A stretch of DNA of 64,000 nucleotides, taken from contig NZ_CP101456.1 in NCBI RefSeq assembly GCF_024362485.1, positions 620,001 to 684,000 on the forward strand, read 5' to 3'. The first letter of the stretch is position 1, and each line of letters starts with the position of its first letter. Shown one piece after another: positions 1 through 64,000 of the stretch. This stretch comes from Natronobeatus ordinarius. Its GTDB lineage: Archaea > Halobacteriota > Halobacteria > Halobacteriales > Natrialbaceae. The position numbers and the translations under genes are program-made. Under the pieces are notes generated by a model that saw only the letters and a list, made by a program, of their open reading frames with translations, did not search any database and had not been told where the DNA came from.

Positions 1-598
1 CGTCGGCGAGCGTGTGGGCGCGTTCCTCGAGCACGGCCCGGCCGCTCGAGGTCAGGGTGTAGCTGTTCGTCCGGCGGTCGACCTGGCCCAGTTCGACGAA
101 CCCGACATCGACGAGCTCGTCTAAGTTGGGGTACAGCCGGCCGTGGTTCACGTCGCCGTACTGGTCCTCGAGTTCGCGGCTGATCGCGAGCCCGTAGGTC
201 GTCTCGTCGGCGTTCTCGAGGTGGAGGATTGCCTCGAGGCAGTCACGCTGGAAGCCGGTGAGGTCGGCCCAACTGGTGCCGCCGTCGGCCACAAGCTCGC
301 GCTCGTCGGCGACGTCGACGTTGACTTGCGTGAGCGAGTATGGCGTCTCGAGGACCGAGACCAACTCGAACTCGTGCTCGGTCAGCGTCTCCTCGACGTG
401 GTCGACGTCGGCGTCTTCGACGATGAAGTGCGCCCAGAACGAATCGAAGCCGGTGGTGATGCTGTCAGGGTCACCACCGTCGATCGCCGCGACGGCCTTC
501 CGAAGTTCGTCGCGAACACAGCGAGCGTCAGTATTATTCGAGGGCGATGCATCTTGCCGTGCGTGGGGTCCTGGCCCCACATCAGTTCCGGAGTTCAT
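1..598 (-). CDS. PadR-family winged-helix regulator, 3' end cut by the window edge
   Basis: Reading leftward from an ATG at 598, an open frame runs off the window without a stop, giving about 199 residues. The first ~100 residues are acidic and unlike known domains to my eye. The second half has a PadR-type winged helix: a 'TGFQRDCLEAILHLENAD' helix, then 'YGLAISRELEDQYG' and 'HGRLYPNLDELVDVGFVE', the usual PadR wing and recognition region, then 'TLTSSGRAVLEE'. PadR proteins are DNA-binding repressors. Its place beside PhiH1-type repressors suggests control of the mobile element. The family is well supported; the target is not known. Confidence 0.75.
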   Translation of the reverse strand, partial: MNSGTDVGPGPHARQDASPSNNTDARCVRDELRKAVAAIDGGDPDSITTGFDSFWAHFIVEDADVDHVEETLTEHEFELVSVLETPYSLTQVNVDVADERELVADGGTSWADLTGFQRDCLEAILHLENADETTYGLAISRELEDQYGDVNHGRLYPNLDELVDVGFVELGQVDRRTNSYTLTSSGRAVLEERAHTLAD

Positions 599-808
599 TG
601 CGATCACACGGAGCTGCCTTCTGGGCGGCGTGGCAGCGCCGCCCGATCTCACATACCAACGAGAGTCATCTTCAGCCGAGTTGGTAACTCCGCAGCTACC
701 ACAATGTATTGGTTATACATAAACGTATTGCTAAGGCATATTTGACTCAGATAGGCAACAACGACTAAATGCTGAGTAATAGGTTGATCTATCCCGTACT
801 GTACAGCA
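599..808. promoter_or_regulatory. Divergent promoter region between the PadR gene and the first PhiH1-type repressor
   Basis: This 210-bp AT-rich stretch separates two divergent regulator genes, so it must hold both promoters. It contains a short inverted repeat, GAGTT-GGT-AACTC (678-690), a plausible operator half-way to the PadR start, and AT-rich tracts around 703-740 fitting archaeal TATA/BRE elements. No longer gene fits here. The operator assignment is inference. Confidence 0.35.
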
Positions 809-1120
809 ATGAGGCAGTCGGGCACTTGGATGACGATCTGGGACGATCGCATCCTTGAAATCATACGGGACGAGGACGCTGGACGTGTGGGTGATTTAGC
901 GGAACGAGATGCTATCCGCGTTTCTCAACCGTCTGTATCTCGTCGCTGCAAAAAATTAGCTGAGCACGGTTTACTCACACCGTTAGGGAACGGTGTCTAC
1001 ACAATCACCGAAGAGGGAGAAGCGTACCTTGATGAAGAGTACGACGCCGAAAACGGAGTGTATCTCAACCGAAACAACTCGCAGAGCGGTCCAAACGCCA
1101 GTGAAACCTCTCAATCCTAA
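809..1120 (+). CDS. PhiH1-type winged-helix repressor (first copy)
   Basis: A 103-residue protein starting 'MRQSGTWMTIWDDRILEII', the signature opening of the halovirus PhiH1 repressor-like family common on haloarchaeal proviruses and plasmids. The middle 'VSQPSVSRRCKKLAEHGLLTPLGNGVYTITEEGEAYL' is a MarR/ArsR-like winged helix with recognition helix and wing. The tail (from about residue 85) is polar and probably disordered. The next gene starts right after its stop, so the two repressor-like genes are probably co-transcribed. The likely role is lysogeny or element-copy control; the operator is unknown. Confidence 0.75.
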   Translation: MRQSGTWMTIWDDRILEIIRDEDAGRVGDLAERDAIRVSQPSVSRRCKKLAEHGLLTPLGNGVYTITEEGEAYLDEEYDAENGVYLNRNNSQSGPNASETSQS

Positions 1121-1411
1121 ATGTGCCGAAAACCAGCCCGGTGGATGTGTACGCTTGACGAACGGATTCTCGAGCACCTCGCAGAAGACTCGTGGTCGAC
1201 GCCGAAGCACATGTCTCGAATCTTCAAGTTCGACGCGTCTCGAGGACGGATCGAGGAGCGTTGCCAGCTGCTGTCCCAAGTCGGTCTAGTCGCCCCGATC
1301 TTCGAAGGGAGCCACATGTACGAGATCACGGGTGAAGGACTGGAATATCTCGACGGCCGGCTTGACGTTGAACATCGGCCGAGGCCGTCACCTCGAGTGC
1401 TTCGTGGTTGA
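1121..1411 (+). CDS. PhiH1-type winged-helix repressor (second copy)
   Basis: A 96-residue relative of the preceding gene: 'ARWMCTLDERILEHLAEDSWSTPKHMSRIF' aligns with the first copy's 'TWMTIWDDRILEIIRDEDAG', followed by a second helix pair and the wing 'HMYEITGEGLEYLDG'. Its ATG follows the preceding TAA directly, with no gap. Tandem, diverged repressor genes could bind different operators or form heterodimers. It is more GC-rich than the AT-rich genes that follow. Confidence 0.7.
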   Translation: MCRKPARWMCTLDERILEHLAEDSWSTPKHMSRIFKFDASRGRIEERCQLLSQVGLVAPIFEGSHMYEITGEGLEYLDGRLDVEHRPRPSPRVLRG

Positions 1412-1551
1412 GCGTTCCGGGATTTTATTGCAGAAGCCGTGGCAAGGCCGGTGGAATACTTTGTCCCGACTGTTGATCACCTAGCGATATTTCTAGTTTG
1501 ACTACAAGGCGGAATACTTTTGTGCTGGATGTCTAAGTGAAAGGTAGGACA

Positions 1552-2622
1552 ATGAATGTGTTCTCGGTCGGAGATCGGGAATTCGCCGATAGGGTGAGTT
1601 TCAACCGATATCTGACCGAGAACTATTCTGTATCTCACAACAGTAATCTCCATATTATTGCAGGGATCACTGAGCACCCCTGGTCAAAGCTCATAGATAT
1701 TTTGGAAAATAGTGGATACGAAGTGATTGAGGAACATGGGGAAATCCTCAAGATGAGGCGAGATTATGGATTGAACGGGCGTATTGAATTTTATTTATCT
1801 TTTGATGAGGAACTCCAAGTCATATTATTCTACACTAATATGCGGAAGACGGAAGAGATTGAAAATACAATTGAGGTGTTTTTAAATGACACTCCGGGTG
1901 TTCATTATCTGTATATAAGTCCTCGTGTGATGCAAAGTATTAGAGAAGATATTGCCGAAGAAGAGCCTGCAACTCAAATAACTCATTTCTCCGCAAAGCG
2001 AGTTTCTCATAGCGGTGTTTCCGCCCGGATCCGCCCTGACCATTCACGCACTATAGAATATCATGGAAACGATGGTCTGGAAACTATGCGGGAAATGGAG
2101 GAAAACTATGGGGTTCTTCCTCGTTTGATGGAATTTCGGGTACCTGATCTTTCAAAGTTCAAAATAAATAAAGAAGGGATATTTACGTTCCAGTCAGGTG
2201 ACCTTGATTATTTGTTAGAACAAATCGAGACGTGTATTAAACAGGTTCTTAAGATCAAACGTGCTTACAACGATGCAGATTTCAAAATGGTCAGGACCTC
2301 TGATCAATTAGAAGTCCCGACTGCAGAACCTGCATCTATTACTCTCAAAAATCACCTCCAATACCATGAAGTCGATAATTTCAAGTCGAATATGAAGGAT
2401 AATGGTTATGTCCTATTAGATACATTTGCAGAAGAGGGGTCACTCTACTTATCAAGTAAGGTTATTGATCAAGAGAAGAAGAACACTTTTCGTATAAAAG
2501 CTAACGAAGATGAGATCCGCGTTTTTCCACAAGGCGAAAAAGACATTGGCTCTTTTTTCCGATTCTATGAGTTTGTACAGGATACACTAGACGAAGACGC
2601 ATCTCTGGAGGTTCACGCGTAA
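1552..2622 (+). CDS. Uncharacterised AT-rich protein, first gene of a two-gene module
   Basis: I do not recognise this 356-residue protein (start taken at 'MNVFSVGDREF'; an in-frame start 15 bases upstream is also possible). It is mixed alpha/beta with no membrane segment, signal peptide, P-loop or zinc motif. The C-terminal ~100 residues ('ASITLKNHLQYHEVDNFKSNMKDNGYVLL...') look like a separate small domain. Codon use is AT-rich, unlike most of the window, pointing to transfer. The partner nuclease-like gene starts one base after its stop, so the two are translationally linked. It could be the sensor, antidote or specificity subunit of a nuclease system. Confidence 0.7.
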   Translation: MNVFSVGDREFADRVSFNRYLTENYSVSHNSNLHIIAGITEHPWSKLIDILENSGYEVIEEHGEILKMRRDYGLNGRIEFYLSFDEELQVILFYTNMRKTEEIENTIEVFLNDTPGVHYLYISPRVMQSIREDIAEEEPATQITHFSAKRVSHSGVSARIRPDHSRTIEYHGNDGLETMREMEENYGVLPRLMEFRVPDLSKFKINKEGIFTFQSGDLDYLLEQIETCIKQVLKIKRAYNDADFKMVRTSDQLEVPTAEPASITLKNHLQYHEVDNFKSNMKDNGYVLLDTFAEEGSLYLSSKVIDQEKKNTFRIKANEDEIRVFPQGEKDIGSFFRFYEFVQDTLDEDASLEVHA

Positions 2623-2623
2623 T

Positions 2624-3769
2624 ATGAGCGCCGATGACCTTTCTGAGGAAGAGGTCATCAGCCAGTTTCAGAATATTGTTGATATTAACACTGCCTATTT
2701 AGAGAGAAAAAACCAATATAAGAGTGAAATTCTATCTGACGAAGATCAAAGCGAACTCATTCGAGCCCGTCTCGAAGAAGGTATAGACCGGGATAAAAAA
2801 CACGATAATTTGCTGAAGCAAACAATCTCCGCATTCCTCCCAGGAGGACCTATTGAATCGAAAACCGGTTGGACCTTTCTGGGTGCAGAACCATTATCTG
2901 AAAAGAATTTAGCTAATGCTGATGCATTATTTGGTAATCCAGAGCGTAACTTAGCGTTGCTCATTGAATGCAAAACAAGTGATAACAGACCTACAAACTC
3001 ACTTGAACAAGTATATGATGCGGCAGAACAGCTTATGGAAAATAAAGGATATCTCTCTAATAAAATCGGAATGGAGATCGATGATATAGAATGTGCAATC
3101 TGTATCCCAAGTGTTGCAGACCGTCGTATTATAAATGAAATAGAAACGCATGAACGAGAGGGTCGTGACCGAGAGAGGATATACGTCTGGAGAATCCATT
3201 ATTATGATGGTGAAACACTGGACCTTTATACAGACATAGACACTCGAACAGGTAGTGAATTAACTCATAATAGTGAACTCGCAAGCGTGCTAAAAGCAGG
3301 CGTTGAGTTGACGTACGGAAGACAGGTCATGCCTGCATTTTTCCCATCATCACATCCAGAGGTTATTATGGAGGAGGCAATGGGACTAATTCTGGAAAAG
3401 CGCTTGATCGAAGACAACTCTCTTAGATATTTCACAGGAAGTGAGCTACAGCGTGTGCTCAGTTCACAGAAGAATCTACCACACTACGATGCAGATGATA
3501 TTGGAAAGCGACTATATGATGACCTAGTCGACCGATGTGAGCGCTTCAATCTCATTGAAGAAATACCACAGAGCGAATCAAAATTAGAGAAAGGTGAAGA
3601 TGAAACCTATTATAAATACTGTGTCCGTGGGAAGTCAGTAGAGACCATTCTCAATAATTTACGTGATCGATATATTGAAAATGCTGTTAAACACCGGGCA
3701 GATATCATGGCAAAGAGAAGTGTAATTGATGAGTTCGATAAGGAACAGAGCTCTTTGGATCAATTTTGA
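2624..3769 (+). CDS. PD-(D/E)XK nuclease-like protein, second gene of the AT-rich module
   Basis: A 381-residue AT-rich gene. Residues 75-120 carry a restriction-endonuclease-like core: 'GGPIESKTGWTFLG', then 'ANADALFG' (Asp100) and 'LALLIECKTSD' (Glu115, Lys117), the spaced D...ExK residues of PD-(D/E)XK nucleases. The following strand-helix-strand ('ECAICIPSVADRRI...') continues the fold. The C-terminal ~150 residues are helical and could bind DNA or the partner. No HTH, helicase or methylase is seen. Sitting in a provirus cargo position with a one-base gap to its partner, it could be a restriction, defence or element-exclusion nuclease. The exact target is unknown. Confidence 0.65.
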   Translation: MSADDLSEEEVISQFQNIVDINTAYLERKNQYKSEILSDEDQSELIRARLEEGIDRDKKHDNLLKQTISAFLPGGPIESKTGWTFLGAEPLSEKNLANADALFGNPERNLALLIECKTSDNRPTNSLEQVYDAAEQLMENKGYLSNKIGMEIDDIECAICIPSVADRRIINEIETHEREGRDRERIYVWRIHYYDGETLDLYTDIDTRTGSELTHNSELASVLKAGVELTYGRQVMPAFFPSSHPEVIMEEAMGLILEKRLIEDNSLRYFTGSELQRVLSSQKNLPHYDADDIGKRLYDDLVDRCERFNLIEEIPQSESKLEKGEDETYYKYCVRGKSVETILNNLRDRYIENAVKHRADIMAKRSVIDEFDKEQSSLDQF

Positions 3770-3998
3770 CAATGCTAGATGAGTGGGGGTTATATACAAA
3801 CAGTTTACTTTTACACACTATCACTGTTGAGCTTCAGGGATGTTACTGCCTCGGTAGTGCTTGAGTAGTCAACCGGGGTACTTTTATCCGATTCTTCCAG
3901 GAAGTCGGACGGAATCCGCCGCGATCGTGCCGCCCACCCCCACCAAAACAGCTACGTCACCCCGGGTTGCCGTCCGGCTTGCTCGCAAGTCGGACACC

Positions 3999-4586
3999 AT
4001 GAATCTTCAACAACATGAGAAACGAGACGACATGAAGGTCTGGCTCAGCCAGACCGAAGTGGAGCAGCTGCTCGAGGCGGCTCCCGACACCCAGAAACGA
4101 CTCGCGTTCGCTCTCGGCGCGCGCTGTGGCCTTCGATCCCACGAGGTGCTCGACGTCACCCCGAAGGACGTCGTGAGCACCGACGCCGGAACGGTCCTGC
4201 GGGTTCGTGCCGGGAAAGGTGAGAAGTACCGCGAGACACCCGTTCCGCGCGATCTCGCGACGACGATTCGCACGGTGAGCGACGTTCGTGAGGCTCCGGC
4301 CAGTTCTCCGCTGCTCGAGATCTCGACGACGCGCTCGCTCCGGCGATGGCTCACCGCGAGCGCTGGCGAGCTACACCAGGAGACTGGCGACGACGGCTGG
4401 TTGCACCTGGGCTTTCACGACCTCCGGCGGACCTGGGCGACGTCGCTCGCCTCGGCCGACGTCGACCCGATGCTGGTTCTCGACTGGGGTGGCTGGAACG
4501 ACCTGGAGACATTCCTCGAGCACTACCGCGGGACGTACTCACCTGACGCGCAACGACGAGAGCGAGAAAAAGTCGAGTGGCTCTGA
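3999..4586 (+). CDS. int: Compact tyrosine recombinase (SNJ2-type provirus integrase)
   Basis: A 195-residue integrase with the full catalytic set: Arg46 in 'GARCGLRSHE', Lys73 or Lys76 in 'GKGEK', His140 and Arg143 in 'GFHDLRRTW', Trp163/166 in 'DWGGWND', and Tyr176/180 in 'LEHYRGTYS'. It lacks the long N-terminal arm- and core-binding domains of lambda-type enzymes, matching the short integrase described for the temperate pleolipovirus SNJ2. The ATG at 3999 is preferred; the frame stays open upstream to 3861 but without coding character. It probably joins viral DNA to a tRNA gene; the CAU tRNA at 16023 is the natural candidate. Confidence 0.88.
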   Translation: MNLQQHEKRDDMKVWLSQTEVEQLLEAAPDTQKRLAFALGARCGLRSHEVLDVTPKDVVSTDAGTVLRVRAGKGEKYRETPVPRDLATTIRTVSDVREAPASSPLLEISTTRSLRRWLTASAGELHQETGDDGWLHLGFHDLRRTWATSLASADVDPMLVLDWGGWNDLETFLEHYRGTYSPDAQRREREKVEWL

Positions 4587-4592
4587 CCGATT

Positions 4593-4781
4593 CTATTCGT
4601 CAAACAGCCCGTCGACGAGTTCGACCGACCACTTCCCCTCGTCGACGTGGCGGATGTGGACGTGGTGTTCTCCCTCGAGGTCGCCCTGGTCGTTGAGCAA
4701 CCCCTCAATCCGGAGGTCGTCTTTCGGTAGCGTGATGCCTGCCGAGTTGCGATCCAGCTGGCGAAGCTTGTTCAGTGCCAT
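4593..4781 (-). CDS. Small SpoVT-AbrB-like protein next to the integrase
   Basis: A 62-residue protein convergent with the integrase, its stop lying only six bases from the integrase stop. 'MALNKLRQLDRNSAGITLPKDDLRIEGLL' has the SpoVT-AbrB swapped-hairpin pattern ('R...SAGITLPKD'), and the tail 'HVHIRHVDEGKWSVELV' adds short strands. Such proteins recur beside haloarchaeal proviral genes. It may regulate the integrase or the structural operon on the other side. The frame begins further upstream, but the conserved Met at 4781 fits the family. Confidence 0.65.
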   Translation of the reverse strand: MALNKLRQLDRNSAGITLPKDDLRIEGLLNDQGDLEGEHHVHIRHVDEGKWSVELVDGLFDE

Positions 4782-4870
4782 GGGATCGGCGGCAACCCGC
4801 CATGTCATAAAAGTTGCTGAGCCTTGGTTTTACTGACGTTTTCGACGCCCCGGAGAATTCGTGCGTGCGT

Positions 4871-5263
4871 ATGGCTTCAGGCACAATCGACAAGATCGAC
4901 ATGATCGCGCTGTGGGTGTATCCCACAGCTGCGAGTATCGTCTTCGGCATCTGGACGTTGAATGTCCAGGTGCTCGGTGGGTACGACCTTTCGAGAGCGA
5001 TTTTCACCGCCGGTTCGGTCGCTATCTCCGTGCCGTTGATCCTGGCCACGACGTCCATGCTGTGGATCTTGTGGACCAACGAGTTCGACGGCACGAACTA
5101 CTCACAGGCGGAACGCTGGACGATGGTGGGGACGTTGGCCCTGCCGATCATCTACGAGTTCGTTCCGGTGTTCGCTTCGGCACTGCAAACGAGTGACTGG
5201 CTCCTCATCGGAGCGACCGGCCTGACGACCTTCTCGACCGTCTGGCTCAGCTACACGGAGTGA
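4871..5263 (+). CDS. Four-helix membrane protein, VP3-like virion membrane protein
   Basis: A 130-residue protein with four hydrophobic segments (roughly residues 11-30, 42-64, 82-104 and 110-127) and short polar loops. In pleolipoviruses a small multi-TM internal membrane protein (VP3) lies directly upstream of the spike gene, and here the spike gene follows with an overlap near the stop. Gene order and topology support the call; sequence identity cannot be judged here. The ATG at 4871 opens the first membrane helix cleanly. Confidence 0.6.
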   Translation: MASGTIDKIDMIALWVYPTAASIVFGIWTLNVQVLGGYDLSRAIFTAGSVAISVPLILATTSMLWILWTNEFDGTNYSQAERWTMVGTLALPIIYEFVPVFASALQTSDWLLIGATGLTTFSTVWLSYTE

Positions 5264-5268
5264 TACTC

Positions 5269-7032
5269 ATGAAGCTATCATCCACACAGCCCATCGCCCA
5301 CAGGGTGTTCGTCCTCCTGGTCGGACTACTCTTGGTGACGTCGCTGGTCGCCCCGATCGCGACGACCGGTGTGGCGACTGCCGACGACGGAGACGACGAT
5401 GACGAAGAGACTCCGACCGAGGTGAACTGCTACGATCCGAACCAGGCGGAGTTAGCTGCCGCCAGCCTGTACCACACCTGCGACTGGTCGGATGACGTCA
5501 TCGATACTGATGGCCTGAACGGTGACGAGGCCATCATGCATTCGCGAGCGGTGAGCGAGGGTGAGGCGATCGACGCCCACACGGTGATGATCGACAATCA
5601 TCTCACCGACACCTCCACGATCGCGAGCCTCGAGGCGCGCCACGCAATTGCAACGGCGTACGAGAACGGCAATTCCTCGACAGAGGCGCATACTGCTGCC
5701 CAGCAGGCGATCCGCGACTACTACGCGATGCACCAGCGAAATCACCTCGAGGTCCTGCACAAGGGACACCTCCAGTACGCCTACATCGCTGAGGAAGCGA
5801 ACGATGACGGCGACATCTCTGATGAGTTCCTTACCGCGTCGATGAGTCCCCATCCTGACCGCGACGACAGCGGCGTCAGTGCGGTCTTCGTCGGTGGGAC
5901 TGAGACGCTCGAGGTCGAGTTATCCAACGGCGAAACTCACGAGGTAGAGGCGTTGCGCGCTGAGTATGACGTCGATGACCTTCAGGATGGGAATCACGAC
6001 ATCGTACGCACCTCTACCAGACCGTTCCATCCAGTCAAAGAGACCTGGGAGTACAACGAGACGGCCGATCAGTTCGAGGTCGACGAGACGTTCAGCACAA
6101 CCTGCGGTGCGTGTACTAACGTCAATCCCCGGCCAGCAGTGGCGCACGGCAACATCGTTGTGATGAACGTCGGTGGGGTCGACACTGGCGGGGTGCCCAC
6201 TGGTGCCGTCATCGACCACCGTGACTGGTACAACACCTGGTCGGAAATTGAACAGCAGTCTGACCAGCTGGTCGTTAACTACGACCCGGCGTTCGTCAAC
6301 GAGTTGTACGACGCCATGGACGCCGGAATCGTCGATCCCGGCGAAGTCCGATCGGCTGAGGGTCAGGTGCGTCACCTCTCTGGCGACAGCGACGTGACGT
6401 CCCATCGGTTCCAGGATGCGTTCCGAGCCTCGCTCTCGATGTCGAGCCCGGATCGAACGAACGCTTCGTCGATGGTCGTCCACTACAACGGTGCGATCGA
6501 CCAGGAACGGTCGATCAACGAGACGACCGGCGACCGATCGATCGAGCCGACCGAGTACGTCAACGAGACGTACGAAGGGCTGTTGATGGTCTCCGGTGAC
6601 GACATCCCTGAGGGTGGCCTCGAGGTCGGCGAGCCCTATCACACCGACGAGTTCAACCAGACGGTACAGCTCAACAACTTCGACGAAGGTGAGACGGTGA
6701 CCTTCTACGACGGTGAATTCACGATCGAAGCGATGTACGACGACGGCGGCCAGGAGGTCGACGACGTTGACTGGAGCGCTCCCAAGTACGACTCCTACGA
6801 CGCCGAGGAGTACGGCGCATACCTCGATAACATTGCAGACCTGAAAGACGCCATCGAGGACGACCACAGCGGTGGTTCGGTAATCGGTGGCGGCGGTGGC
6901 TGGCTGCCGTCGATGCCCGACTGGGGAACGCCGGACAGCCAGGACGCACTGATCGGCGTCGGCATCCTGGTCGTGATCCTCGCGCTCGTGGTGGTACTGG
7001 CGACGAACCTGCTCGACGCACTGGGGCCGTAA
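5269..7032 (+). CDS. Pleolipovirus spike protein (VP4-like)
   Basis: A 587-residue exported protein: an N-terminal signal peptide ('RVFVLLVGLLLVTSLVAPIATTGVATA', about residues 11-37), a long acidic ectodomain with Cys pairs ('CYD', 'TCDW', 'TTCGACTN'), a Gly-rich linker near 540 and a single C-terminal anchor ('ALIGVGILVVILALVVVLATNLL'). This layout is that of the membrane-anchored spike that binds and fuses with the host in pleolipoviruses. A GGAGTGA ribosome site six bases upstream decides for the ATG at 5269 over a GTG at 5260. It is the second gene of the structural operon. Several NxT/NxS sites suggest N-glycosylation. Confidence 0.75.
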   Translation: MKLSSTQPIAHRVFVLLVGLLLVTSLVAPIATTGVATADDGDDDDEETPTEVNCYDPNQAELAAASLYHTCDWSDDVIDTDGLNGDEAIMHSRAVSEGEAIDAHTVMIDNHLTDTSTIASLEARHAIATAYENGNSSTEAHTAAQQAIRDYYAMHQRNHLEVLHKGHLQYAYIAEEANDDGDISDEFLTASMSPHPDRDDSGVSAVFVGGTETLEVELSNGETHEVEALRAEYDVDDLQDGNHDIVRTSTRPFHPVKETWEYNETADQFEVDETFSTTCGACTNVNPRPAVAHGNIVVMNVGGVDTGGVPTGAVIDHRDWYNTWSEIEQQSDQLVVNYDPAFVNELYDAMDAGIVDPGEVRSAEGQVRHLSGDSDVTSHRFQDAFRASLSMSSPDRTNASSMVVHYNGAIDQERSINETTGDRSIEPTEYVNETYEGLLMVSGDDIPEGGLEVGEPYHTDEFNQTVQLNNFDEGETVTFYDGEFTIEAMYDDGGQEVDDVDWSAPKYDSYDAEEYGAYLDNIADLKDAIEDDHSGGSVIGGGGGWLPSMPDWGTPDSQDALIGVGILVVILALVVVLATNLLDALGP

Positions 7033-7034
7033 CC

Positions 7035-7568
7035 ATGTCCCGCTTTTCAGGTAGGGCGATGGTGGTAGTGCTGGCGCTCGCACTCGTAGCTGTGGGCATG
7101 GGCAGTGGGCTGGCCGCTGCCGATACCGGGGCAGAGAACGAGACGGCCGACCTCGAGGTGATCGCGATCGACGACGCGACGACGATCACCGACTGGGAGA
7201 TCGACGACGGGCGGGCAACCGTCGAGATCCGCACGGAGATCTCCCGCGAGGTGGTGCTGTCGGACGCGGTGGCGGGCCTCACCCACGAAGGCGCGTCGCG
7301 CGTACCCGAGCAACGTCACGACCTCGAGCGCGGGACGCACACGCTGACGATGGACGTCGAGACGATCGACGACCGAGGGGCCGTCTCTGTCGCGACGACT
7401 GGCGGCGCGGTCAGGCTCTCGAGTGGCATCGAAACCAGTGACGATCCGTTCGACGCGTTCGGCGGTGCCAGTGGGCTGCTGTTCGGCATCGTCATGACGG
7501 TCGGACTGGCGGCGCTCGGGGCCGTCTACGTCCTTCGGACCGAGCAAACGGGGGTGGAGAAAGCATGA
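7035..7568 (+). CDS. Exported membrane-anchored virion or assembly protein
   Basis: A 177-residue protein two bases after the spike gene: signal peptide ('MVVVLALALVAVGMGSGLAAADT'), a beta-rich ectodomain of about 110 residues, and one C-terminal transmembrane helix ('LLFGIVMTVGLAALGAVYVL') followed by a short basic tail. The signal-ectodomain-anchor plan resembles the spike in miniature, so it may be a second surface protein or a spike partner. No family was recognised. The following gene overlaps its stop by four bases (ATGA). Confidence 0.6.
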   Translation: MSRFSGRAMVVVLALALVAVGMGSGLAAADTGAENETADLEVIAIDDATTITDWEIDDGRATVEIRTEISREVVLSDAVAGLTHEGASRVPEQRHDLERGTHTLTMDVETIDDRGAVSVATTGGAVRLSSGIETSDDPFDAFGGASGLLFGIVMTVGLAALGAVYVLRTEQTGVEKA

Positions 7569-8374
7569 GCGAACTCTCACACACGTTCAACGACTGGAAG
7601 GACCGGCTGACGTACATCGTCGTCGAGGCGCAGCTGCTCGTCGTCGGCGTCTGTGTGTCGATCGCCGTCGCGCTGCTACTGATCCGGCCGTCGCTGCCCG
7701 GCGTGCCGCCGGTGGCGCTGGGGATGCTCGTTTCGCTGATGCTGTTCGGGCCGCCACTGTTCGGGCTGTTCGCCGTCGGCGCCGAACGGTTGCGCCAGCG
7801 GGATATGGTGACCGTATACCACATCAACGGTGTGACTGACGAGCGCGAGAAGTACTACGTCGCGCCGGAGCTGTGGGACCAGAAGACCGTCGACGGACCG
7901 TCTCCGTACGTGTGCAACGACGGCGATACGTACGAGGTCCGTGAATTCGAGTACTTCGAGGACCTGGACGAACTCCGGGTGACGGGCTGTTACTTCAGCA
8001 AGATCACGGACAGCAAGCTCGTGACGACGAAAGCGATGCTCGAGGACGTCCACGACACGTTCGCGCGGGCGTACCTCGAGTACAACCGACTCCGGGGCCG
8101 CATCAAGCGGATGGGACTCGAGATTCAGGCGGACGTCATCAACGAAGAGGCCGAGGCGGACGAACGCGGGCAGATGGCGCCGAAGACGGCCGTCGCCAAG
8201 CGATGGGAAGCGGCGAAAAAGGACGTCGAGCAGGCCGACATGGACGACATCCAGGACGCCGACAACTACGAGGAGACGTACATCGACGAACACGCGCCGA
8301 AGCCGGTCGCACCGGAGCCGCGACTGTACGACACCGTCCAGGCAGCCGAGACAGATGGAGGGACCGAAAGATGA
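7565..8374 (+). CDS. Two-helix membrane protein with a long charged cytoplasmic domain
   Basis: A 269-residue protein with two N-terminal membrane helices (about residues 20-45 and 55-82, the second 'VALGMLVSLMLFGPPLFGLFAVG'), then a soluble part of ~190 residues that becomes strongly acidic and probably coiled ('KRWEAAKKDVEQADMDDIQDADNYEETYIDEH'). It overlaps the upstream and downstream genes by four bases each (ATGA junctions), so it is tightly coupled to virion gene expression. Function unknown; a role in assembly or packaging at the membrane is inference from context. Confidence 0.55.
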   Translation: MSELSHTFNDWKDRLTYIVVEAQLLVVGVCVSIAVALLLIRPSLPGVPPVALGMLVSLMLFGPPLFGLFAVGAERLRQRDMVTVYHINGVTDEREKYYVAPELWDQKTVDGPSPYVCNDGDTYEVREFEYFEDLDELRVTGCYFSKITDSKLVTTKAMLEDVHDTFARAYLEYNRLRGRIKRMGLEIQADVINEEAEADERGQMAPKTAVAKRWEAAKKDVEQADMDDIQDADNYEETYIDEHAPKPVAPEPRLYDTVQAAETDGGTER

Positions 8375-8574
8375 GATACATCCACGACGGAACGGTTCGA
8401 AACCCGACGGTCGAGCCGCCGAAGCTGTTCATCGTCTGTGAAGACACGACTCACGGACGGGGACGAACTGATACGAGTCTCCTGTTCGCCGACCAGATCC
8501 GAAAGATGCGGGACAGCGTTCCGCTGATTGTCGGTCACGACTCCGGCCGGTGGAGGTGGTCCGATGATACGTGA
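8371..8574 (+). CDS. Small provirus protein of unknown function
   Basis: A 67-residue soluble protein, ATG overlapping the previous stop (ATGA) and its own end overlapping the next gene's start. 'KLFIVCEDTTHGRGRTDTSLLFADQIRKMRDSVPLIVGHDSGRW' suggests one strand, a loop, a helix and a second strand. No motif was recognised. Its support is position: both neighbours overlap it in an operon with continuous translational coupling. Confidence 0.5.
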   Translation: MRYIHDGTVRNPTVEPPKLFIVCEDTTHGRGRTDTSLLFADQIRKMRDSVPLIVGHDSGRWRWSDDT

Positions 8575-8929
8575 GCGGACGAAGGCGATCGTCGCGCTGG
8601 CGTTCGCCGTGGGGCTCGTCTGTGGCCTCTGGGGCGGGCTGCTGTTGCTCCCGGCGGACGCACTGACCGTCCCGACGCAAGAGCGCACGGTCGGTGCTGA
8701 CGGCGACACCCGTGAGCGACCGGCGTTCTATCCGGCTCCGCGAGTGTTCTTCGCGCTGACGATCGGCGCTCCGGCGCTGGCGGGCTACTACGCCTGGGGT
8801 CGGCTCGGCGATCGTGGTGCCGACGCCCTCGAGGACCTGGACGATCCCGGCCTCGAGGAGCCGCCAGCGACGGACGGGGGTATCGACGAGTCGACCGACG
8901 CGGACGTTCACGAGGCAATCTATGGCTGA
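8564..8929 (+). CDS. Two-helix membrane protein of the provirus
   Basis: A 121-residue protein with a first membrane helix ('IVALAFAVGLVCGLWGGLLLL', about residues 9-29), a short polar loop, a second helix ('VFFALTIGAPALAGYYAWGRLG', about 61-82) and an acidic tail of ~40 residues. The start at 8564 overlaps the preceding gene by 11 bases. It lies directly upstream of, and overlapping, the NTPase gene, so it may recruit that ATPase to the membrane; this is inference. Confidence 0.55.
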   Translation: MIRERTKAIVALAFAVGLVCGLWGGLLLLPADALTVPTQERTVGADGDTRERPAFYPAPRVFFALTIGAPALAGYYAWGRLGDRGADALEDLDDPGLEEPPATDGGIDESTDADVHEAIYG

Positions 8930-10091
8930 CGAACAGGACCTTTACACGACTGCACAGGCGCGCGAACATCAGGAAGGTTACAGCGGCCGGGAGAATCGCG
9001 AACTGCACGACCACAGCGGTGTGATCCGCGACGCGAAGCTGTCCCGTCAGCTGTCCATCCGGGCACTACACTACGATCCGTACCGCACGAGCCGCCCCGA
9101 TAAGATGCCAGCGGCGAGCAAAGACCTCGAGAAACACCGCCACATCCGAAAAGTCGAAGGGACTGAAACCCTCCGCACGGCGCTCGAGAACGGCGATATG
9201 CCGACGATCAAGCACCTGGTCGGCGACTCGAGCCAGCGGGCGGACGTCTCCGGCATCAAGGCGATGGGGACGATAGACGAGCTGGTCGCTGGACCGGCAC
9301 CGGTGATCGTCGTGCTCGGTGAAATGGGGGCCGGAAAGACCGACTTCGCCTGTCTGCTCGGCCAGCGGTGGCGCGATCTCCACGGCTCAGATTCCCTGGT
9401 CGGCACGAACATCCAGTCGCTCGAGGAGAAAAACCGCTGGGTGGACGGCGACGGCGACGTCCAGGACGGCTGGATTCCCGACTACGGCACCCTCATGGAC
9501 TGGGTCGAACAGGACGGCGACCCGCTCGAGCACAGCCAACGACCCAAGCTGTTCCTCGGCGACGAGTTCTCTTCAGCCGCCAGCGGCACCGGGAAACAGG
9601 GTTACGAAACCCGCCAGAAGATGGCACCCCTGGTGTACAAGATCCGCAAGTACGGCGGGGCGTTGATCTACATCGCTCACGGCGAGTCGTCCATCCACCC
9701 GATGCTGTGGCGCGTCGGCAAGATCGTCAAGAAGGTCTCGCGAAAGAAGGCGATCGTCGCCGACAAGGTGAGCAACGGCGAGCTCCGGAAGATCGAAGCC
9801 GAGATTGAAGGCATCCCGCCGACGGACTGGCGGTACAACACCAAAGAGGCGAGCGACTGGCGCTGGTCGGCGTTCACCGACGAGGAGAACGACGGCCTCG
9901 AGGCGAGCGAGGCGGCCAAGGCAACGGCGATCTGGACGGCCATTCGCTGTAAAGAGGAAGGCCTGTCGAACCGTGAAACCGCGAAATACGTGCCGTACAG
10001 CCACGGTTGGGTCGGTTCACGCTGGCGTGAGTACACTGACGACGGGAAACACGCCGACACGCTTGCCAAAGTCGAGGAGGTAATTGCATGA
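8922..10091 (+). CDS. P-loop NTPase of the pleolipovirus-type assembly operon
   Basis: A 389-residue protein with a Walker A motif 'GEMGAGKT' (residues 133-140), a Walker B-like 'KLFLGDEFS' near 207-215 and 'YGGALIYIAHGESS', a sensor-like strand after it. The C-terminal ~55 residues ('EEGLSNRETAKYVPYSHGWVGSRWREY') form an HTH, so it may contact DNA. Pleolipoviruses conserve one such putative NTPase after the structural genes; packaging or replication roles are proposed. The ATG at 8922 lies within the end of the membrane-protein gene upstream, and its own stop overlaps the next small gene. Confidence 0.75.
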   Translation: MADEQDLYTTAQAREHQEGYSGRENRELHDHSGVIRDAKLSRQLSIRALHYDPYRTSRPDKMPAASKDLEKHRHIRKVEGTETLRTALENGDMPTIKHLVGDSSQRADVSGIKAMGTIDELVAGPAPVIVVLGEMGAGKTDFACLLGQRWRDLHGSDSLVGTNIQSLEEKNRWVDGDGDVQDGWIPDYGTLMDWVEQDGDPLEHSQRPKLFLGDEFSSAASGTGKQGYETRQKMAPLVYKIRKYGGALIYIAHGESSIHPMLWRVGKIVKKVSRKKAIVADKVSNGELRKIEAEIEGIPPTDWRYNTKEASDWRWSAFTDEENDGLEASEAAKATAIWTAIRCKEEGLSNRETAKYVPYSHGWVGSRWREYTDDGKHADTLAKVEEVIA

Positions 10092-10240
10092 CCGCGTCGG
10101 GGTGGATGGCTGGATACGGATCCGAACCCCCCTTTACTGTCCCTGCGGGACAGCCCATATATGGTCCATTAGGCCCATCGCTCGAGTCTGACCAAGCGGA
10201 GTTGATATATATCGGCGCGCGAGGCGCGTGGTGTGCGTGA
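10088..10240 (+). CDS. Very small provirus protein
   Basis: A 50-residue reading frame whose ATG overlaps the NTPase stop (ATGA), continuing the coupled operon. It is Gly/Pro-rich ('PAGQPIYGPLGPSLESDQAELIYIGARGAW') with no recognised domain. The next gene starts inside its last codons. The case rests on position and overlap only. Confidence 0.35.
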   Translation: MTASGWMAGYGSEPPFTVPAGQPIYGPLGPSLESDQAELIYIGARGAWCA

Positions 10241-10623
10241 ATCGCTCGAAGCGCGCCAACCACTTCGGCACGATCGTCGAGAAGCGCATGGCGAAGAAGC
10301 GTCGGTTCGAACTGGAACGCAGCTCGTGGCACGACGCGAAGTTCGGGAACGGGACGCCAGTCGAAATCAAGAGCACCATGCTTGAGCACGCCGATGGGCA
10401 GCCGGGAAACTTCAAGATCTATCGGAAATACCACGAGAAACTCCGGCGTCACGGTGGCTGGTACTGCTTCGTCATCTACCGACCACATGGGCGTTCAGGC
10501 TGTACGATCCTGAAACACCGAATGTGCAAGGCGTCGAATCTCCCGCTGCTCCGGTGGCACGGCGGGGGAGATCATCGAGGAACTCAGCAAGCAAAGCTCA
10601 CCATTGCTTCTGTTTTCTCGTAG
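10228..10623 (+). CDS. Small PD-(D/E)XK nuclease-like provirus protein
   Basis: A ~131-residue protein, most likely starting at one of the GTG codons at 10228, 10231 or 10237. 'SSWHDAKFGNGTPVEIKSTML' supplies Asp36, Glu46 and Lys48 of a PD-(D/E)XK core; 'FKIYRKYHEKLRRHGGWYCFVIYR' is the following helix and strand. The same layout recurs in the protein encoded at 14898-15386, so this provirus carries two members of one nuclease-like family. Possible roles are junction resolution or recombination in viral replication. The last ~25 residues lie at the border with AT-rich DNA and may be altered. Confidence 0.55.
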   Translation: MVCVNRSKRANHFGTIVEKRMAKKRRFELERSSWHDAKFGNGTPVEIKSTMLEHADGQPGNFKIYRKYHEKLRRHGGWYCFVIYRPHGRSGCTILKHRMCKASNLPLLRWHGGGDHRGTQQAKLTIASVFS

Positions 10624-10723
10624 ATTAACTCATGCAAATACCAGGGTGGCAGGTTATGTATATCTGGCACACGATTATATTTTCTCCAAAAAATTCATTT
10701 GGCTGTCTACTAGTTGGAAAGCT

Positions 10724-11086
10724 ATGTCAGAAGTAACCGTCTTATTATCGCTACTCGAACTAATCGTTTTGATATTAACCGCGATCATTATCTCTCTTCA
10801 ATTCACTTCTATCTTCTACTCACGTGTGTCTCACGAAGAGCAGGATGAAATTCGAAGTTATATTCCCGTAGAAATGATATTTGTTGGTGTGGCCTTCTTT
10901 GGTATTAGTGCCGTAGCAATAATTGTGTACTTGACAATCATTGTTGGGATTGGGTTGAATTGGATGGGGAGAATTGGTTTTGGAAGTATTATGTTGGTTT
11001 TCTCTATCGGTGTGATTCTTTTTGGGACTGCTATAATGACCGTTATTCAAGACATGATGAAAACGGACTTCGACAGAGACAGTTAG
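10724..11086 (+). CDS. AT-rich three-helix membrane protein
   Basis: A 120-residue hydrophobic protein in AT-rich DNA, with helices at about residues 5-28, 47-72 and 78-104. The ATG at 10724 ('MSEVTVLLSLLELIVLILT') is preferred over an upstream in-frame start lacking coding character. No family was recognised. It belongs to a three-gene AT-rich block between the structural operon and the replication operon, a usual cargo position. It converges with the next gene. Confidence 0.5.
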   Translation: MSEVTVLLSLLELIVLILTAIIISLQFTSIFYSRVSHEEQDEIRSYIPVEMIFVGVAFFGISAVAIIVYLTIIVGIGLNWMGRIGFGSIMLVFSIGVILFGTAIMTVIQDMMKTDFDRDS

Positions 11087-11111
11087 AACGTCTACCTTTG
11101 GATTGGTTCGA

Positions 11112-11621
11112 TCACAATATACCTATAACTCCGAAAGTTAGCAATGATATCAAGATTATTAACAAAACTAACACTGCAGAATCAAAAAGAGAGGCTTCTC
11201 GAGTCGGATGTAACTTTAGCAGATACATTCTCCACAAGTACATGGCGATGATCATTACAAACGGAAGTGCTGCCCCTATTGATGATCCAGAGAAGGTATG
11301 AGGGTAGGCAAAACCGAACAGTAAAAATATGTATGCGCCAGACCCGAGGAGCATATACCATTCATTGAGTTTCCGATCACGTTCTTCGAGATCTTCTACA
11401 TTCTCCTCTTTTGAGAGAATAGCAAACTCAGGCATTATACTCAAATATTGTAAGAAAGCTGTGATTCCCAAGATAAGGGTTCCAAGCACTATGTGGAGTT
11501 CATAATATTCTACATTGAGAGTTATCGCGGAAATTGTAGCACCAAATACAATAAGATTCAATTTGACTAATTCAAGTTTCAATCCACTATCTACCATCAC
11601 CGCTAACATAATAACCGACAC
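11112..11621 (-). CDS. AT-rich polytopic membrane protein
   Basis: A ~169-residue protein on the opposite strand to its AT-rich neighbours. Hydrophobic stretches at about residues 22-38, 44-65, 93-110, 116-132 and 145-167 suggest five membrane helices. A charged loop 'SKEENVEDLEERDRKLNEW' sits between the second and third. Several GTG and ATG starts lie within 24 bases (11621 to 11597). Function unknown; exclusion of other viruses at the membrane is one possibility for such provirus cargo. Confidence 0.5.
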   Translation of the reverse strand: MSVIMLAVMVDSGLKLELVKLNLIVFGATISAITLNVEYYELHIVLGTLILGITAFLQYLSIMPEFAILSKEENVEDLEERDRKLNEWYMLLGSGAYIFLLFGFAYPHTFSGSSIGAALPFVMIIAMYLWRMYLLKLHPTREASLFDSAVLVLLIILISLLTFGVIGIL

Positions 11622-11725
11622 ACATTATTGTTTTGGGCAAAGGGCAAGCACGCATTTGCCCTTCACCCTTGGAGGAATTAAGCATGAGAGAAAGACATTA
11701 AAAGATTAAATTGATTGCAAATACT

Positions 11726-12301
11726 ATGGATGCTGAATCCACCTACCAAGCAATAGATGTCTTTTCAAGTCTTGTTCTTGCTATTTTCACAGTGGTTCTT
11801 GCGATAGCCACTTGGCGCTATTATGAACAAAGCAAGCTACAGGCGTCTGAAACAGCATCTCAAACAGAAGAAATGGGAAAGACCCGGAAGCTCAGGTATG
11901 AACCGAAAATGAAGGCAGGAATAACACTAATGGGTCCAAATTTCCATCTTGGATTCGTGAATATTGGTGGTGGAATTGCCCATGATGTTAAGGCTACTTA
12001 TTGGGTAGAAGGTGTGAAAGAATACAAACAAAAATGGGGAACACAGGTACACTACCCAGAAGATAACTACAAAATGGGTATTCCCGTAGATGAATCTCCT
12101 GTTGGTGTAACAGGTGGTTATAGCGAAATTCAGTCCAAATTGGATGGTGGAGACGACACATTTGTAGTAGAATGGAACTATAAAAATGCAGCAGGAGAAG
12201 AGTTTAGTGAAACGCAGCGATTCTCTATTTCCGATAAAATTAAAGAACGTACTGAGGGAACCGAGTTTTACACTAATAAGGAAAGGGAGACGAGGTTCTA
12301 A
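11726..12301 (+). CDS. AT-rich membrane-anchored protein
   Basis: A 191-residue protein with one N-terminal membrane helix ('VFSSLVLAIFTVVLAIATWRYY', about residues 12-33), a short coiled segment, and a soluble beta-rich domain ('PKMKAGITLMGPNFHLGFVNIGGGIAHDVKATYWVEG'). The latter has the look of an Ig-like fold found in small membrane proteins with one N-terminal helix. AT-rich, part of the same foreign block as the two preceding genes. Function unknown. Confidence 0.55.
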   Translation: MDAESTYQAIDVFSSLVLAIFTVVLAIATWRYYEQSKLQASETASQTEEMGKTRKLRYEPKMKAGITLMGPNFHLGFVNIGGGIAHDVKATYWVEGVKEYKQKWGTQVHYPEDNYKMGIPVDESPVGVTGGYSEIQSKLDGGDDTFVVEWNYKNAAGEEFSETQRFSISDKIKERTEGTEFYTNKERETRF

Positions 12302-12569
12302 CCATCGTTTCGGGTGCTTCAACTGGAACGGCGTGGTGCGGAAGCGGGGCGGGTCGGTGTAATTTTTTGGCCTTGTCCCCTTGGGGACACCCGCCAAGGG
12401 GGTTTTCGCGCGAAGCGCGAAACGACCCCGCTGGCGACGCGGTGCGGCTGCGACGCGATCGCGTCGCTCGAGGCGACGACTTCAACAGCACTTGAGTAGC
12501 TGCCGCTATAGTCCAACCTGAGTTGCTGAAAGAAAGGCGACGAAAAGCGTTGCCACTACGGGGGTCGGT
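12302..12569. repeat. Hairpin-rich gap between convergent provirus operons
   Basis: No gene is seen in these 268 bases between two converging transcription units. The stretch at about 12370-12470 has three dyads: GTCCCC-TT-GGGGAC, CGCGCGAAGCGCG and CGACGCGATCGCGTCG, with a T6 run just before the first. These could be bidirectional terminators. Because the replication protein ends here, a replication origin is an alternative. Confidence 0.4.
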
Positions 12570-14192
12570 TCAGTGATCGGCGATGGCGCCGACGAATCCG
12601 GTTTCAGTCGTGCCGCCGGGCGTCGTCCAGGTCATCGACGTCCGCCGGAGCACCGCCGGATCGTTCCCTGAACGGGTCCACTTCTCGAGGGCTTCGCTCG
12701 CGACGCGCTGGGCAGTCTCGAAGCTGTCCGCTTTGAACCAGGAGAGAATGGTGTCGATCCGGAGTCGCTTCGGGTTGCCCTCCTGGTCGAACTCGAGGTC
12801 GGCGCCGTTTTCGGCGAGCCACCGCTGGAAAGGTGAGCACTCGGCGACGTGATCGGCGAGGCCCATCACGTGCTGGAGGCGGTCGGCGTAGCTGTCGATC
12901 GCGTACTCGGCGCTCTCGACGAGCGCACGGATCTCCTCGCGGTACTTCCGCACGCGGTAGGAGACGTGGCCCTCCTCGAGGTCGACGATCTCGCCGAGGT
13001 CGGTGATCGCCCGGTAGATCGTCGCGGGGTGTTTCCCCAGCTGGTCGGCGAGTTCGTCGACGTCGGCGCCGCCGTCGGTCGCGACGATTCCCGCGATCTC
13101 CTCGGCAGTGTCGCTCATGTCGCGAAGCGTCGTCAGCAGCAGGTGGTCCGTCTTCACCTCGAGGCGCGGCGTCGGGTCCGGATAGAGTTCGACGTGATCC
13201 TCACGCGCCACGGCGTCGAAGTGGTCGTCGGGGACGTAGACGCCGGTTGCATCGGGTGCGAGCGGGATGTCGTCCCACGCGAGGAAGTTCATCAGCGTCT
13301 CGTCAATCTCCTCGACGACGCGCTGGCGGTCGGCCCATGCCCATGCCTCACCGTCGTTCATCTTCTTGTTCGCCAGGACTTCCACTTTCGGGTGGTACGA
13401 CGGGTGATCTTTCGACACCGCGTCGGGGTCGGCGAGCTGGTAGATCTCGAACTTTCGGCCGTAGGTGTGCCCCGGCAGCAGTTCGGCCACCGACGCCGGG
13501 TCGAGCACGAGCCGGTTCTGGTGGTTGATGACCTCTCGGTTGTCGATCTTCAGCTCGGCCTTCACCCCTTCCATATCCGTCAGGTGGTGGATCACCTTCT
13601 GGAGTACGCCCGACTTCGCCAGCGTCTCCGCGCGCTCACGGCGAACGCGGACGTACCGCTCGTGTGCCCACTCGCGGCTGTACTCGGGGTGTGGCGGCTT
13701 TCGGAAGTACTCGTGATAGATCGGCTCACCGGCGGCCTCGAAGATCGCGGCGTAGATCTCCGGCAGCAACTCGAGGGCGCGCTCGGGTTCGACGTTCGAC
13801 GGCTCGTACTCGACGTCGACGCCGTCGACCTCACCGAACTGTGATTCCCACGGCAGGTTCACGCGATCGCCCGTCTGCCAGTGACGGAGGTTCGGATGTC
13901 GGGGAGAGATGTTGTAATACAGCTTCGACTCACCCTGTCCCCGAGCCGTAATGTCCCACTCGTACAGCCGCGAGGCGTTGATGTTGTCCCGTGGGCGGGG
14001 GGCGAACCCCGACTTCGAGTAGGCCACCTGGATGTGCCACGGCTCGCCGTCGACCTCGACGTCCAGCTCGAGGTATCCCTCGAACGGTGGGCCGAGCATC
14101 ACGCTCGAGAGCGCGTCGTACGGGCCGCGCCCCCAGTCGTCCCACTTCCAGCGGCCGTGAGACTCGTGAGGGGTGGTCTCGACCTGGGTCAC
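12570..14192 (-). CDS. Putative replication protein of the provirus with C-terminal winged helix
   Basis: A 540-residue soluble protein and the last gene of the leftward operon. The N-terminal part ('ETTPHESHGRWKWDDWGRGPYDALSSVMLGPP') resembles large winged-helix proteins found on haloarchaeal plasmids and proviruses in the replication-gene position (DUF7845, from memory). A wHTH is clear near residues 385-440 ('DVDELADQLGKHPATIYRAITDLGEIVDLEEGHVSYRV'). No Rep-superfamily HUH or polymerase motif was seen. A GTG at 14192 overlaps the preceding stop (GTGA). The frame extends upstream but only as antisense of neighbours. The replication role is inferred from size, position and the lack of any other candidate. 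Confidence 0.6.
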   Translation of the reverse strand: MTQVETTPHESHGRWKWDDWGRGPYDALSSVMLGPPFEGYLELDVEVDGEPWHIQVAYSKSGFAPRPRDNINASRLYEWDITARGQGESKLYYNISPRHPNLRHWQTGDRVNLPWESQFGEVDGVDVEYEPSNVEPERALELLPEIYAAIFEAAGEPIYHEYFRKPPHPEYSREWAHERYVRVRRERAETLAKSGVLQKVIHHLTDMEGVKAELKIDNREVINHQNRLVLDPASVAELLPGHTYGRKFEIYQLADPDAVSKDHPSYHPKVEVLANKKMNDGEAWAWADRQRVVEEIDETLMNFLAWDDIPLAPDATGVYVPDDHFDAVAREDHVELYPDPTPRLEVKTDHLLLTTLRDMSDTAEEIAGIVATDGGADVDELADQLGKHPATIYRAITDLGEIVDLEEGHVSYRVRKYREEIRALVESAEYAIDSYADRLQHVMGLADHVAECSPFQRWLAENGADLEFDQEGNPKRLRIDTILSWFKADSFETAQRVASEALEKWTRSGNDPAVLRRTSMTWTTPGGTTETGFVGAIADH

Positions 14193-14389
14193 GCCAACCC
14201 CTCCCGTTCTGCGAAACAGTCCGGACAGAGCGGCACCGACTGGCCGAAGCGGGTGCTCACCTCGTAGCCAACGTATCCACAGTCGAGACACTCAGACCAG
14301 ACCTCCGACTCATCGGGCTCCTCGTGGGCTATGGGCTCGTCGTCGGCCGGGTCCTGTGGCTCGAGGCCGAAGGCGGTCAGGTCGCTCAT
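14189..14389 (-). CDS. Small zinc-ribbon protein
   Basis: A 66-residue protein with two CxxC knuckles ('CLDCGY' and 'CPDC', about 20 residues apart), a probable zinc ribbon, after an acidic N-terminal tail. ATG at 14389 overlaps the preceding gene's TGA, and its own TGA overlaps the GTG start of the replication gene. Such proteins in viral operons may bind nucleic acid or act as adaptors; no target is apparent. Confidence 0.6.
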   Translation of the reverse strand: MSDLTAFGLEPQDPADDEPIAHEEPDESEVWSECLDCGYVGYEVSTRFGQSVPLCPDCFAEREGLA

Positions 14390-14901
14390 CACGCACCTCC
14401 GGCTCCAGCGAAGTCAGCGAGACTCGCTTCCGGCGACTCATCGGGTTCCTCGAGGGGGATCGTCGACGGGTCCGGGTGGTGGACGACGTCGACGTCCTCG
14501 AGGTCGGCGACGATCGCGTTCGCGAGCAGCCGCCGGTGACACCAGCGGGCGTCTTTCTCCCAGCAGACGAGCCAGACGTCACGCTCGCGAGCGCGATCGC
14601 GCAGCTCGTCGACGACCAGACTCGGTCCCGGCTGCTCGAGGTGAGCGAGATACCGCGGCTCGTACCGAACAGAGTCCCAGGCGATCGCCGACGGGTTCGG
14701 ATCGCCGTTCCGGTCGGCCGCGTTCTCGACGGTCTTGAACGCCTCGAGGAGATCGGCCGGAGGCGCAACGGCCGGGATGTTCCGGTCGGTGAGCCGCTCG
14801 ACGAAATCCTTCGGATAGCGAACGACGCCGAAGACGTCGTCAGCCTCAGCGGGTTCGAATCGGGAGTTCAGCCCGCCGAAGTAGGCCGTTCGAACCGTCA
14901 C
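14389..14901 (-). CDS. DUF488-like protein
   Basis: A 170-residue protein with the hallmark C-terminal motif of the DUF488 family, 'DVWLVCWEKDARWCHRRLLANAI' (Cys-x7-CysHisArg). The N-terminal 'AYFGGLNSRF...DDVFGVVRYPKDFVERL' also fits. DUF488 proteins are widespread and biochemically ill-defined; links to nucleic-acid metabolism and stress have been suggested. It starts with GTG overlapping the preceding TGA. The acidic Pro-rich tail is probably flexible. Confidence 0.7.
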   Translation of the reverse strand: MTVRTAYFGGLNSRFEPAEADDVFGVVRYPKDFVERLTDRNIPAVAPPADLLEAFKTVENAADRNGDPNPSAIAWDSVRYEPRYLAHLEQPGPSLVVDELRDRARERDVWLVCWEKDARWCHRRLLANAIVADLEDVDVVHHPDPSTIPLEEPDESPEASLADFAGAGGA

Positions 14902-15386
14902 GGCCGCTCACCCCCATCGCGGTCGACTTCGGCCGGGTCGAAGATCCGGCTCCAGGACAGCTGGGCGTAGTCCGGTCGGTCACCGGCGTCGATCCACGAC
15001 GACACCAGCTCGTCGACGATCGTCGCCGGGACGATCTTCACCGCGATCACGTCGCGGGAGGGGGCCGGAACACAGACGGCGAACAGGTACACCGCCCCGT
15101 GCTCGAGCAGGTGGCGGTGTTGCTGTTCCCGGAGGTAGTACCGGCCTCGAGTCTGGTTCTCGCCGTAGACGACCATCACCGACTTGATCTCGACGAGCGT
15201 GCCGACCTCGAGGACCGGGAGCGCGACGGTCGGCACGTCCGCCCGCGGCACCAGGACGTCGGCCACCCGCGCGTCGACGTGTTCGTTCTCGACGTCGCGG
15301 ACGTACTCGAGTTCCGGCACCCGCTCGAGGACCGCGGCCTCGGCGGTCTCGCCCGCGTGTTTCGACGACGCTCGAGCGGCGCTCAC
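14898..15386 (-). CDS. PD-(D/E)XK nuclease-like protein
   Basis: A 162-residue protein carrying a PD-(D/E)XK core: Asp43 in 'ARVADVLVP', then Glu66 and Lys68 in 'GTLVEIKSVMV', followed by helix 'YYLREQQHRHLLEHGAVYLFAVCV'. The spacing and the 'VEIKS' and 'Q/YHxxLxxHG' elements match the protein at 10228-10623, so the two are probable paralogues. GTG start at 15386 overlapping the upstream stop. It lies in the replication operon, favouring a resolvase or recombination nuclease role over restriction, but neither is proven. Confidence 0.65.
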   Translation of the reverse strand: MSAARASSKHAGETAEAAVLERVPELEYVRDVENEHVDARVADVLVPRADVPTVALPVLEVGTLVEIKSVMVVYGENQTRGRYYLREQQHRHLLEHGAVYLFAVCVPAPSRDVIAVKIVPATIVDELVSSWIDAGDRPDYAQLSWSRIFDPAEVDRDGGERP

Positions 15387-15502
15387 AGCGGACCACCTCG
15401 CGCACGACGGACTTCGCGAGCACAGTCGGGACAGAGCCGCCGAGAGACGTCGACAGTGGCCTCACATCGCGCACACTCGTCGGACTCGACGAGACGGCTC
15501 AT
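15383..15502 (-). CDS. Tiny zinc-finger protein
   Basis: A 39-residue protein with two CxxC pairs ('ESDECARCEATVDVSRRLCPDCAREV') and a basic end. The ATG at 15502 overlaps the upstream stop, and its stop overlaps the GTG of the nuclease-like gene. Such tiny zinc fingers are common in haloarchaeal viruses. The frame is open further upstream, but the overlap pattern supports this short form. Confidence 0.5.
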   Translation of the reverse strand: MSRLVESDECARCEATVDVSRRLCPDCAREVRRARGGPL

Positions 15503-15621
15503 CGCGAACCACCGTCCTCGAGGTTCTCGGTCAGCGACCGCGTGACGACCACCCAGTACCCGGCGCGGCGTTCGCGACGCTCGACGTCGTACAGCCGGTT
15601 CGCCGGAACGAACGGCGTCAT
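15499..15621 (-). CDS. 40-residue provirus protein
   Basis: A short protein ('MTPFVPANRLYDVERRERRAG' at the start) with ATG at 15621 overlapping the upstream stop and TGA at 15499 overlapping the downstream ATG. One strand-helix-strand could form. No family was recognised. Support comes from the unbroken chain of start-stop overlaps on both sides. Confidence 0.45.
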   Translation of the reverse strand: MTPFVPANRLYDVERRERRAGYWVVVTRSLTENLEDGGSR

Positions 15622-15854
15622 CGCGGCTCACCTCCGTGGCGCCCCGCGGACGTCTCCGGGTCCGGGATCGGGACGTCGACGCCAGCAGCGGAGCCGCGGC
15701 TCAGTCGGGCGTAGCTATCACACTCGCCACAGCGGTGGGCGCGGTCGCGATCGTCACCGAACACTCGGCAGAACTGGTCAGTGACGTGGGAACCACAGTG
15801 GAGGCACCTCGAGGTACTGGCCGACTGCCAGGTGTGAACGCTCACGCCGACCAC
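15618..15854 (-). CDS. Zinc-finger protein opening the leftward provirus operon
   Basis: A 75-78 residue protein with 'CLHCGSHVTDQFCRVFGDDRDRAHRCGECDSYARLSRG', the C..C...C..C pattern of a small haloarchaeal family (DUF7563, from memory). It starts with GTG at 15854 or 15845 and is the first gene of the seven-gene operon. The first conserved cysteine pair follows a 16-residue lead. Likely a nucleic-acid-binding or adaptor protein; the palindromic sites just upstream could be its target or that of the repressors. Confidence 0.6.
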   Translation of the reverse strand: MVGVSVHTWQSASTSRCLHCGSHVTDQFCRVFGDDRDRAHRCGECDSYARLSRGSAAGVDVPIPDPETSAGRHGGEPR

Positions 15855-15894
15855 CCCGTTTCGGCTACTAATTTCGCAAGACGGCGGAGACCCG

Positions 15895-15930
15895 GAACCA
15901 GTGACTGGTTCGGTTCTGGTTTCGAACCAG
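15895..15930. promoter_or_regulatory. Paired palindromic operator upstream of the leftward provirus operon
   Basis: Two dyads share the half-site CTGGTT/AACCAG: GAACCAGT-G-ACTGGTTC (15895-15911, perfect arms) and CTGGTT-TCG-AACCAG (15916-15930). Their centres are 20 bases apart, close to two helical turns. They lie 41-77 bases upstream of the first operon gene, where an archaeal promoter would be. They are good candidates for cooperative repressor binding controlling provirus replication genes. Confidence 0.55.
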
Positions 15931-16022
15931 CTAACCGAGAAAGCGATAATCGGCGACTCAGGTGGCTAAGGCGCTCGTTATGGGCCGAATTGATTTCGGC
16001 CACACTTCGAGTTTTTTGCGCA

Positions 16023-16097
16023 TGGGCCCTGACGGATTCGAACCATCGACCACTCGGTTATGAGCCGAGCGCTCTAACCAGACTGAGCTAAGGGCCC
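16023..16097 (-). tRNA. tRNA with CAU anticodon (probably tRNA-Ile2 or tRNA-Met)
   Basis: A 75-nt cloverleaf: acceptor GGGCCCT/AGGGCCC with discriminator A, D arm, anticodon stem CTCGG/CCGAG around loop CTCATAA (anticodon CAT), and T arm with GGTTCGAATCC. It lacks the intron reported for the elongator tRNA-Met of Haloferax, which favours the lysidine-type Ile2 isoacceptor (agmatidine-modified in archaea). Identity between the two is not settled. The 3' end abuts the provirus. Confidence 0.9.
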
Positions 16098-16209
16098 CTC
16101 ACTCGGTGGAAAAACGTGCGCGATAGTTAATCCTTGCTGTCCGATTTCGTCCGCCCCGTCCAGCCTCGAGCGACTACGTGACGAGCTCGAGCGGAGCGTC
16201 GACGAATCG

Positions 16210-16800
16210 TTACTCGTCGGTTCCGTATTCGGCGAGCGACTGGTCGGTCGCGTCGACCCGGTGGGCCGTCGCCAGGCCGGCGAGGTGGGGCGCTTCGGGG
16301 ACGATCAGTTTCTCACAGGCGGTCCGGCAGGCGTTCTTGCTCCCCGGGAGGCAGAAGACGGGCGTGTCGGCGGCGATGCCGGCGGTCGCGCGCGAGGCCA
16401 TCGCTCGAGTGCCGACCTCGTCCCACGAGAGCGATCGGAATAACTCGCCGAAGCCGGGCAGCTCGCGCTCGAACAGTGCCGAGGTTGCCTCGGGCGAGAC
16501 GTCGTCGGCGGTGACGCCCGTCCCGCCGGTGGTGACGACGACGTCGACGTCCCGGCGGGCGACCAGGCTCCGGACCGCCGTCCGGATCGTTGCGTAGTCG
16601 TCGCGGACGAGTTCGCGCACGCGGACTTCGTGGCTCTCGGCCTCGAAGCATGCCTGGATCGTGTCGCCGCCGGGGTCGTCGGGGTCTTCCTCGCCGGCGC
16701 GCGAGGTCGAGACCGTCACGATCGCGACGTACAGCGGGTCGATGACGTCGTGGCCGTGGTCGTCGGTCGTTCGCCTGTCGGCTGCGTCGTCAGTGGCCAT
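16210..16800 (-). CDS. moaB: Molybdenum cofactor biosynthesis protein MoaB/Mog family
   Basis: A 196-residue protein of the MoaB/MogA fold: 'VAIVTVSTSR' opens the first strand, 'VVVTTGGTGVTADDVSPEA' is the molybdopterin-binding TGGTG loop, and 'PVFCLPGSKNACRTACEKLIVPEAPHL' is the second conserved loop with the PGS motif. The family adenylates molybdopterin in Mo/W cofactor synthesis. The start at 16800 ('MATDDAADRR') removes an unlikely extension. The first ~25 residues are acidic and disordered. It stands alone on its strand next to the tRNA. Confidence 0.88.
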   Translation of the reverse strand: MATDDAADRRTTDDHGHDVIDPLYVAIVTVSTSRAGEEDPDDPGGDTIQACFEAESHEVRVRELVRDDYATIRTAVRSLVARRDVDVVVTTGGTGVTADDVSPEATSALFERELPGFGELFRSLSWDEVGTRAMASRATAGIAADTPVFCLPGSKNACRTACEKLIVPEAPHLAGLATAHRVDATDQSLAEYGTDE

Positions 16801-16944
16801 GTGGGTGTGTGATAGTCGAGAGGCGAAATAACCTCGCCTCACAGAACCCTGGCGACGATCTGAGTCATCCAGCGTTCGAATCCGGCTCCGAAGACTCGAG
16901 TTCGACCTGCCCGTCGTCGATCGCTCGAGGCCGATTCGCCGTCG

Positions 16945-18240
16945 TCAATCGCTCGAGTTCGACTCCACCGACTCTCGCGTCGAAACTATCATCGTCTCGC
17001 CCATCGCCGTCGGCGTCGGGTTCTCGAACGTCGACGGGTCGGCCGCGAGTTCCTCGTCGGTAACGAGACTGTCGTCGAGGCGGGCCGTCAGCGCCTCACG
17101 GTCGAGGCTTCGGCCGATGAGCGCGAGGCGGATCTCTCGGTCGCCGTGGTCGTCGTCCCAGGGGAGGTCCGGCTGGCCCTTCCGGTAGGTCTCCTGTTGT
17201 TGCTCGGAGAAGCTGGCGATCCAGCGGCCGGTGACCTCGAGGCTGGTCTCGGTGCCGGCGGTACTCATCGTGATGGCCTGGCGGTCACGACCGGCGATCC
17301 AGCACAGCCCCTTCGCGCGGACGAGTTCGGGCGGCAGGTCGGCGAGCAACTCGAGGAAGCGTTCGGGATGAAACGGCCGGACTCGGTGGTAGGTGTCGAC
17401 CTCGATACCGTACTGCTCCGGCGGATGTGCGTGGTCGTGGCCGTGACCGTGGTCGTGGCCACTGTCCCCGTGGTCGTGGTCGTGATCGTTGTGACGATCG
17501 TCCGACCCATGGTCGTGCTCGTCCACGTCCGCGGCCGCCTCGACCGCCTGCTTCCAGCCCGCCGACTCACGGGCGGCCGTGAGGTCGAACCGGCCGGTCT
17601 CGAGCAGCGTCTCCGGCGCCACCTCGCCGTACTCGGTCGTCACGATTTCTGCACCTGGCTGGAGGGTTTCGAGCAGCGCCACCACGCGCTCGCGTTCGGC
17701 GTCGCTCACGAGGTCGCACTTGTTGAGCACGAGGAGGTCGCAGAACTCGACTTGCTCGAGCCAGAGGTCGGCGAGCGGCTTCGCCCCGTCCTCGTCGGGA
17801 CCCTGCCGAACGGGCTCGCCGTCGCCGTCGGCGAAGGCGTCGTGGAACCGGCGGGCGTCGACGACGGTGACGATCGTGTCGAGGTCGTAGGGCCCCCCGG
17901 CTGGGCCGCGGACGAACTGGTGGGCGATCGGTTCGGGCTCGCTCACACCCGAGGCCTCGACGACGAGCGCGTCGAAGTCGTACGCCTTCCAGAGGCGGAC
18001 GACCGATCGGGAGAGTTCGCCCCCGAGGCTGCAGCAGATGCAGCCGTTCTCGAGGGCGAGCACCTCTTCGCCTTCCTCGAGGCTGGTGCGCGCTTCGACG
18101 AGGTCGGCGTCGACGTTCACCTCGCCGACGTCGTTGACGACGACGGCGACGTCGCGATCGTCGGCCTCGAGCAGGGTCGTGAGCAGGGTCGTCTTCCCCG
18201 CGCCGAGGCCACCACAGAGGACGGTGACGGGAACTGCCAT
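16945..18240 (-). CDS. COG0523 metal-chaperone GTPase with histidine-rich loop
   Basis: A 431-residue CobW/COG0523 GTPase: Walker A 'GGLGAGKTT' (10-18), the family signature 'GCICC' (Cys67, 69, 70), switch region 'VVEASGVSEP', and 'LNKCDL' base-recognition motif. A His/Asp-rich tract near residues 225-262 ('HDHGSDDRHNDHDHDHGD') can bind several metal ions. The C-terminal CobW domain ('RPFHPERFLELLADLP...') is complete. These proteins insert or deliver metal, often zinc. Its start overlaps the stop of the next COG0523 gene (TAATG), so the two are expressed together. Confidence 0.88.
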   Translation of the reverse strand: MAVPVTVLCGGLGAGKTTLLTTLLEADDRDVAVVVNDVGEVNVDADLVEARTSLEEGEEVLALENGCICCSLGGELSRSVVRLWKAYDFDALVVEASGVSEPEPIAHQFVRGPAGGPYDLDTIVTVVDARRFHDAFADGDGEPVRQGPDEDGAKPLADLWLEQVEFCDLLVLNKCDLVSDAERERVVALLETLQPGAEIVTTEYGEVAPETLLETGRFDLTAARESAGWKQAVEAAADVDEHDHGSDDRHNDHDHDHGDSGHDHGHGHDHAHPPEQYGIEVDTYHRVRPFHPERFLELLADLPPELVRAKGLCWIAGRDRQAITMSTAGTETSLEVTGRWIASFSEQQQETYRKGQPDLPWDDDHGDREIRLALIGRSLDREALTARLDDSLVTDEELAADPSTFENPTPTAMGETMIVSTRESVESNSSD

Positions 18241-19445
18241 TACTCGTTCGAGAGCGCGAGTTCACGTCGGTCTTGCGGTTCGAACGGATCGGGATAGCGC
18301 TCCCAGTCGTCGGCCAGCTCGGCGTCGGTGAGCAGACAGTCGTCCAGCCGGTCGATCAGCGCGTCGGCGTCGAACTCACGGCCGATGAACACCAGCCGGG
18401 TCAGCCGGTCACCCCACTCCTCGTCCCAGTCTTCCTCGAGGCCGGGCCGGACGGCGAAGTACTGCTCGCGCGTGGCCTCGGGCAGGGTCGCGAGCCACTC
18501 CCCTGCGGGCCCCGCTCGAACCGACGTCCCCGCCTTGTCGAGTCCCATCGCGACGTCTTCTCGGCCGGCGCTCCAGAAGAAGCCCTTCGCGCGGATCAGC
18601 TCGTCGGGAAGGTGAGGGAGGAGCGAGGCGATTCGCTCGGGGTGGAACGGCCGATCGCGTTCGTAGACGAACGACGTCACGCCGTGTTCTTCCAGCGGGT
18701 CGTGGTGGTGGTCGTGCTGGAGTTCGTGCTTCCAGCCCGCCGACTGTCTGGCCGTCGCGAAGTCGAACCTGCCCGTTCCCAGAATCTCTCCGGGATCGAC
18801 GTCACCGAACTCCGTCCGGACGAGCGTCGCCTGTGGCTGCAGTCGCTCGAGGACGGCCTCGATCTCCTCGAGGGCGTCGTCGGGGACGAGGTCGCACTTG
18901 TTGAGCACGAGAACGTCGCAGAACTCGATCTGGTCTACGAGCACTTCCTCGGGGACGCGCCCGGCCTCGGCCGTCAGTTGGCCGCTCGTCAGCGCCCCAC
19001 CGGCGTCGAATGACTCCCAAAAGCTGAACGCGTCGACCACGGTTACCATCGTGTCGAGTTCGTACGTCCCCGTGGGGTCGAAGTCCGCGTCCTCGAACCC
19101 GAGCGTGAACGTCTGGGCGACGGGGATCGGTTCTGAGATCCCCGACGATTCGACCAGCAGGTACTCGAACTCCCGTCGCTCGGCGAGTCGGCCCACTTCC
19201 TCGAGCATGTCCCCGCGCAGCCGACAGCAGATGCAGCCGTTCGAGAGCTCGACGATCTCCTCGTCGCCGTCGAGGTCGGTCTGCTGGGCGACGTGTTCGG
19301 CGTCGACGTTCACCTCGCCCATGTCGTTGACCACGACCGCCACCTCGAGGCCGTGGTCTGCGGTCAGCACGTGATTCAGCACGGTCGTCTTGCCGGCGCC
19401 GAGGCTGCCGCTCAGGACGGTCACCGGGATGGCGTCGTCGCTCAT
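18240..19445 (-). CDS. COG0523 metal-chaperone GTPase
   Basis: A 401-residue GTPase with Walker A 'GSLGAGKTT', 'GCICC' (Cys71-74), 'LVESSGISEP', 'VLNKCDLV' and a C-terminal CobW domain ('DRPFHPERIASLLPHLPDELIRAKGFFWSAG'). A short HDHHHDP-like stretch replaces the long His loop of its downstream partner. It is the first gene of the leftward pair and is divergent from the NikR-like regulator, which probably controls it through the shared 104-bp gap. Zinc delivery under scarcity is the likely role, by family analogy; nickel cannot be excluded. Confidence 0.88.
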   Translation of the reverse strand: MSDDAIPVTVLSGSLGAGKTTVLNHVLTADHGLEVAVVVNDMGEVNVDAEHVAQQTDLDGDEEIVELSNGCICCRLRGDMLEEVGRLAERREFEYLLVESSGISEPIPVAQTFTLGFEDADFDPTGTYELDTMVTVVDAFSFWESFDAGGALTSGQLTAEAGRVPEEVLVDQIEFCDVLVLNKCDLVPDDALEEIEAVLERLQPQATLVRTEFGDVDPGEILGTGRFDFATARQSAGWKHELQHDHHHDPLEEHGVTSFVYERDRPFHPERIASLLPHLPDELIRAKGFFWSAGREDVAMGLDKAGTSVRAGPAGEWLATLPEATREQYFAVRPGLEEDWDEEWGDRLTRLVFIGREFDADALIDRLDDCLLTDAELADDWERYPDPFEPQDRRELALSNE

Positions 19446-19485
19446 TAGACGATCGATGATATGATCTGAGACTACTTCAATACTA

Positions 19486-19516
19486 GTTATTACATAATCA
19501 AAGTACTATGAATAAC
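19486..19516. promoter_or_regulatory. Dyad in the divergent promoter of the COG0523 and NikR-like genes
   Basis: The AT-rich gap between the divergent genes contains GTTATT (19486-19491) and its inverted partner AATAAC (19511-19516), separated by 19 bases. NikR-type regulators bind widely spaced dyads (GTATGA-N16-TCATAC in E. coli), so this is a reasonable site for autoregulation and for control of the GTPase pair. The GGAGG ribosome site at 19539-19543 supports the regulator's ATG. Confidence 0.4.
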
Positions 19517-19549
19517 AACTTATACTATTTTGGCTACGGGAGGTAGCAT

Positions 19550-19972
19550 ATGCCCGTCGTCAGCGTCTCGATGCCGGCCGACTTGATCGAACGACTCGAC
19601 GAGTTCGCCGACGAACACGGCTACACCGGACGGAGCGAGGTCGTCCGCGAGGGAGCACGGATCCTGCTCGAGGAGTTCGAGGACGAGCGACTCGAGGATC
19701 GCCCGCTCGCAGGGGTCGTAAGCGTTCGCTACAGCTACGGGACCAACGGCGTCGAGCGTCGGGTCACTCGGTTGCGCCACGAACACGAAGCGCAACTCAC
19801 CTCGAACGTCCACAGCCACGTCGGCGACTCCTGTCTGGAACTGTTCGTCCTCGAGGGATCACTCGAGGACGTCTCGGCGTTCGTCGGTCGGGCCCGATCG
19901 ATCGAGGACGTCGCGTCCGTCGAGTACACGGTGATTCCGCTGGACACCGTGGAGGGGGACGCGGACGGCTGA
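19550..19972 (+). CDS. nikR: NikR-like ribbon-helix-helix metal-responsive regulator
   Basis: A 140-residue protein: ribbon-helix-helix DNA-binding domain (1-45, 'VVSVSMPADLIERLDEFADEHGYTGRSEVVREGAR') and a ferredoxin-like ACT metal-binding domain. The NikR ligands all appear to be present: His in 'LRHEHEAQL', two His in 'NVHSH', and Cys in 'SCLELFVL'. NikR represses nickel uptake when metal is bound. Here the neighbours are COG0523 GTPases, not a nickel permease, so the regulon may respond to nickel, cobalt or zinc. A strong GGAGG site sits six bases upstream. Confidence 0.85.
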   Translation: MPVVSVSMPADLIERLDEFADEHGYTGRSEVVREGARILLEEFEDERLEDRPLAGVVSVRYSYGTNGVERRVTRLRHEHEAQLTSNVHSHVGDSCLELFVLEGSLEDVSAFVGRARSIEDVASVEYTVIPLDTVEGDADG

Positions 19973-20040
19973 GCTCCGGCTCGAATCGCCGACGTTCGAT
20001 CGCGAACAGGTGTGCAACGACGGTCACGCTCTACAGCAAC

Positions 20041-20056
20041 CGTTGAAAGTTCAACG
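20041..20056. terminator. Short dyad between convergent genes
   Basis: CGTTGAA-AG-TTCAACG lies between the NikR-like gene and the convergent FAD-protein gene and overlaps the latter's last codons. It may act as a bidirectional terminator. The arms resemble the outer ends of the long inverted repeat at 31875-31978, which could be chance. Confidence 0.3.
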
Positions 20057-21295
20057 AATACTATAGTTCGAACCGGCGACCGCGTCGAGTCGGCGGCGCT
20101 CGAGCGTCGCCGCGATCCGCTCGGCCGCCCGTCGCGCCCCGGCGACGTTCCCGGCGAGCGGGCCCACCGTCCCGGCCGCGAGCGCGCCGGTGACGAACAC
20201 GCTCGAGGGGTCGCCGTCGACTCGTCGCCAGGCGAGCGTCCGATCCTCGAGGACGGGCATTCCGCGGTAGCCGCGCTCGAGGCCGAGCTCGTCGGCGACT
20301 CGCTCGACGAACGGGTGGTCGAAGACGGGGGCGAAACCGGTGGCGAGGACGACGCGGTCGGTCTCGAGACAGCCGCCGTCGGCGAGGACCAGCCGCACAC
20401 TGTCGTCGACCGCGCGGGCCGACTCGACCTCGCCGCGTCTGACCGTGAGGCGGCCGGCGTCGACGGCCGCTTCGATCCGGTCGTGGACGTACGGCGGGAC
20501 GGTGGCGTCGTTGCGGGCGTCCCTGACGACGCGGAGGCGGGCCTGCGAACCCGGTGGGTGGACGTGGAGGTGGCTCGCGACGTGGTTCCAGTTGATCCAG
20601 CGCGGATCGGCCTCGGTGATCTCTCGTTCGAAGGGGTGACGCGCCAGCAACGTCACCGACTCGCGCTCGGCCAGGCAGGTGGCGAGCTGGCCCGCCGTGA
20701 TCCCGCCCCCGACGACGACCGTCTCCGCGGCGGGTTCGTCGGGGTCGAAGCCGTCCCAGACGTGGTCGATCCCCTCGACGCTCTCGGCCCACGCGGGCAC
20801 GCGATAGCGGCCGCCGTGGCCGATTGCGAGGGCACAGTGGCGCGCCCGGATCGGCCCCTCGTCGGTCTCGAGGACGAGTCCACCGTCCGCTCTCTCTCGG
20901 ATCGTCTCGACGGCGGCTCGCCGGTGGAGTTCGTCGAGCCCGTTGCCGTCGATCACGTAGTCGGCGTAGTCGAGAAAGAGCGACAGCGACGGCCGTCGGG
21001 GATAGCCCGGCGTCGGTCGGAGTTCGTCCTCGCGGTCGCGGGCCTCCGCGAAACTCTCGAGTCCGAACGGCTCGGTGCCGACGTGGTGGACGAACGTCGA
21101 TCGCAGTTCGTCCATCTCACACGCCCGAGCCTTGCGTCGAAACGACTCGAGTAGCCGGTCGTGCGGGTCGACGATCGCGATCTCATCGCGGTCGAGCCCC
21201 CCGTCCTCGAGCAGTCGCTGGCTCAGGTACGTCCCGTGGATCCCGCCGCCGACGATGGCACACGCAAGCGGCGTGGATCGATCGTTCGGGGTCAT
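20051..21295 (-). CDS. FAD/NAD(P)-binding flavoprotein
   Basis: A ~414-residue flavoprotein. 'ACAIVGGGIHGTYLSQRLL' is the N-terminal FAD dinucleotide-binding GxGxxG site, 'ETVVVGGGITAGQLATCLAE' a second NAD(P)-binding Rossmann site near the middle, and 'DRVVLATGFAP' the conserved ATG motif before the C-terminal helix. The arrangement resembles lysine/ornithine N-monooxygenase-like and FAD-NAD(P) 'HI0933/SidA'-type proteins. The start at 21295 is chosen; upstream in-frame Met codons exist. It sits between COG0523 genes, so a link with metal acquisition (for example metallophore chemistry) is possible, but this is inference. Confidence 0.7.
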   Translation of the reverse strand: MTPNDRSTPLACAIVGGGIHGTYLSQRLLEDGGLDRDEIAIVDPHDRLLESFRRKARACEMDELRSTFVHHVGTEPFGLESFAEARDREDELRPTPGYPRRPSLSLFLDYADYVIDGNGLDELHRRAAVETIRERADGGLVLETDEGPIRARHCALAIGHGGRYRVPAWAESVEGIDHVWDGFDPDEPAAETVVVGGGITAGQLATCLAERESVTLLARHPFEREITEADPRWINWNHVASHLHVHPPGSQARLRVVRDARNDATVPPYVHDRIEAAVDAGRLTVRRGEVESARAVDDSVRLVLADGGCLETDRVVLATGFAPVFDHPFVERVADELGLERGYRGMPVLEDRTLAWRRVDGDPSSVFVTGALAAGTVGPLAGNVAGARRAAERIAATLERRRLDAVAGSNYSIR

Positions 21296-21415
21296 TGGAT
21301 CGGCAGCCGGACTCGGTTGATCGATGTCCGGCGATACGAGAATCGACATCGCCGATAATAAAGGCTGTGAAGACAACAGCAAGAATTATTAATTTGGACG
21401 GGCTTCGAGTAGTCG

Positions 21416-22681
21416 ATGAGTGATTACTCGACACCGGTCACCGTCCTCAGTGGGACGCTGGGTGCCGGCAAGACGACCGTGCTCAACCACGTCCTGGCCG
21501 AGAGCGGCGATCGCGACCTCGCCGTGCTCGTCAACGACATGGGCGAGGTGAACGTCGACGCCGACCTCGTCGCCGAATCCTCCGACATCACAGAAGACGA
21601 AGAGGAGCTGATCGAGCTCTCGAACGGCTGTATCTGCTGTGAGCTCCGTGGTGACTTACTCGACGCCATCGCCGAACTCACCCACGAGCGCCAGTTCGAC
21701 GCGATCGTCGTCGAGTCGACGGGCGTCGCCGAACCGCTCCCCGTCGCCCAGACGCTCACGCTCGGCTTCGACCAGTCGGACCTCGACCCCACCGAGTTCT
21801 ACGAGGAGACCGGCGTCGAACCGCTCGAGCACTGCCACCTCGACACCACTGTCACGGTCGTCGACGCCCACCAGTTCCAGCGGGCGATGGAGGCCGAGGA
21901 GGTCCTCGACGACGACGGCACGAAAAAACACCTCGGCGACCTCTTGATCGAGCAGGTCGAGTTCTGTGACGTCCTCGTGCTCAACAAGTGTGACCTCGTC
22001 GACGAGGAGACGCTCGCGGAGGTCGAGGAGACGGTCGCCGCCCTCCAGCCTCGCGCCGAGATCGTCCACACGACCCACGGGAAGGTCGACCCCGAGGCGA
22101 TCATCGAGACGGGCCGCTTCGACTTCGAGGCGGCTCGACAGTCTGCGGGCTGGATGCAGGAGCTCCAGGCAGAACACGAGTCCGCCGAGGAGGAACACGG
22201 CGTCACCTCCTTCGTCTTCGACGCCCGCGGTCCGCTGCACCCCGAGCGGTTCGCCGACTTCCTCGACTCGTTGTCCGACGACGTCGTTCGCTCGAAAGGC
22301 CACTTCTGGCTCGCCGGCCGCGAGGACGAGGCGCTGACGTTCAACGTCGCCGGCCAGTCGATCCGCGTCGGCCCCGGCGGGAAGTGGCTCGCGGCGCTCC
22401 CGCCCGAAGAGCGCGAGGCCCAGCTCGAGGCGTACCCCCAGCTCGCCGAGGACTGGGACGACGAGTGGGGCGACCGGAACGTGCTCTTCGTGTTCATCGG
22501 CGTCGAGATGGATCACGAGGCGATCCGGGCCGACCTCGAGGACTGCCTGCTCACCGAGGCGGAGTTCGACGAGGACTGGTCGACCTACGAAGACCGGTTC
22601 CCGACGTTCGAGTACGAGCCACAGGACGACGCCCCCGAAGCCGACCCCGACGCCCAGGAAGAGGTCGGCCTGGCGGACTGA
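21416..22681 (+). CDS. COG0523 metal-chaperone GTPase (third copy)
   Basis: A 421-residue paralogue of the two COG0523 proteins to its left: 'GTLGAGKTT', 'GCICC' (Cys72-75), 'VVESTGVAEP', 'LNKCDLVDEE', and a C-terminal CobW domain ending in 'DEFDEDWSTYEDRFPTFEYEPQDDAPEAD'. It is closest to the 18240-19445 copy, including the 'LTEAEFDEDW' tail region. No long His loop, but 'QAEHESAEEEHG' occupies the same place. Its ATG is divergent from the FAD gene. Three paralogues in 6 kb suggest client- or metal-specific chaperones. Confidence 0.88.
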   Translation: MSDYSTPVTVLSGTLGAGKTTVLNHVLAESGDRDLAVLVNDMGEVNVDADLVAESSDITEDEEELIELSNGCICCELRGDLLDAIAELTHERQFDAIVVESTGVAEPLPVAQTLTLGFDQSDLDPTEFYEETGVEPLEHCHLDTTVTVVDAHQFQRAMEAEEVLDDDGTKKHLGDLLIEQVEFCDVLVLNKCDLVDEETLAEVEETVAALQPRAEIVHTTHGKVDPEAIIETGRFDFEAARQSAGWMQELQAEHESAEEEHGVTSFVFDARGPLHPERFADFLDSLSDDVVRSKGHFWLAGREDEALTFNVAGQSIRVGPGGKWLAALPPEEREAQLEAYPQLAEDWDDEWGDRNVLFVFIGVEMDHEAIRADLEDCLLTEAEFDEDWSTYEDRFPTFEYEPQDDAPEADPDAQEEVGLAD

Positions 22682-22683
22682 TC

Positions 22684-22878
22684 GTGGGCGCGCGACGCTC
22701 CCGCCCGGATTCCGACCGAGACGCCCGACTCCCCACTGACGCGCGAGCGATCCTCGAGCGGTACGACGACGCCCCCGACCTGTGTACGATCTACGACGCT
22801 TCGATCCCGCGGCGGATCGACACCACCTGGATCTCCGCCGAGGAGGGGTCGTTCGTCGACCTCGAGGACGCTCGGTGA
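22684..22878 (+). CDS. Small haloarchaeal protein after the third COG0523 gene
   Basis: A 64-residue protein starting at a GTG two bases after the COG0523 stop. 'ILERYDDAPDLCTIYDA' and 'TTWISAEEGSFVDLEDAR' fit a short haloarchaeal family (DUF7511, from memory). No catalytic or metal motif is visible. The tight spacing implies co-expression with the GTPase. Confidence 0.6.
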   Translation: MGARRSRPDSDRDARLPTDARAILERYDDAPDLCTIYDASIPRRIDTTWISAEEGSFVDLEDAR

Positions 22879-22905
22879 CCACCGCAGGCGAACGCACTAC
22901 ACACC

Positions 22906-23166
22906 ATGTCGACAGCATTCCAGACCGCAGTCAGAACGAACGTACAGCACGACACCCGACTCGAAGCGATCGACCGACTCGCCAAGCGCGGCGAGCGAGG
23001 CAACCTCGCGCTCCTCGTCGAGCTGGGCGGCCTCAGCGGCGAGTACCGTCGGTACGCACTCGAGCGACTCGCCGACTGTGGCGGACGCGAGGAACTGGCC
23101 GACCTGGCCGAGGAGACGACGGTCGATCCCTCGCTCCGGCGGCGGGCCGACGAACTCGTTAGGTAA
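22906..23166 (+). CDS. Small HEAT-repeat-like protein
   Basis: An 86-residue all-helical protein: 'RLEAIDRLAKRGERGNLALLVELGGLSGEYRRYALERLADCGGREELADLAEETTVDPSLRRRADELV' reads as two to three HEAT-like helix pairs. It follows the small gene upstream by 27 bases and may belong to the same unit. A binding or adaptor role is likely; nothing specific is seen. Confidence 0.6.
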   Translation: MSTAFQTAVRTNVQHDTRLEAIDRLAKRGERGNLALLVELGGLSGEYRRYALERLADCGGREELADLAEETTVDPSLRRRADELVR

Positions 23167-23194
23167 AGGGCGTCGCCACTCGAGGCAGTGAACA

Positions 23195-23712
23195 CGGGTG
23201 AGAGGAGTAAGCCCCCTTCTGTTCGGCCCGGCATTCGGCTGAGCGTCCGCGCCCGCCGCGGCGAACCGCGGGGTGTTCGAGCTACCTGGAACGCGGACTT
23301 GCACCGGTGAGGGTTCGCCGTTCCATCGATCCTCGGCCGTCTGCGCGTGGTCAGTCACGCCGAGCGTGACTCGCGGGTTCGAACCGCGACGATCGACCAC
23401 ACGCGGCGAGCGGCGGCTGCCGTTCACCTGTCGACGATTCTCGTGCCGGAGGCACTCCGAATCGCCCTCCCTCTGCGGGTTAACTTCCCTTCCTTGCGGT
23501 CGGGTTCGCGCGCATCATCGGTCGGGCCGAGACGTGTCGTTTCTGTTCCAGAGCCAGCTGTCTCCAACTCCGGGCTTGCGCCCGGTCACCTGCTCGAACG
23601 GTGGGGGGACTTTCCTCGCGGGCGCGTGTCGACCACGAGGGTCGACACACGTTGGACAGTCGCGCCGTCGCCGGCACGACCGCCGTGGCAGCCAGGCTCT
23701 CTCTCCCACCGA
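23195..23712 (-). ncRNA. rnpB: RNase P RNA
   Basis: Read leftward, the strand has the universal P4 5' element (GAGGAAAGTCCCCCC near 23602-23617) and its partner ACAGAAGGGGGCTTACTC (about 23204-23221), the hallmark of RNase P RNA CR-I/CR-V. GGTGGGAG near 23710 can pair with CTCTCACC near 23198 to form P1, which sets the ends given. The length of about 518 nt is longer than I would expect for haloarchaeal RNase P RNA. The RNA trims tRNA 5' leaders. Ends are approximate. Confidence 0.85.
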
Positions 23713-23809
23713 AGCGTAGGAGTCTCGAGCCAATAAGTCCCTCGATGGCAAATTTCGCCGGATGATCGAAGGGAAGCGTTTTAGACCGGTAACGACCATG
23801 TACGTTTGT

Positions 23810-24412
23810 ATGTCCCAGCGACAGGGCGTCGATCTCTCTTACGAGGACGGGGCTCGCGCCGTCGAACTCGCGCGCGAGGCCGTCGACTCTTACGTACGAC
23901 ACGGGCAGCGAGAGCATCCGGGCAGCATGCGCGAAGCGTTCTACGAGCGAACGGGGGCGTTCGTTCGACTCGAGTCGACCTGTGGCCGACGGAGCCTCCG
24001 TGGCTGTGCCGGTGGCTACCAGTCGGGCGACCAGCTCGGCCACGCCATCGTCGACGCGGCGATCGAAGCCGCGAGCGACAGCTCCTGTGGCTCGGAGGTC
24101 ACGCCGTCTGAGTTGCCGAACCTCACCGTCTCGGTCTGTACGGTTCGGAACGTCGTCCTGACCGACGATCCGCTCGCCGACCTCGAGCTCGGCACTCACG
24201 GCGTCGCGATCGACGGCGGCGGCAAGAGCGGCTGGCTCTATCCGACCGTCCCCGTCGAGAACGGCTGGACCGAACAGGAGTACCTCGACCGAACCTGCCG
24301 GAAAGCCGGCCTCGCCCCGACGGCCTGGCAGGACGACGACACCATCGTCACCCTCTTCGAAGGACAGGTCTTCCGCGAGCGGGAGGGCGACGGCGGCGTC
24401 GAACAGCTGTAG
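23810..24412 (+). CDS. AMMECR1-domain protein
   Basis: A 200-residue protein of the AMMECR1 / AmmeMemoRadiSam-A family: 'LRGCAGGY' corresponds to the invariant LRGC(I/A)G motif, with 'GAFVRLES...GRRSLRGC' before it and 'HGVAIDGGGKSGWLYPTVPVENGW' matching the 'G(I/V)...G...LLPQV' region. The family is often tied to radical-SAM and Memo proteins, but neither is adjacent here. The ATG at 23810 is preferred. The gene is divergent from RNase P RNA. Confidence 0.85.
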   Translation: MSQRQGVDLSYEDGARAVELAREAVDSYVRHGQREHPGSMREAFYERTGAFVRLESTCGRRSLRGCAGGYQSGDQLGHAIVDAAIEAASDSSCGSEVTPSELPNLTVSVCTVRNVVLTDDPLADLELGTHGVAIDGGGKSGWLYPTVPVENGWTEQEYLDRTCRKAGLAPTAWQDDDTIVTLFEGQVFREREGDGGVEQL

Positions 24413-24415
24413 TCG

Positions 24416-24676
24416 TCACGACCGTTGACCGGGACGTTCGTCCAGCTCCTCGAGCTTCGCGTCGAGTACTTTCGAGAGCGACGCCATCACGACGACGACT
24501 ACGAAGTAGAGGGCGACGAGCGTGACGGCGAGGGCAACGAGGAGTTCCGGGAGCGTGAACGCCCCAGAGAAGATCACCGGGTTGACGAGAGACGCCACGA
24601 GGATGATCGCGACGAGCCGACCGAACAGCCAGTTCGCGATTTCGACGTGCGTCTCCGCGGACGTGGGTTCCGCCAT
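24416..24676 (-). CDS. Small two-helix membrane protein
   Basis: An 86-residue protein with helices at about residues 18-38 and 44-68 and a charged tail 'SKVLDAKLEELDERPGQRS'. Convergent with the AMMECR1 gene, the stops three bases apart. No recognised family. Confidence 0.5.
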   Translation of the reverse strand: MAEPTSAETHVEIANWLFGRLVAIILVASLVNPVIFSGAFTLPELLVALAVTLVALYFVVVVVMASLSKVLDAKLEELDERPGQRS

Positions 24677-24779
24677 GGTGGCTACTCCTTCTCAAAAGGT
24701 ATTAGAATTCCGATAATTGCCGTTCGATCGTTCGCTCGAGCGAGCCCCCGAATCGTCCAGTGTCGAGCTAGTTCGACGG

Positions 24780-25760
24780 TTAGAGCCGCTCAGGGGCGAC
24801 TGCCTCGAGCGTCCGCTCGACCGCCTCGGCCTCGAGTCCTGGCGGGAGGTTCACGAGTGGCGTGTCGATTACGGGGTGGTCCGCGAGCGCTCGGAGTTCC
24901 TCGCGGACGTCTTCGGCCGTCCCCGCACAGCCGAGGTCGCGAACCAGCTCGTCAGTGACGTGTCCTCTGGCGCGGTCGCGGTCGCCGTCGCGCCACGCGC
25001 TGGCGATCCGATCGGCCACCGCCGGGTAGGCAGCCCCGACGGCCTTCCGGTAGCCTTCCCCGGAGCCGACGTAGTAGGCGACGATTCCCCGGACTGCGTC
25101 CATCGCCTCCGCGGGGTCGTCGCTCACGGCGACGTGCACCCACGGCGCGACCGTGATCTCCTCGGGATCCCGGCCACGCTCGTGCGCGGTGTCGGCGATC
25201 TCCGCGAACGCCTCCTCGAGGTGTGACTGCGGAACGTTGTGCGGGAGCCAGCCGTCACAGAGCCGTCCCGTCGCCCGCCGGTTGGCCGGCCCGAGCGCCG
25301 CGTTGTAGATCGGGACGTCGGCCTCGAGCGCCGGGAAGTCGGCGACCGAGAACACCTCGCCGTCGTACTCGACGCGGCCGTCAGCGGCGAGGAATTTCCG
25401 CACGAGCTCGACGGTCTCGTGGGTTCGTCGAATCGGCCGGTCGTAGGTGAGCCCGTGGAGGTCCTCGATCGCTTTCGGCGTGCTCACGCCCAGCCCGATC
25501 GCCGCCCGCCCGTCGGAGAGGCGGTCGAGCGAGGCAGCCCCCATCGCAATCACGGCGGGCGAGCGAGAGAAGACGTTCACGATGGCCGTCCCGAGACGCA
25601 CGTCCTCCGTTCGCTCCGCGACGGCGGCGAGTTCGACGAGCGCGTGTTCACCCCACAGCTCGGGTTTCCAGACCGACTCGAAGCCCAGTTCCTCGGCACG
25701 ACTGGCGAATTCGGCGGGTTCGACACCGTCGACGTCCGGGAGAATGAGTCCCACGTCCAT
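24780..25760 (-). CDS. F420-dependent LLM-class oxidoreductase
   Basis: A 326-residue TIM-barrel protein of the luciferase-like family: 'DVGLILP...EFASRAEELGFESVWKPELWGEHALVELAAVAERTEDVRLGTAIVNVFSRSPAVIAMGAASLDRLSDGRAAIGLGVS' is the F420/FMN-binding half, and 'PIYNAALGPANRRATGRLCDGWLPHNV' the conserved barrel strand. Archaeal members usually use coenzyme F420 (as in the MER family). The substrate is unknown. It is 78 bases downstream of the nicotinate phosphoribosyltransferase gene on the same strand. Confidence 0.85.
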   Translation of the reverse strand: MDVGLILPDVDGVEPAEFASRAEELGFESVWKPELWGEHALVELAAVAERTEDVRLGTAIVNVFSRSPAVIAMGAASLDRLSDGRAAIGLGVSTPKAIEDLHGLTYDRPIRRTHETVELVRKFLAADGRVEYDGEVFSVADFPALEADVPIYNAALGPANRRATGRLCDGWLPHNVPQSHLEEAFAEIADTAHERGRDPEEITVAPWVHVAVSDDPAEAMDAVRGIVAYYVGSGEGYRKAVGAAYPAVADRIASAWRDGDRDRARGHVTDELVRDLGCAGTAEDVREELRALADHPVIDTPLVNLPPGLEAEAVERTLEAVAPERL

Positions 25761-25838
25761 ACGTCACGTCACTTTCCGGTCGACCTTCGTTCTACCGACG
25801 ATCCCTGGTTCGCCCGTGGCCGCCCCACGTCGCGACGC

Positions 25839-26999
25839 TCACTCCGCCTGCGCCCCGAATCCGACCACCGACGCGTCGGCCAGACAGCGCTCGCTCGCCG
25901 TCTCGAGGTCGAACTCCCGAACGACCTCGCCGTCGCGGACGAGCGGCTCGAGCAGCGGCTCACCGTCCTCGGGACCGTCAGTGTCCGCGAGGACGACGTG
26001 GTGGCCCCCGTCGGGTGTCCGGTAGACGTCTTTCACCCCGGCGAGCTTGCCGCGCTTCGAGACCGGCTCGCCCTCGAGGGAAACGATGTCGAGGCTGAAG
26101 TCGATCGGATCGGCGCTGGTGATGTGGCTGCCGACGCCGAAACCGTCGGCGACGTCCCGGAGCGCCCGGAGCTGTTCGGGGCCGAGCCCGCCGCTACAGA
26201 AGACGTCGACGTCCTCGAAGCCCCGGGCGTCGAGCTCCCAGCGCACCTCGCGGACGATGTGGCGGAAATCGCCGCGTCGCGATCCCGTCGTGTCCAGTCG
26301 GACGCCGTCGAGCCGGTCGCCGAGGGTCTCCGCTGCGAGCAGGCTCTCGCTTTTCTCGTCCCAGAACGTGTCCGTGAGCGCGATCCGCGGCACGTCTTCA
26401 GGGACGGCCGCGTCGAACGCCTCCCACGCCGCTGCCTGCTCGCCCTCGCCGAAACAGAACATGAGCGCGTGGGGCATCGTCCCGCTCGCCTCGCGACCGA
26501 GGAGCTGGCCGGCGGCGACGTGGGAGAAGCCGTCGAGGCCGGCGAGCAACGCCGCTCGCTCGACCACGGCCGCGATCGACGGATGGACGTGACGCGCACC
26601 GAACGAGAGCACCAGCGAGTCGGGCGCGGCCAGACGCGTCTCGAGTGCGGCCGTCGCGAAGCCACTGGGCTGAGACAGGAGGCCGAGCAGCGAGGTCTCG
26701 AGTTCGGCGAACTCGAGGTACGGCCCCTCGATCCGCATCACGGGGCCGCCGTCGAACAGCTGTCCGTCGGGGAGCGCGTCGACGTCGACGGCCCGTCCCT
26801 CGAACAGCCTCGCGACCTCGGCGACGCCGGTGAACACTTCGAACGCCCCGGTCGAGAACTGATCGGCGGTCACCTCGGTGACCACGTGGGGGTTCTTCCC
26901 GGCGTACTCGAGCGTCGTTCGCGTTCGCTCGAAGTAGGCGTCCGTCGCGACACCCTCGAGAATCGCCTCCGGTGGAACGGTTCCGAACGGGTTCGACAT
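25839..26999 (-). CDS. pncB: Nicotinate phosphoribosyltransferase
   Basis: A 386-residue enzyme of the NAD salvage pathway, converting nicotinate and PRPP to nicotinate mononucleotide. The archaeal-type motifs are visible: 'TDAYFERT', 'EGPYLEFAELETSLLGLLSQPSGFAT', 'SFGARHVHPSIAAVVERAALLAGLDGFSHVAAGQLLG', 'GTMPHALMFCFG', 'LDTTGSRRGDF', 'VDVFCSGGLGPEQLRAL' and 'GVGSHITSADPIDFSLDIV'. Full length, good GC-rich coding. It may be co-transcribed with the oxidoreductase that follows. Confidence 0.9.
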   Translation of the reverse strand: MSNPFGTVPPEAILEGVATDAYFERTRTTLEYAGKNPHVVTEVTADQFSTGAFEVFTGVAEVARLFEGRAVDVDALPDGQLFDGGPVMRIEGPYLEFAELETSLLGLLSQPSGFATAALETRLAAPDSLVLSFGARHVHPSIAAVVERAALLAGLDGFSHVAAGQLLGREASGTMPHALMFCFGEGEQAAAWEAFDAAVPEDVPRIALTDTFWDEKSESLLAAETLGDRLDGVRLDTTGSRRGDFRHIVREVRWELDARGFEDVDVFCSGGLGPEQLRALRDVADGFGVGSHITSADPIDFSLDIVSLEGEPVSKRGKLAGVKDVYRTPDGGHHVVLADTDGPEDGEPLLEPLVRDGEVVREFDLETASERCLADASVVGFGAQAE

Positions 27000-27085
27000 A
27001 TCACCGCTTGCCAGCGAGAGGCGAAAAACCTACGCTTCTCGTAGCGCGGGTCGTCGACCGGCGACGGCGTATCGAGACTCGAGGG

Positions 27086-27352
27086 TCAGGCGGTCTTCCA
27101 GCTCCAGGCACCGACGACAGCGACGACGACTGCGAGGACGACGAAGACGAGCCACTGGGTGGTTTCGGCCCCCGCGATCGGGGCGAACAGGTCGATCACC
27201 CCCGTCGCTTGCAAGAGTCCGAGCGCGAGCAGGAGGGTCGCGAAGGTCGCAACGACCGCGACCTGGAGCCAGCTTCGCCCCATCTCTGCGCCCTCCTGTC
27301 TCGCCGCTTCCGTATCGTGTGTGGGCGTGTCCGTGGGATCGTCGGGAGCCAT
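27086..27352 (-). CDS. Small two-helix membrane protein
   Basis: An 88-residue protein (start 'MAPDDPTDTPTHDTE') with a disordered acidic head and helices at about 30-50 and 63-86. No recognised family. The frame extends upstream but without coding character. Confidence 0.5.
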   Translation of the reverse strand: MAPDDPTDTPTHDTEAARQEGAEMGRSWLQVAVVATFATLLLALGLLQATGVIDLFAPIAGAETTQWLVFVVLAVVVAVVGAWSWKTA

Positions 27353-27591
27353 CGTTCTCTCGAGTACGAACGGGACACTGGAAACGCTGTGACCTGCATG
27401 CTCCGGGACACGAGCGCGGTACAACGTGTCCCGGCCGCGGGACACAGCACGTCGGGCGCCCGGACTAGTCGGGTTCGAAGCGGTTGGCCGGGGTCGTGAC
27501 CTCGAGCGTGCGACGGCCGATCAGCGCCGCGTCACGACGGCTCGAGCTAAGCACGTGCTACCGTCGTGTAGCCTGCAATTGCAAGGAGTAG

Positions 27592-28038
27592 TTAGGGCTT
27601 GAGCCGAGCGACGTTTTCACGAATCTGTCGAATAAATCCGTCACCCGACTCGTCCTCGAGTGCCTCCCGGAGCGTGGAGTGTCTGGGCTCGTCGAGCATC
27701 ACGAGCTGGAGATACGGTCGGAGCTGGTCGAAGTTCTCCGAGAGGACGACCGAGTGGCTGTCCGTATCGTGTTCGACGACGCCGGAGTCGGCGAGTTTTG
27801 GGACGTGACACTGGACGGAGGAGACGTAAACGCTCTTGTACTCGTTCTTTTCGACCTCGTCGGGTGGGACGTCGTGTTCCCAGCCGGCGACCGTTTCGGC
27901 GAGTCTCGAGAGTTCGACCGGCTCGTCTCGCCCCCGGAGTGCGTAGAGGAGGTACCGTCGGCGACGGTTCGCGAGGAGCTCGAGGATGGTGTCTGCGGTC
28001 AGGTTCTGCGTCTCCTGACCACTGGTAAGGGCCTCCAT
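27592..28038 (-). CDS. DUF7344-type winged-helix protein
   Basis: A 148-residue protein: 'ILELLANRRRRYLLYALRGRDEPVELSRLAETVAGWEHDV', then 'KSVYVSSVQCHVPKLADSGVVEHDTDSHSVVLSENFDQL', the helix pattern of a haloarchaeal winged-helix family in which a conserved HxPKLxxxGVV segment holds the recognition helix. Probably a transcription regulator. A paralogue lies at 50414-50821. Confidence 0.7.
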   Translation of the reverse strand: MEALTSGQETQNLTADTILELLANRRRRYLLYALRGRDEPVELSRLAETVAGWEHDVPPDEVEKNEYKSVYVSSVQCHVPKLADSGVVEHDTDSHSVVLSENFDQLRPYLQLVMLDEPRHSTLREALEDESGDGFIRQIRENVARLKP

Positions 28039-28261
28039 AACACACAGTTACTTCCCGAACCGCAAAAGGGTGTCTTGAATATCTGAAGAACAAACACACG
28101 ACTGCCGATAGTTTGGATACGTTGAACGTACGTCCGAGATTACTAATGAGATGTTGACTCGCTGTGCGGGACAGTGATGGAATCGATTACTGGCCGTAGC
28201 GGCAAAAATTGCACCGACGATTCGAAATCCTTTTTTCCTCCTTCGACCGAGAATTGGATGA

Positions 28262-28335
28262 GCCGCCTTAGCTCAGACTGGGAGAGCACTCGACTGAAGA
28301 TCGAGCTGTCCCCGGTTCAAATCCGGGAGGCGGCA
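28262..28335 (+). tRNA. tRNA-Phe (GAA)
   Basis: A 74-nt cloverleaf with acceptor GCCGCCT/AGGCGGC and discriminator A, anticodon stem CGACT/AGATCG-type around GAA, and T arm CCGGTTCAAATCCGG. It is followed by tandem palindromic units that copy its 3' end (see the repeat at 28336-28616). Confidence 0.93.
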
Positions 28336-28616
28336 TGTTTCTGTGGCCGACCTCGCGAACGAGCGTAGCGAGTGAGCCGTCGGTCACGAAACTGCCAGCG
28401 ACCGGATTCTGAACCCTAAAAGACACGGCCCGGGAGCGCAGCGAAGCGAGCACCCCGGAATGTCTTTTTCCGGTTCAAATCCGGGAGGCGGCATACTTTT
28501 GCGGCGAGCAAACTCGCGAGCCGCAAGTATGCGTTCTGAGCGGATTTGAACTAGACTGAGGTTCTGCGAGCGAAGCGAGCAGGTTCTCAGGTGTGGTTCA
28601 AATCCGGGAGGCGGCA
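28336..28616 (+). repeat. Two tandem palindromic units rebuilding the tRNA-Phe 3' end
   Basis: Unit 1 (28336-28493, 158 bp) and unit 2 (28494-28616, 123 bp) each end with an exact copy of the tRNA-Phe 3' end (GGTTCAAATCCGGGAGGCGG then CA). Each unit holds two dyads. The first follows the tRNA copy directly. The second is a long hairpin whose 5' arm is an inverted T-arm copy (CGGATT(C)TGAAC) and whose 3' arm is the direct tRNA-end copy, around a core with GCGAAGCGAGC. The sequence between copies differs between units, while the layout is the same. Further GCGAAGC-type hairpins continue to about 28800. No gene is seen from 28336 to 28937. Confidence 0.85.
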
Positions 28617-28936
28617 CTCCACCTTTTTCACCGTCGGATCGCCGTAGGCGACCACTCTCTGCTCACGGCGCGACGCGCCGTTCGCATGGTCCGAGAGACA
28701 CAAGATCTCTCGTCACTCGAAGACCGTGGGCGAACAAGGCCGGAGCCGAACGGAGTGAGGCTCCGGTGAAACCACGACTCGCTTCGCTCGCCGTGGTATG
28801 CTGATTTTGACTAAAATTCGATCCCTACCAGTACTGCAACCTGAGAGAAATGACGAGTGAGAGTCATGGCGATGATGGTCTCGCCAGTCCTCAATGACTC
28901 GGCAAACTCGGCGCTGAGAGCAATGTGGAGCGAGCG

Positions 28937-30694
28937 TCAGTATGAGGCGACACCCCAGATCCATTCTATGGCCTGGACTTCGATAGCGGCGGGCCGATCG
29001 ACGACGTGGTCACCCCAGTTCTCGAATTCGACGTGTGTTCGGAGCGGTTCGAGCTCGTCGTCTTCGCGGTGGACCGTTTGGGATACCTCGACGACGTATC
29101 CGGTCTCCCGATCGATCGTCACTTCGACGTCGGCTGTCTCGATCGGACCATGCCCCCGTTCGTTTACTGGGACGGCATCGCGTCCGCTGACAGCGAGCGT
29201 GATCGTGCGATGGGTTTCGTCGACGACCTGCCAGTCCTGTTCGAAAAACTCGGGAGTCGCGTTGATTGACCCAGATGGTTCGCCGGCGACCTCGTACCCG
29301 GAGACCGAGTAGACGACCCAGTTCCCGGCCACGCGTTCGTGCCAGGCGCGATCGGAAAGCTCGGACGGTGGCTGTGGATCTTGGGGATCGATCCACTGCA
29401 TAGCGAACTGTTTCGTGCTGAAATAGCCCGTGTTCGAACTCGTCGGCTCACCATGATGGTCGAACGTGGTCCACGAAACGATATAGCGACGCTGTTGGTG
29501 ATCCATTTCGTAGCGCCACTGGCTCGATTTGACCCATCGGCCCTGGGTCTCGTTGTGCGCGTACGCACTCACGACAGCGCGGTGATTTGCCTCGATCTGG
29601 GGAATCGCATCGGGACTGATGAGTGCTGCGGCATCGTCGAATTCGTTGATCGGGCCGGGTTCGTCGGGCGTATCGACCGGGCGGACGTCCAGTGTGCGAA
29701 CTGTTCCACTTCCGACCAGCAACGCCATAACCAGCAGGAGTGCCAGCGCGACGGCCAAAGGATTGGCGACGAGTGGCCGGTTCTGCACGGAGTACAACGG
29801 GACGGAAGCGCGTGATCCGGGTTGGTCAGCCGGTGGGAGTTTCTCGACTGATTTGGTTCCACAGCAGACCGGGAGCAGTTGCTGGTGACACACCCGGGCG
29901 TGGAAGTTGGCGTACACACCGAGGCTCGCGCTCGTAAAGAGGACGAGCAAACCGAGTGCGAGCGTTTCGTGTAGCGTCGCCGCTGCCACGAATACCGCGT
30001 TCGGGATCGCAAACAGGACCGTCGTGACGAGAGCGTATCCGAGTACAGTTCGCGGTTGGGTTCTGGTAAATCGAAGGCTCTCACGCACGGAGACGACCGG
30101 TCCGGCGTCGGTCCAGCAGATCACGCAGTCGAAAAATCGCACCGAGAGCACGCCGATAGACAGCCCCAGACCGACGAGCACGGCACTGAGATGGAACATC
30201 CTGACTGCGGGGACCAGTTGGCCGTAGCCGAGTGCGTAGGAAGCGTAGCCAGCGATCGTCAGGACGGAGAGTACGACGGCGTGGAGGACGGTGGTAGCGA
30301 GGACCCCGACCAGGAGACTCGCGACGATAGCGATACCGAGACCGGCCAGAAGCGTACTGCCACGTCGCCAGAGTGTGGCGGCTGTGAGTCGGGCCGTTTC
30401 CCGAAGCCGACCGTCCGGAACCCCTGCGATTCGGTTAGTGGTAGATTCGACCCCGATATCGGCTGCGTCGCGGCCGACTCGCGCGTAGATACCGACCAGC
30501 ACTGGTACGCTGGCGAGGGTGACGAGCGAAACGCCGAGCACACCAAGGACCCCCACCTCCAGTGGCATCGTTCTCGTCGCGGCAACCGCCTCAACGCCGA
30601 GAAAGATCCCGATCGAAAGACACGTCGCCAGGCCGCCTACGATCAGGTCTCCCCCTGGAGAACGACGAACCGCCCACCCGATAGTCGTTCGCAT
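28937..30694 (-). CDS. Large membrane protein of unknown function
   Basis: A 585-residue protein with about seven or more hydrophobic segments in residues 15-320 (for example 'VGVLGVLGVSLVTLASVPVLVGIY', 'TLLAGLGIAIVASLLVGVLATTVL'). A further helix near 310-330 is followed by a soluble domain of ~250 residues ('QWRYEMDHQQRRYIVSWTTFDHHGEP...' to the end). The soluble part is beta-rich with several Trp and Asn-X-Ser/Thr. No family was recognised. The gene sits between tRNA-Phe 3'-end copies at 28616 and 30900, so the segment may have arrived by tRNA-directed integration. Confidence 0.65.
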   Translation of the reverse strand: MRTTIGWAVRRSPGGDLIVGGLATCLSIGIFLGVEAVAATRTMPLEVGVLGVLGVSLVTLASVPVLVGIYARVGRDAADIGVESTTNRIAGVPDGRLRETARLTAATLWRRGSTLLAGLGIAIVASLLVGVLATTVLHAVVLSVLTIAGYASYALGYGQLVPAVRMFHLSAVLVGLGLSIGVLSVRFFDCVICWTDAGPVVSVRESLRFTRTQPRTVLGYALVTTVLFAIPNAVFVAAATLHETLALGLLVLFTSASLGVYANFHARVCHQQLLPVCCGTKSVEKLPPADQPGSRASVPLYSVQNRPLVANPLAVALALLLVMALLVGSGTVRTLDVRPVDTPDEPGPINEFDDAAALISPDAIPQIEANHRAVVSAYAHNETQGRWVKSSQWRYEMDHQQRRYIVSWTTFDHHGEPTSSNTGYFSTKQFAMQWIDPQDPQPPSELSDRAWHERVAGNWVVYSVSGYEVAGEPSGSINATPEFFEQDWQVVDETHRTITLAVSGRDAVPVNERGHGPIETADVEVTIDRETGYVVEVSQTVHREDDELEPLRTHVEFENWGDHVVDRPAAIEVQAIEWIWGVASY

Positions 30695-30872
30695 GCCGGG
30701 ATTTTATTGCCTTCGTTAATGAAGATGATGGTCTAATTATGGGTTTGAGAGGGCCATTTGGATAGATCATTTTCGCTCCAGTAGCGGGTTCGAACTCGTC
30801 GTTTGTGGCGGGAGTTACCCGATAGTCCACAGACGCCGGAATGAGTGGCTGAAACAGCTAAATCAATCTGCA

Positions 30873-30900
30873 GCCCCCGAATTACATCCGGGAGGCGGCA
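30873..30900 (+). repeat. Degenerate copy of the tRNA-Phe 3' end
   Basis: This 28-bp stretch repeats the tRNA-Phe T-arm and acceptor end with a few changes; its last 16 bases (ATCCGGGAGGCGGCA plus one) are exact. The bases that follow, TTTCTGTCGCGAAC, are also found right after the tRNA-Val 3' ends near 45172. The rest of the 307-bp gap from 30695 to 31001 holds no gene. Confidence 0.7.
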
Positions 30901-31001
30901 TTTCTGTCGCGAACGACTTCGCCAGCGGAGAACGTGGTGTCCACGAGCTGGCGCTTTTCGTGGCGACGTTTCCGTGCGGTGGCGCCGGACGAATAGCGCG
31001 G

Positions 31002-31751
31002 TCAGACGGCGAACCCACGGAGTTGTCTGTTCCAGCCGATCTCGGACTGCCAGAGGAGCGACCCGTTCGTCCCATCGGTGAGTTCGACCGTCACCGAATC
31101 GCCGCTCGTTACGTCCCCTGTCGAACCGGCGAGGTCCTCCCAGGAATCGATGGTCGTCTCCTCGAGCGTCGGTCGTCGAACCTCCGCTCGCTCCGGGCCG
31201 TGACATACGAACAGGGCACTCGATTCGACCGCTTCGCCACCGTCGTGAGTGAGGGTCACGGTCGTCGTGCTCGAGCCGATTTCCGAGTCGAAGTCGACCT
31301 CGAAGCTCGCGTCGGGAGGGCTGACGCCGGTGAATCGGTCGACGTCGGCGTTTTCCGTGGTGCCCTCCCGTTCGAAGTGATCACGTCTCACGCTGAGGAT
31401 GGGCAGCTGGTTGTCCCACGTCGATCGTTTGTCGAGGGTGACGTCTGCGCTCACACAGTCTCCAGGGTCCAGTCTGTCCGTGTCGAACTCGTACTGGAGG
31501 CCGGTCGTGATCCTGGCAACCCCCGTCGGATCCTCGAGGAGCAGGCCGCGAGCCGGGAACGCAACGATCGTTCCACGCACCGAGATTCGGGGGGCGGTCA
31601 TGCCCGGTTCATCGACGAGCGTCATCGCGTCTTCAAACGTGGTCTCGTCTTCGGTTGGTTCGCAGTCGGTACTGCCGTCGAGCACGCCGAGACAGCCAGC
31701 GAGTCCGACGGCCCCCGTCCCGATCGAAGCGAGGATGGATCGTCGTTTCAC
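31002..31751 (-). CDS. Tat-exported lipoprotein of unknown function
   Basis: A 249-residue protein with 'MKRRSILASIGTGAVGLAGCLG': twin-arginine motif, hydrophobic stretch and lipobox LAGC (Cys at 20), the typical haloarchaeal Tat lipoprotein head. The mature part starts with an OB-like region ('RISVRGTIVAFPARGLLLEDPTGVARITT...GDCVSADVTL') and ends with a beta-rich domain. No conserved enzyme motif. Likely anchored outside the cytoplasmic membrane. Confidence 0.7.
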   Translation of the reverse strand: MKRRSILASIGTGAVGLAGCLGVLDGSTDCEPTEDETTFEDAMTLVDEPGMTAPRISVRGTIVAFPARGLLLEDPTGVARITTGLQYEFDTDRLDPGDCVSADVTLDKRSTWDNQLPILSVRRDHFEREGTTENADVDRFTGVSPPDASFEVDFDSEIGSSTTTVTLTHDGGEAVESSALFVCHGPERAEVRRPTLEETTIDSWEDLAGSTGDVTSGDSVTVELTDGTNGSLLWQSEIGWNRQLRGFAV

Positions 31752-31874
31752 GTCTTCCGGTTCCGACGTATTTTACAAATATGTTACCATCAGTAGGTAA
31801 GTGTGATTGCAGGTGCCCCGGCTGCTCGCGATCGGGTGCCTTCTCGATGAGTTCGTGTGGCGTGTTATAGTACT

Positions 31875-31978
31875 CGTTGAAACGAGTTACACCCGGTCAC
31901 GGCCGAGCGGCCAGCCTCGGTGTCGTCGTCGAGGCTGGCCGCCGACGTTCGTGACCGGGTGTGCAATGACTTTCAACG
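31875..31978. repeat. 104-bp imperfect inverted repeat (MITE-like or terminator)
   Basis: The ends are CGTTGAAA and TTTCAACG; inside, ACACCCGGTCACG pairs with CGTGACCGGGTGT and CGGCCAGCCTCG with CGAGGCTGGCCG around a 10-base loop. A DNA cruciform or RNA hairpin of about 45 bp per arm could form. It lies downstream of the propeller gene's stop and upstream of the lipoprotein gene. It could be a miniature transposable element or a strong terminator. Confidence 0.7.
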
Positions 31979-31997
31979 GTTACTATTCGGACGGGGT

Positions 31998-32030
31998 AGC
32001 GATTACCGGTAACACGGTATACCGATCCGT
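31998..32030 (+). repeat. 33-bp direct repeat, copy 1 (left of the propeller gene)
   Basis: One of two copies (32 of 33 bases identical) with the core ACCGGTAACACGGTATACCG and ending GATCCGT. The other copy is at 36127-36159. It ends two bases from the propeller gene's stop. Contains the perfect 10-bp palindrome CGGTATACCG. Confidence 0.8.
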
Positions 32031-32031
32031 G

Positions 32032-35000
32032 TCAGGAACTCCGCCAGGCGTCGATGACGTCGCGAAGCAGCCCGGTTTCGATCTCGTTGGTCCGCCAGTC
32101 GTCGATAGCCTTCCGCAACCCGCTCGTTTCGACCGCTCCGTCGTCTCGATACTTCTCGAGCGGGTCGTCACTGACGGTAAGGTGCTGGCGCTCGACGTCG
32201 GCGATCCCATTTTCGTCGACGACGAGCAGTCGCACCTCGTAGGGACGTTCGTCTTCGAAGGTGTATTCGACCTGCGAACCGGTTGCGTCGATTTCCCCGT
32301 CGCCGGTGAAATCCCATCGGTACTCCGAAATCGGCGCGTCGCCCGGCTGTGACGCTGTGGCGTCGAAGACGGTCGGTTCGTCGACCAGGACTGGGTCCTC
32401 GTACTCGAGTTCGGCCACCGGTGGAACGGCATCGGAGAACGCTCGAAGCGTCGAACTCTCACCGCCAACGTAGATCCGATTGCCGGACACTACTGGGCTC
32501 GCAGCGGGGCCGTCGTAGGTTCGCTGCCAATGCACGTTGCCGGTGTCAGTTGCGAGTGCGACGAGTTCGCTCTCGTCGGTGCCGACGAACACTGCCTGAT
32601 CGCTGATTGCGGGTCGGGTCGTAATCGCTCCGTTGACACCGTTTCGCCAGACGAGGTCGCCGGTCTCGGCATCGAGCGCCGAGATACCCGGGTACTCAGC
32701 TGTTGCAACATATACGGTTTCGCCGTCTGTACCGACGTGCTCGAACCGAGCCGCGGAGCTGTCGTGGCGCCACTGTTCGTCGCCATTGCGGTCGTACGCA
32801 ACGACCCCGTCCGCGTCGAAGACGGCGTACACGGTGTCGCCTGAATCCGAAACCGCAAGCGACGTGACGTCGCCGCCGTCACGATGAGTTCGCCAGAGTC
32901 CGTTCCCGGTCGCCGCGTTGATCGCGTACACGTGAGCGACGTCGCTACTCCAGTCGGCTTCGGTTCCAACGTACAATCGTCCGTCAGAGAGCGAGAGCGC
33001 CGGGTCCGTACCGACGTCCTCCTCGAGTTCGAATCGCCAGACTTGATCGCCGGTGAAGAGCGAACGTGCCTCGACGTGGCTTCCCGACGCGACGAACACG
33101 AGGTCGTCCCCGGCGACTGGCGACCGTGCGCCGTCATCGACGGGCGCAGTCCAGCGCCCGTCACCGGTTTTCCGATTCACCGCGTGAATCGTCTCCGTCT
33201 CACCGCCCCAGTCTCGTTCGATTGCGAGCACGGTCTGTCCCGCGATGACGGGCTGGACGGCCTCGAGATACTCGTCCGTTTCGTACTCCCAGACGCGCTC
33301 ACCGCTGCGAAGCTCGTACGCGAAGAGCGAATCGGCGGCGACGTAGCCGACTTCGCCGTCGGATGCGGGCGGCGTCGTCTGGTCGTAGTCGGTATCGACG
33401 CTCCAGAGCTGCTCAAGGGTGTCGTCTGCTATCGGGCCCGATTCGTCACCGGTGTAGCCGGACTGAGACATCGTTCGGCCGGCGGCGTGCCAGGCAAGCG
33501 GGCCGACCGCTTCGGGCTCAACCGTCGACAGTGGACCATCGGAGTGGACGCGAAGCGTCGGGCCTCCGCCAGCGTACACGTCGCCTTCGACCGCGACGAG
33601 GGCGGCGCTGTCGTCGTGTTGTCGTCTCCAGACCGTCTCGTCCGATTCCAGATCGAGAAGGACGACGTCGTTAGACTCGGTGCCGACCAGCACTCCGCTC
33701 GGGGTCGAGACAGGTGGAGATATCGCTCGGTCGACGCTCGAGGTCCGCCCAACGACCGATCCATCGGCGGTGTCGAGGGCTGTCACCCCCGGTGAATCGT
33801 CCGTCGCGACGTACACTCGCTCACCGTCTGTCCCGACGTGGTCAAACCGATCCGCGGAGCTGTCGTGGCTCCACAGTTCCTCACCGTCGTGGTCGTAGGC
33901 CACGACGCCCCCGGTTTCGTAGGCGACGTACAGTGCGTCGTCCGATCCTGCCATCGACGAAACGTCGCCGCCGTCCTGGTGAGAAGTTCGCCAGAGTCCG
34001 TTTCCGGTTGCTGCGTTGATCGCGTACACGTACGCTTCGTCGTCGTCCCAGGCTTCTTCCGTGCCGACGTACAGCCGATCACCCGCGAGTACCGGTGTCG
34101 TCGTCGGCGGTTCGCGGAGCTCGAACCGCCACTCCTGTCGACCACTACGGAGATCGTGCGCGCGGACGGATTCGCCAGCGGTGACGAATATCTGTTCTTC
34201 GCCAGCAACCGGGTGTTGAGTGGGTTCCGTGAGGTCACTGTCCCATCGAAGGCTTCCATTCGTGGCGTCGATCGCGTGGAGGCGAGCCGGATCACCGCCC
34301 CACTCTCGTTCGATTCCGAACACGATGTCTCCGGTGATGACCGGTCGATCGCCGGTGAAGTCGTCGTCCGCCTCGTACTGCCACCGGACGCTGCCGTCCT
34401 CCGTCTCGAGGGCGTACAGGTCCTCTGCGGCGACGTAGGCGGTGTCTCCGTCGATGGCCGGTGCACTGGCCGGTTCGTCGAACGTTCGCCACCAGCGCAG
34501 GGAGGGGCCGTCAGCGTCTGCGTCGGGCGTGTCTGCCGTTGGGTTGTGGCTCGTTCCTGCCGCGTCGTAGCCATCGAACCGCCAGTGGCCCTCTGGCACG
34601 TCCGGGACGGTCGTCTCCGGCAGGTCGCCGGTTGTGTGCGTCCGCAGCGTTCGACTACCTCCAATGAACGCTCGGTCGCCCGTGACAACTGGTCCAGAAA
34701 TGGCTGCGTCGTTGATTCGCTTCCAGCTCACGTCGCCCGACGTCGGCTCGAGCACGAACACGTCGTCGTCGTGTGTGCCGACGAACAGTCCGGCCGTCGA
34801 GACTGCCGGTTTATCCGACACGTGGCCGACCGACTCGCTCCACTCCTCCCCTCCGGACGTCGGGTCCAGTGCCGTTATCCCGTCGTTGGTCGCCGCGTAC
34901 AGACGCTCGTCGTCGACGGCCAGGTACTCGACCGACCCCGACACCTCGTGTTCGATCCACTCGACGGTTCCGTCAGTACCGTAGGCTCGAACGTCTCCGT

Positions 35001-35796
35001 TCTCGGTCGAGACGAACACCAACCCGTCTCCGACGACGACGTCGGTGACGTCCCCGGAACCCGGTTCGGCGGTCCAGTCGTCATCGCCCGAGTCGACGTC
35101 GATCGCGTGGAGATACGACGTGTTCTCCCCCCACTCCTCTTCGGTCCCAACATAGAGGACGTCGTCGGCGAGCGCTGGCGACGTGGCGATCGGTTCGGTC
35201 GGCGAGAACGTCCACTGCTCTTCACCTGTCGACAGTGCGAGGGCGCGAACGTCGTCTTCGTCGCCGACGTACACCTGCGCTTCGTCTGCGACGGGGGGTG
35301 TCGCACCCTCCGACACCGGCTCATCCCACCGTCTCGTCCCGTTCTCGGCGTCGACCGCGTGTAAACGGGTCGTGTCACCGCTCCAGTCTCGCTCGTACGC
35401 GAGAACGTACCCACCGGCGAGGACTGGTCGACCTTCGAAGGAGTCGTCGAGCTCGAGTTCCCAGTCGATCCGTCCCTCGTCGACGTCGATCCCGTACAGC
35501 TGCTCCGCAGCGACGTACGCACGATCGCCGTCGACTGCCGGTGCACTCGTGGCTGCAGCCAGCGTCTCCCACCAGTCGAGCGTCACGCCGTTCGTATCGT
35601 CTGCAGGACCAGTCGTACCGTCGTTATAGCCGGACTGATCGGGGGTTCGCCCGTACATAGCCCATTCGTCGGCGTCGATCGGATAGTCGCTGCCACTGGC
35701 AGCCGTCGCCACCGGTGCGCTACTTGCGACGCCGAGTCCGACAATCCCCATCAGTTTGAGCGTCTCGCGTCGTCCAAATTTACTGCTATCAGACAT
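32032..35796 (-). CDS. Secreted triple PQQ-type beta-propeller protein with PKD and dockerin-like ends
   Basis: A 1254-residue exported protein. It has a Tat signal (RRETLKLMGIVGLG...) and three related propeller units, each opened by a similar 'W..(Y/F)(G/D)R/Y(T/D)...SG/SHN/SGYT' box (near residues 48, 415 and 785). Each unit is made of PQQ-like blades ('LYAVD..TG...W', 'RLYVGTEE'). A PKD-like domain follows ('PVAELEYEDPVLVDEPTVFDATAS'). The C-terminal 'GLRKAIDDWRTNEIETGLLRDVIDAWRSS' resembles a dockerin-like pair of helices. Likely a cell-surface binding or scaffold protein. The internal triplication is a sign of gene growth by duplication. It is flanked by a 33-bp direct repeat. Confidence 0.8.
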   Translation of the reverse strand: MSDSSKFGRRETLKLMGIVGLGVASSAPVATAASGSDYPIDADEWAMYGRTPDQSGYNDGTTGPADDTNGVTLDWWETLAAATSAPAVDGDRAYVAAEQLYGIDVDEGRIDWELELDDSFEGRPVLAGGYVLAYERDWSGDTTRLHAVDAENGTRRWDEPVSEGATPPVADEAQVYVGDEDDVRALALSTGEEQWTFSPTEPIATSPALADDVLYVGTEEEWGENTSYLHAIDVDSGDDDWTAEPGSGDVTDVVVGDGLVFVSTENGDVRAYGTDGTVEWIEHEVSGSVEYLAVDDERLYAATNDGITALDPTSGGEEWSESVGHVSDKPAVSTAGLFVGTHDDDVFVLEPTSGDVSWKRINDAAISGPVVTGDRAFIGGSRTLRTHTTGDLPETTVPDVPEGHWRFDGYDAAGTSHNPTADTPDADADGPSLRWWRTFDEPASAPAIDGDTAYVAAEDLYALETEDGSVRWQYEADDDFTGDRPVITGDIVFGIEREWGGDPARLHAIDATNGSLRWDSDLTEPTQHPVAGEEQIFVTAGESVRAHDLRSGRQEWRFELREPPTTTPVLAGDRLYVGTEEAWDDDEAYVYAINAATGNGLWRTSHQDGGDVSSMAGSDDALYVAYETGGVVAYDHDGEELWSHDSSADRFDHVGTDGERVYVATDDSPGVTALDTADGSVVGRTSSVDRAISPPVSTPSGVLVGTESNDVVLLDLESDETVWRRQHDDSAALVAVEGDVYAGGGPTLRVHSDGPLSTVEPEAVGPLAWHAAGRTMSQSGYTGDESGPIADDTLEQLWSVDTDYDQTTPPASDGEVGYVAADSLFAYELRSGERVWEYETDEYLEAVQPVIAGQTVLAIERDWGGETETIHAVNRKTGDGRWTAPVDDGARSPVAGDDLVFVASGSHVEARSLFTGDQVWRFELEEDVGTDPALSLSDGRLYVGTEADWSSDVAHVYAINAATGNGLWRTHRDGGDVTSLAVSDSGDTVYAVFDADGVVAYDRNGDEQWRHDSSAARFEHVGTDGETVYVATAEYPGISALDAETGDLVWRNGVNGAITTRPAISDQAVFVGTDESELVALATDTGNVHWQRTYDGPAASPVVSGNRIYVGGESSTLRAFSDAVPPVAELEYEDPVLVDEPTVFDATASQPGDAPISEYRWDFTGDGEIDATGSQVEYTFEDERPYEVRLLVVDENGIADVERQHLTVSDDPLEKYRDDGAVETSGLRKAIDDWRTNEIETGLLRDVIDAWRSS

Positions 35797-36126
35797 TCTC
35801 GTTCGATGAGAGTTAGTACTAGTATTTACGAATTTTGTTTGATGGATGCTCTGTTAGCTACCCAAGTAAATGGCCTACTATGGCTGATTTTATAGTATAA
35901 GAAAAATGGTTATTATATTTATTGTGGATCATAGTATCTTTGAACATATAAATAATATTGAACTTTTGGATAGTCGCCGTTTTCAGATCGCCCGCACTCC
36001 CATGTCTCGATCTGTGCCGAAGCGACACCGACGTGCCTTTCGAACGGTTTCCGGTGAAAACTGTCGGGAGGCCGCCGACTGATACGGTCTGTTGTAATTC
36101 GGTACCGGTCATCGCTGCCCCGTTCG
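35797..36126. other. AT-rich promoter-side gap with no gene
   Basis: Upstream of the propeller gene, an AT-rich stretch (about 35820-35970) holds several TATA-like tracts and then GC-rich DNA up to the second 33-bp direct repeat. An open frame here lacks coding character and I do not call it. No RNA gene is seen. Confidence 0.4.
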
Positions 36127-36159
36127 AGCGATCACCGGTAACACGGTATACCGATCCGT
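36127..36159 (+). repeat. 33-bp direct repeat, copy 2 (right of the propeller gene)
   Basis: Second copy of the repeat described at 31998-32030, same orientation, 4.1 kb away, one mismatch (C for T). The two copies bracket the propeller gene and its promoter. Confidence 0.8.
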
Positions 36160-36329
36160 ATGGAGGCGTTTCGAGATCGCAGATCGCGGGCCGACGTCTG
36201 CTCGAATCGACCGACGACAAATTCCCGACCGGCGACCCGTGAATGTGCATCGCAGGAGGTGACCGATCGCCTCGCACGTCGCGTCGTCCGCACCGGCGTT
36301 CGCCGTACGTGCCGTGAGACGGGTCGACG

Positions 36330-37037
36330 TCAGTCCGCTCCCGTGACGACGAACACCCACACGAGTCGCGTGCGTCGGTCGAAACAGACGTACGTGACGT
36401 CCCACACTGGCACCGGCTTGAACCAGTCACACCACTGGTCGAACGTCACGGAGACAGTGAACTCCTGGTAGCGCTCGTCGAAGACGGCGTCGACGAAGCG
36501 CTCGCCGAGTCGCTTGGCGTCGGCGGGGTCGCCATAGGTCGCCGGAACGTGCTCGTAGCCGGGCACCTCGGCGTCGGCGTCCTGGAACGGCGGTTCGAGG
36601 AAGCTGTAGTACGCGCCGCCTGCGACGAGATGGCGGGCGAGGTGGCCGTCGAGCGTGTACGACGGGTAGCGTTCCCACTCGAGGTCCGCGTAGTCCCGCG
36701 GGTGGCGGTCCGACGGCAGTCCCAGCGCGGGGAGGGCGTCGGCGAGCGCGTCCGAGGCGAGGACGTCGCGGCGGAGCCACCCGGTTTCGCTTCGCGAGAG
36801 GAACCAGTCGAGCACCTCCTTGGGCGGCACGCGCACGACGCCGAGGTGCGCGCCACCGTTGACGTGGATCTCGTCCATGATCGTCTCGAGTTCGCGGGCG
36901 GCGTCGGGTATTGCTTCGTCCTGGTCAGGAACCGCAAGCGTCGCGTCGGTTCGAGCGGCCGCGAGTTCGGCGTCTGACGGCCGCTCGCTCCAGTCGATCT
37001 CGAGCAACGACCGGTCGGCGTCGTACTCCTCGGTCAT
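36330..37037 (-). CDS. Conserved haloarchaeal protein of unknown function
   Basis: A 235-residue soluble protein that I place, from memory, in an uncharacterised haloarchaeal family (DUF5784). Features: 'GGAHLGVVRVPPKEVLDWFLSRSETGWLRRDVLASDALADAL', 'LEWERYPSYTLDGHLARHLVAGGAYYSF', and a C-terminal 'WCDWFKPVPVWDVTYVCFDRRTRLVWVFVVTGAD' rich in aromatic residues. No catalytic motif recognised. The start at 37037 ('MTEEYDADRSLLEIDW') fits; the frame is open upstream without coding character. Confidence 0.7.
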   Translation of the reverse strand: MTEEYDADRSLLEIDWSERPSDAELAAARTDATLAVPDQDEAIPDAARELETIMDEIHVNGGAHLGVVRVPPKEVLDWFLSRSETGWLRRDVLASDALADALPALGLPSDRHPRDYADLEWERYPSYTLDGHLARHLVAGGAYYSFLEPPFQDADAEVPGYEHVPATYGDPADAKRLGERFVDAVFDERYQEFTVSVTFDQWCDWFKPVPVWDVTYVCFDRRTRLVWVFVVTGAD

Positions 37038-37193
37038 GACCGGGCCGTTGCGCCCTCGAATCAAGAACGTTCGGAAACGTGACAGTCGTCCACGAGCCGC
37101 GTCGTCGACCGGCGACGACGAAGCGCGGATCCGTCGCGAGCGGTTGCCATAGTAAGGTGTCCACTTCATGCCCGCTGGAAGCCACTCTAGGTC

Positions 37194-37730
37194 ATGGCAT
37201 TTGCTCACGTATCACGGCTGGAAGCGTTCGGAACGCGGTCGCTCGTCCTCCACGCGATCATGGTGGTCACGTTCGTCGGCGCAGTTCTGGCGGGGTTCTT
37301 CGTCGACGGGGAACTGGGACTGGTCTCGTTCGCCGCACTGCTCGGCTTCACCGCCGGGTTGTGGGTCGCCCACTCGATCCACTCGCTCGGGACGATCGGA
37401 TCCGACGAGGAGTATCGCGGCGTCTTGAACGAGTTGCTCGAGACCGACGAACCCGAGGAGGGGTTCGATACCGGTCGGTTCGGTCGGCTGCTCACGCTCA
37501 TCGCGGCCGTGACGGCGGTGTCACTCCTGACGTCGGCACAGGCCCTGTCGGGCGCGCTGTTCTCGATCGCCGTCGTGGCTGTCGGGGCCGTCGCGCTCAT
37601 GACCGCCATGGTCGGCTTCCTGATCGCACTCGGCGCCTCCTACGAGGCAGCCCAGGAGCGGTCGATCGTCGGGATCGACCAGGACCCGCACCCCATCGAC
37701 ACCGACGCACCGGGCGTCAGCGACCGATGA
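37194..37730 (+). CDS. Four-helix membrane protein
   Basis: A 178-residue membrane protein with helices near residues 19-40, 43-64, 100-121 and 123-148, and a cytoplasmic loop 'GSDEEYRGVLNELLETDEPEEGFDTGRFG'. No recognised family. It is divergent from the gene at 36330-37037. Confidence 0.6.
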   Translation: MAFAHVSRLEAFGTRSLVLHAIMVVTFVGAVLAGFFVDGELGLVSFAALLGFTAGLWVAHSIHSLGTIGSDEEYRGVLNELLETDEPEEGFDTGRFGRLLTLIAAVTAVSLLTSAQALSGALFSIAVVAVGAVALMTAMVGFLIALGASYEAAQERSIVGIDQDPHPIDTDAPGVSDR

Positions 37731-37784
37731 CCGCGGGGAGAGCACGGCAACCGACGAACTGAAGTCTGAGCGCCACGATACCAT

Positions 37785-38084
37785 ATGGCAATAGAAGCGA
37801 TGACAGGACCGAGAGCCAGCTGCCTAGAGTGTGGCGAGACCTTTCCCCGACGCGAGGCGACCACCGGGGCCGGCCTCTCGTGTCCGGCCTGTGGGAGCGG
37901 CGTCGTTCGGGGGCTCCCTGCCCGGTCACAGACCGACCGCGACACCACGCGCTGTGGTGCGTGTGGGGCGACGTTCCCTCGAAGCGAGTCAGTGACCGAC
38001 GTCAAGGGAGAACTGGCCTGTCCCGACTGCGGAGACAGCAGTGCCCTCGAGCCGATCGACCGCCGACGGGAGTCGAACGATTGA
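37785..38084 (+). CDS. Double zinc-ribbon protein
   Basis: A 99-residue protein (or 94 from the Met at 37800) with two zinc ribbons: 'CLECGETFPRREATTGAGLSCPACGSG' and 'CGACGATFPRSESVTDVKGELACPDCGDS'. Both have CxxC-x14-16-CxxC spacing. Likely an adaptor or nucleic-acid-binding protein. It follows the four-helix membrane gene by 54 bases on the same strand. Confidence 0.65.
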   Translation: MAIEAMTGPRASCLECGETFPRREATTGAGLSCPACGSGVVRGLPARSQTDRDTTRCGACGATFPRSESVTDVKGELACPDCGDSSALEPIDRRRESND

Positions 38085-38615
38085 CTCGAGGTCGCTGTCG
38101 TCGCCAGTGTCGAGCCCTACCCGTACGAGGTCACGCACCCAGCTGGACGGACGGAGCCACGTCCCATCCTGTGTGAGTGCGCTATCGTCACACCCGAAAC
38201 GGGGGACACACTGTGAGCCGGTGGACACGCTGTGAGCCGGCGTACACTGACGGTCGGTGGCTACTCCGACCTCGAACCGGCCGACGGCCAGCGGACGACG
38301 ACCGGGGGGCTACAGGCGGAACAGGCTGAGTGCCTCGGGGTCGTTCGAGAGAGCGGAACGCTCTCGTGATGACGAGGCGCCTTCGGCGTCTCGAACCACG
38401 TGACTCCGAGGTGGTTCACCGACGCGTCCTCCGTGACCGTACCGGGTCGGAGTCGGTCGGGAATAACAGCTAGTTATGTGATAATAACTCCTAGAACGAA
38501 GCGATTTTCGCCGGAATTAGGGCGTGTAATGGCCGATTGCGGGCGAGGTCATACATCAACAATGGTGATACTATAGCCGGGGTTGATGGGTGTCTCCAGC
38601 GTACGACCACAACCG
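38085..38615. promoter_or_regulatory. Long upstream region of the sugar ABC operon
   Basis: No gene is seen in these 531 bases. They hold a 17-base imperfect tandem repeat (GGACAC(A/G)CTGTGAGCCG at 38204 and 38223) and hairpins GAGAGCG...CGCTCTC and GAGGCGCC...GGCGTCTC near 38348-38396. Near 38473-38490 is a dyad AGTTAT-GTGAT-AATAACT, the best candidate operator for the transporter operon. An AT-rich promoter follows near 38530-38575. Confidence 0.4.
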
Positions 38616-39815
38616 ATGACGCGGATTTCGTTACGGAACGTCAGCAAGTACTTCGACGGAGGTGCGACCGTCGCGAACTATCGGATCGACCTCGAGGTCG
38701 AGGACGGCGAGTTCCTCGTCATGCTGGGGCCGTCCGGCTGTGGGAAGACGACGTCGCTGCGGATGATTGCGGGGCTCGAGACGCCCTCGGAGGGAGAAAT
38801 CTACTTCGACGACGAGCGGGTCACCGACCGCTCGCCGAGTGCCCGGAACGTGGCGATGGTCTTCCAGAACTACGCACTCTACCCGCACATGACCGTCAAG
38901 GGCAACATCGAGTATCCGCTCAAGGTCCGCGGGATCTCACCCGACGAACGGGACCGACGCATCGCGGACGTCACGGAACTGCTACACATCGAGGACCAGC
39001 TCGAGAAGCCGCCGGCGGAGTTGAGCGGCGGGCAGCGCCAGCGAGTGGCGCTGGCTCGTGCCATCGTCCGCGAGCCGACGGTGTTCTTGCTCGACGAGCC
39101 GCTGTCGAACCTCGACGCCAAACTGCGCCAGGAGATGCGAAGCGAGCTCAAGCGCCTCCAGGACGAACTCGACATTACGACGATCTACGTGACCCACAAC
39201 CAGGAGGAAGCGATGAGCATGGCCGACGAGGTCGCGGTCATGAACCGGGGAACGATCCGCCAGGTGGCGCCGCCCCAGGAGCTCTACGCCCGTCCCCGAA
39301 CGGAGTGGGTGGCCCGCTTTATCGGCTCGCCGCCGATGAACCTCTTTCGTGGCACGCGTCGGAACGGCTCGATCGACCTCGGCGATGCAGGAGCCGTCGA
39401 CCTCGAGGGAATCGTCGACGGCGAACGCGTGACCGTCGGCGGTCGCCAGCGCGAGGTCGTCCGGACCGACGGTCCCGTTGAGACGAGCACCGACGACGGG
39501 GCCGAAGCCGAGGCGGTCGAAGTCGACGGCCGTGTCGACGATCACGATGCCGACGCGGAGACCGTCTCGCTCGGCGTCCGGCCGGAGGACCTCGCCGTAG
39601 CAACTGATCCACCGCCCTCGGGGAACGCCATCACCGGCACGGTGGACACGATCGAACCGCTCGGCGAGTACACCCTCGTCAACGTCGCCGTAAACGACCA
39701 GGTCGTGAACGCGAAGGTGGGAAAGACCGACCTCGAGCGAGACGACCGGGTCTACCTGACGTTCGTGGACGAGGACGCCTACCTGTACGACGAGCGCGGC
39801 GAACTCGTCGCCTGA
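38616..39815 (+). CDS. Sugar ABC transporter ATP-binding protein (MalK/UgpC family)
   Basis: A 399-residue ATPase: Walker A 'GPSGCGKTT', Q-loop 'NYALYPHMTV', signature 'LSGGQRQRVALARA', Walker B 'VFLLDEPLSNLDA', H-loop 'VTHN', and a C-terminal MalK-type regulatory domain that starts at 'GSPPMNLFRGTRRNG'. It contains an acidic insertion of ~50 residues (around 300-340). It drives import by the two permeases that follow. The ATG at 38616 ('MTRISLRNVSKYF') is chosen over one ten codons upstream. Confidence 0.93.
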   Translation: MTRISLRNVSKYFDGGATVANYRIDLEVEDGEFLVMLGPSGCGKTTSLRMIAGLETPSEGEIYFDDERVTDRSPSARNVAMVFQNYALYPHMTVKGNIEYPLKVRGISPDERDRRIADVTELLHIEDQLEKPPAELSGGQRQRVALARAIVREPTVFLLDEPLSNLDAKLRQEMRSELKRLQDELDITTIYVTHNQEEAMSMADEVAVMNRGTIRQVAPPQELYARPRTEWVARFIGSPPMNLFRGTRRNGSIDLGDAGAVDLEGIVDGERVTVGGRQREVVRTDGPVETSTDDGAEAEAVEVDGRVDDHDADAETVSLGVRPEDLAVATDPPPSGNAITGTVDTIEPLGEYTLVNVAVNDQVVNAKVGKTDLERDDRVYLTFVDEDAYLYDERGELVA

Positions 39816-39826
39816 ACGGGAGAGCC

Positions 39827-40786
39827 ATGAGCTTACGAGATCACGTAGACGGCCTCGAGGTGGATGGTGACTGGAGCACCAGGTTCGACATCGACCGCGA
39901 GAAGTCGATCGCCCTCGTGGTGTTCCTGGTGCCCGGACTGACCCTGTTCGGAATCTTTACACTCGGGCCGATCGCCTACGCGACGATCGGCAGTTTCTTC
40001 TCCTGGGATGCGTTCACGATGCAGGACTTCGTCGGCCTGGACAACTGGATACGATCGCTCACCGATCCCCTCATCGTCCACTGGCCGAACATACAGGAGT
40101 TGCGCTACCCGATGGGCGCGCTCACGCACAACCTGCTGTGGGTGGTCGTTCACGTGCCCGCGAGTACGCTGCTGGGTCTCGGACTGGCGCTGTTGTTCGC
40201 CGATCTGAAGGGTCGTCGAATCCTCCGGTCGATGGTCTTTCTCGGCTTTACCGTCCCGACGATCGTCATCGGCCTCGTCTTGCTGTTCATCTACGATCCC
40301 CAGGCCGGCATCTTCAACGAACTGCTCCGGGTGCTCGGCCAGGAGCAGTGGGTGAGAAACTGGACGCAATCGCCCCAGGTCGCGATCTACGCGCTCATCC
40401 TGGGCGGGATCTGGGTGCACACGGGCTTTAGCATGCTGCTCTACAGCTCGGCGCTCTCGGCGATCGATCCGTCGCTGATCGAGTCGGCGCGGGTCGACGG
40501 CGCGGGCGCCTGGCGTCGGTTCTGGGACATCATCTGGCCGCTGGTCAAGCCCGTCACCGCCGTGGTCGTCATCATGGGGATCATCTGGGTGATGCGCGTG
40601 TTCGACATCGTCTACGCGGCCGGCGGCGCCGCAGGCGGCCCGAACCACGCGTATTCGGTGCTCGGCATCGAGGTGTACCGCGCCGCGTTCCGACCGGAGA
40701 TCGACTACGGGAAGGCGATGGTGGTGGCGCTGATCCAGCTGTTCATCGTCGCCCCACTCGCCCTCTACATCGCACGAATGGATTAG
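39827..40786 (+). CDS. Sugar ABC transporter permease (MalF family)
   Basis: A 319-residue permease with six membrane helices (first near 31-56) and the EAA loop 'LIESARVDGAGAWRRFWDIIWPLVKP'. It starts 12 bases after the ATPase and lies 8 bases before its partner permease. Substrate probably a sugar or sugar-like solute; the exact one cannot be read from sequence. Confidence 0.9.
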   Translation: MSLRDHVDGLEVDGDWSTRFDIDREKSIALVVFLVPGLTLFGIFTLGPIAYATIGSFFSWDAFTMQDFVGLDNWIRSLTDPLIVHWPNIQELRYPMGALTHNLLWVVVHVPASTLLGLGLALLFADLKGRRILRSMVFLGFTVPTIVIGLVLLFIYDPQAGIFNELLRVLGQEQWVRNWTQSPQVAIYALILGGIWVHTGFSMLLYSSALSAIDPSLIESARVDGAGAWRRFWDIIWPLVKPVTAVVVIMGIIWVMRVFDIVYAAGGAAGGPNHAYSVLGIEVYRAAFRPEIDYGKAMVVALIQLFIVAPLALYIARMD

Positions 40787-40793
40787 ATCACGC

Positions 40794-41792
40794 ATGACAG
40801 ACGACACCAGCTCCCCGACCGACCGCGACGCGGACGCCGGACCCGAGACCGACCGTGACACCGCCGCCCACAGAACCGACGGCGGCCGATACCTGTCGAT
40901 CGAGGAGGTGCCCGACACCGCACCGAGGACCGAGTACGACTGGCAGACGCGCCTCTCCCACGCCATCCCCACGAAACGACGGGCGCTCAAGTACGGCGTG
41001 GCGATCACCCTGGCCGTCCTCTGGATCGTCCCGTTTCTCGGGCTGTTCATGGCGTCGATCCGGCCGCTGTCGGAGATCATCGGCGGCTGGTGGCACCTCG
41101 AGGGGATGACCCTGACCCTCGAGAACTACGTCCGGGCCTGGGAGTACAGCACCGCGCCGATGGGACGAGCGCTGCTCAACACGTTCATCGTCACCATCCC
41201 GGCGGTGCTGGTCGTCATGTTGCTCGGCGTGATGGCGGCGTACCCGTTCGCCAGGTTCGAGTTCCCGCTGAAGACCACGCTCTTTTTCCTCATCCTGCTG
41301 GTGATGGCCGCGCCGCCCGAACTGGTCGCGATGGGCAACTACAACCTCCTCCACCGGATCGGGCTGTTCGACACCTACATGGGGCTGATCCTGATCCACA
41401 TCGGCTGGGGACTCGGCTGGGTCGTCTTGTTCCTGCGGAACTACCTGCTGGGGATCCCCAAGGAACTCGAGGAAGCCGCCCGGATCGACGGCGCCTCCCG
41501 GTACCAGATCTTCCGGACGATCATCCTGCCGTTGTCGACGCCGGCGCTCGTCTCCGTCGCCGTGATTCAGTTCACCTGGGTCTGGAATGCCTTCTTCTTC
41601 CCGCTCGTGTTCATGCGCTCGCCAGACCTCTACCTCGCCCCCCAGGTGCTCCCGCTGATGACCGGCCGCATCCAGGTCGAGTGGGGGCTCGTCGCCGCCG
41701 GCTCGGTGATGACCATGGCCGTTCCCGTGCTCCTGTTCCTCATGCTCGAGCGCTACTACAAGCGAGGGATGGTGGCCGCCGTGACGGACTGA
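40794..41792 (+). CDS. Sugar ABC transporter permease (MalG family)
   Basis: A 332-residue permease with a disordered acidic N-terminal tail of ~55 residues, six helices and EAA loop 'KELEEAARIDGASRYQIFRTIILPLSTPAL'. Last gene of the three-gene transporter operon. Confidence 0.9.
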   Translation: MTDDTSSPTDRDADAGPETDRDTAAHRTDGGRYLSIEEVPDTAPRTEYDWQTRLSHAIPTKRRALKYGVAITLAVLWIVPFLGLFMASIRPLSEIIGGWWHLEGMTLTLENYVRAWEYSTAPMGRALLNTFIVTIPAVLVVMLLGVMAAYPFARFEFPLKTTLFFLILLVMAAPPELVAMGNYNLLHRIGLFDTYMGLILIHIGWGLGWVVLFLRNYLLGIPKELEEAARIDGASRYQIFRTIILPLSTPALVSVAVIQFTWVWNAFFFPLVFMRSPDLYLAPQVLPLMTGRIQVEWGLVAAGSVMTMAVPVLLFLMLERYYKRGMVAAVTD

Positions 41793-42017
41793 GCGATTCG
41801 TTTCGTTCCCAGTCGGTGGTAAGACGGGTTTCCGAAGGAGCGTACAACGCCTGCTCAGGAGCGGTTCGAATCGATCGCAGGGATTCTTTCCAGTTGCAGC
41901 TGATGTTCGGTACGTCGGGTACCATCGAAGCACCGGTTCGACGAGACGTTGCGGACGAGAACCTGGTTTGGAAGTTCAGAGAACTCGTTGTGAACGAGCC
42001 CCGGGGGCACGTATCGG

Positions 42018-42452
42018 TCACTCAGGTTGATATGGGTTAGTTGCGATGTCGAGACGGTAGACGTCCGCTGCAGCGTCGAAATCGTCGTCGAACGCGTAGA
42101 GATAACCGAGCCCCTCCACCTGCATGTACGCGACGATAGCGGCATCGACGAACGAGAAGCGCTCGTGCTGCCGGAAGAGCGATTTTGCCGCGGCAACCTC
42201 GTCCGCTGTCAGGGAGTCGATGTGGAATCGCGTATTCTCTTCCACCCGATCGAGAAAGTCGACAGCGGCGTCGTGGCCCGCGTGCGTCGTCAGCCCATTG
42301 AGCGTCTCTGCGAGGACGTACTCGAGAATCACCGCTTCCGGGAGGGCAGCGGTGTCGATTCCTCTGAGGATAGGGAGGGCATCGTTGTGTGCACTGTCAC
42401 GACGGTACGCCGCCGCAAAGAGAACAGTCGTATCAACGAGTGCGCGGGGCAT
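42018..42452 (-). CDS. VapC-like PIN-domain toxin
   Basis: A 144-residue PIN protein with the acidic quartet: Asp6 in 'ALVDTTVLFA', Glu in 'ILEYVLAETLNGL', Asp in 'FSFVDAAIVAYM', and Asp in 'LYAFDDDFDAA'. PIN domains of VapC toxins cut tRNA or rRNA. Its ATG follows the antitoxin-like gene's stop with no gap. The pair may be a stabilising toxin-antitoxin unit. Confidence 0.85.
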   Translation of the reverse strand: MPRALVDTTVLFAAAYRRDSAHNDALPILRGIDTAALPEAVILEYVLAETLNGLTTHAGHDAAVDFLDRVEENTRFHIDSLTADEVAAAKSLFRQHERFSFVDAAIVAYMQVEGLGYLYAFDDDFDAAADVYRLDIATNPYQPE

Positions 42453-42704
42453 CTACTCGATGTCGACGCCCCACGTGTCGTGCTGGCTCTCGACTTCTGT
42501 CGACTGATCGCCATCGTAGCCATCGAAGTCGCTGAACGTACCGCTGCGCTGCTGAACGACCTGGACGCGAAGCGTGCCGTCATCCTCGATGTGCCAGCGT
42601 AGTTTGTCACCGTCGTCGATATCGAGTTTCCGGCGGATACGGGCGGGAATGTTCGCCTGATTTCCCGAAACCTTGCTCTCGGAGTCGACACTCTCACTAC
42701 TCAT
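42453..42704 (-). CDS. AbrB-type antitoxin of the VapBC-like pair
   Basis: An 83-residue protein (92 if the upstream Met at 42731 is used) with a SpoVT-AbrB domain 'SKVSGNQANIPARIRRKLDIDDGDKLRWHIEDDGTLRVQVV' and an acidic tail that could wrap the toxin. The adjacent PIN gene starts at 42452. AbrB antitoxins usually repress their own operon. Confidence 0.8.
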   Translation of the reverse strand: MSSESVDSESKVSGNQANIPARIRRKLDIDDGDKLRWHIEDDGTLRVQVVQQRSGTFSDFDGYDGDQSTEVESQHDTWGVDIE

Positions 42705-42958
42705 GCCCGAGCCTACGAGGTCACGACTCATAAACCATAGTGTGAGCGCACACTAATTGGACCGGGTGAGGAATACACGTTCTAAGTCACGCAAGGTTTT
42801 TCTGTGAGTTACGGGGGAGCTCGTTGGTAGCTCCAATACTCCCCGTCCCGTCCCGATCGCTCTCGGCACCGTCGTCAGAATACGTGCCGAGTTCGCGACA
42901 ACCGTTCTCGTCTCCCTCGAGCGAGCCGGACGCCGGGCGAGACGGCACCGGCACCGAT

Positions 42959-43261
42959 TCACAGCGGCATGTACCCTGCCCTCGTCGCGGCCACTGCCAC
43001 CACGATGACAGTGACGTTCGTGAGCAGGAACAGTCGTGAGGACTGCCAGGCGAAGTAGAGCAGGACCGCCAGCGGGAGGGCGGCGATGACTGCGGGCCAG
43101 AAACCCCGCACTGCGAGCGTGGCGAAGAAGGCCGTCGTGAACGCGTACAGCACGTCGACCGCGACGGCGTTGGGATTGCTCCGCTGGATCTCCTGGCCGA
43201 CGACCACGAGTGACTCGAGGACGCCACTGTCGCCGCCGCCGTCGTCGTCAACTCCAGCCAC
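42959..43261 (-). CDS. Small membrane protein after the binding-protein gene
   Basis: A 100-residue protein with an acidic head and three helices (about 40-55, 57-74 and 78-96). It begins two bases after the ABC binding-protein gene stops, so it is probably co-transcribed. No recognised family; it may be a transport accessory protein. Confidence 0.5.
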   Translation of the reverse strand: MAGVDDDGGGDSGVLESLVVVGQEIQRSNPNAVAVDVLYAFTTAFFATLAVRGFWPAVIAALPLAVLLYFAWQSSRLFLLTNVTVIVVAVAATRAGYMPL

Positions 43262-43262
43262 G

Positions 43263-44549
43263 TTATGCCTCGTCGTCCGCTTCGATCTCTTCGACGTCTT
43301 CTTCCTCCGCGACGGTTTCGGCTAACACGTCGTCGAGCGCCTCGACGATCGGCTCGACGTCCTGGTCCGGCTCCGCCCAGAGCCCGAGCAGCTGTGACCA
43401 GAACTCGGCCTGGAACGGGTCGCCGAGCGCGTCGTCGAGGTCGGGCACGAGTTCTACCTCCTCTGCGTCTTCAGAGATCTCGCGCATGATGTCGAGTTCG
43501 AAGGCGTCCGCCGGGACGTCGACGGCCGTGGGGATGAAGCCCCCGCGCTCGGTCCAGATCTGCTGGCCCTCCGGCGAGATGATGGCCTCGAGGGCCTCTC
43601 TCGCCGCGTCGATATTCTCCCCGTAGGTGGGGATAGTGAACCAGTTGATGCTCGTCACCATCGCCTCCGTGCCGGGGAGCCTGAAGTAATCGAGGTCTTC
43701 GGGATCCTCGATCGGGCCGAACGCCGGCGTCCACGAGCCCATGAAGTACAGCGGCGTCTCGTTCGCCCAGAAGAACTCGTACTGGACCCCGAAGTCCCGA
43801 ACCTCGCTGAAGTAGCCCTCCTGGAGGAGCTCCTGGAGCTCCTCGAGGGCGGTGACGACCCGGTCGTCGGTGAACTCGGCCTCGCCGTCGATGAGGTCCT
43901 GCTGAAGCTGGGCGCCCTCTTCCTGTCGGAGGATGAACGCCTCGGTCACGTCGCTCAGCGGCCAGCCGTCGCCGTTGGCCGAGGCCAGCGGCGCCTCGAC
44001 GCCCTCGATCCCGTCAATCTCCGCGAGCAGGTCGAGGAACGCGTCGTAGTCGTCGGGCTCCTCGAGGCCGTGTTCCTCGAAAAAGGACCGCCGGTACCAG
44101 AAGCCGGGCTTGATGTCGCCCCCGAACGGAGCGGCGTACACCTCGTCGTCCACCGTTACCGGATCGTGGTCGGTCGTGTAGTCGTCCTCGTCCCACAGGT
44201 CGCCGACCGGCTCGAGGTGACCGGCTTCCCCGTCTCTCCGGACGCGTCCCTCCGTGGGAAACACGACGACGTCCGCGGTCGCGACGCCCGCCTCGAAGTC
44301 CATCAGGGTCTCCGTCAGGAGCGGTTCGGTGTCTCGAGGCTGGTAGGAGATCTCGATCCCGGTCTCCTCCTCGACGTAGTCGACCACGGCGAGGAAGTCT
44401 TCCTCTTCGTCGTCGGTCCAGAGCGCGGTTAGGGAAATTTCTTCCTGTGCGCTCACTCCGCCAGCGCCTCCGAGTCCGACGAGCACGACGGCGCCTCCGC
44501 CCACACCTCGAAGTACTCCGCGTCGACTGAACATGGTATTCTCGCCCAT
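43263..44549 (-). CDS. Extracellular sugar-binding protein of an ABC transporter
   Basis: A ~428-residue Tat-exported solute-binding protein: 'FSRRGVLRGVGGGAVVLVGLGGAGGVSA' signal, then a family-1 binding-protein fold ('LTALWTDDEEEDFLAVVDYVEEETGIEISY', 'DDYDAFLDLLAEIDG', 'YFMGSWTPAFG...', 'EGQQIWTERGGFIPT'). No lipobox cysteine, so it may be anchored by other means. It is on the opposite strand to the transporter operon, with a VapBC-like pair in between. The start may be 44549 or 44534. Confidence 0.85.
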   Translation of the reverse strand: MGENTMFSRRGVLRGVGGGAVVLVGLGGAGGVSAQEEISLTALWTDDEEEDFLAVVDYVEEETGIEISYQPRDTEPLLTETLMDFEAGVATADVVVFPTEGRVRRDGEAGHLEPVGDLWDEDDYTTDHDPVTVDDEVYAAPFGGDIKPGFWYRRSFFEEHGLEEPDDYDAFLDLLAEIDGIEGVEAPLASANGDGWPLSDVTEAFILRQEEGAQLQQDLIDGEAEFTDDRVVTALEELQELLQEGYFSEVRDFGVQYEFFWANETPLYFMGSWTPAFGPIEDPEDLDYFRLPGTEAMVTSINWFTIPTYGENIDAAREALEAIISPEGQQIWTERGGFIPTAVDVPADAFELDIMREISEDAEEVELVPDLDDALGDPFQAEFWSQLLGLWAEPDQDVEPIVEALDDVLAETVAEEEDVEEIEADDEA

Positions 44550-44936
44550 ACACAACCGTATGACCGATCAGATTCTTAATGGTTTTCCACATGTCTTTGT
44601 ATTTACACATGAACGCACAGTCGACTCATCCGATAGGTCTGCCTACCGGACGTAGTATCCAACTAGCCGTCCCACGCTCGACGGCGTTCGGTCGGCGTAC
44701 TGCTGGGGCGCGTTCGAGGACGTAGACCACTCGAGCGAAACCGCATCCTACACCGAGCTGAGATCTGACAGCGGTCTGTCCCGAACGATCGCTCGAGGGT
44801 CAGCGGACGGACACGGGCGAGTACGAACCATCCCCAGAGACAGTCGCGTGGCTCGAGGGGTGGTGCCACAGCTCCGGGTTCGTATCGGCCTCGAGACTCG
44901 TTGTCGCCGCTCGGGTGACGTTGGCGTCGGCAACGG
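44550..44936. other. Gap without a gene
   Basis: Between the binding-protein start and the tRNA-Val tail array there is an AT-rich promoter stretch (44560-44640) and then GC-rich sequence with no convincing reading frame or RNA. Confidence 0.4.
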
Positions 44937-45172
44937 TGGGCTCGGGCGGATTCGAACAACGTCCAGACGTGCTCACTTCGCTGTGCGCGTCTGGCCTCGT
45001 TCGAACCGCCCTCGCGACACGGTGCTGTCGCTCACGAGTTGTTCGCGACAGAAATGGGCTCGGGCGGATTCGAACAACGTCCAGACGTGCTCACTTCGCT
45101 GTGCGCGTCTGGCCTCGTTCGAACCGCCCTCGCGACACGGTGCTGTCGCTCACGAGTTGTTCGCGACAGAAA
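44937..45172 (-). repeat. Two identical 118-bp tail units of tRNA-Val
   Basis: Copies at 44937-45054 and 45055-45172 are identical over 118 bases, and the start of the third period is tRNA-Val itself (45173). In tRNA orientation each unit is TTTCTGTCGCGAAC..., a dyad CTGTCGC...GCGACAG, then a long hairpin. The 5' arm of that hairpin is an inverted T-arm copy (GGGCGGTTCGAAC) and the 3' arm a direct copy of the tRNA end (GTTCGAATCCGCCCGAGCCC then A). The hairpin core is CCAGACG...CGTCTGG with GCGAAGTGAGC in the loop. The layout is the same as at tRNA-Phe. Confidence 0.92.
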
Positions 45173-45246
45173 TGGGCTCGGGCGGATTCGAACCACCGAT
45201 TTCGGCCTTGTAAAGGCCGCGTCATGACCAGCTAGACCACGAGCCC
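45173..45246 (-). tRNA. tRNA-Val (UAC)
   Basis: A 74-nt cloverleaf: acceptor GGGCTCG/CGAGCCC with discriminator A, D arm TGGTCTAGCTGGTCATGA, anticodon loop TTTACAA (TAC) and T arm GGTTCGAATCC. Its 3' end faces the tandem tail units. Confidence 0.93.
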
Positions 45247-45309
45247 GTACGCTACCGAAGTGGGTCCGCCCGAATAACCTTTACCTTCTTGGCCCGGAGC
45301 CTCGAGCGA

Positions 45310-45801
45310 ATGGCTCCTGGGCGAACCTCGAGGCTGCTCCTGCTCTCGGGCGTCGTCCTCGTCGTCGCCGTCGTCCTCGTCGGACTCGGCGTCCTCCCCC
45401 AACTGTGGGGCGACGACCGGGCGGAGGTCCGGATCGTCGGCGACGACGGGGCGACGAAAGCGACGGTCGACGCCGAGGTCGCCGATACCCCGCGCGAGCG
45501 GTACGTCGGACTGAGCGACCACGACTCGCTCGAGCCCGGCGAGGGGATGCTGTTCGTCCACGCCACCGAGGGCGAGCGGACGTACGTCATGCGCGACATG
45601 GACTTCGATATCGACATCATCTTCGTCGGGGCCGACGGCGAGATCACGACGATTCACCATGCCCGCGCACCCGGGCCCAGCGAGGACGGCGAGGATCTCC
45701 GGTACACGGGACAGGCGAAGTGGGTGCTCGAAGTGCCTGCGGGGACGGTCGAGGAGGCGGAAATCGAGGTCGGCGACGAGATCCGGATCGACGACGGGTG
45801 A
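45310..45801 (+). CDS. DUF192 protein with N-terminal membrane anchor
   Basis: A 163-residue protein: N-terminal helix ('LLLLSGVVLVVAVVLVGLGVL', about 8-28), then a DUF192 domain: 'VEVADTPRERYVGLSDHDSLEPGEGMLFVH', 'MRDMDFDIDIIFVGADGEITTIHHA', 'AKWVLEVPAGTVEEAEIEVGDEIRI'. This small beta-rich family is extracytoplasmic and has no firm function. The ATG at 45310 ('MAPGRTSRLLLL') is chosen. Confidence 0.85.
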   Translation: MAPGRTSRLLLLSGVVLVVAVVLVGLGVLPQLWGDDRAEVRIVGDDGATKATVDAEVADTPRERYVGLSDHDSLEPGEGMLFVHATEGERTYVMRDMDFDIDIIFVGADGEITTIHHARAPGPSEDGEDLRYTGQAKWVLEVPAGTVEEAEIEVGDEIRIDDG

Positions 45802-45879
45802 GCCGTCGACCGGTCGGATAGCAGTGGTATTTCGATTCGTAGCGAACGTTTATCACCGACCGCCCATTCAGCGCACGTA

Positions 45880-47802
45880 ATGAGCGGAATCGACTGGGAC
45901 GAGGACGACCCGTTCGAGGAGCAACGGGAGTCGGTCGACGGGCCGATGCGGCGGCTCATCGGCGAGTACGGCCGACCCTACTGGTTTTCGGTGACGGCAG
46001 GGATTATCGCGAGTGTCCTCGCGCGGCTGCTGGACCTGATTCCGGCGATCCTCCTGGGAGTCGCGATCGACGCGATCTTCCTCGAGACGCGCCCGTTCAA
46101 CCTCCAGTTCGTCCCAGACGCGTGGATTCCGGCGACCCAGGAAGAACAGTTCGTCCTCACCGTCGTCATCATCGCCCTCTCGTTCGTGATCGGGGCGGCG
46201 TTCCACTGGATCCGAAACTGGGGGTTCAACGCCTTCGCCCAGGACATCCAGCACGACGTCAGGACCGACACGTACGACACGATGCAACGGCTGGACATGG
46301 ACTTTTTCGCCGACAAGCAGACCGGCGAGATGATGTCGATCCTGAGCAACGACGTCAATCAACTCGAGCGATTTCTCAACGACGGGCTGAACGCCGCGTT
46401 CCGGCTGTCGGTGATGGTGCTCGGCATCGCAGCGGTGCTGTTCACCATCAACCCGCAACTCGCACTCGTCTCGCTCGCCCCCGTCCCCCTCATCGCCGTC
46501 TTCACGTACATTTTCGTCAAGAAGATTCAGCCGAAGTACGCTGCCGTGCGCTCGTCGGTCGGGAAGGTCAACTCACGACTCGAGAACAACCTCGGCGGCA
46601 TCCAGGTGATCAAGGCGAGCAACACCGAGGACTACGAGTCGGGTCGCGTCGACGACGTCTCCCGAAAGTACTACGACACGAACTGGGGGGCGATCCGCAT
46701 CCGGATCAAGTTCTTCCCGGGGTTGCAGATCATCTCGGGGATCGGCTTCGTGCTCACGTTCCTCGTCGGTGGCTACTGGGTGTTCGCCGGCGCACCCGGC
46801 CCGTTCACCGGCACGCTCGACGTCGGCCAGTTCGCGACGTTCATCCTGCTTACCCAGCAACTCGTCTGGCCGATGGCCCAGTTTGGACAGATCATCAATA
46901 TGTATCAGCGCGCGAACGCCTCCGCCGAGCGGATCTTCGGTCTGATGGACGAGACGGGTCGCGTCGACGAGGAGGACGACCCCGAACCACTCGAGATCAC
47001 GGACGGGCGCGTCGAGTACGACGAGGTCGCGTTCGGCTACGACGAGGAGACGATCCTCGAGGACGTCTCCTTCGACGTTCCGGGCGGGGAGACGATCGCG
47101 CTCGTCGGACCGACGGGGGCAGGCAAGTCGACGGTGCTCAAACTACTCCTGCGCCTGTACGACGTCGACGAGGGGGCGATCCGCATCGACGGCCAGGACG
47201 TCCGGGACGTCTCGCTTCGGAGCCTCAGACAGTCGATGGGCTACGTCGGCCAGGAGTCGTACCTCTTCTACGGCACCGTCGAGGAGAACATCACCTACGG
47301 CACGTTCGACGCGAGCCGCGAGGAGGTCGTCGCGGCGGCGAAAGCCGCGGAGGCCCACGAGTTCATCGAGAACCTCCCCGACGGCTACGACACGATGGTC
47401 GGTGAACGCGGCGTCAAACTCTCCGGCGGCCAGCGCCAGCGCCTCTGTATCGCCCGGGCCGTGCTCGAGGATCCGGACATCCTGATCCTCGACGAGGCCA
47501 CGAGCGACGTCGACACCGAGACGGAGATGCTCATCCAGCGCTCGATCGACCGGCTCACCGAGGAGCGAACGACGTTCGCCATCGCCCACCGACTCTCGAC
47601 GATCAAGGACGCCGACAAGATCGTCGTCCTCGAGGACGGGAAGATCGTCGAGCGCGGCACGCACGACGAACTGCTCGCCGAGGACGGCCTCTACGCCCAC
47701 CTCTGGGGCGTCCAGGCCGGCGAGATCGACGAACTTCCCCAGGAGTTCATCGAGCGCGCCCAGCGCCGCCAGGCCCGGACGGAGATCGGCGACGACGACT
47801 GA
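45880..47802 (+). CDS. ABC exporter (MsbA/MDR type), fused permease-ATPase
   Basis: A 640-residue half-transporter: six membrane helices in residues ~35-330 ('NDVNQLERFLNDGLNAAFRLSVMV' is the coupling region), then an ATPase with Walker A 'GPTGAGKST', Q-loop 'GQESYLFYGTVEENI', signature 'LSGGQRQRLCIARA' and 'ILILDEATSDVD', followed by 'IAHRLSTI'. It probably works as a homodimer exporting lipid, drug or peptide. Substrate unknown. It has an independent promoter region after the DUF192 gene. Confidence 0.92.
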   Translation: MSGIDWDEDDPFEEQRESVDGPMRRLIGEYGRPYWFSVTAGIIASVLARLLDLIPAILLGVAIDAIFLETRPFNLQFVPDAWIPATQEEQFVLTVVIIALSFVIGAAFHWIRNWGFNAFAQDIQHDVRTDTYDTMQRLDMDFFADKQTGEMMSILSNDVNQLERFLNDGLNAAFRLSVMVLGIAAVLFTINPQLALVSLAPVPLIAVFTYIFVKKIQPKYAAVRSSVGKVNSRLENNLGGIQVIKASNTEDYESGRVDDVSRKYYDTNWGAIRIRIKFFPGLQIISGIGFVLTFLVGGYWVFAGAPGPFTGTLDVGQFATFILLTQQLVWPMAQFGQIINMYQRANASAERIFGLMDETGRVDEEDDPEPLEITDGRVEYDEVAFGYDEETILEDVSFDVPGGETIALVGPTGAGKSTVLKLLLRLYDVDEGAIRIDGQDVRDVSLRSLRQSMGYVGQESYLFYGTVEENITYGTFDASREEVVAAAKAAEAHEFIENLPDGYDTMVGERGVKLSGGQRQRLCIARAVLEDPDILILDEATSDVDTETEMLIQRSIDRLTEERTTFAIAHRLSTIKDADKIVVLEDGKIVERGTHDELLAEDGLYAHLWGVQAGEIDELPQEFIERAQRRQARTEIGDDD

Positions 47803-47899
47803 GATCAGTCCGTTCCGTCGTCGACCGAGCGACTTACGGTCCCTCGAGGACCCACCGCGCACTTCAGCAGCGAAGCGATTCCAGACCAGATTACTTCTC

Positions 47900-48019
47900 A
47901 TGACTGTCAGCGATCTGCTCGAGAAATCAACGCATCCCGTCGAATCTCAGTCCTCACCATACCTCGTCTTCGAACCTGTCGAACTCGATGAGTCTCATGT
48001 CCGCTCATTCGAGGAGTAG
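47900..48019 (+). CDS. Possible 39-residue protein or gene remnant
   Basis: A short frame (ATG at 47900) with haloarchaeal-like codon use ('PVESQSSPYLVFEPVELDES'). No domain is recognised and it may be a relic. It converges with a second short frame at 48035-48157. Weak support. Confidence 0.2.
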   Translation: MTVSDLLEKSTHPVESQSSPYLVFEPVELDESHVRSFEE

Positions 48020-48034
48020 AACGTGATGGGGTTC

Positions 48035-48157
48035 CTAACAGATCGTGAGGTACTCCCCGGCGTCAAGAGTCTCTCCCGTTCGAAGAATGGGATCTGCAGA
48101 TATCGCACTCTCGTCCAGTAGCGCACGTAATACTCGCCGCTGTTGCGCTGAGGGCAC
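48035..48157 (-). pseudogene. Possible fragment of a lost gene
   Basis: A 40-codon frame ('SAQQRRVLRALLDESAISAD') with coding-like bias but no ATG, only a GTG, and a stop just upstream. It looks like the C-terminal piece of a longer gene. The 435-bp gap 47803-48237 has no other feature. Confidence 0.25.
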
Positions 48158-48237
48158 CTGTTCGATGCGATTTGGTTACAGCGTTTCTCTCACACACGGA
48201 CCTGTTATCTGCTCCGACCGGTACCCCTCGTCGTCGG

Positions 48238-48423
48238 TCACTCCGAATGCTCGTTCTTTTCGACTTCCGTGACGATCACGTCCCAGTCAGGATGTTCGAC
48301 CCCATTCCGACACTCGAATCCGCCTTCCACATCGATTCCACCCTCGTAGGCCCTGCGAAGGAGGGCTTTCAGCTCCGCGTTCAGTTCCTCCTTCGACGTA
48401 AGCGAGGTCTCCTCAGAAGTCAT
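48238..48423 (-). CDS. Small haloarchaeal protein
   Basis: A 61-residue acidic protein: 'LTSKEELNAELKALLRRAYEGGIDVEGGFECRNGVEHPDWDVIVTEVEKNE'. A helix, a Gly-rich turn and a conserved-looking 'ECRNG...PDWDV(I/V)' segment. It overlaps the upstream HalOD1 gene by four bases, so the two are coupled. Confidence 0.55.
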   Translation of the reverse strand: MTSEETSLTSKEELNAELKALLRRAYEGGIDVEGGFECRNGVEHPDWDVIVTEVEKNEHSE

Positions 48424-48770
48424 CTTCCTGCGATCCTTTCGTGTTTCTCCGCTGTGAGTTCGTGTTCTGGTGTGATGGTGATCACACCGTAGCTGTGTAC
48501 GGTTATCGCGTGGCTTTCGTGCGTGAAGGTAACGTGGATGTCTCCGTTCGTCCCGTTTCGAACCCGGACGAGCGCATCTAATTCGTCGGGATCAACGGTA
48601 GAGTGGAGCGGGTCGAGTTCAACCGGATCAGTCCCGATTAGGTCCGCCAGCGTTGCGGTAACAGCCATGCTCGCGGGTGTCTTCTCTTGATCGAACTGGG
48701 TGCGAACAGTCCCAGATTCCTGAAAGTATTCGACCGCTTCGACTCTAACCCCAGATACCCTTGCGTCCAT
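48420..48770 (-). CDS. HalOD1-domain protein
   Basis: A ~116-residue protein containing the haloarchaeal output domain HalOD1: 'MAVTATLADLIGTDPVELDPLHSTVDPDELDALVRVRNGTNGDIHVTFTHESHAITVHSYGVITI'. HalOD1 occurs alone or at the end of signalling proteins; its role is not known in detail. The start at 48770 is preferred, although an ATG at 48812 is open. It is coupled to the next small gene. Confidence 0.7.
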   Translation of the reverse strand: MDARVSGVRVEAVEYFQESGTVRTQFDQEKTPASMAVTATLADLIGTDPVELDPLHSTVDPDELDALVRVRNGTNGDIHVTFTHESHAITVHSYGVITITPEHELTAEKHERIAGR

Positions 48771-48853
48771 CTTGCCCGATTTTAGCCGTCTGACCCGGTT
48801 CAATAGGGGCACTGATTATACAGTAGGTTTAAGATAAGATTCTATCCGAACGA

Positions 48854-49498
48854 TCACAACGAACTGCTGAGCGTCGCTCCAATGAGGCGTCGATGCCCGC
48901 GTCGAAGGCGTGACGATAGTGACTGCTGGGTGATGCCGAGCTCGTCAGCGATCTCTTCGAGCGACGCCTCGCGTGGGGTATCGAAGTAGCCCCGCTCGTA
49001 AGCTAACACCAGCGCCTCGCGTTGGGTCTCGGTCAACTCGTAGCCCTCCCCTTGAATCGGAAGCATTGCGTGGACGGCGGTGATCGCTACTGGAATATCG
49101 TTTTCCTGGCAGTAATCTCGAAACGCGGCGATTGCCTCCTGACTCTCGCCGCGCACCTCGAATCGCCACTCGTCTTTCATACCGATTCCAGAGAGCACGA
49201 CGACGTTGGCCTTGGCAAGCGCACTCAGGATGCCGAAGTACTCTTGTTCCCACTCGGCACGCATGAGATACTCGTCTTCGACGCGATCGACCAGTCGGAT
49301 GTTGGACACGCCAGCGTGTTTTTCGAACGAGGCTTCGATGTCCTCCGTGTCTGCACCACGCACCCAGAAATACGGGATAATCAGCGTCTCGTGTGGAATC
49401 AGTCGCTCCAGTTCGACGGTCACGCCCGGCAAATTCTCGAACACACTCCCCAGCGGAAACTCCGCTACCGGACTCGTAAACTCCATCACAGTCGCCAT
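48854..49498 (-). CDS. Bacterio-opsin-activator-type HTH regulator
   Basis: A 214-residue protein: an N-terminal GAF/BAT-like beta domain ('EFTSPVAEFPLGSVFENLPGVTVELERLIPHETLIIPYFWV...') and a C-terminal HTH-10 domain 'LTETQREALVLAYERGYFDTPREASLEEIADELGITQQSLSSRLRRGHRRLI', diagnostic of the Bat family. These are haloarchaeal transcription regulators. It is divergent from a relative at 49690. Confidence 0.85.
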   Translation of the reverse strand: MATVMEFTSPVAEFPLGSVFENLPGVTVELERLIPHETLIIPYFWVRGADTEDIEASFEKHAGVSNIRLVDRVEDEYLMRAEWEQEYFGILSALAKANVVVLSGIGMKDEWRFEVRGESQEAIAAFRDYCQENDIPVAITAVHAMLPIQGEGYELTETQREALVLAYERGYFDTPREASLEEIADELGITQQSLSSRLRRGHRRLIGATLSSSL

Positions 49499-49630
49499 GA
49501 GGAGCCTTCGTCTAGCAGACGGATAACCGGGATGGGTGGTGTATCATGGCTTCGAGAAGAGACAACACACAGTTGTTGGGCGGTGATAGTGCGCTCTGCG
49601 AGTGGGGGATCCGTTTGGCATCCGAGCAGC

Positions 49631-49644
49631 CATGGTGTACCATG
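49631..49644. promoter_or_regulatory. Dyad in the divergent promoter of the two HTH-10 genes
   Basis: CATGGT-GT-ACCATG has 6-bp inverted arms with a 2-base spacer. A related GGTGTATCATGG occurs about 100 bases away (near 49538), and TGTACACCATG lies after the second gene (near 50366). A shared regulator site is possible. Confidence 0.35.
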
Positions 49645-49689
49645 TCATCTACTTTTGTACGACCGAGCAATCTAGTCGCACAAGCGAGC

Positions 49690-50346
49690 ATGAGTGTGAT
49701 AACGGAGATTCGCATCCCATCCGATGCTTTTGAACTCGGGCAAATTCTCGATCTAGAGGATGCGTCGGCCATCGAACTCGAAACGCTCGTCCCGAGTGGG
49801 AACGCTACCGTGCCGCTCTTCTGGGTCTACGAACCGGTCGGAAACGGCTTTCTCGAGACCGTCGAGCGCTATCCAACTGTCAACAGCGTCACGGAGGTGG
49901 ACGTGTTCGAAGACCGAACACTGTTCAGGATCGACTGGGATGCGAGCCAGGACCACCTTTTTCAGTGCATCCTGGAACACGACGGGCAAATACTGAGTGC
50001 TACTGGATCACCGGAAGGGTGGAATTTCGAGATACGATTCCCTGACCGCGAGGCATTGAGTCGGTGCCAGGACTGTTGTGAGAACGCGCACATCTCCCTG
50101 GAGCTAACCCGTATATACAATCCGACGGACCCCGAGGCCGGTCCGTGGTACGGCTTGAGTGAGCCACAGAGAGAAGCGCTGACGCTTTCCGTTCGAATGG
50201 GGTACTACGACATTCCACGAGGCTGTACGACCGCAGAACTCGCTAACGAACTCGGGATTTCCGATCAGGCAGTGACGGAGCGACTGCGTCGTGCCATCGG
50301 TGCGTTCGGGAGGCACGCACTTCTCACTCCCGAGCCAGATGCGTAA
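49690..50346 (+). CDS. Bacterio-opsin-activator-type HTH regulator
   Basis: A 218-residue relative of the divergent gene: 'VITEIRIPSDAFELGQILDLEDASAIELETLVPSGNATVPLFWVYEPV' and C-terminal HTH-10 'LSEPQREALTLSVRMGYYDIPRGCTTAELANELGISDQAVTERLRRAIGAF'. The ATG at 49690 ('MSVITEIRIPSDAF') fits the usual start of the family; earlier Met codons are unlikely. The two regulators may control each other. Confidence 0.85.
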   Translation: MSVITEIRIPSDAFELGQILDLEDASAIELETLVPSGNATVPLFWVYEPVGNGFLETVERYPTVNSVTEVDVFEDRTLFRIDWDASQDHLFQCILEHDGQILSATGSPEGWNFEIRFPDREALSRCQDCCENAHISLELTRIYNPTDPEAGPWYGLSEPQREALTLSVRMGYYDIPRGCTTAELANELGISDQAVTERLRRAIGAFGRHALLTPEPDA

Positions 50347-50413
50347 GCGGACAGGTTGTTTCCATTGTACACCATGCGATAGGGCCAGGCAGTTGGGCCT
50401 ACGTTATGAGAGT

Positions 50414-50821
50414 ATGGATGAGAACATAGAGCTTGGAACACATGATCTCCAGTCAATTGAGGAGGTTTCCGATTCTTCGGGGCGTGAGAGAGCGATCTCC
50501 CCCGATACGGCTCTGTCGGCAGTAGCGAATGAACATCGACGTGCTATCCTCGACGCGTTGGACAACGCATCCGAGAAGACACTGGAATACGATGTACTCG
50601 TAGATCGCGTTGCAGACCGGGTTCGGGACGAAGACGCGAGGCGGGAGTCAGACGAACACCGACAACGCGTCCGGATCGAACTTCATCATACCCATCTACC
50701 AAAACTGGACGAGGCTCGGATAATCGACTATGAGGCTGAAACGGGGCACATCCAGTTTGTTGGCGGCGAACTGGAACGAGAACTCCTGACGCTGGTCGAA
50801 CCGTACGACGTCCACGAGTGA
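50414..50821 (+). CDS. DUF7344-type winged-helix protein
   Basis: A 135-residue protein: 'ALSAVANEHRRAILDALDNASEKTLEYDVLVDRVADRV' and 'VRIELHHTHLPKLDEARIIDYEAETGHIQFVGGELERELLTLV', the same HxPKLxxxxII pattern as the gene at 27592-28038. A probable haloarchaeal transcription regulator, downstream of an HTH-10 gene. Confidence 0.7.
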   Translation: MDENIELGTHDLQSIEEVSDSSGRERAISPDTALSAVANEHRRAILDALDNASEKTLEYDVLVDRVADRVRDEDARRESDEHRQRVRIELHHTHLPKLDEARIIDYEAETGHIQFVGGELERELLTLVEPYDVHE

Positions 50822-50993
50822 GAGACGGGTGTGATTGGGGATGAGTAGCTCCAGTTTCAAACTCATTTGTGGAACTTCGCGGTTACAGTGACCGCGGCCA
50901 TTACATTTGTATTAAAGCAGAATCTAGTTAAAGCTATATAATATCCGCCCGTGCTATATCGTGGAGACGGTTAACGGAGCTTACGGCGCGTAT

Positions 50994-51255
50994 CCACGCC
51001 CTAAAGGACGTGGCATTGCGCCTGTTCAACCTGTAACTCCGAGTCCGCTGACGCTCCCACTCGACCCTTGCCGGGCAAAAACAACCACGAGGGTCGAACG
51101 ATGCCGAGGATAGGAGTACTGGGGGCTTGGCACTCCCAGCAGTCTCACCCGATTCCGCTCATGAATCCCGCACGGATTCTCACCGTGTCTGGATTCGATG
51201 TAACTCCAAACCTGAAATCTCCAACGCTCAGGATTCCTCCGTCTTCAGGCGGAGG
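50994..51255. mobile_element. IS200/IS605-type palindromic remnant
   Basis: Two hairpins bracket this ~260-bp stretch: CCACGCCC-TAAA-GGACGTGG (50994-51013) and CCTCCGTC-TTCA-GGCGGAGG (51236-51255). They look like the subterminal hairpins of haloarchaeal IS200/IS605 and IS1341-type elements. No transposase gene lies between, so it is a non-autonomous or decayed copy. The rest of the 796-bp gap 50822-51617 holds no convincing gene. Confidence 0.6.
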
Positions 51256-51617
51256 AGGATGTCAATCACCACATGAAGCGGAGTGGGTCCATTCAGCGAG
51301 TCGCTGCGATTCAGGACGGGTGAGAATGGGGAAGTCGTGTTTTCTGACTTTGTAACAACGCGTGGATTTTTCGAAAGTCTCCCGGACCAGACTATCGATT
51401 TCGAGAGCGAACGGGGGTTCTGATACTGCCGGACAAAACGGTTCACACATCGATCGCACGCGATCGGCCGTCAGCGAATCCGACGGCCGGTCACAGCGCG
51501 ATCGAGTGGTTACTGACTGTTGTCCAGTAGTATGAGTATCACTGTCGTATGTGCACTCTTGCACTTACCACGGCGGGGACTGGCCTATCGAATGACACGA
51601 AGTGCGCTAACACACCA

Positions 51618-51962
51618 TTAGAACGACTCCTGGCCCCCATCGACGTCCTGCCCCGGTGCACCTTCCTCCTGTCGGTCCTCGCCCGGCGCGTACGGCGTCC
51701 GGTCGCTGTAGTTCTTCCGCCCGATCGCCTCGTCTCCCACCATGTTCATGATCGCCCCCTCGAGCTCGTCGTAGGACTCATACTCGTCTTCGTTCAGCGG
51801 GGAGATGAGCTCCTCGAGCGTCGCCGTCTCCTCTGCCAGCTCGAGTTCCTCGTCGCCGTAGTCCTCGAGCAGTTCGTCCTGGCTCGCCGGGTACTCGTGA
51901 CTCCGGAGCTGCTCCCCCAGGTCGCCCAGTTCGACGCCCTGCTGTCGACTATCGTCGCTCAT
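51618..51962 (-). CDS. DUF5789-type haloarchaeal protein
   Basis: A 114-residue acidic protein: 'VELGDLGEQLRSHEYPASQDELLEDYGDEELELAEETATLEELISPLNEDEYESYDELEGAIMNMVGDEAIGRKNYSDRTP' fits a small haloarchaeal family (DUF5789, from memory). Mostly helical; no catalytic motif. Function unknown. Confidence 0.7.
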   Translation of the reverse strand: MSDDSRQQGVELGDLGEQLRSHEYPASQDELLEDYGDEELELAEETATLEELISPLNEDEYESYDELEGAIMNMVGDEAIGRKNYSDRTPYAPGEDRQEEGAPGQDVDGGQESF

Positions 51963-52084
51963 AACCGGTCGGACGTCGACGGGTCGGATACGGGTTCGGC
52001 CTGCCCTCGCCGAGTCTGATCATCACTATTCTACGAGCCGACGGAGGCGTCGCTTACAAGGGGGACTCACCCGTCTGTGGCGGC

Positions 52085-52822
52085 ATGCATCTCGCTCGAG
52101 CCACCTGGACAGAGGTGGCCGACCTCGAGACGGACCTCGCCGTCGTCCCGGTCGGCAGCACGGAACAGCACGGCCCACACGCCCCGCTTGGCACCGACTT
52201 CCTCGCTGCGGAGGCGGTCGCCGAGGCCGGCGTCGAGGCGTTCGACGGGGACGTCGTCCTCGCGCCCACGATCCCCCTCGGCGTCGCCGAGGAACACCGC
52301 CACTTCCCCGGGACGATGTGGCTCTCGCCGGATACCTTCCGCGCCGTCGTCCGGGAGTCCGTCGCGAGCCTCGCCAGCCACGGCTTCGATCGGGTCGTGC
52401 TCGTCAACGGTCACGGCGGCAACGTCGACGCCCTCCGGGAAGCGTCCGGGACGATTACCCGCCACGACGACGCCTACGCCGTTTCGTTCACCTGGTTCGA
52501 GAACGTCGGCGACCACGCGAGCGAGATGGGCCACGGCGGGCCACTCGAGACGGCGCTGGTGCGCCACTGCCACCCCGATCTCGTGCGCGAAGCGCGACTC
52601 GAGGAAGCCCGCGAGGGAGCCGCCGAGCGGTGGGGTGAGTGGGTCAGTCACACGAACCTCGCCCACGACTCGGCGGCGTTCACGGCCAACGGCGTCGTCG
52701 GCGACCCCACGGCGGGATCGGCAGCACGGGGAGCGGAGCTGCTCGAGCTGGCGGCCGCGGCGTTAGCGCGGCTACTCGAGGCGGTGTCCGAACGGGACGT
52801 CTCGCGACCCGACCGGCGCTGA
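52085..52822 (+). CDS. Creatininase-family amidohydrolase
   Basis: A 245-residue protein: 'AVVPVGSTEQHGPHAPLGTDFLAAEAVA' has the metal-binding E-QHGPH...D set, and 'GHGGNVDALREA' and 'DHASEMGHGGPLETALVRH' the other ligands (His, Asp, Glu). The family includes creatininase and archaeal ArfB (formamide hydrolase in F420/riboflavin synthesis), so ArfB is possible, but the substrate cannot be fixed from sequence alone. Confidence 0.85.
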   Translation: MHLARATWTEVADLETDLAVVPVGSTEQHGPHAPLGTDFLAAEAVAEAGVEAFDGDVVLAPTIPLGVAEEHRHFPGTMWLSPDTFRAVVRESVASLASHGFDRVVLVNGHGGNVDALREASGTITRHDDAYAVSFTWFENVGDHASEMGHGGPLETALVRHCHPDLVREARLEEAREGAAERWGEWVSHTNLAHDSAAFTANGVVGDPTAGSAARGAELLELAAAALARLLEAVSERDVSRPDRR

Positions 52823-52840
52823 TCGAGAGGAGAGCGAACG

Positions 52841-53266
52841 CTACTCGTCTTCGTCGGCTTCGTCGTCGCCGCCGTCGGGGACCGCGTCCTGGAGCGTTCC
52901 CCTGAGGCCGGGGATCGTCGCCGTGAGTTCGCCGACCTGCTCGCCGGCGTCGGTGACGTCGCCGATCGCCTCCTCGAGGGAAGCGAGCTCGGTTTCGAGA
53001 TCCTCTGCGTCGTCGAACGCGCCGGCGCGCTCGCCCATCGTGTACCACTTTTTCGCGTCCCGGAGGTGGTCCTCGGCGTCGCCCGCGTCGAGGGCGGTCT
53101 TCAGTCCGTTGAGCACCCCGAGCACGTTTTCGGCGTCGGTCTCCCAGATTTCGTCGGCCTCGGGGAGGGCCGCCCACGCCTCCTCGAGCGAGGATTCGAC
53201 GTCCGAGCGCATCTCGGTGGCCGCTTCGCCGAACAGTTCGTCGTCGTCGAGCGCCGTCTGGCTCAT
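52841..53266 (-). CDS. DUF5790-type haloarchaeal protein
   Basis: A 141-residue acidic, largely helical protein ('ELFGEAATEMRSDVESSLEEAWAALPEADEIWETDAENVLGVLNGLKTALDAGDAEDHLRDAKKWYTMGERAGAF'), a small haloarchaeal family (DUF5790, from memory). Convergent with the creatininase-family gene. Function unknown. Confidence 0.7.
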   Translation of the reverse strand: MSQTALDDDELFGEAATEMRSDVESSLEEAWAALPEADEIWETDAENVLGVLNGLKTALDAGDAEDHLRDAKKWYTMGERAGAFDDAEDLETELASLEEAIGDVTDAGEQVGELTATIPGLRGTLQDAVPDGGDDEADEDE

Positions 53267-53492
53267 GTCACCCCCTTCATCCCCGCTGCGGTTAAAAGGT
53301 AGCCCGAAAGTGAAAGTGAAAATCGGTGCCTGCGGCCGTCACTCGGGACAATAGCGATTCGATTCCGAAATCCATGACCTCTACTTTCGTGAGTAGCGTG
53401 GATTTTCATACATTCTAATATAATTGTCCACGGATGTGTTGAAATCGCTGTGACCGATACAGAGAGTCTATCGGTCATGAGATTCAATAATT

Positions 53493-53541
53493 GGCTGTGT
53501 TGAACGACTAATCCACCGCCTTACAGGGATTCAACAAAGCC
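53493..53541. repeat. 49-bp TIR element remnant
   Basis: GGCTGTGTTGAA (53493-53504) and TTCAACAAAGCC (53530-53541) are inverted ends with one mismatch, a form typical of haloarchaeal IS ends. Nothing lies between but 25 bases, so this is a solo remnant or minute element. It lies just upstream of the AT-rich membrane gene. The rest of the gap 53267-53595 has no gene. Confidence 0.55.
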
Positions 53542-53595
53542 AAAGACTCAGAAAGGTTACCACTGTGGCAACGTAACTATTTTACGGGCACAGTT

Positions 53596-54351
53596 ATGAA
53601 TACATTTGTGGAAAAACATAGCAGTTATAAGTGGGCAAAAGCAGTTCTTCAGTACAGTTTTTTCCCTGTACTGCTAAACTTGTCACCGCTCGATCTATTT
53701 TATTTTGCATTAATTACATCGATATCAGCTGTCTGGTTGATATTCGCATATAGGAGATTCATTAGAACGTCTACTGTTTCTATAGTTAAAGAACTGTTTC
53801 TTGTGCTATGCATTCCGATCCTGGCCCTCTTTGAAGTAGTTGGTATTGTTTCTATTCTAGTAATAATTGGATCACCATATTTGAAAGAATACCTCGATAC
53901 TCGGGGTGGATCCGACTGGGGCCAGTCGCTTGTTCAGTACAGTACGATTCTAATACTATTTCATATTTTGGGATACATAATCTTTGCACCCCTTCTATTC
54001 GTTCTGGGAGTAGTACGCTATCTCTTCGTAGGCATGTCACTTGCCGGAACATTATTTAGTTTGGTCCCGCCATTGTATATCGTCAGATATTATAGAAAAA
54101 ACTACTGTGAAACGCAAATCCCTTGGCGGAAAGAGAAGAAATTGATGGTATTTGTATTAATTATTTCAATCGTGAACCCTGTTGTGATTGCTCATTTAGA
54201 TACGGGGTTGAATTTTGATGAACCTGCCAGTGTCGTCGGCTTAGCCACCTCTGTGTCGATTATCTATATGCCAGCCAACATTGTAATATACCTCTTGATG
54301 TTTATCGGGGGGCTATACCTGTGGATCGGGAGTCGGCGGGAGTTGTGGTGA
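53596..54351 (+). CDS. AT-rich polytopic membrane protein
   Basis: A 251-residue protein with about six membrane helices (near 18-50, 62-98, 112-160, 178-200, and 209-246) and few charged loops. Its base composition is AT-rich against a GC-rich background, and it lies between a TIR remnant and a MITE plus a broken IS110 gene, so it was probably carried in. No family was recognised. Confidence 0.6.
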   Translation: MNTFVEKHSSYKWAKAVLQYSFFPVLLNLSPLDLFYFALITSISAVWLIFAYRRFIRTSTVSIVKELFLVLCIPILALFEVVGIVSILVIIGSPYLKEYLDTRGGSDWGQSLVQYSTILILFHILGYIIFAPLLFVLGVVRYLFVGMSLAGTLFSLVPPLYIVRYYRKNYCETQIPWRKEKKLMVFVLIISIVNPVVIAHLDTGLNFDEPASVVGLATSVSIIYMPANIVIYLLMFIGGLYLWIGSRRELW

Positions 54352-54378
54352 GATGGGGGCGAAAGGCCACGGGCCATT

Positions 54379-54593
54379 CGTCTTTAGCTAAGACTGCTGG
54401 TTATACTCCGTGGCAGAATTATGCTTAATGGTATTAGTCGAACGAATCTAGCGGCTGAACCGCTGATGCGGCTGAGAGTCAACAGTACAGATAATGCAGA
54501 GACTGCTTTTTCGCCCCGCAGCGGTCGTATACTGACGAAACCCACCTCCAAAACGGTGTTATTCGGTATTACTCTGAGTATTAGCTAAAGACG
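54379..54593. mobile_element. 215-bp MITE with 13-bp inverted ends
   Basis: CGTCTTTAGCTAA (54379-54391) and TTAGCTAAAGACG (54581-54593) are perfect inverted ends, and the match continues for a few more bases. Its right end lies inside the IS110 transposase frame and supplies that frame's premature TAG, so it inserted into the transposase gene. No protein is encoded. No clear target duplication is seen, perhaps because sequence was lost on the left. Confidence 0.7.
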
Positions 54594-55238
54594 GATGCTC
54601 ACACCAGGAATCGTCATCAGGAGCTGGGTCTCCTTCAGAGACCCAGCCCGTTCCTCGATCTCCGCTTCCAACGATTCGATCTGCTCGGTGAGCACCTGAA
54701 TCAGTTCCAGATACGACTCCAACAACGCATCCCACGGGGCCGGGAGCGAGAGTTCCGCCAGGAACTCTCGTCCCTTCACACTCAACGGCTTTACCTCCCG
54801 AGTGATGCCATGGTCACTCAACAGGCCATGGATCTTGTTCGCATACTCGGTCCGGTTCTCGACGAGCTTCTGGCGCCCGCGCACGAGTGCGCGGGCTTGC
54901 CGAACCTCGTCGGTTGGAACGTAGCTTTCTGGAACTGAGCCTAACCGAAGCATTCGAGCGAGTTGTTTCGCATCAACGCGGTCAGTTTTCTTGTCCGAGT
55001 CAGAGATCACCTTCAATTCGCCGGGGTGAGCGACAGTCACATCCAGATACGCTAAAAGCGTATCGTGGATGTGGTAGTAGTTGCTGGTGGCTTCAAGCGC
55101 GGCTTTCGAGCCAGCGTACCGCTGGGCAAAGTCGTCGAGGTTCGCGTTTTCGACGCGAACCTCTTCGACGATCTCACCGTTTTTGTCCAGTACTGCGATC
55201 TGTGAGTACCGCTTGTGTACGTCGATTCCAATGAACAT
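54585..55238 (-). pseudogene. IS110-family transposase, truncated by a MITE
   Basis: A 217-residue N-terminal part of an IS110 (DEDD) transposase: 'MFIGIDVHKRYSQIAVLD' (first Asp), 'ALEATSNYYHIHDTLL' (Glu), 'KKTDRVDAKQLARML' (Asp pair), and a C-terminal 'LLMTIPGVSI' where the second domain should begin. The frame then stops at a TAG inside the MITE; the C-terminal serine-recombinase-like transposase_20 domain is missing and is not found on the other side. The element is therefore inactive. Confidence 0.85.
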
Positions 55239-55440
55239 TGGACTCACCTTGGAACGCCGGCGCGTGAAACAGAGATTCACCTATACGGGCTTTCCCGACT
55301 GCCGCCGGGAGCGGCAGTCGGGCTGTGATGCCCAGGACTCGGCTTCCTACGCACTCGGGCCAGTCAGCAGCACGTGCTCTCGGGCACGGAATACAGCTCG
55401 GTCTCTTGCGTCCCATACTTGTTTCACGCTCTCATGGGAT
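55239..55440 (-). ncRNA. Candidate bridge-RNA region of the IS110 element
   Basis: IS110 elements carry a structured bridge RNA in their non-coding end beside the transposase start. Here the 5' flank of the broken transposase holds a perfect 12-bp stem (CCCGACTGCCGC at 55294-55305 with GCGGCAGTCGGG at 55311-55322) and weaker stems toward 55440. The structure and place fit, but the guide loops and boundaries are not defined. Confidence 0.4.
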
Positions 55441-55520
55441 ATAGCAGAATTTCCATCGAGTCAGCAACACCTATCTCTCAACTGCCGGAGATACATGGGT
55501 CGAAACGATGAATTGCGTTG

Positions 55521-55889
55521 CTACTCCTTCTCGCTCGAGCGCCGAACCGAAACCACTCGCATCAGCGGATAGCCGTCTTCCATCTCCATTCGGGTGACCA
55601 CTTCCTGGCCCTCGTACTCGACGACGATTTCGACCTCGAGGAAGCGTCCCGTCAACTCGGTGTAGTCGGCGGCCGACTCCGCGAGTTCCGTCTCGAGTTC
55701 CTCCCGGCGGATTTCGACGGTCACGTCGACGCAGTGGGGCTGGTTCTCGATCGACTCCTCGATGGCTCGCTCGAGGCTCGCCGCGCTCTCGAGCGAGACT
55801 GGCGTCCCGGCGAACTGGTGGTAGAGCGTGCCGAACTTGATGCCCGCCTCGAAGCAGGCGACCTGGGCGTCCGTGGGCGACTCGTCCAT
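55521..55889 (-). CDS. mptD: Archaeal dihydroneopterin aldolase (MptD family)
   Basis: A 122-residue protein: 'CFEAGIKFGTLYHQFAGTPVSLESAASLERAIEESIENQPHCVDVTVEI' and 'TGRFLEVEIVVEYEGQEVVTRMEMEDGYPLMRV' fit the archaeal MptD family, which cleaves 7,8-dihydroneopterin to 6-hydroxymethyl-dihydropterin in folate/methanopterin synthesis. The 'EAGIK.G...HQF' core is characteristic. Full length. Confidence 0.8.
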   Translation of the reverse strand: MDESPTDAQVACFEAGIKFGTLYHQFAGTPVSLESAASLERAIEESIENQPHCVDVTVEIRREELETELAESAADYTELTGRFLEVEIVVEYEGQEVVTRMEMEDGYPLMRVVSVRRSSEKE

Positions 55890-56011
55890 GGGTGTCGGTC
55901 GAGCGCGAGGGGAATGGTCGTTGTGGTCGGTCTCGAGAGCATCGTTGTGACGGCACGTGGGACGGGGCGAATCGCATGGTTCTTATCGCCCGTGTACCTC
56001 TCGTCGAACGA

Positions 56012-56755
56012 ATGGCACAGTCGGTTCTGCTCACCGGGGCCGGGGGTCGCGTCGGGGAGGCGATTCTCGCAGACCTCGGCGACGAGTACGAGTGGCGGCT
56101 GCTCGATCGTGACCCGCCGACCGAGGACCACCCGGGCGAGTTCGTCGTCGCGGACATCACCGACGAGGCGGCCGTCCGCGAGGCGATGGCGGGCATCGAC
56201 GCGGTGATCCACCTCGCGGGTGACCCGCGTAAGACTGCCCCGTGGGAGAGCGTCCTCCCGAACAACATCGACGGCACGAAGGTCGTCTACGAGGCCGCCG
56301 TCGAGGCGGGCGTCGAGAAGGTCGCGTTCGCCTCCTCGAACCACGCCGTCGGCGCTTACGAGACCGACGAGCGCACGCCCGACATGTACCGCGTGGACGA
56401 CGACTTCCGGCTCGACGGCACCGAACTCCCGCGACCGGGGAACCTCTACGGCGTCTCGAAGGCCACCGGCGAGTTCCTCGGGCGGTACTACCACGACGAG
56501 TACGGCCTCTCGGTCGTCTGCGTTCGCATCGGCAATCTCACCAAGGGCCACCCCCCGATCGACTACGAACGCGGGCAGGCGATGTGGCTCTCCTACCGCG
56601 ACTGTGCGCACTTGTTCGATCGCTGTGTGAAAGCCGACTACGGCTTCGAGATCGTCTACGGCATCTCCGACAACGACCGGAAGTACTACTCGATCGACCG
56701 CGCCCGCGAGGTGCTGGGGTACGACCCACAGGACAACTCCGCCGAGCACGATTGA
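56012..56755 (+). CDS. azf: NAD-dependent glucose-6-phosphate dehydrogenase (Azf)
   Basis: A 247-residue short-chain/epimerase-type enzyme: 'VLLTGAGGRVGEAILADL' (NAD site), 'VIHLAGDPRKTAPW', 'VAFASSNHAVGAYETDERTPDMYRVDDDF', 'NLYGVSKATGEFLGRYY' (YxxxK site) and 'YGISDNDRKYYSIDRAREVLGYDPQDNSAE'. As I recall, these motifs closely match the Haloferax Azf glucose-6-phosphate dehydrogenase, which feeds the archaeal oxidative pentose phosphate pathway. The ATG at 56012 ('MAQSVLLTG') is preferred over upstream in-frame starts. Confidence 0.82.
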   Translation: MAQSVLLTGAGGRVGEAILADLGDEYEWRLLDRDPPTEDHPGEFVVADITDEAAVREAMAGIDAVIHLAGDPRKTAPWESVLPNNIDGTKVVYEAAVEAGVEKVAFASSNHAVGAYETDERTPDMYRVDDDFRLDGTELPRPGNLYGVSKATGEFLGRYYHDEYGLSVVCVRIGNLTKGHPPIDYERGQAMWLSYRDCAHLFDRCVKADYGFEIVYGISDNDRKYYSIDRAREVLGYDPQDNSAEHD

Positions 56756-56834
56756 ACCGCCTCCCACCCTCGCACAGTCTCACGGTTTTGGAACGATACC
56801 AATAGCTAAACGCCGGGCACGAGACGCCACAGGT

Positions 56835-57170
56835 ATGACCCGGGACGATTCTCCACGCCCGTCCGAGGAGCCCACCGAACGAGTCGCCGACGATCCGACG
56901 GACTCGTTCGACCTCGAGTCGCCCGACAGCGTCTCCATCGGCGTCACTCGCGGTGAGCTGGATCTCGAGGTCGGCCAGCCGGGTGAGTACCCCGATCGCG
57001 CCGACGTTTCGGTCCGACCCGAGGGAACTCACGTGCTGCTCACCGTCGACGCGGCCGCTGGCGACCACGCGACGGGCCACGCCGACGCCGAACTGACGCT
57101 CGAGGAGGCCCGTCGGCTCCGGGACCTGCTCGAGGAGACCGTCCGCTGGATGGCCGACGACGGGAACTAA
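56835..57170 (+). CDS. Conserved small haloarchaeal protein
   Basis: A 111-residue acidic protein with a disordered head of ~40 residues and a C-terminal beta-alpha part ('GTHVLLTVDAAAGDHATGHADAELTLEEARRLRDLLEETVRWMADDGN'). Convergent with the DUF309 gene; their stops overlap by four bases. No function known. Confidence 0.55.
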   Translation: MTRDDSPRPSEEPTERVADDPTDSFDLESPDSVSIGVTRGELDLEVGQPGEYPDRADVSVRPEGTHVLLTVDAAAGDHATGHADAELTLEEARRLRDLLEETVRWMADDGN

Positions 57171-57781
57171 AACAGTCCCTCGACGTCCTCCTCCCGCGAT
57201 CGCCGTCGGCTCACGTGCGCCGTCAGCCGCCGGTACACCACGTCGCGATCGTCGGCCTCGCGCACGAACGCGAACAGCAGGGCGATGAACCGGCTGTCGT
57301 CGCGACCGGCCTCGAGGTCGGCCAGCGCGTACTCGCCGGCGGTCTCGACCGGCCCCTCGTCGTAGCCGAGTTCCTCGGCGAGGACCCCCGCGGCGACGAC
57401 CGTCTCGGGAACGTCGAGGTCCTCGAGTCCCGGCGCGTCGCCCTCGTGCGTGACCCGAATCGGCGGGCGACGCTCGATCACCTCGGGATCGGCGGCGAGG
57501 CGCTCGAGGTAGCTCCGGACCCGCGAGAGCCCGACGTCGCGGGAGGTCGCCGGGAGCTCCTCGAGGTACTCGAGCGCACTTTCGGTCAGTCCGACGGCGC
57601 CCTCCCAGTTGCGGTTGCGGGCGTGGTAGACCGCGGCGGTGAACTGGATCAGGCCGTGTAAGAATCGTTCGTCGTCGGTACCGGACTCGAGCTCGAGCCA
57701 GCGGTCCTCCCAGGCGTCGTGGGCAGCGTGGTAGTAGCCGTCGTTGTAGATGGCGATTCCGGCCCGGAGCGCCTCGCGCAT
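57167..57781 (-). CDS. DUF309-domain protein
   Basis: A 204-residue helical protein with the DUF309 core 'YNDGYYHAAHDAWEDRWLELESGTDDERFLHGLIQFTAAVYHARNRNWEGAVGLTESALEYLEEL' (HAAHDxWE...GLIQ(F/A)). The family is thought to bind a ligand through its helical bundle but its role is unknown. A C-terminal ~80-residue extension ('DDRDVVYRRLTAHVSRRRSREEDVEGLF') is specific to haloarchaea. The ATG at 57781 is used. Confidence 0.8.
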   Translation of the reverse strand: MREALRAGIAIYNDGYYHAAHDAWEDRWLELESGTDDERFLHGLIQFTAAVYHARNRNWEGAVGLTESALEYLEELPATSRDVGLSRVRSYLERLAADPEVIERRPPIRVTHEGDAPGLEDLDVPETVVAAGVLAEELGYDEGPVETAGEYALADLEAGRDDSRFIALLFAFVREADDRDVVYRRLTAHVSRRRSREEDVEGLF

Positions 57782-57822
57782 GGATGGTGATTCGAGCCCC
57801 GGGGCGATAACGCCACGGGACG

Positions 57823-58175
57823 CTACGGTGATGGATCGAAATACCGTGCCAGCTCTTCGCCGAACTCCTCGAGCAACGCCACGACCTCCTCGCCGACGAG
57901 TAGCTCGTAGTCCTCCTCGAGTGCGGTCTGGACGTGGGCCCCGGGCCCGACGTCGAAGCGGACGACCGTCCTCACGTCGGGGTCGTCGCCCTGGCCCTCC
58001 GCATCGACCGCTCTGGGATCCGCTCGACCGGTTTCGTCGACGCCGATTCCCCCGGTCCGTCATCACCGGTTTTGCTCGCACCGTTCCCACCACCGCCGGT
58101 ACACCCTGCCACTCGAGCCGTTATCCCGACGCCACAGCATACGAGCAGTCGTCGGCGCGACTAGCCGTTTGTCAT
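57823..58175 (-). pseudogene. Disrupted Tat-type lipoprotein gene (in-frame TAG plus frameshift)
   Basis: The ATG at 58175 overlaps the PQQ gene's TGA (ATGA). The frame then reads M-T-N-G-stop (TAG at 58163-58161). Beyond the stop it continues as 'SRRRLLVCCGVGITARVAGCTGGGG', a lipoprotein signal with lipobox VAGC. A second lesion lies in a run of five C (plus-strand 58049-58053), after which the reading moves to another frame and ends 'DYELLVGEEVVALLEEFGEELARYFDPSP'. Together the two lesions mark a degenerate gene, unless sequencing errors are to blame. It would have been coupled to the PQQ gene. Confidence 0.7.
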
Positions 58176-59677
58176 CGCTCCATTTCCGGCCCGTCACCGC
58201 GTCGCCCCAGGAGGTAGCTCACGCCGGCGAGGCTCGCAACCGCCCCGAGCAGCCCGAACCCCGGTAATCCGTCGTCATCGCCGCCTGTCTCACCGTCGCC
58301 GTCGGTCTGACTCGAGCCATCGTCGCCGCTGGTTCCCATCGATTCTCCGTCCGCAGGTCGGCCGTCGACAGCTGCCGTCTGTGACCACGCATCGTGATGG
58401 CCCGTCGTTCCAAGGAGGATTCGGGAGTCCTCGCTCGAGCCGGAAACGCCGGCGTCCAGGGCGCGTACTCGACCCTGTCGGCCGTCGGTGGTGGCCACGT
58501 AGACGACGCCGTCGACGACGATCGGGTCGTTCGCGTTCGGATAGAGGTCGTCGTTGAGTTCGGTTTCCTGAAACTCCCAGTTCGCCTCGCCGGTACTCGC
58601 GTCCACGGAGTACAGCCACCCGCCCTGGCTCGTGAGGAAGACCGTGCCGTCGACGACGGTTGCAGAGTTGGTGATCTCGTCCGTTTCGAACCGCCAGAGT
58701 TCGTCCCCATCGGTCGCGTCGACCGCGTACAGGTGCCCATCGAAACTCCCGACGTAGACCGTGCCGTCGGCGACCGTCGGTGTCGACTGGATTTCGCCGT
58801 CGGCCTCGAAGCGCCACTCTTCGTCGCCACCGTCGACGGCGAACAGCGTGCCGTCGGTGCTGGCGACGAATACGCGCCCGTCGGCGACCGTCGGTGCGGA
58901 CTCGACGGACGCGCCGACGTCGAACGACCACCGCACGTCGCCGGTGTCGGCCTCGAGAGCCACCAGGACGCCGTCCCTCCCGGTCGCGTACACGACGCCG
59001 TCGTCGACGACCGGCGCTTCACCCAGTTCGTGTTCGTCGTAGGTCCAGCGTTCCTCGCCGGTAAACAGCTCGAGCGCGTAACAGTACGGCGGGCCGTCGT
59101 GGTTGGTCACGTAGACCGTTCCGTCGAACACCGTCGGGGCACTTACTCGCGTGGTCGCCGTTCCGCCGACGTCGGTCTCCCAGATGCGTTTCGTCCGTGC
59201 CTCCTCCTCCTGGTGGTCGTACGCCTTGAGTTCGTGATTGTTCGGCGCGAAGACGGCGATATCGTTGACGACGTTCGGGGCACGATTAGTCGTCGCGTTC
59301 GTGTAAATCGTCTTCACCTGGTTGCCCGTCGCCGCCTCGAGAACGTGCATATGTGCACAGGTCGTTCCCGCGTAGACCCAGCCGTCGACGACCGTCAACG
59401 GGGCCCCGAACGTCGACGCTTGCGAACAGTCGAGGTCCTCGCCGTACGTCCAGATGACGTCGCCAGCGCTCGTCGCCGAAACCGGTGTGCTGGCGACCGC
59501 GCCGAGCCCGACCGCCGCCACGCCGACTCCCGCACTCGCTCGAAGCACCGTCCGCCGGCTGACGTCCTTCGCTCGCTCTCGAACGGATCCCTCCTTACTG
59601 GTCACGAGGGGGTCGATATCGGGGGCAGATTCAGGGTGGGTTCGTGTGCGATCGTCCCGTTCGTCTGACTCTCTCAT
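58172..59677 (-). CDS. PQQ-repeat exported protein with PGF-CTERM-like tail
   Basis: A 501-residue protein with a long acidic N-terminal region, a Tat motif (SRRTVLRASAGVGVAAVGLG) near residue 40, and about seven PQQ-like blades ('GRVFVASTDGTLFAVDGGDEEW', 'GTVYVGSFDGHLYAVDATDGDELW'). The tail 'GLPGFGLLGAVASLAGVSYLLGRRGDG' is PGF-CTERM-like: Pro-Gly-Phe, a helix, then basic residues. Proteins of this type are processed by archaeosortase A and lipid-anchored at the surface. The Tat region is not at the very N-terminus, so a later start is possible. It lies between a broken lipoprotein gene and the STAND protein. Confidence 0.8.
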   Translation of the reverse strand: MRESDERDDRTRTHPESAPDIDPLVTSKEGSVRERAKDVSRRTVLRASAGVGVAAVGLGAVASTPVSATSAGDVIWTYGEDLDCSQASTFGAPLTVVDGWVYAGTTCAHMHVLEAATGNQVKTIYTNATTNRAPNVVNDIAVFAPNNHELKAYDHQEEEARTKRIWETDVGGTATTRVSAPTVFDGTVYVTNHDGPPYCYALELFTGEERWTYDEHELGEAPVVDDGVVYATGRDGVLVALEADTGDVRWSFDVGASVESAPTVADGRVFVASTDGTLFAVDGGDEEWRFEADGEIQSTPTVADGTVYVGSFDGHLYAVDATDGDELWRFETDEITNSATVVDGTVFLTSQGGWLYSVDASTGEANWEFQETELNDDLYPNANDPIVVDGVVYVATTDGRQGRVRALDAGVSGSSEDSRILLGTTGHHDAWSQTAAVDGRPADGESMGTSGDDGSSQTDGDGETGGDDDGLPGFGLLGAVASLAGVSYLLGRRGDGPEMER

Positions 59678-59783
59678 ACGTCGATACGGTTCGCGGAGAG
59701 GGACCTCATGTTATGGGTTGAAACACTGTGTCACGAGATGGGACACGGCGAATCGGACGGACATACTTCGCGACGAGCCGTTG

Positions 59784-62700
59784 CTATCGACCGCTGGTAT
59801 CCGATAGCCAGGCCGCATGTCGCTGGGAAACGTCTTCGGGTGCCGCCGTCAGCAGCGCTCGCCCCCGCTCGAGGTACCTCGCTCGAGCATCGTCGTCGAC
59901 AGCCTTCATCTCGAGGAGCGTCTCCAGGGTCGACAGAGCGTAGCGAACCGCCCCAGCGCGTTCGAAGTACTCGAGGGCGCGATCCAGACTCTCGTGGGCG
60001 TCCGCTGGCGACCCTGATTCGAGGTGGAGTTCGCCGAGTAGTCGATCGGCCTGTGCGACCCAGTAGGCTGCATCCAGACGCTCGGCCCCTGTGCGTACCT
60101 CGCCGGCAATCGAGCTCGCTCGCTCGTGGTTCCCGCGAAGGCGGGCGAGTCGTGCCATCGCCAGCCGGATCTCGAGGCCGAGCAGCCCGTCTTCGGTCTC
60201 GACGGCCGAGAGCGCGCGCTCGAGCCGATTCTCAGCCCGATCGTCCGCGTCCGTTCGAAGGGCGATTTCGGCCTGGCAGAGGTAGCTTCCGGCGAGTTGA
60301 TCCGAGATGTCAACCGCCATCGCGACCTCGAGTCCTCGGTCGGCGTACGCTCGAGCTCGATCGTGTTCGCCGCGCTTGGCAGCAATCGTCGCGAGGTTGG
60401 TGAACGAGGGGACGAGGTCGCCCCGGTCGCCGATCGCTTCTTTGATCGCCAGACTGTCCTCGTAGCACTCGACCGCCTCCTCGAAGTTCCCCTGCCGGTG
60501 GTTGATCTGCCCGAGGTTATGAAGGCACCTCGCTGTCCCGTGACGGTCGCCCAGTTCTCGGGTGAGCTCGAGCGCACGCTCCTGGTACTCGGCCGCTCGA
60601 CCGTAGTTGCCCCGTCGACCTTCGACCGTTCCGAGCGTCGTGACCGACGTGGTCAACAGCGGCCGGTCGCCGAGATCGCGTTTGATCTCCAGGCTGCGTT
60701 CGTAGTATTCCGTCGCGCGATCAAACTCTCCCGCTTCCTCGTGTACCCGTCCGAGGTTGTGGAGACACTTGGCCACGCCGGGCTGGTCGCCGACCGCTCG
60801 GCTGTCTTCGAGGCTTCGCTCGAAGAACTCGGCCGCCTTCCCGTAGTGTTCCCGCATGAGTTCGACGGCCCCGAGGTTGTTCAGAACGCTCGCGACGGCG
60901 TGACGATCACCCACGGCGGTCTGTATCTCGAGGGTTCGTTCGAACAGTTCGCCCGCCCGATCGAAGTCGCCCTGTTGCCAAGCGACGTTCCCCAGCGAAT
61001 TGCAGAGTTCGGCTTCGCCGCGACGGTCGCCCAGCTCGCGTCGACTCTTCAGGCACGATTCGTACCTGTCCGCTGCATCGTCGTACTCGCCGCGCTGGAA
61101 CGCCAGGTCGGCGATTCGCTGCCGGGTTTTCGATTCCCACCCCCGGTCGTTCCTGTCGCGGAACTCGAGGAGTGCCCGCTCGTACTGTGAGGCAGCTTCG
61201 TCGTACTCGCCTTTCTCGGCCAGTCCTTCGCCGAGACGAACCCGAGTTCGAGCCCGAAGGGTCGCCCGCGTTTCGCGGTCCAGCGTCTCGTCGTCGGATT
61301 CCAGCCGCGATAGACACGTACGGCAGTGGTCGATCACCTCGTCGTACTCGCCGCGATTGAACGCGACGCGAGCCAATCCGAGCAGCCGTTCAATCGCGTG
61401 GTCGGGCCGGTCGCTCGAGGCGCGTTCGAAGGCGGTCTCGGCACGGTCGTAGTAGCCGCCGGCCAGAAACAGGTCGCCGAGTCGGTGGTGTCGCTCGAGG
61501 ACGACTGGCTCCGGACAGGCGTCGGGAAGTTCGAACGGGTTCTCGTGGCCATCGCCGAACAACGGGGCGAGCTGCGATCGGCGTTCGCCCAGGGCATACA
61601 CGGCGTCGACCGTCGCCGTCACCCACTCTGCTGGCGCTTCCGTGACTGGCTCCAGAACCGTCGGCTCGCCGAGGTGGCTGGCAATTTGCTCACAGCGAGC
61701 TGGATCGTTCGCAAGCGACAGGAGAGCACCCAGGATCGCGCCGAACCGTTCGGAGGCGTCCTCCGAACCGGCGACGCGGCGGTGGTGGTGGAGAAATGCC
61801 GTCGCCCAGTCCTCGTGAACGGTTCGATATCCCCCGTCTTCCCGTGGAAACAGCACCTGTCCGTGTACCGTCTCCAGTGCGTTCTCCACCGCGCCGAGGT
61901 CGTCGGCGTCCCCAACGGCGTAGAGGAGTCCTCGAACGGTACCGATCCCTGCCGCGATGAGCGTGTTCGCGAGGAGACCGACTGACAGCGCCAGTTCGTC
62001 TTCCGCCAGCGAGGCATAGACCGACGCCACCGTCTCCTCGAGGGCGGTTGCGTCCTCTGCGAGCGGATCGGCGTACGTCGAGAGCCGGTGGACCAGCCGG
62101 AGCAGTTCGTGGGGCTGCTGCTCGTCGCCGTCGCCGGGATCCTCTCTGATCGCCGCCCAGAGGTCGGCGGCCGACGGCTCGACCGGCCGGCCAACCGTTC
62201 GCTCGAAGTGGTCGACGAACCGCTCGCAGTCGGCCGCTCGCAGCGGCGGCACGTGAACGACCGCGAGATCGGGTATCGACGCTCGCTGATCCGTGAACGT
62301 CCTCCACTCGTGCTCTCGAGCGTCGAGTAACACGCTCACGTCTTCGCGGTGATCGACGCGTTCGAGCAGCTCGAAAACGGCCTCGGCGTCGGCCCGGGTC
62401 GCGTCTTCGACGACGACGAGTGCGTGCCCTTCGACGCTCCTGAGGTGGGCGACGAAGTCGTCAACAGCGTCGACGGACCGATCGGTAGTTCCGTCGCGGT
62501 AGAATACCGGGCCACGATCGTCCGCGTACCACCGACAGGCGACTTGCTTACAGATCGTACTCTTTCCTGATCCGGGCGGACCGAGGACGATGGCGTTCGT
62601 TCCTGCACCCAGTTCGGCAGCGAGTTCGGCACCGATTCCCGAATCTCGTCCGTCCGACTCCACTCCCTCGAGTTCGGCCGCATCGGTCGTCGACTCCTCC

Positions 62701-63725
62701 ACAGTCGGTTGCGCCTCTCTCGCAACCGCGTAACCGACGTGTACCTCGGCCGGCGAGAGTTCGGCTCGCCACGCCGTCGCTGGCTTCGCGACTGGCTCAT
62801 TCTGGAAGTACGACGCGCCGATCGTCACGAACCCCGCTCGCTCGAGCGAAACTGGCAGCGAGTGCCCGCAGGTTCCTCGCCCTGGCTGATCGTTGACCTC
62901 CGTATTCTCGCCGACGTCGGCGAGCAACTCCTCCGTTCGATCCGTCCCGCTGCGGCGACAGCGCTCGTACAGGTCACGTGCCCACGAAACGGCGCGTTCT
63001 GTTTCGTTGACGAGCAGCCCGTGGATACCGCCACTGTCGTTGTGTACGACGACGTGAACACTCGTTGTACGCTCCGCACCTGGTGTCGGTCGATGCTCGA
63101 GTACGCCGAGGGTGTACTCGGGGACGTCGCTGACGTGGACGGCACAGTGGTCGGATTCAGCAAGCACGGCCATCCGTCGTGGAAACTCCGTCCGTAACGT
63201 CTCGAAGACGGCCTGGGAGACGACCAACTCCGCTCGGTTCTCACGAGTTACAACGTGTTCGTACAACACCCTGATCGTTCGCGACTCCTCGAGTGTGGGA
63301 AGGACCGCTCGAAACGTCGTCGCATCGGCCAGTGCCTCGTGAAACCGATCAGCCGGCCGGTACGGAGTCGGCTCCTCGGCGAGTATCGTTTCAGCCCCGG
63401 CTATCGCCGCCGAGGTAATCGTACTCTGTGCGGGCAGTGGCTCCAGCACGGCCCGCGCCTTGAGGATGTCGTCGAAATCCGCCAGAGACGACGTGAGCTG
63501 ATCACGAGCGATCCGTCCAGTGATCGTCGCCTCGATTCCGTCGTCGGTTCGGGTGACGACTCCGAGCTCCGTGAGTTCGTTGACCGCGCGGTGAACCGTC
63601 GACCGGGAGTGGCCAGTTTCGTCGGTAATATCCCTGATGTGAGCCGGCGAGCGACAGAACCGATCGAGCAACTCGAGTCGGCTGATGAGAGTTTCGACCG
63701 CATCGCTCGGTTCCGAACCATACAT
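59784..63725 (-). CDS. Winged-helix / FilR1-like regulator fused to a STAND-type NTPase and TPR repeats
   Basis: A 1313-residue protein. Residues 1-70 form a winged helix ('LLDRFCRSPAHIRDITDETGHSRSTVHRAVNELTELGVVTR'). Residues ~75-260 match the FilR1 middle-domain type ('LEPLPAQSTITSAAIAGAETILAEEPTPYRPADRFHEAL', 'VVHNDSGGIHGLLVNETERAVSWARDLYERCR'). Residues ~365-700 form a STAND-like NTPase with Walker A 'GPPGSGKST' (382-390) and Walker B 'ALVVVEDATRAD' near 435-446. From about 745 to 1290 there are many TPR units ('LGRVHEEAGEFDRATEYYERSLEIKRDLGDRP'). This is the architecture of signal-responsive STAND ATPases, with an archaeal regulator at the front. A transcription or sensing role is likely; antiviral sensing is a further option. 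Confidence 0.85.
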   Translation of the reverse strand: MYGSEPSDAVETLISRLELLDRFCRSPAHIRDITDETGHSRSTVHRAVNELTELGVVTRTDDGIEATITGRIARDQLTSSLADFDDILKARAVLEPLPAQSTITSAAIAGAETILAEEPTPYRPADRFHEALADATTFRAVLPTLEESRTIRVLYEHVVTRENRAELVVSQAVFETLRTEFPRRMAVLAESDHCAVHVSDVPEYTLGVLEHRPTPGAERTTSVHVVVHNDSGGIHGLLVNETERAVSWARDLYERCRRSGTDRTEELLADVGENTEVNDQPGRGTCGHSLPVSLERAGFVTIGASYFQNEPVAKPATAWRAELSPAEVHVGYAVAREAQPTVEESTTDAAELEGVESDGRDSGIGAELAAELGAGTNAIVLGPPGSGKSTICKQVACRWYADDRGPVFYRDGTTDRSVDAVDDFVAHLRSVEGHALVVVEDATRADAEAVFELLERVDHREDVSVLLDAREHEWRTFTDQRASIPDLAVVHVPPLRAADCERFVDHFERTVGRPVEPSAADLWAAIREDPGDGDEQQPHELLRLVHRLSTYADPLAEDATALEETVASVYASLAEDELALSVGLLANTLIAAGIGTVRGLLYAVGDADDLGAVENALETVHGQVLFPREDGGYRTVHEDWATAFLHHHRRVAGSEDASERFGAILGALLSLANDPARCEQIASHLGEPTVLEPVTEAPAEWVTATVDAVYALGERRSQLAPLFGDGHENPFELPDACPEPVVLERHHRLGDLFLAGGYYDRAETAFERASSDRPDHAIERLLGLARVAFNRGEYDEVIDHCRTCLSRLESDDETLDRETRATLRARTRVRLGEGLAEKGEYDEAASQYERALLEFRDRNDRGWESKTRQRIADLAFQRGEYDDAADRYESCLKSRRELGDRRGEAELCNSLGNVAWQQGDFDRAGELFERTLEIQTAVGDRHAVASVLNNLGAVELMREHYGKAAEFFERSLEDSRAVGDQPGVAKCLHNLGRVHEEAGEFDRATEYYERSLEIKRDLGDRPLLTTSVTTLGTVEGRRGNYGRAAEYQERALELTRELGDRHGTARCLHNLGQINHRQGNFEEAVECYEDSLAIKEAIGDRGDLVPSFTNLATIAAKRGEHDRARAYADRGLEVAMAVDISDQLAGSYLCQAEIALRTDADDRAENRLERALSAVETEDGLLGLEIRLAMARLARLRGNHERASSIAGEVRTGAERLDAAYWVAQADRLLGELHLESGSPADAHESLDRALEYFERAGAVRYALSTLETLLEMKAVDDDARARYLERGRALLTAAPEDVSQRHAAWLSDTSGR

Positions 63726-63807
63726 GTAAGTGTGCTATAATGAACTCCGATCATGATATATTTACCGATCTGTCAACTCGTGCCGCTGGAGAGGGGACGC
63801 TATCGGT

Positions 63808-64000
63808 TCACAGAAGTGCAAGGAGGAAGCCCACGACGTTAGTCGTGGGAGGAATCCGACTGGAAGGCGAACCCGTCCGTGAGTTCAGTGGAGAGTCGAA
63901 TCCGATCGCAGGTGGATACCACAATCCGAAATCGCGCTCGATCACCGACGTCATCATTACGGCGTTGGCCGACTCGTCGCCGGCGACGCCCATTTCCGTC
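63808..64000 (-). CDS. Possible partial protein at the right edge
   Basis: A frame entering from the right edge ('MGVAGDESANAVMMTSVIERDFGLWYPPAIGFD') shows GC-rich third positions in its first half and ends at 63808 after crossing the palindrome at 63830. It may be the 3' end of a gene cut by the element. Identity is unknown and the call is weak. Confidence 0.25.
   Translation of the reverse strand, partial: TEMGVAGDESANAVMMTSVIERDFGLWYPPAIGFDSPLNSRTGSPSSRIPPTTNVVGFLLALL
63830..63849. repeat. IS200/IS605-type end hairpin
   Basis: CCCACGAC-GTTA-GTCGTGGG is a perfect 8-bp stem, flanked by AGGAGGAAG and AGGAATCCG. The form is the same as the hairpins at 51236, typical of haloarchaeal IS200/IS605-type ends. 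The rest of the element would lie right of the window. It sits 105 bases from the STAND gene start. Confidence 0.5.

Follow-up and report, generated by a model that had tools for sequence, protein, structure and literature searches.

A regular and, in the open literature, apparently unnamed feature stands behind most tRNA genes in nearly every haloarchaeal genome: a short hairpin unit that closes with a copy of the tRNA's own 3' end. In the stretch of DNA analyzed here, a window of 64,000 nucleotides from the genome of Natronobeatus ordinarius, two such units follow a tRNA-Val gene. They are probably gene-less, non-autonomous integrative cassettes of Halobacteria that use the attachment module of T-loop-specific tyrosine integrases. 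Their movement would depend on an integrase supplied in trans, and the folded tRNA-sense strand may be what is recognized. Among the readings offered by the preliminary description, that of a miniature tRNA-targeting element is well supported by the occurrence of the units across the class at almost all kinds of tRNA, by arms matched to the host gene and by the same kind of core at the junctions of integrase islands.

The array lies on the minus strand behind tRNA-Val with anticodon TAC (45173-45246; ARAGORN, and Rfam RF00005 at 65 bits) and consists of a tRNA-proximal unit 1 (45055-45172) and a distal unit 2 (44937-45054), each of 118 bp. As first reported, both units end in a copy of the tRNA end and are identical at 118 of 118 positions, a copy number taken as it stands in the assembly. 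Read in the tRNA sense, each unit runs through hairpin A, a 14-nt spacer, an inverted T-arm, a 41-nt core (GAGGCCAGACG...CGTCTGGACGTT) and a direct copy, GTTCGAATCCGCCCGAGCCCA, which corresponds to tRNA positions 53-73 (21 nt); a longer block of 24 nt has one mismatch to the tRNA. In unit 1, hairpin A (TTTCTGTCGCGAACAACTCGTGAGCGACAG, tip motif GCGARC..GYGAGC) occupies 45143-45172 and is recognizable by its sequence, its fold and its recurrence behind other tRNAs. The inverted T-arm GGCGGTTCGAAC at 45117-45128 tracks the host tRNA in other units, the core hairpin GAGGCCAGACGCGCACAGCGAAGTGAGCACGTCTGGACGTT at 45076-45116 is identified by its fold and by related core types behind other tRNAs and at island junctions, and the direct copy at 45055-45075 by its sequence. 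The corresponding parts of unit 2, all on the minus strand, are hairpin A (45025-45054), inverted T-arm (44999-45010), core (44958-44998) and direct copy (44937-44957). The pairing of the inverted T-arm with the direct copy around CCAGACG...CGTCTGG, noted at the outset, is confirmed by both sequence and fold. The dyad CTGTCGC...GCGACAG, which is hairpin A, had been placed after every tRNA copy; it does follow the tRNA and the first copy, and is absent after the last.

A second array in the window follows tRNA-Phe(GAA) (28262-28335, plus strand). Its first unit (28336-28493, plus strand) comprises hairpin A, the inverted arm CCGGATTCTGAAC, the core CCTAAAAGACA...TGTCTTTTTCCG and a direct copy reaching 28493. 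The second (28494-28616, plus strand) has hairpin A, an inverted arm, the core TAGACTGAGGTTCTGCG...GCAGGTTCTCAGGTGTG and a direct copy, and the outer parts of this core match the island junctions of loci L448, L467 and L471. At 30881-30930 on the same strand, a decayed copy of the tRNA-Phe 3' end is followed by hairpin-A-like sequence. For tRNA-Met(CAT) (16023-16097, minus strand) a decayed unit lies outside the window, beyond a 17.9-kb island that includes window positions 1-16022.

Units accompany at least 35 of the 48 tRNA genes of this genome. The layout stands directly downstream of 30 tRNAs, with 41 complete units, among the 46 genes found with RF00005 and read; tRNA-Trp and tRNA-Pro(CGG), outside that list, have one unit each. 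Behind Arg(CCG), Arg(TCT) and Met, integrated islands have pushed the units 18-20 kb from the tRNA. Matches obtained by DNA search include those behind Gln(TTG), Gln(CTG), Glu(TTC) and Thr(TGT). A complete unit is absent from about a quarter of the tRNAs. The strict signature occurs at 25 places in the genome, 23 of them in tRNA arrays, one a probable chance match and one an orphan. This orphan (L002, G000:C1:3924640-3924748) is a hybrid unit with no adjoining tRNA gene, its left side being an Arg(CCT) tRNA end and its right side a Val-like one. Two further arrangements were seen: behind tRNA-Leu(GAG) there is a different kind of repeat, in which the stretch following the tRNA is repeated after a second tRNA-end copy about 180 nt on (L086), and a tandem pair of tRNA-Asp(GTC) genes has units behind each member (L070, G000:C1:1476144-1476679).

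The same layout extends across the class. The signature GATTYGAAN{26,56}GTTCRAATC is present in 376 of 392 Halobacteria genomes and in 84 of 86 genera, which, with the arrays of this genome, answers in the affirmative the check on recurrence at other tRNAs and in other species that had been proposed; the reversed control pattern has no match in the same 392 genomes. Since it is found in hundreds of genomes, the layout is no assembly artefact. In the other classes of the phylum the signature occurs in 8 of 204 genomes, with one or two matches each, as expected by chance. A second pattern, blind to tRNA and made of one core type with a few flanking bases (GAA, GTTC), was applied to 84,980 species, and all of the matches listed (80 records) come from Halobacteria. 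Out of 125 distinct usable matches, 119 are found on the 3' side of a same-strand tRNA, at a distance of 40-382 nt, covering 30 isoacceptors, and none is in the reversed orientation. For the remaining six, the 600 nt upstream contain no tRNA, and tRNA-end copies flank most of them. Across examples the units measure about 95-170 bp and have no conserved reading frame. They are uniform in size, share hairpin A and the inverted T-arm, and lack gene remnants. The early judgement that the array is more ordered than attachment-site debris was right.

Collections of mobile DNA yielded little. A first scan of IMG/VR returned 120 stretches, mostly chance, with one real case of tRNA-Glu plus a unit (L129); the core pattern with a gap of at least 14 had no match there, and the haloviruses of the phage and plasmid collections had no units. 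Most matches in the plasmid collection are to a 22-nt core tip that lies in other contexts. This tip, GCGCGCAGCGAAGCGAGCACGT, occurs without a tRNA on haloarchaeal plasmids L274, L276 and L277, downstream of a gene annotated as encoding a DNA-binding/OB-fold protein.

The arms of the units are matched to their host tRNA. In arms unselected for match, a fraction of 0.75 of nine variable positions is shared between inverted arm and direct copy, versus 0.60 ± 0.01 after shuffling. At sites where direct copy and host tRNA disagree, the arm sides with the host 96 times and with the copy 8 times. The same tendency shows when similar cores stand on tRNAs whose T-arms differ: each arm fits its own tRNA better in 61 of 61 pairs, a figure that is optimistic because these units had been preselected for a fair arm match; the unselected comparison is weaker but clear. 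Even rare T-loops are mirrored, for example those of Asn (ACTCGAAC) and of His and Gly(CCC) (GAATTGAAC). The two sides of the internal loop form linked types, among them CAGGGA with ACCGTG, AGAC with GGCGTG, and CCTG with CTCCG. The T-loop of the direct copy often has a one-base insertion, C or T (L288, L299, L310, L323, L340 and others), which the inverted arm does not share, retaining the sequence of the host. The idea that a bulged outer-stem base corresponds to the extrahelical bases of attC was given up, since alignment noise where the pairing ends accounts for much of the bulge.

Where might the core come from? Haloarchaeal tRNA-targeting integrative elements with tyrosine integrases, such as the SNJ2 pleolipovirus proviruses, have been reviewed (PMC8371274), and classic pleolipovirus-type proviruses have attachment sites of about 13 bp at the acceptor end (PMC8371274, PMC7911831). 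At the far end of the 20.3-kb island at Arg(TCT), an integrase gene is followed by a core-type hairpin at the T-loop junction (GAATTAGGCTGAGG...CCTCAGACGTG, immediately ahead of GTTCGAATCCCATCGTGCCCG), beyond which lie two units. This integrase belongs to the tyrosine recombinases (PF00589, PF02899, phrog_1) and has relatives in 93 of 101 genomes of the family. A core-type hairpin stands directly before the T-loop copy in 7 of 30 integrase loci examined; among the seven is a junction core ACTGAGGTTC...GGTTCTCAGGTGTG like that of the second tRNA-Phe unit in the window, and at L473 the pair CCTG...CTCCG stands beside a hairpin with tip GGCGAACGTAGTGAGCC. On the integrase tree these seven loci form two clades (2 changes versus a shuffled mean of 6.5, with none of 500 shuffles as low). 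The core types at island junctions are some, not all, of those known from units, and these island ends have no inverted T-arm and mostly no hairpin A. Other islands have an acceptor-end copy of about 13-14 nt only and sit between the tRNA and intact units; at tRNA-Met(CAT), the 17.9-kb island carries its integrase (G000:C1:618227-619234), then an attachment copy of about 14 nt, then the decayed unit. The suggestion that the units are integrase decoys finds no support, for ordinary islands continue to use the tRNA as their site, and their insertion point is upstream of the units.

An independent case of the T-loop junction is found on the Haloarcula halophila plasmid NZ_CP119561 (L273), where a hairpin plus the same core type splits a tRNA-Cys (1413-1555), itself part of a tRNA array, precisely at 53/54; a search for an intact homologue of this tRNA-Cys found none. 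At 79-2479 this plasmid carries an array of at least 16 tRNA genes beside a TROVE-domain gene, and a TROVE gene with similar tRNA arrays is found on plasmids of several haloarchaeal genera.

In the mechanism that we favor, the cassette would sit within the tRNA gene between position 53, the last base of the 5' strand of the T-stem, and T-loop position 54, and would carry with it the tRNA sequence from the T-loop through the last base; the gene would thereby stay whole upon insertion. The hairpin following the restored tRNA would supply, through its 5' arm, a new T-rich stretch behind it. Since the core hairpin is the same kind of module as at the junctions of certain full-size integrase-encoding elements, insertion of the cassettes was probably, at least at the start, the work of such integrases supplied in trans; since those elements lack the inverted T-arm and mostly hairpin A, the cassettes would not be simple deletions of them. 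Simple integration would break the acceptor stem when a cassette moved between different tRNAs, and the re-matching of arms therefore needs an extra step, which may be copying or an exchange of modules by way of the GTTCRA common to all T-loops.

A bolder form of this proposal, conceivable though doubtful, is an integron-like system native to Halobacteria, in which tRNA T-loops would be the landing sites, the folded tRNA-sense single strand the substrate, and the arms would be re-matched to each host as tRNA genes gain, exchange and lose cassettes. Could the units instead be nothing but the remains of ordinary islands, each an attR that stayed when deletion removed the genes of a tRNA-integrated element? 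Cores of the same kind, with a T-loop-to-3'-end copy, do occur at the island junctions of two integrase clades, and islands occupy many haloarchaeal tRNAs. This origin is nevertheless unlikely: the units are uniform in size and free of gene remnants, their hairpin A and inverted T-arm are absent from island ends, other islands integrate between the tRNA and intact units by way of the site of about 14 nt, and the matching of arms to each tRNA would be left unexplained.

Comparisons between relatives indicate that the arrays turn over. The orthologous tRNA-Val of 30 relatives is followed by a wide variety of combinations of hairpin A and core. The sister loci L250 and L251, about 94% identical, differ by 103 bp, the length of one unit; the choice of hairpin A and core suggests loss by exchange between two units, a reading preferred over a fresh insertion, which was dropped. 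L253 and L259 share hairpin A and differ in core, and L246 and L260 have a related core and different hairpins A. Eight multi-unit arrays have first and last tRNA copies that differ; in seven of them decay is more advanced in the last copy, in one it is less so. The two identical Val units are most simply read, from their sequence, as a recent tandem duplication. After insertion, then, arrays may change by module exchange, with cores and hairpins A swapped and units lost or tandemly duplicated, and spread and change may partly proceed by exchange through the common T-loop sequence.

Alternatively, a recombinase may not be required at all, and the units could be self-propagating hairpins that spread and change by template switching during replication and by short-homology exchange at T-loops, all of which have GTTCRA. 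The swapping of cores and hairpins A as modules between related loci and the identical tandem copies fit such a process, as does the inverted arm, a copy of the local T-arm; fold-back copying would explain the arm directly. The fixed orientation, the fixed 53/54 junction and the type-specific internal loops point to a protein that recognizes the units, however, and where direct copies have mutated the arm keeps the host tRNA sequence, so that ongoing arm-to-arm correction is not seen. We consider this account improbable and retain insertion by an integrase, followed by exchange.

One Val unit folds at -62.5 kcal/mol, versus -42.0 ± 4.1 for 200 shuffles (z = -5.0, none folding as well), and the fold of the whole array stretch reaches z = -8.1 against shuffles. 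With RNA parameters, and in units not picked by core pattern, the tRNA-sense strand outfolds its complement in 85 of 108 cases. Isolated G.A mismatches favor the sense strand in 42 contexts versus 6; isolated G.T versus A.C gives 42 versus 30 contexts, with no significant excess (p = 0.19). A first test had shown a very strong G.T excess in the sense strand, an artefact of a position fixed by the search pattern that is not significant once corrected. These data, though not decisive, fit a sense-strand fold, as DNA more readily than as a plain RNA helix. At gathering score, Rfam models find only the tRNA, and no other structured RNA family, in the array region. That the units share a transcript with the tRNA and serve as a host device in 3' processing or termination, as the preliminary description had considered, or as decoys for tRNA enzymes is very unlikely: the better folding of the sense strand, the T-rich stretch behind the tRNA that starts hairpin A, and a class-wide presence suggestive of tolerance or use are set against the G.A rather than G.T excess, unlike ordinary RNA helices, the quarter or so of tRNAs free of a complete unit, units intact 18-20 kb away, unit types and numbers that vary between sister species, the wholesale replacement of units between relatives, and an acceptor-strand copy superfluous for a hairpin.

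Integrative elements in tRNA genes are well known; in the open full-text literature, the scope of the search, no earlier description was found of gene-less, host-matched hairpin cassettes behind most tRNAs of a class. Hundreds of natural attachment hairpins matched to their hosts, together with two candidate integrase clades, make testable the question of how such tiny elements, devoid of genes, target essential tRNA genes and persist in them. There is also a consequence for annotation, as unit copies can pass for assembly errors: a 2021 paper (PMC7911831) ascribed to misassembly a pair of 90-bp direct repeats at a tRNA-Arg provirus of Haloferax gibbonsii, which could be such units.

Among known systems, the units resemble tRNA-targeting tyrosine-recombinase elements in being flanked by a direct repeat of the tRNA 3' end, in leaving the tRNA gene restored, and in the core hairpin with T-loop copy common to units and the seven integrase loci of two clades. 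Unlike those elements, they encode no integrase and no genes within their roughly 95-170 bp and have hairpin A and an inverted T-arm; and whereas the SNJ2-group pleolipovirus proviruses use a site of about 13 bp at the acceptor end, the unit repeat spans positions 53-73, or 21 nt. With MITEs, PATEs and REP elements they share a short, gene-less, palindrome-rich and repeated form and probable movement in trans, but they stand strictly at tRNA 3' ends, have tRNA-end direct repeats, and show neither transposon-type ends nor target duplications; it is by layout that REP/RAYT systems (IS200/IS605 relatives) are set apart. The likeness to archaeal tRNA introns comes down to the one plasmid tRNA-Cys split by a core-type hairpin, the chromosomal units beginning instead after the last tRNA base. 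Integron attC sites come as short tandem units that form an imperfect hairpin: the outer stem is paired, an internal loop stays open and a second, inner stem follows. They are diverse in sequence and conserved in structure. Among the neighbors of the window array there is no integron IntI or attI. Like integron cassettes, the units are short, tandem and placed beside a fixed site, with an outer stem, an unpaired spacer and an inner stem; unlike them, they bear the T-loop arms GATTYGAAC / GTTCRAATC in place of the attC boxes RYYYAAC / GTTRRRY, carry no reading frame, match their arms to the host tRNA and fold more stably on the tRNA-sense strand.
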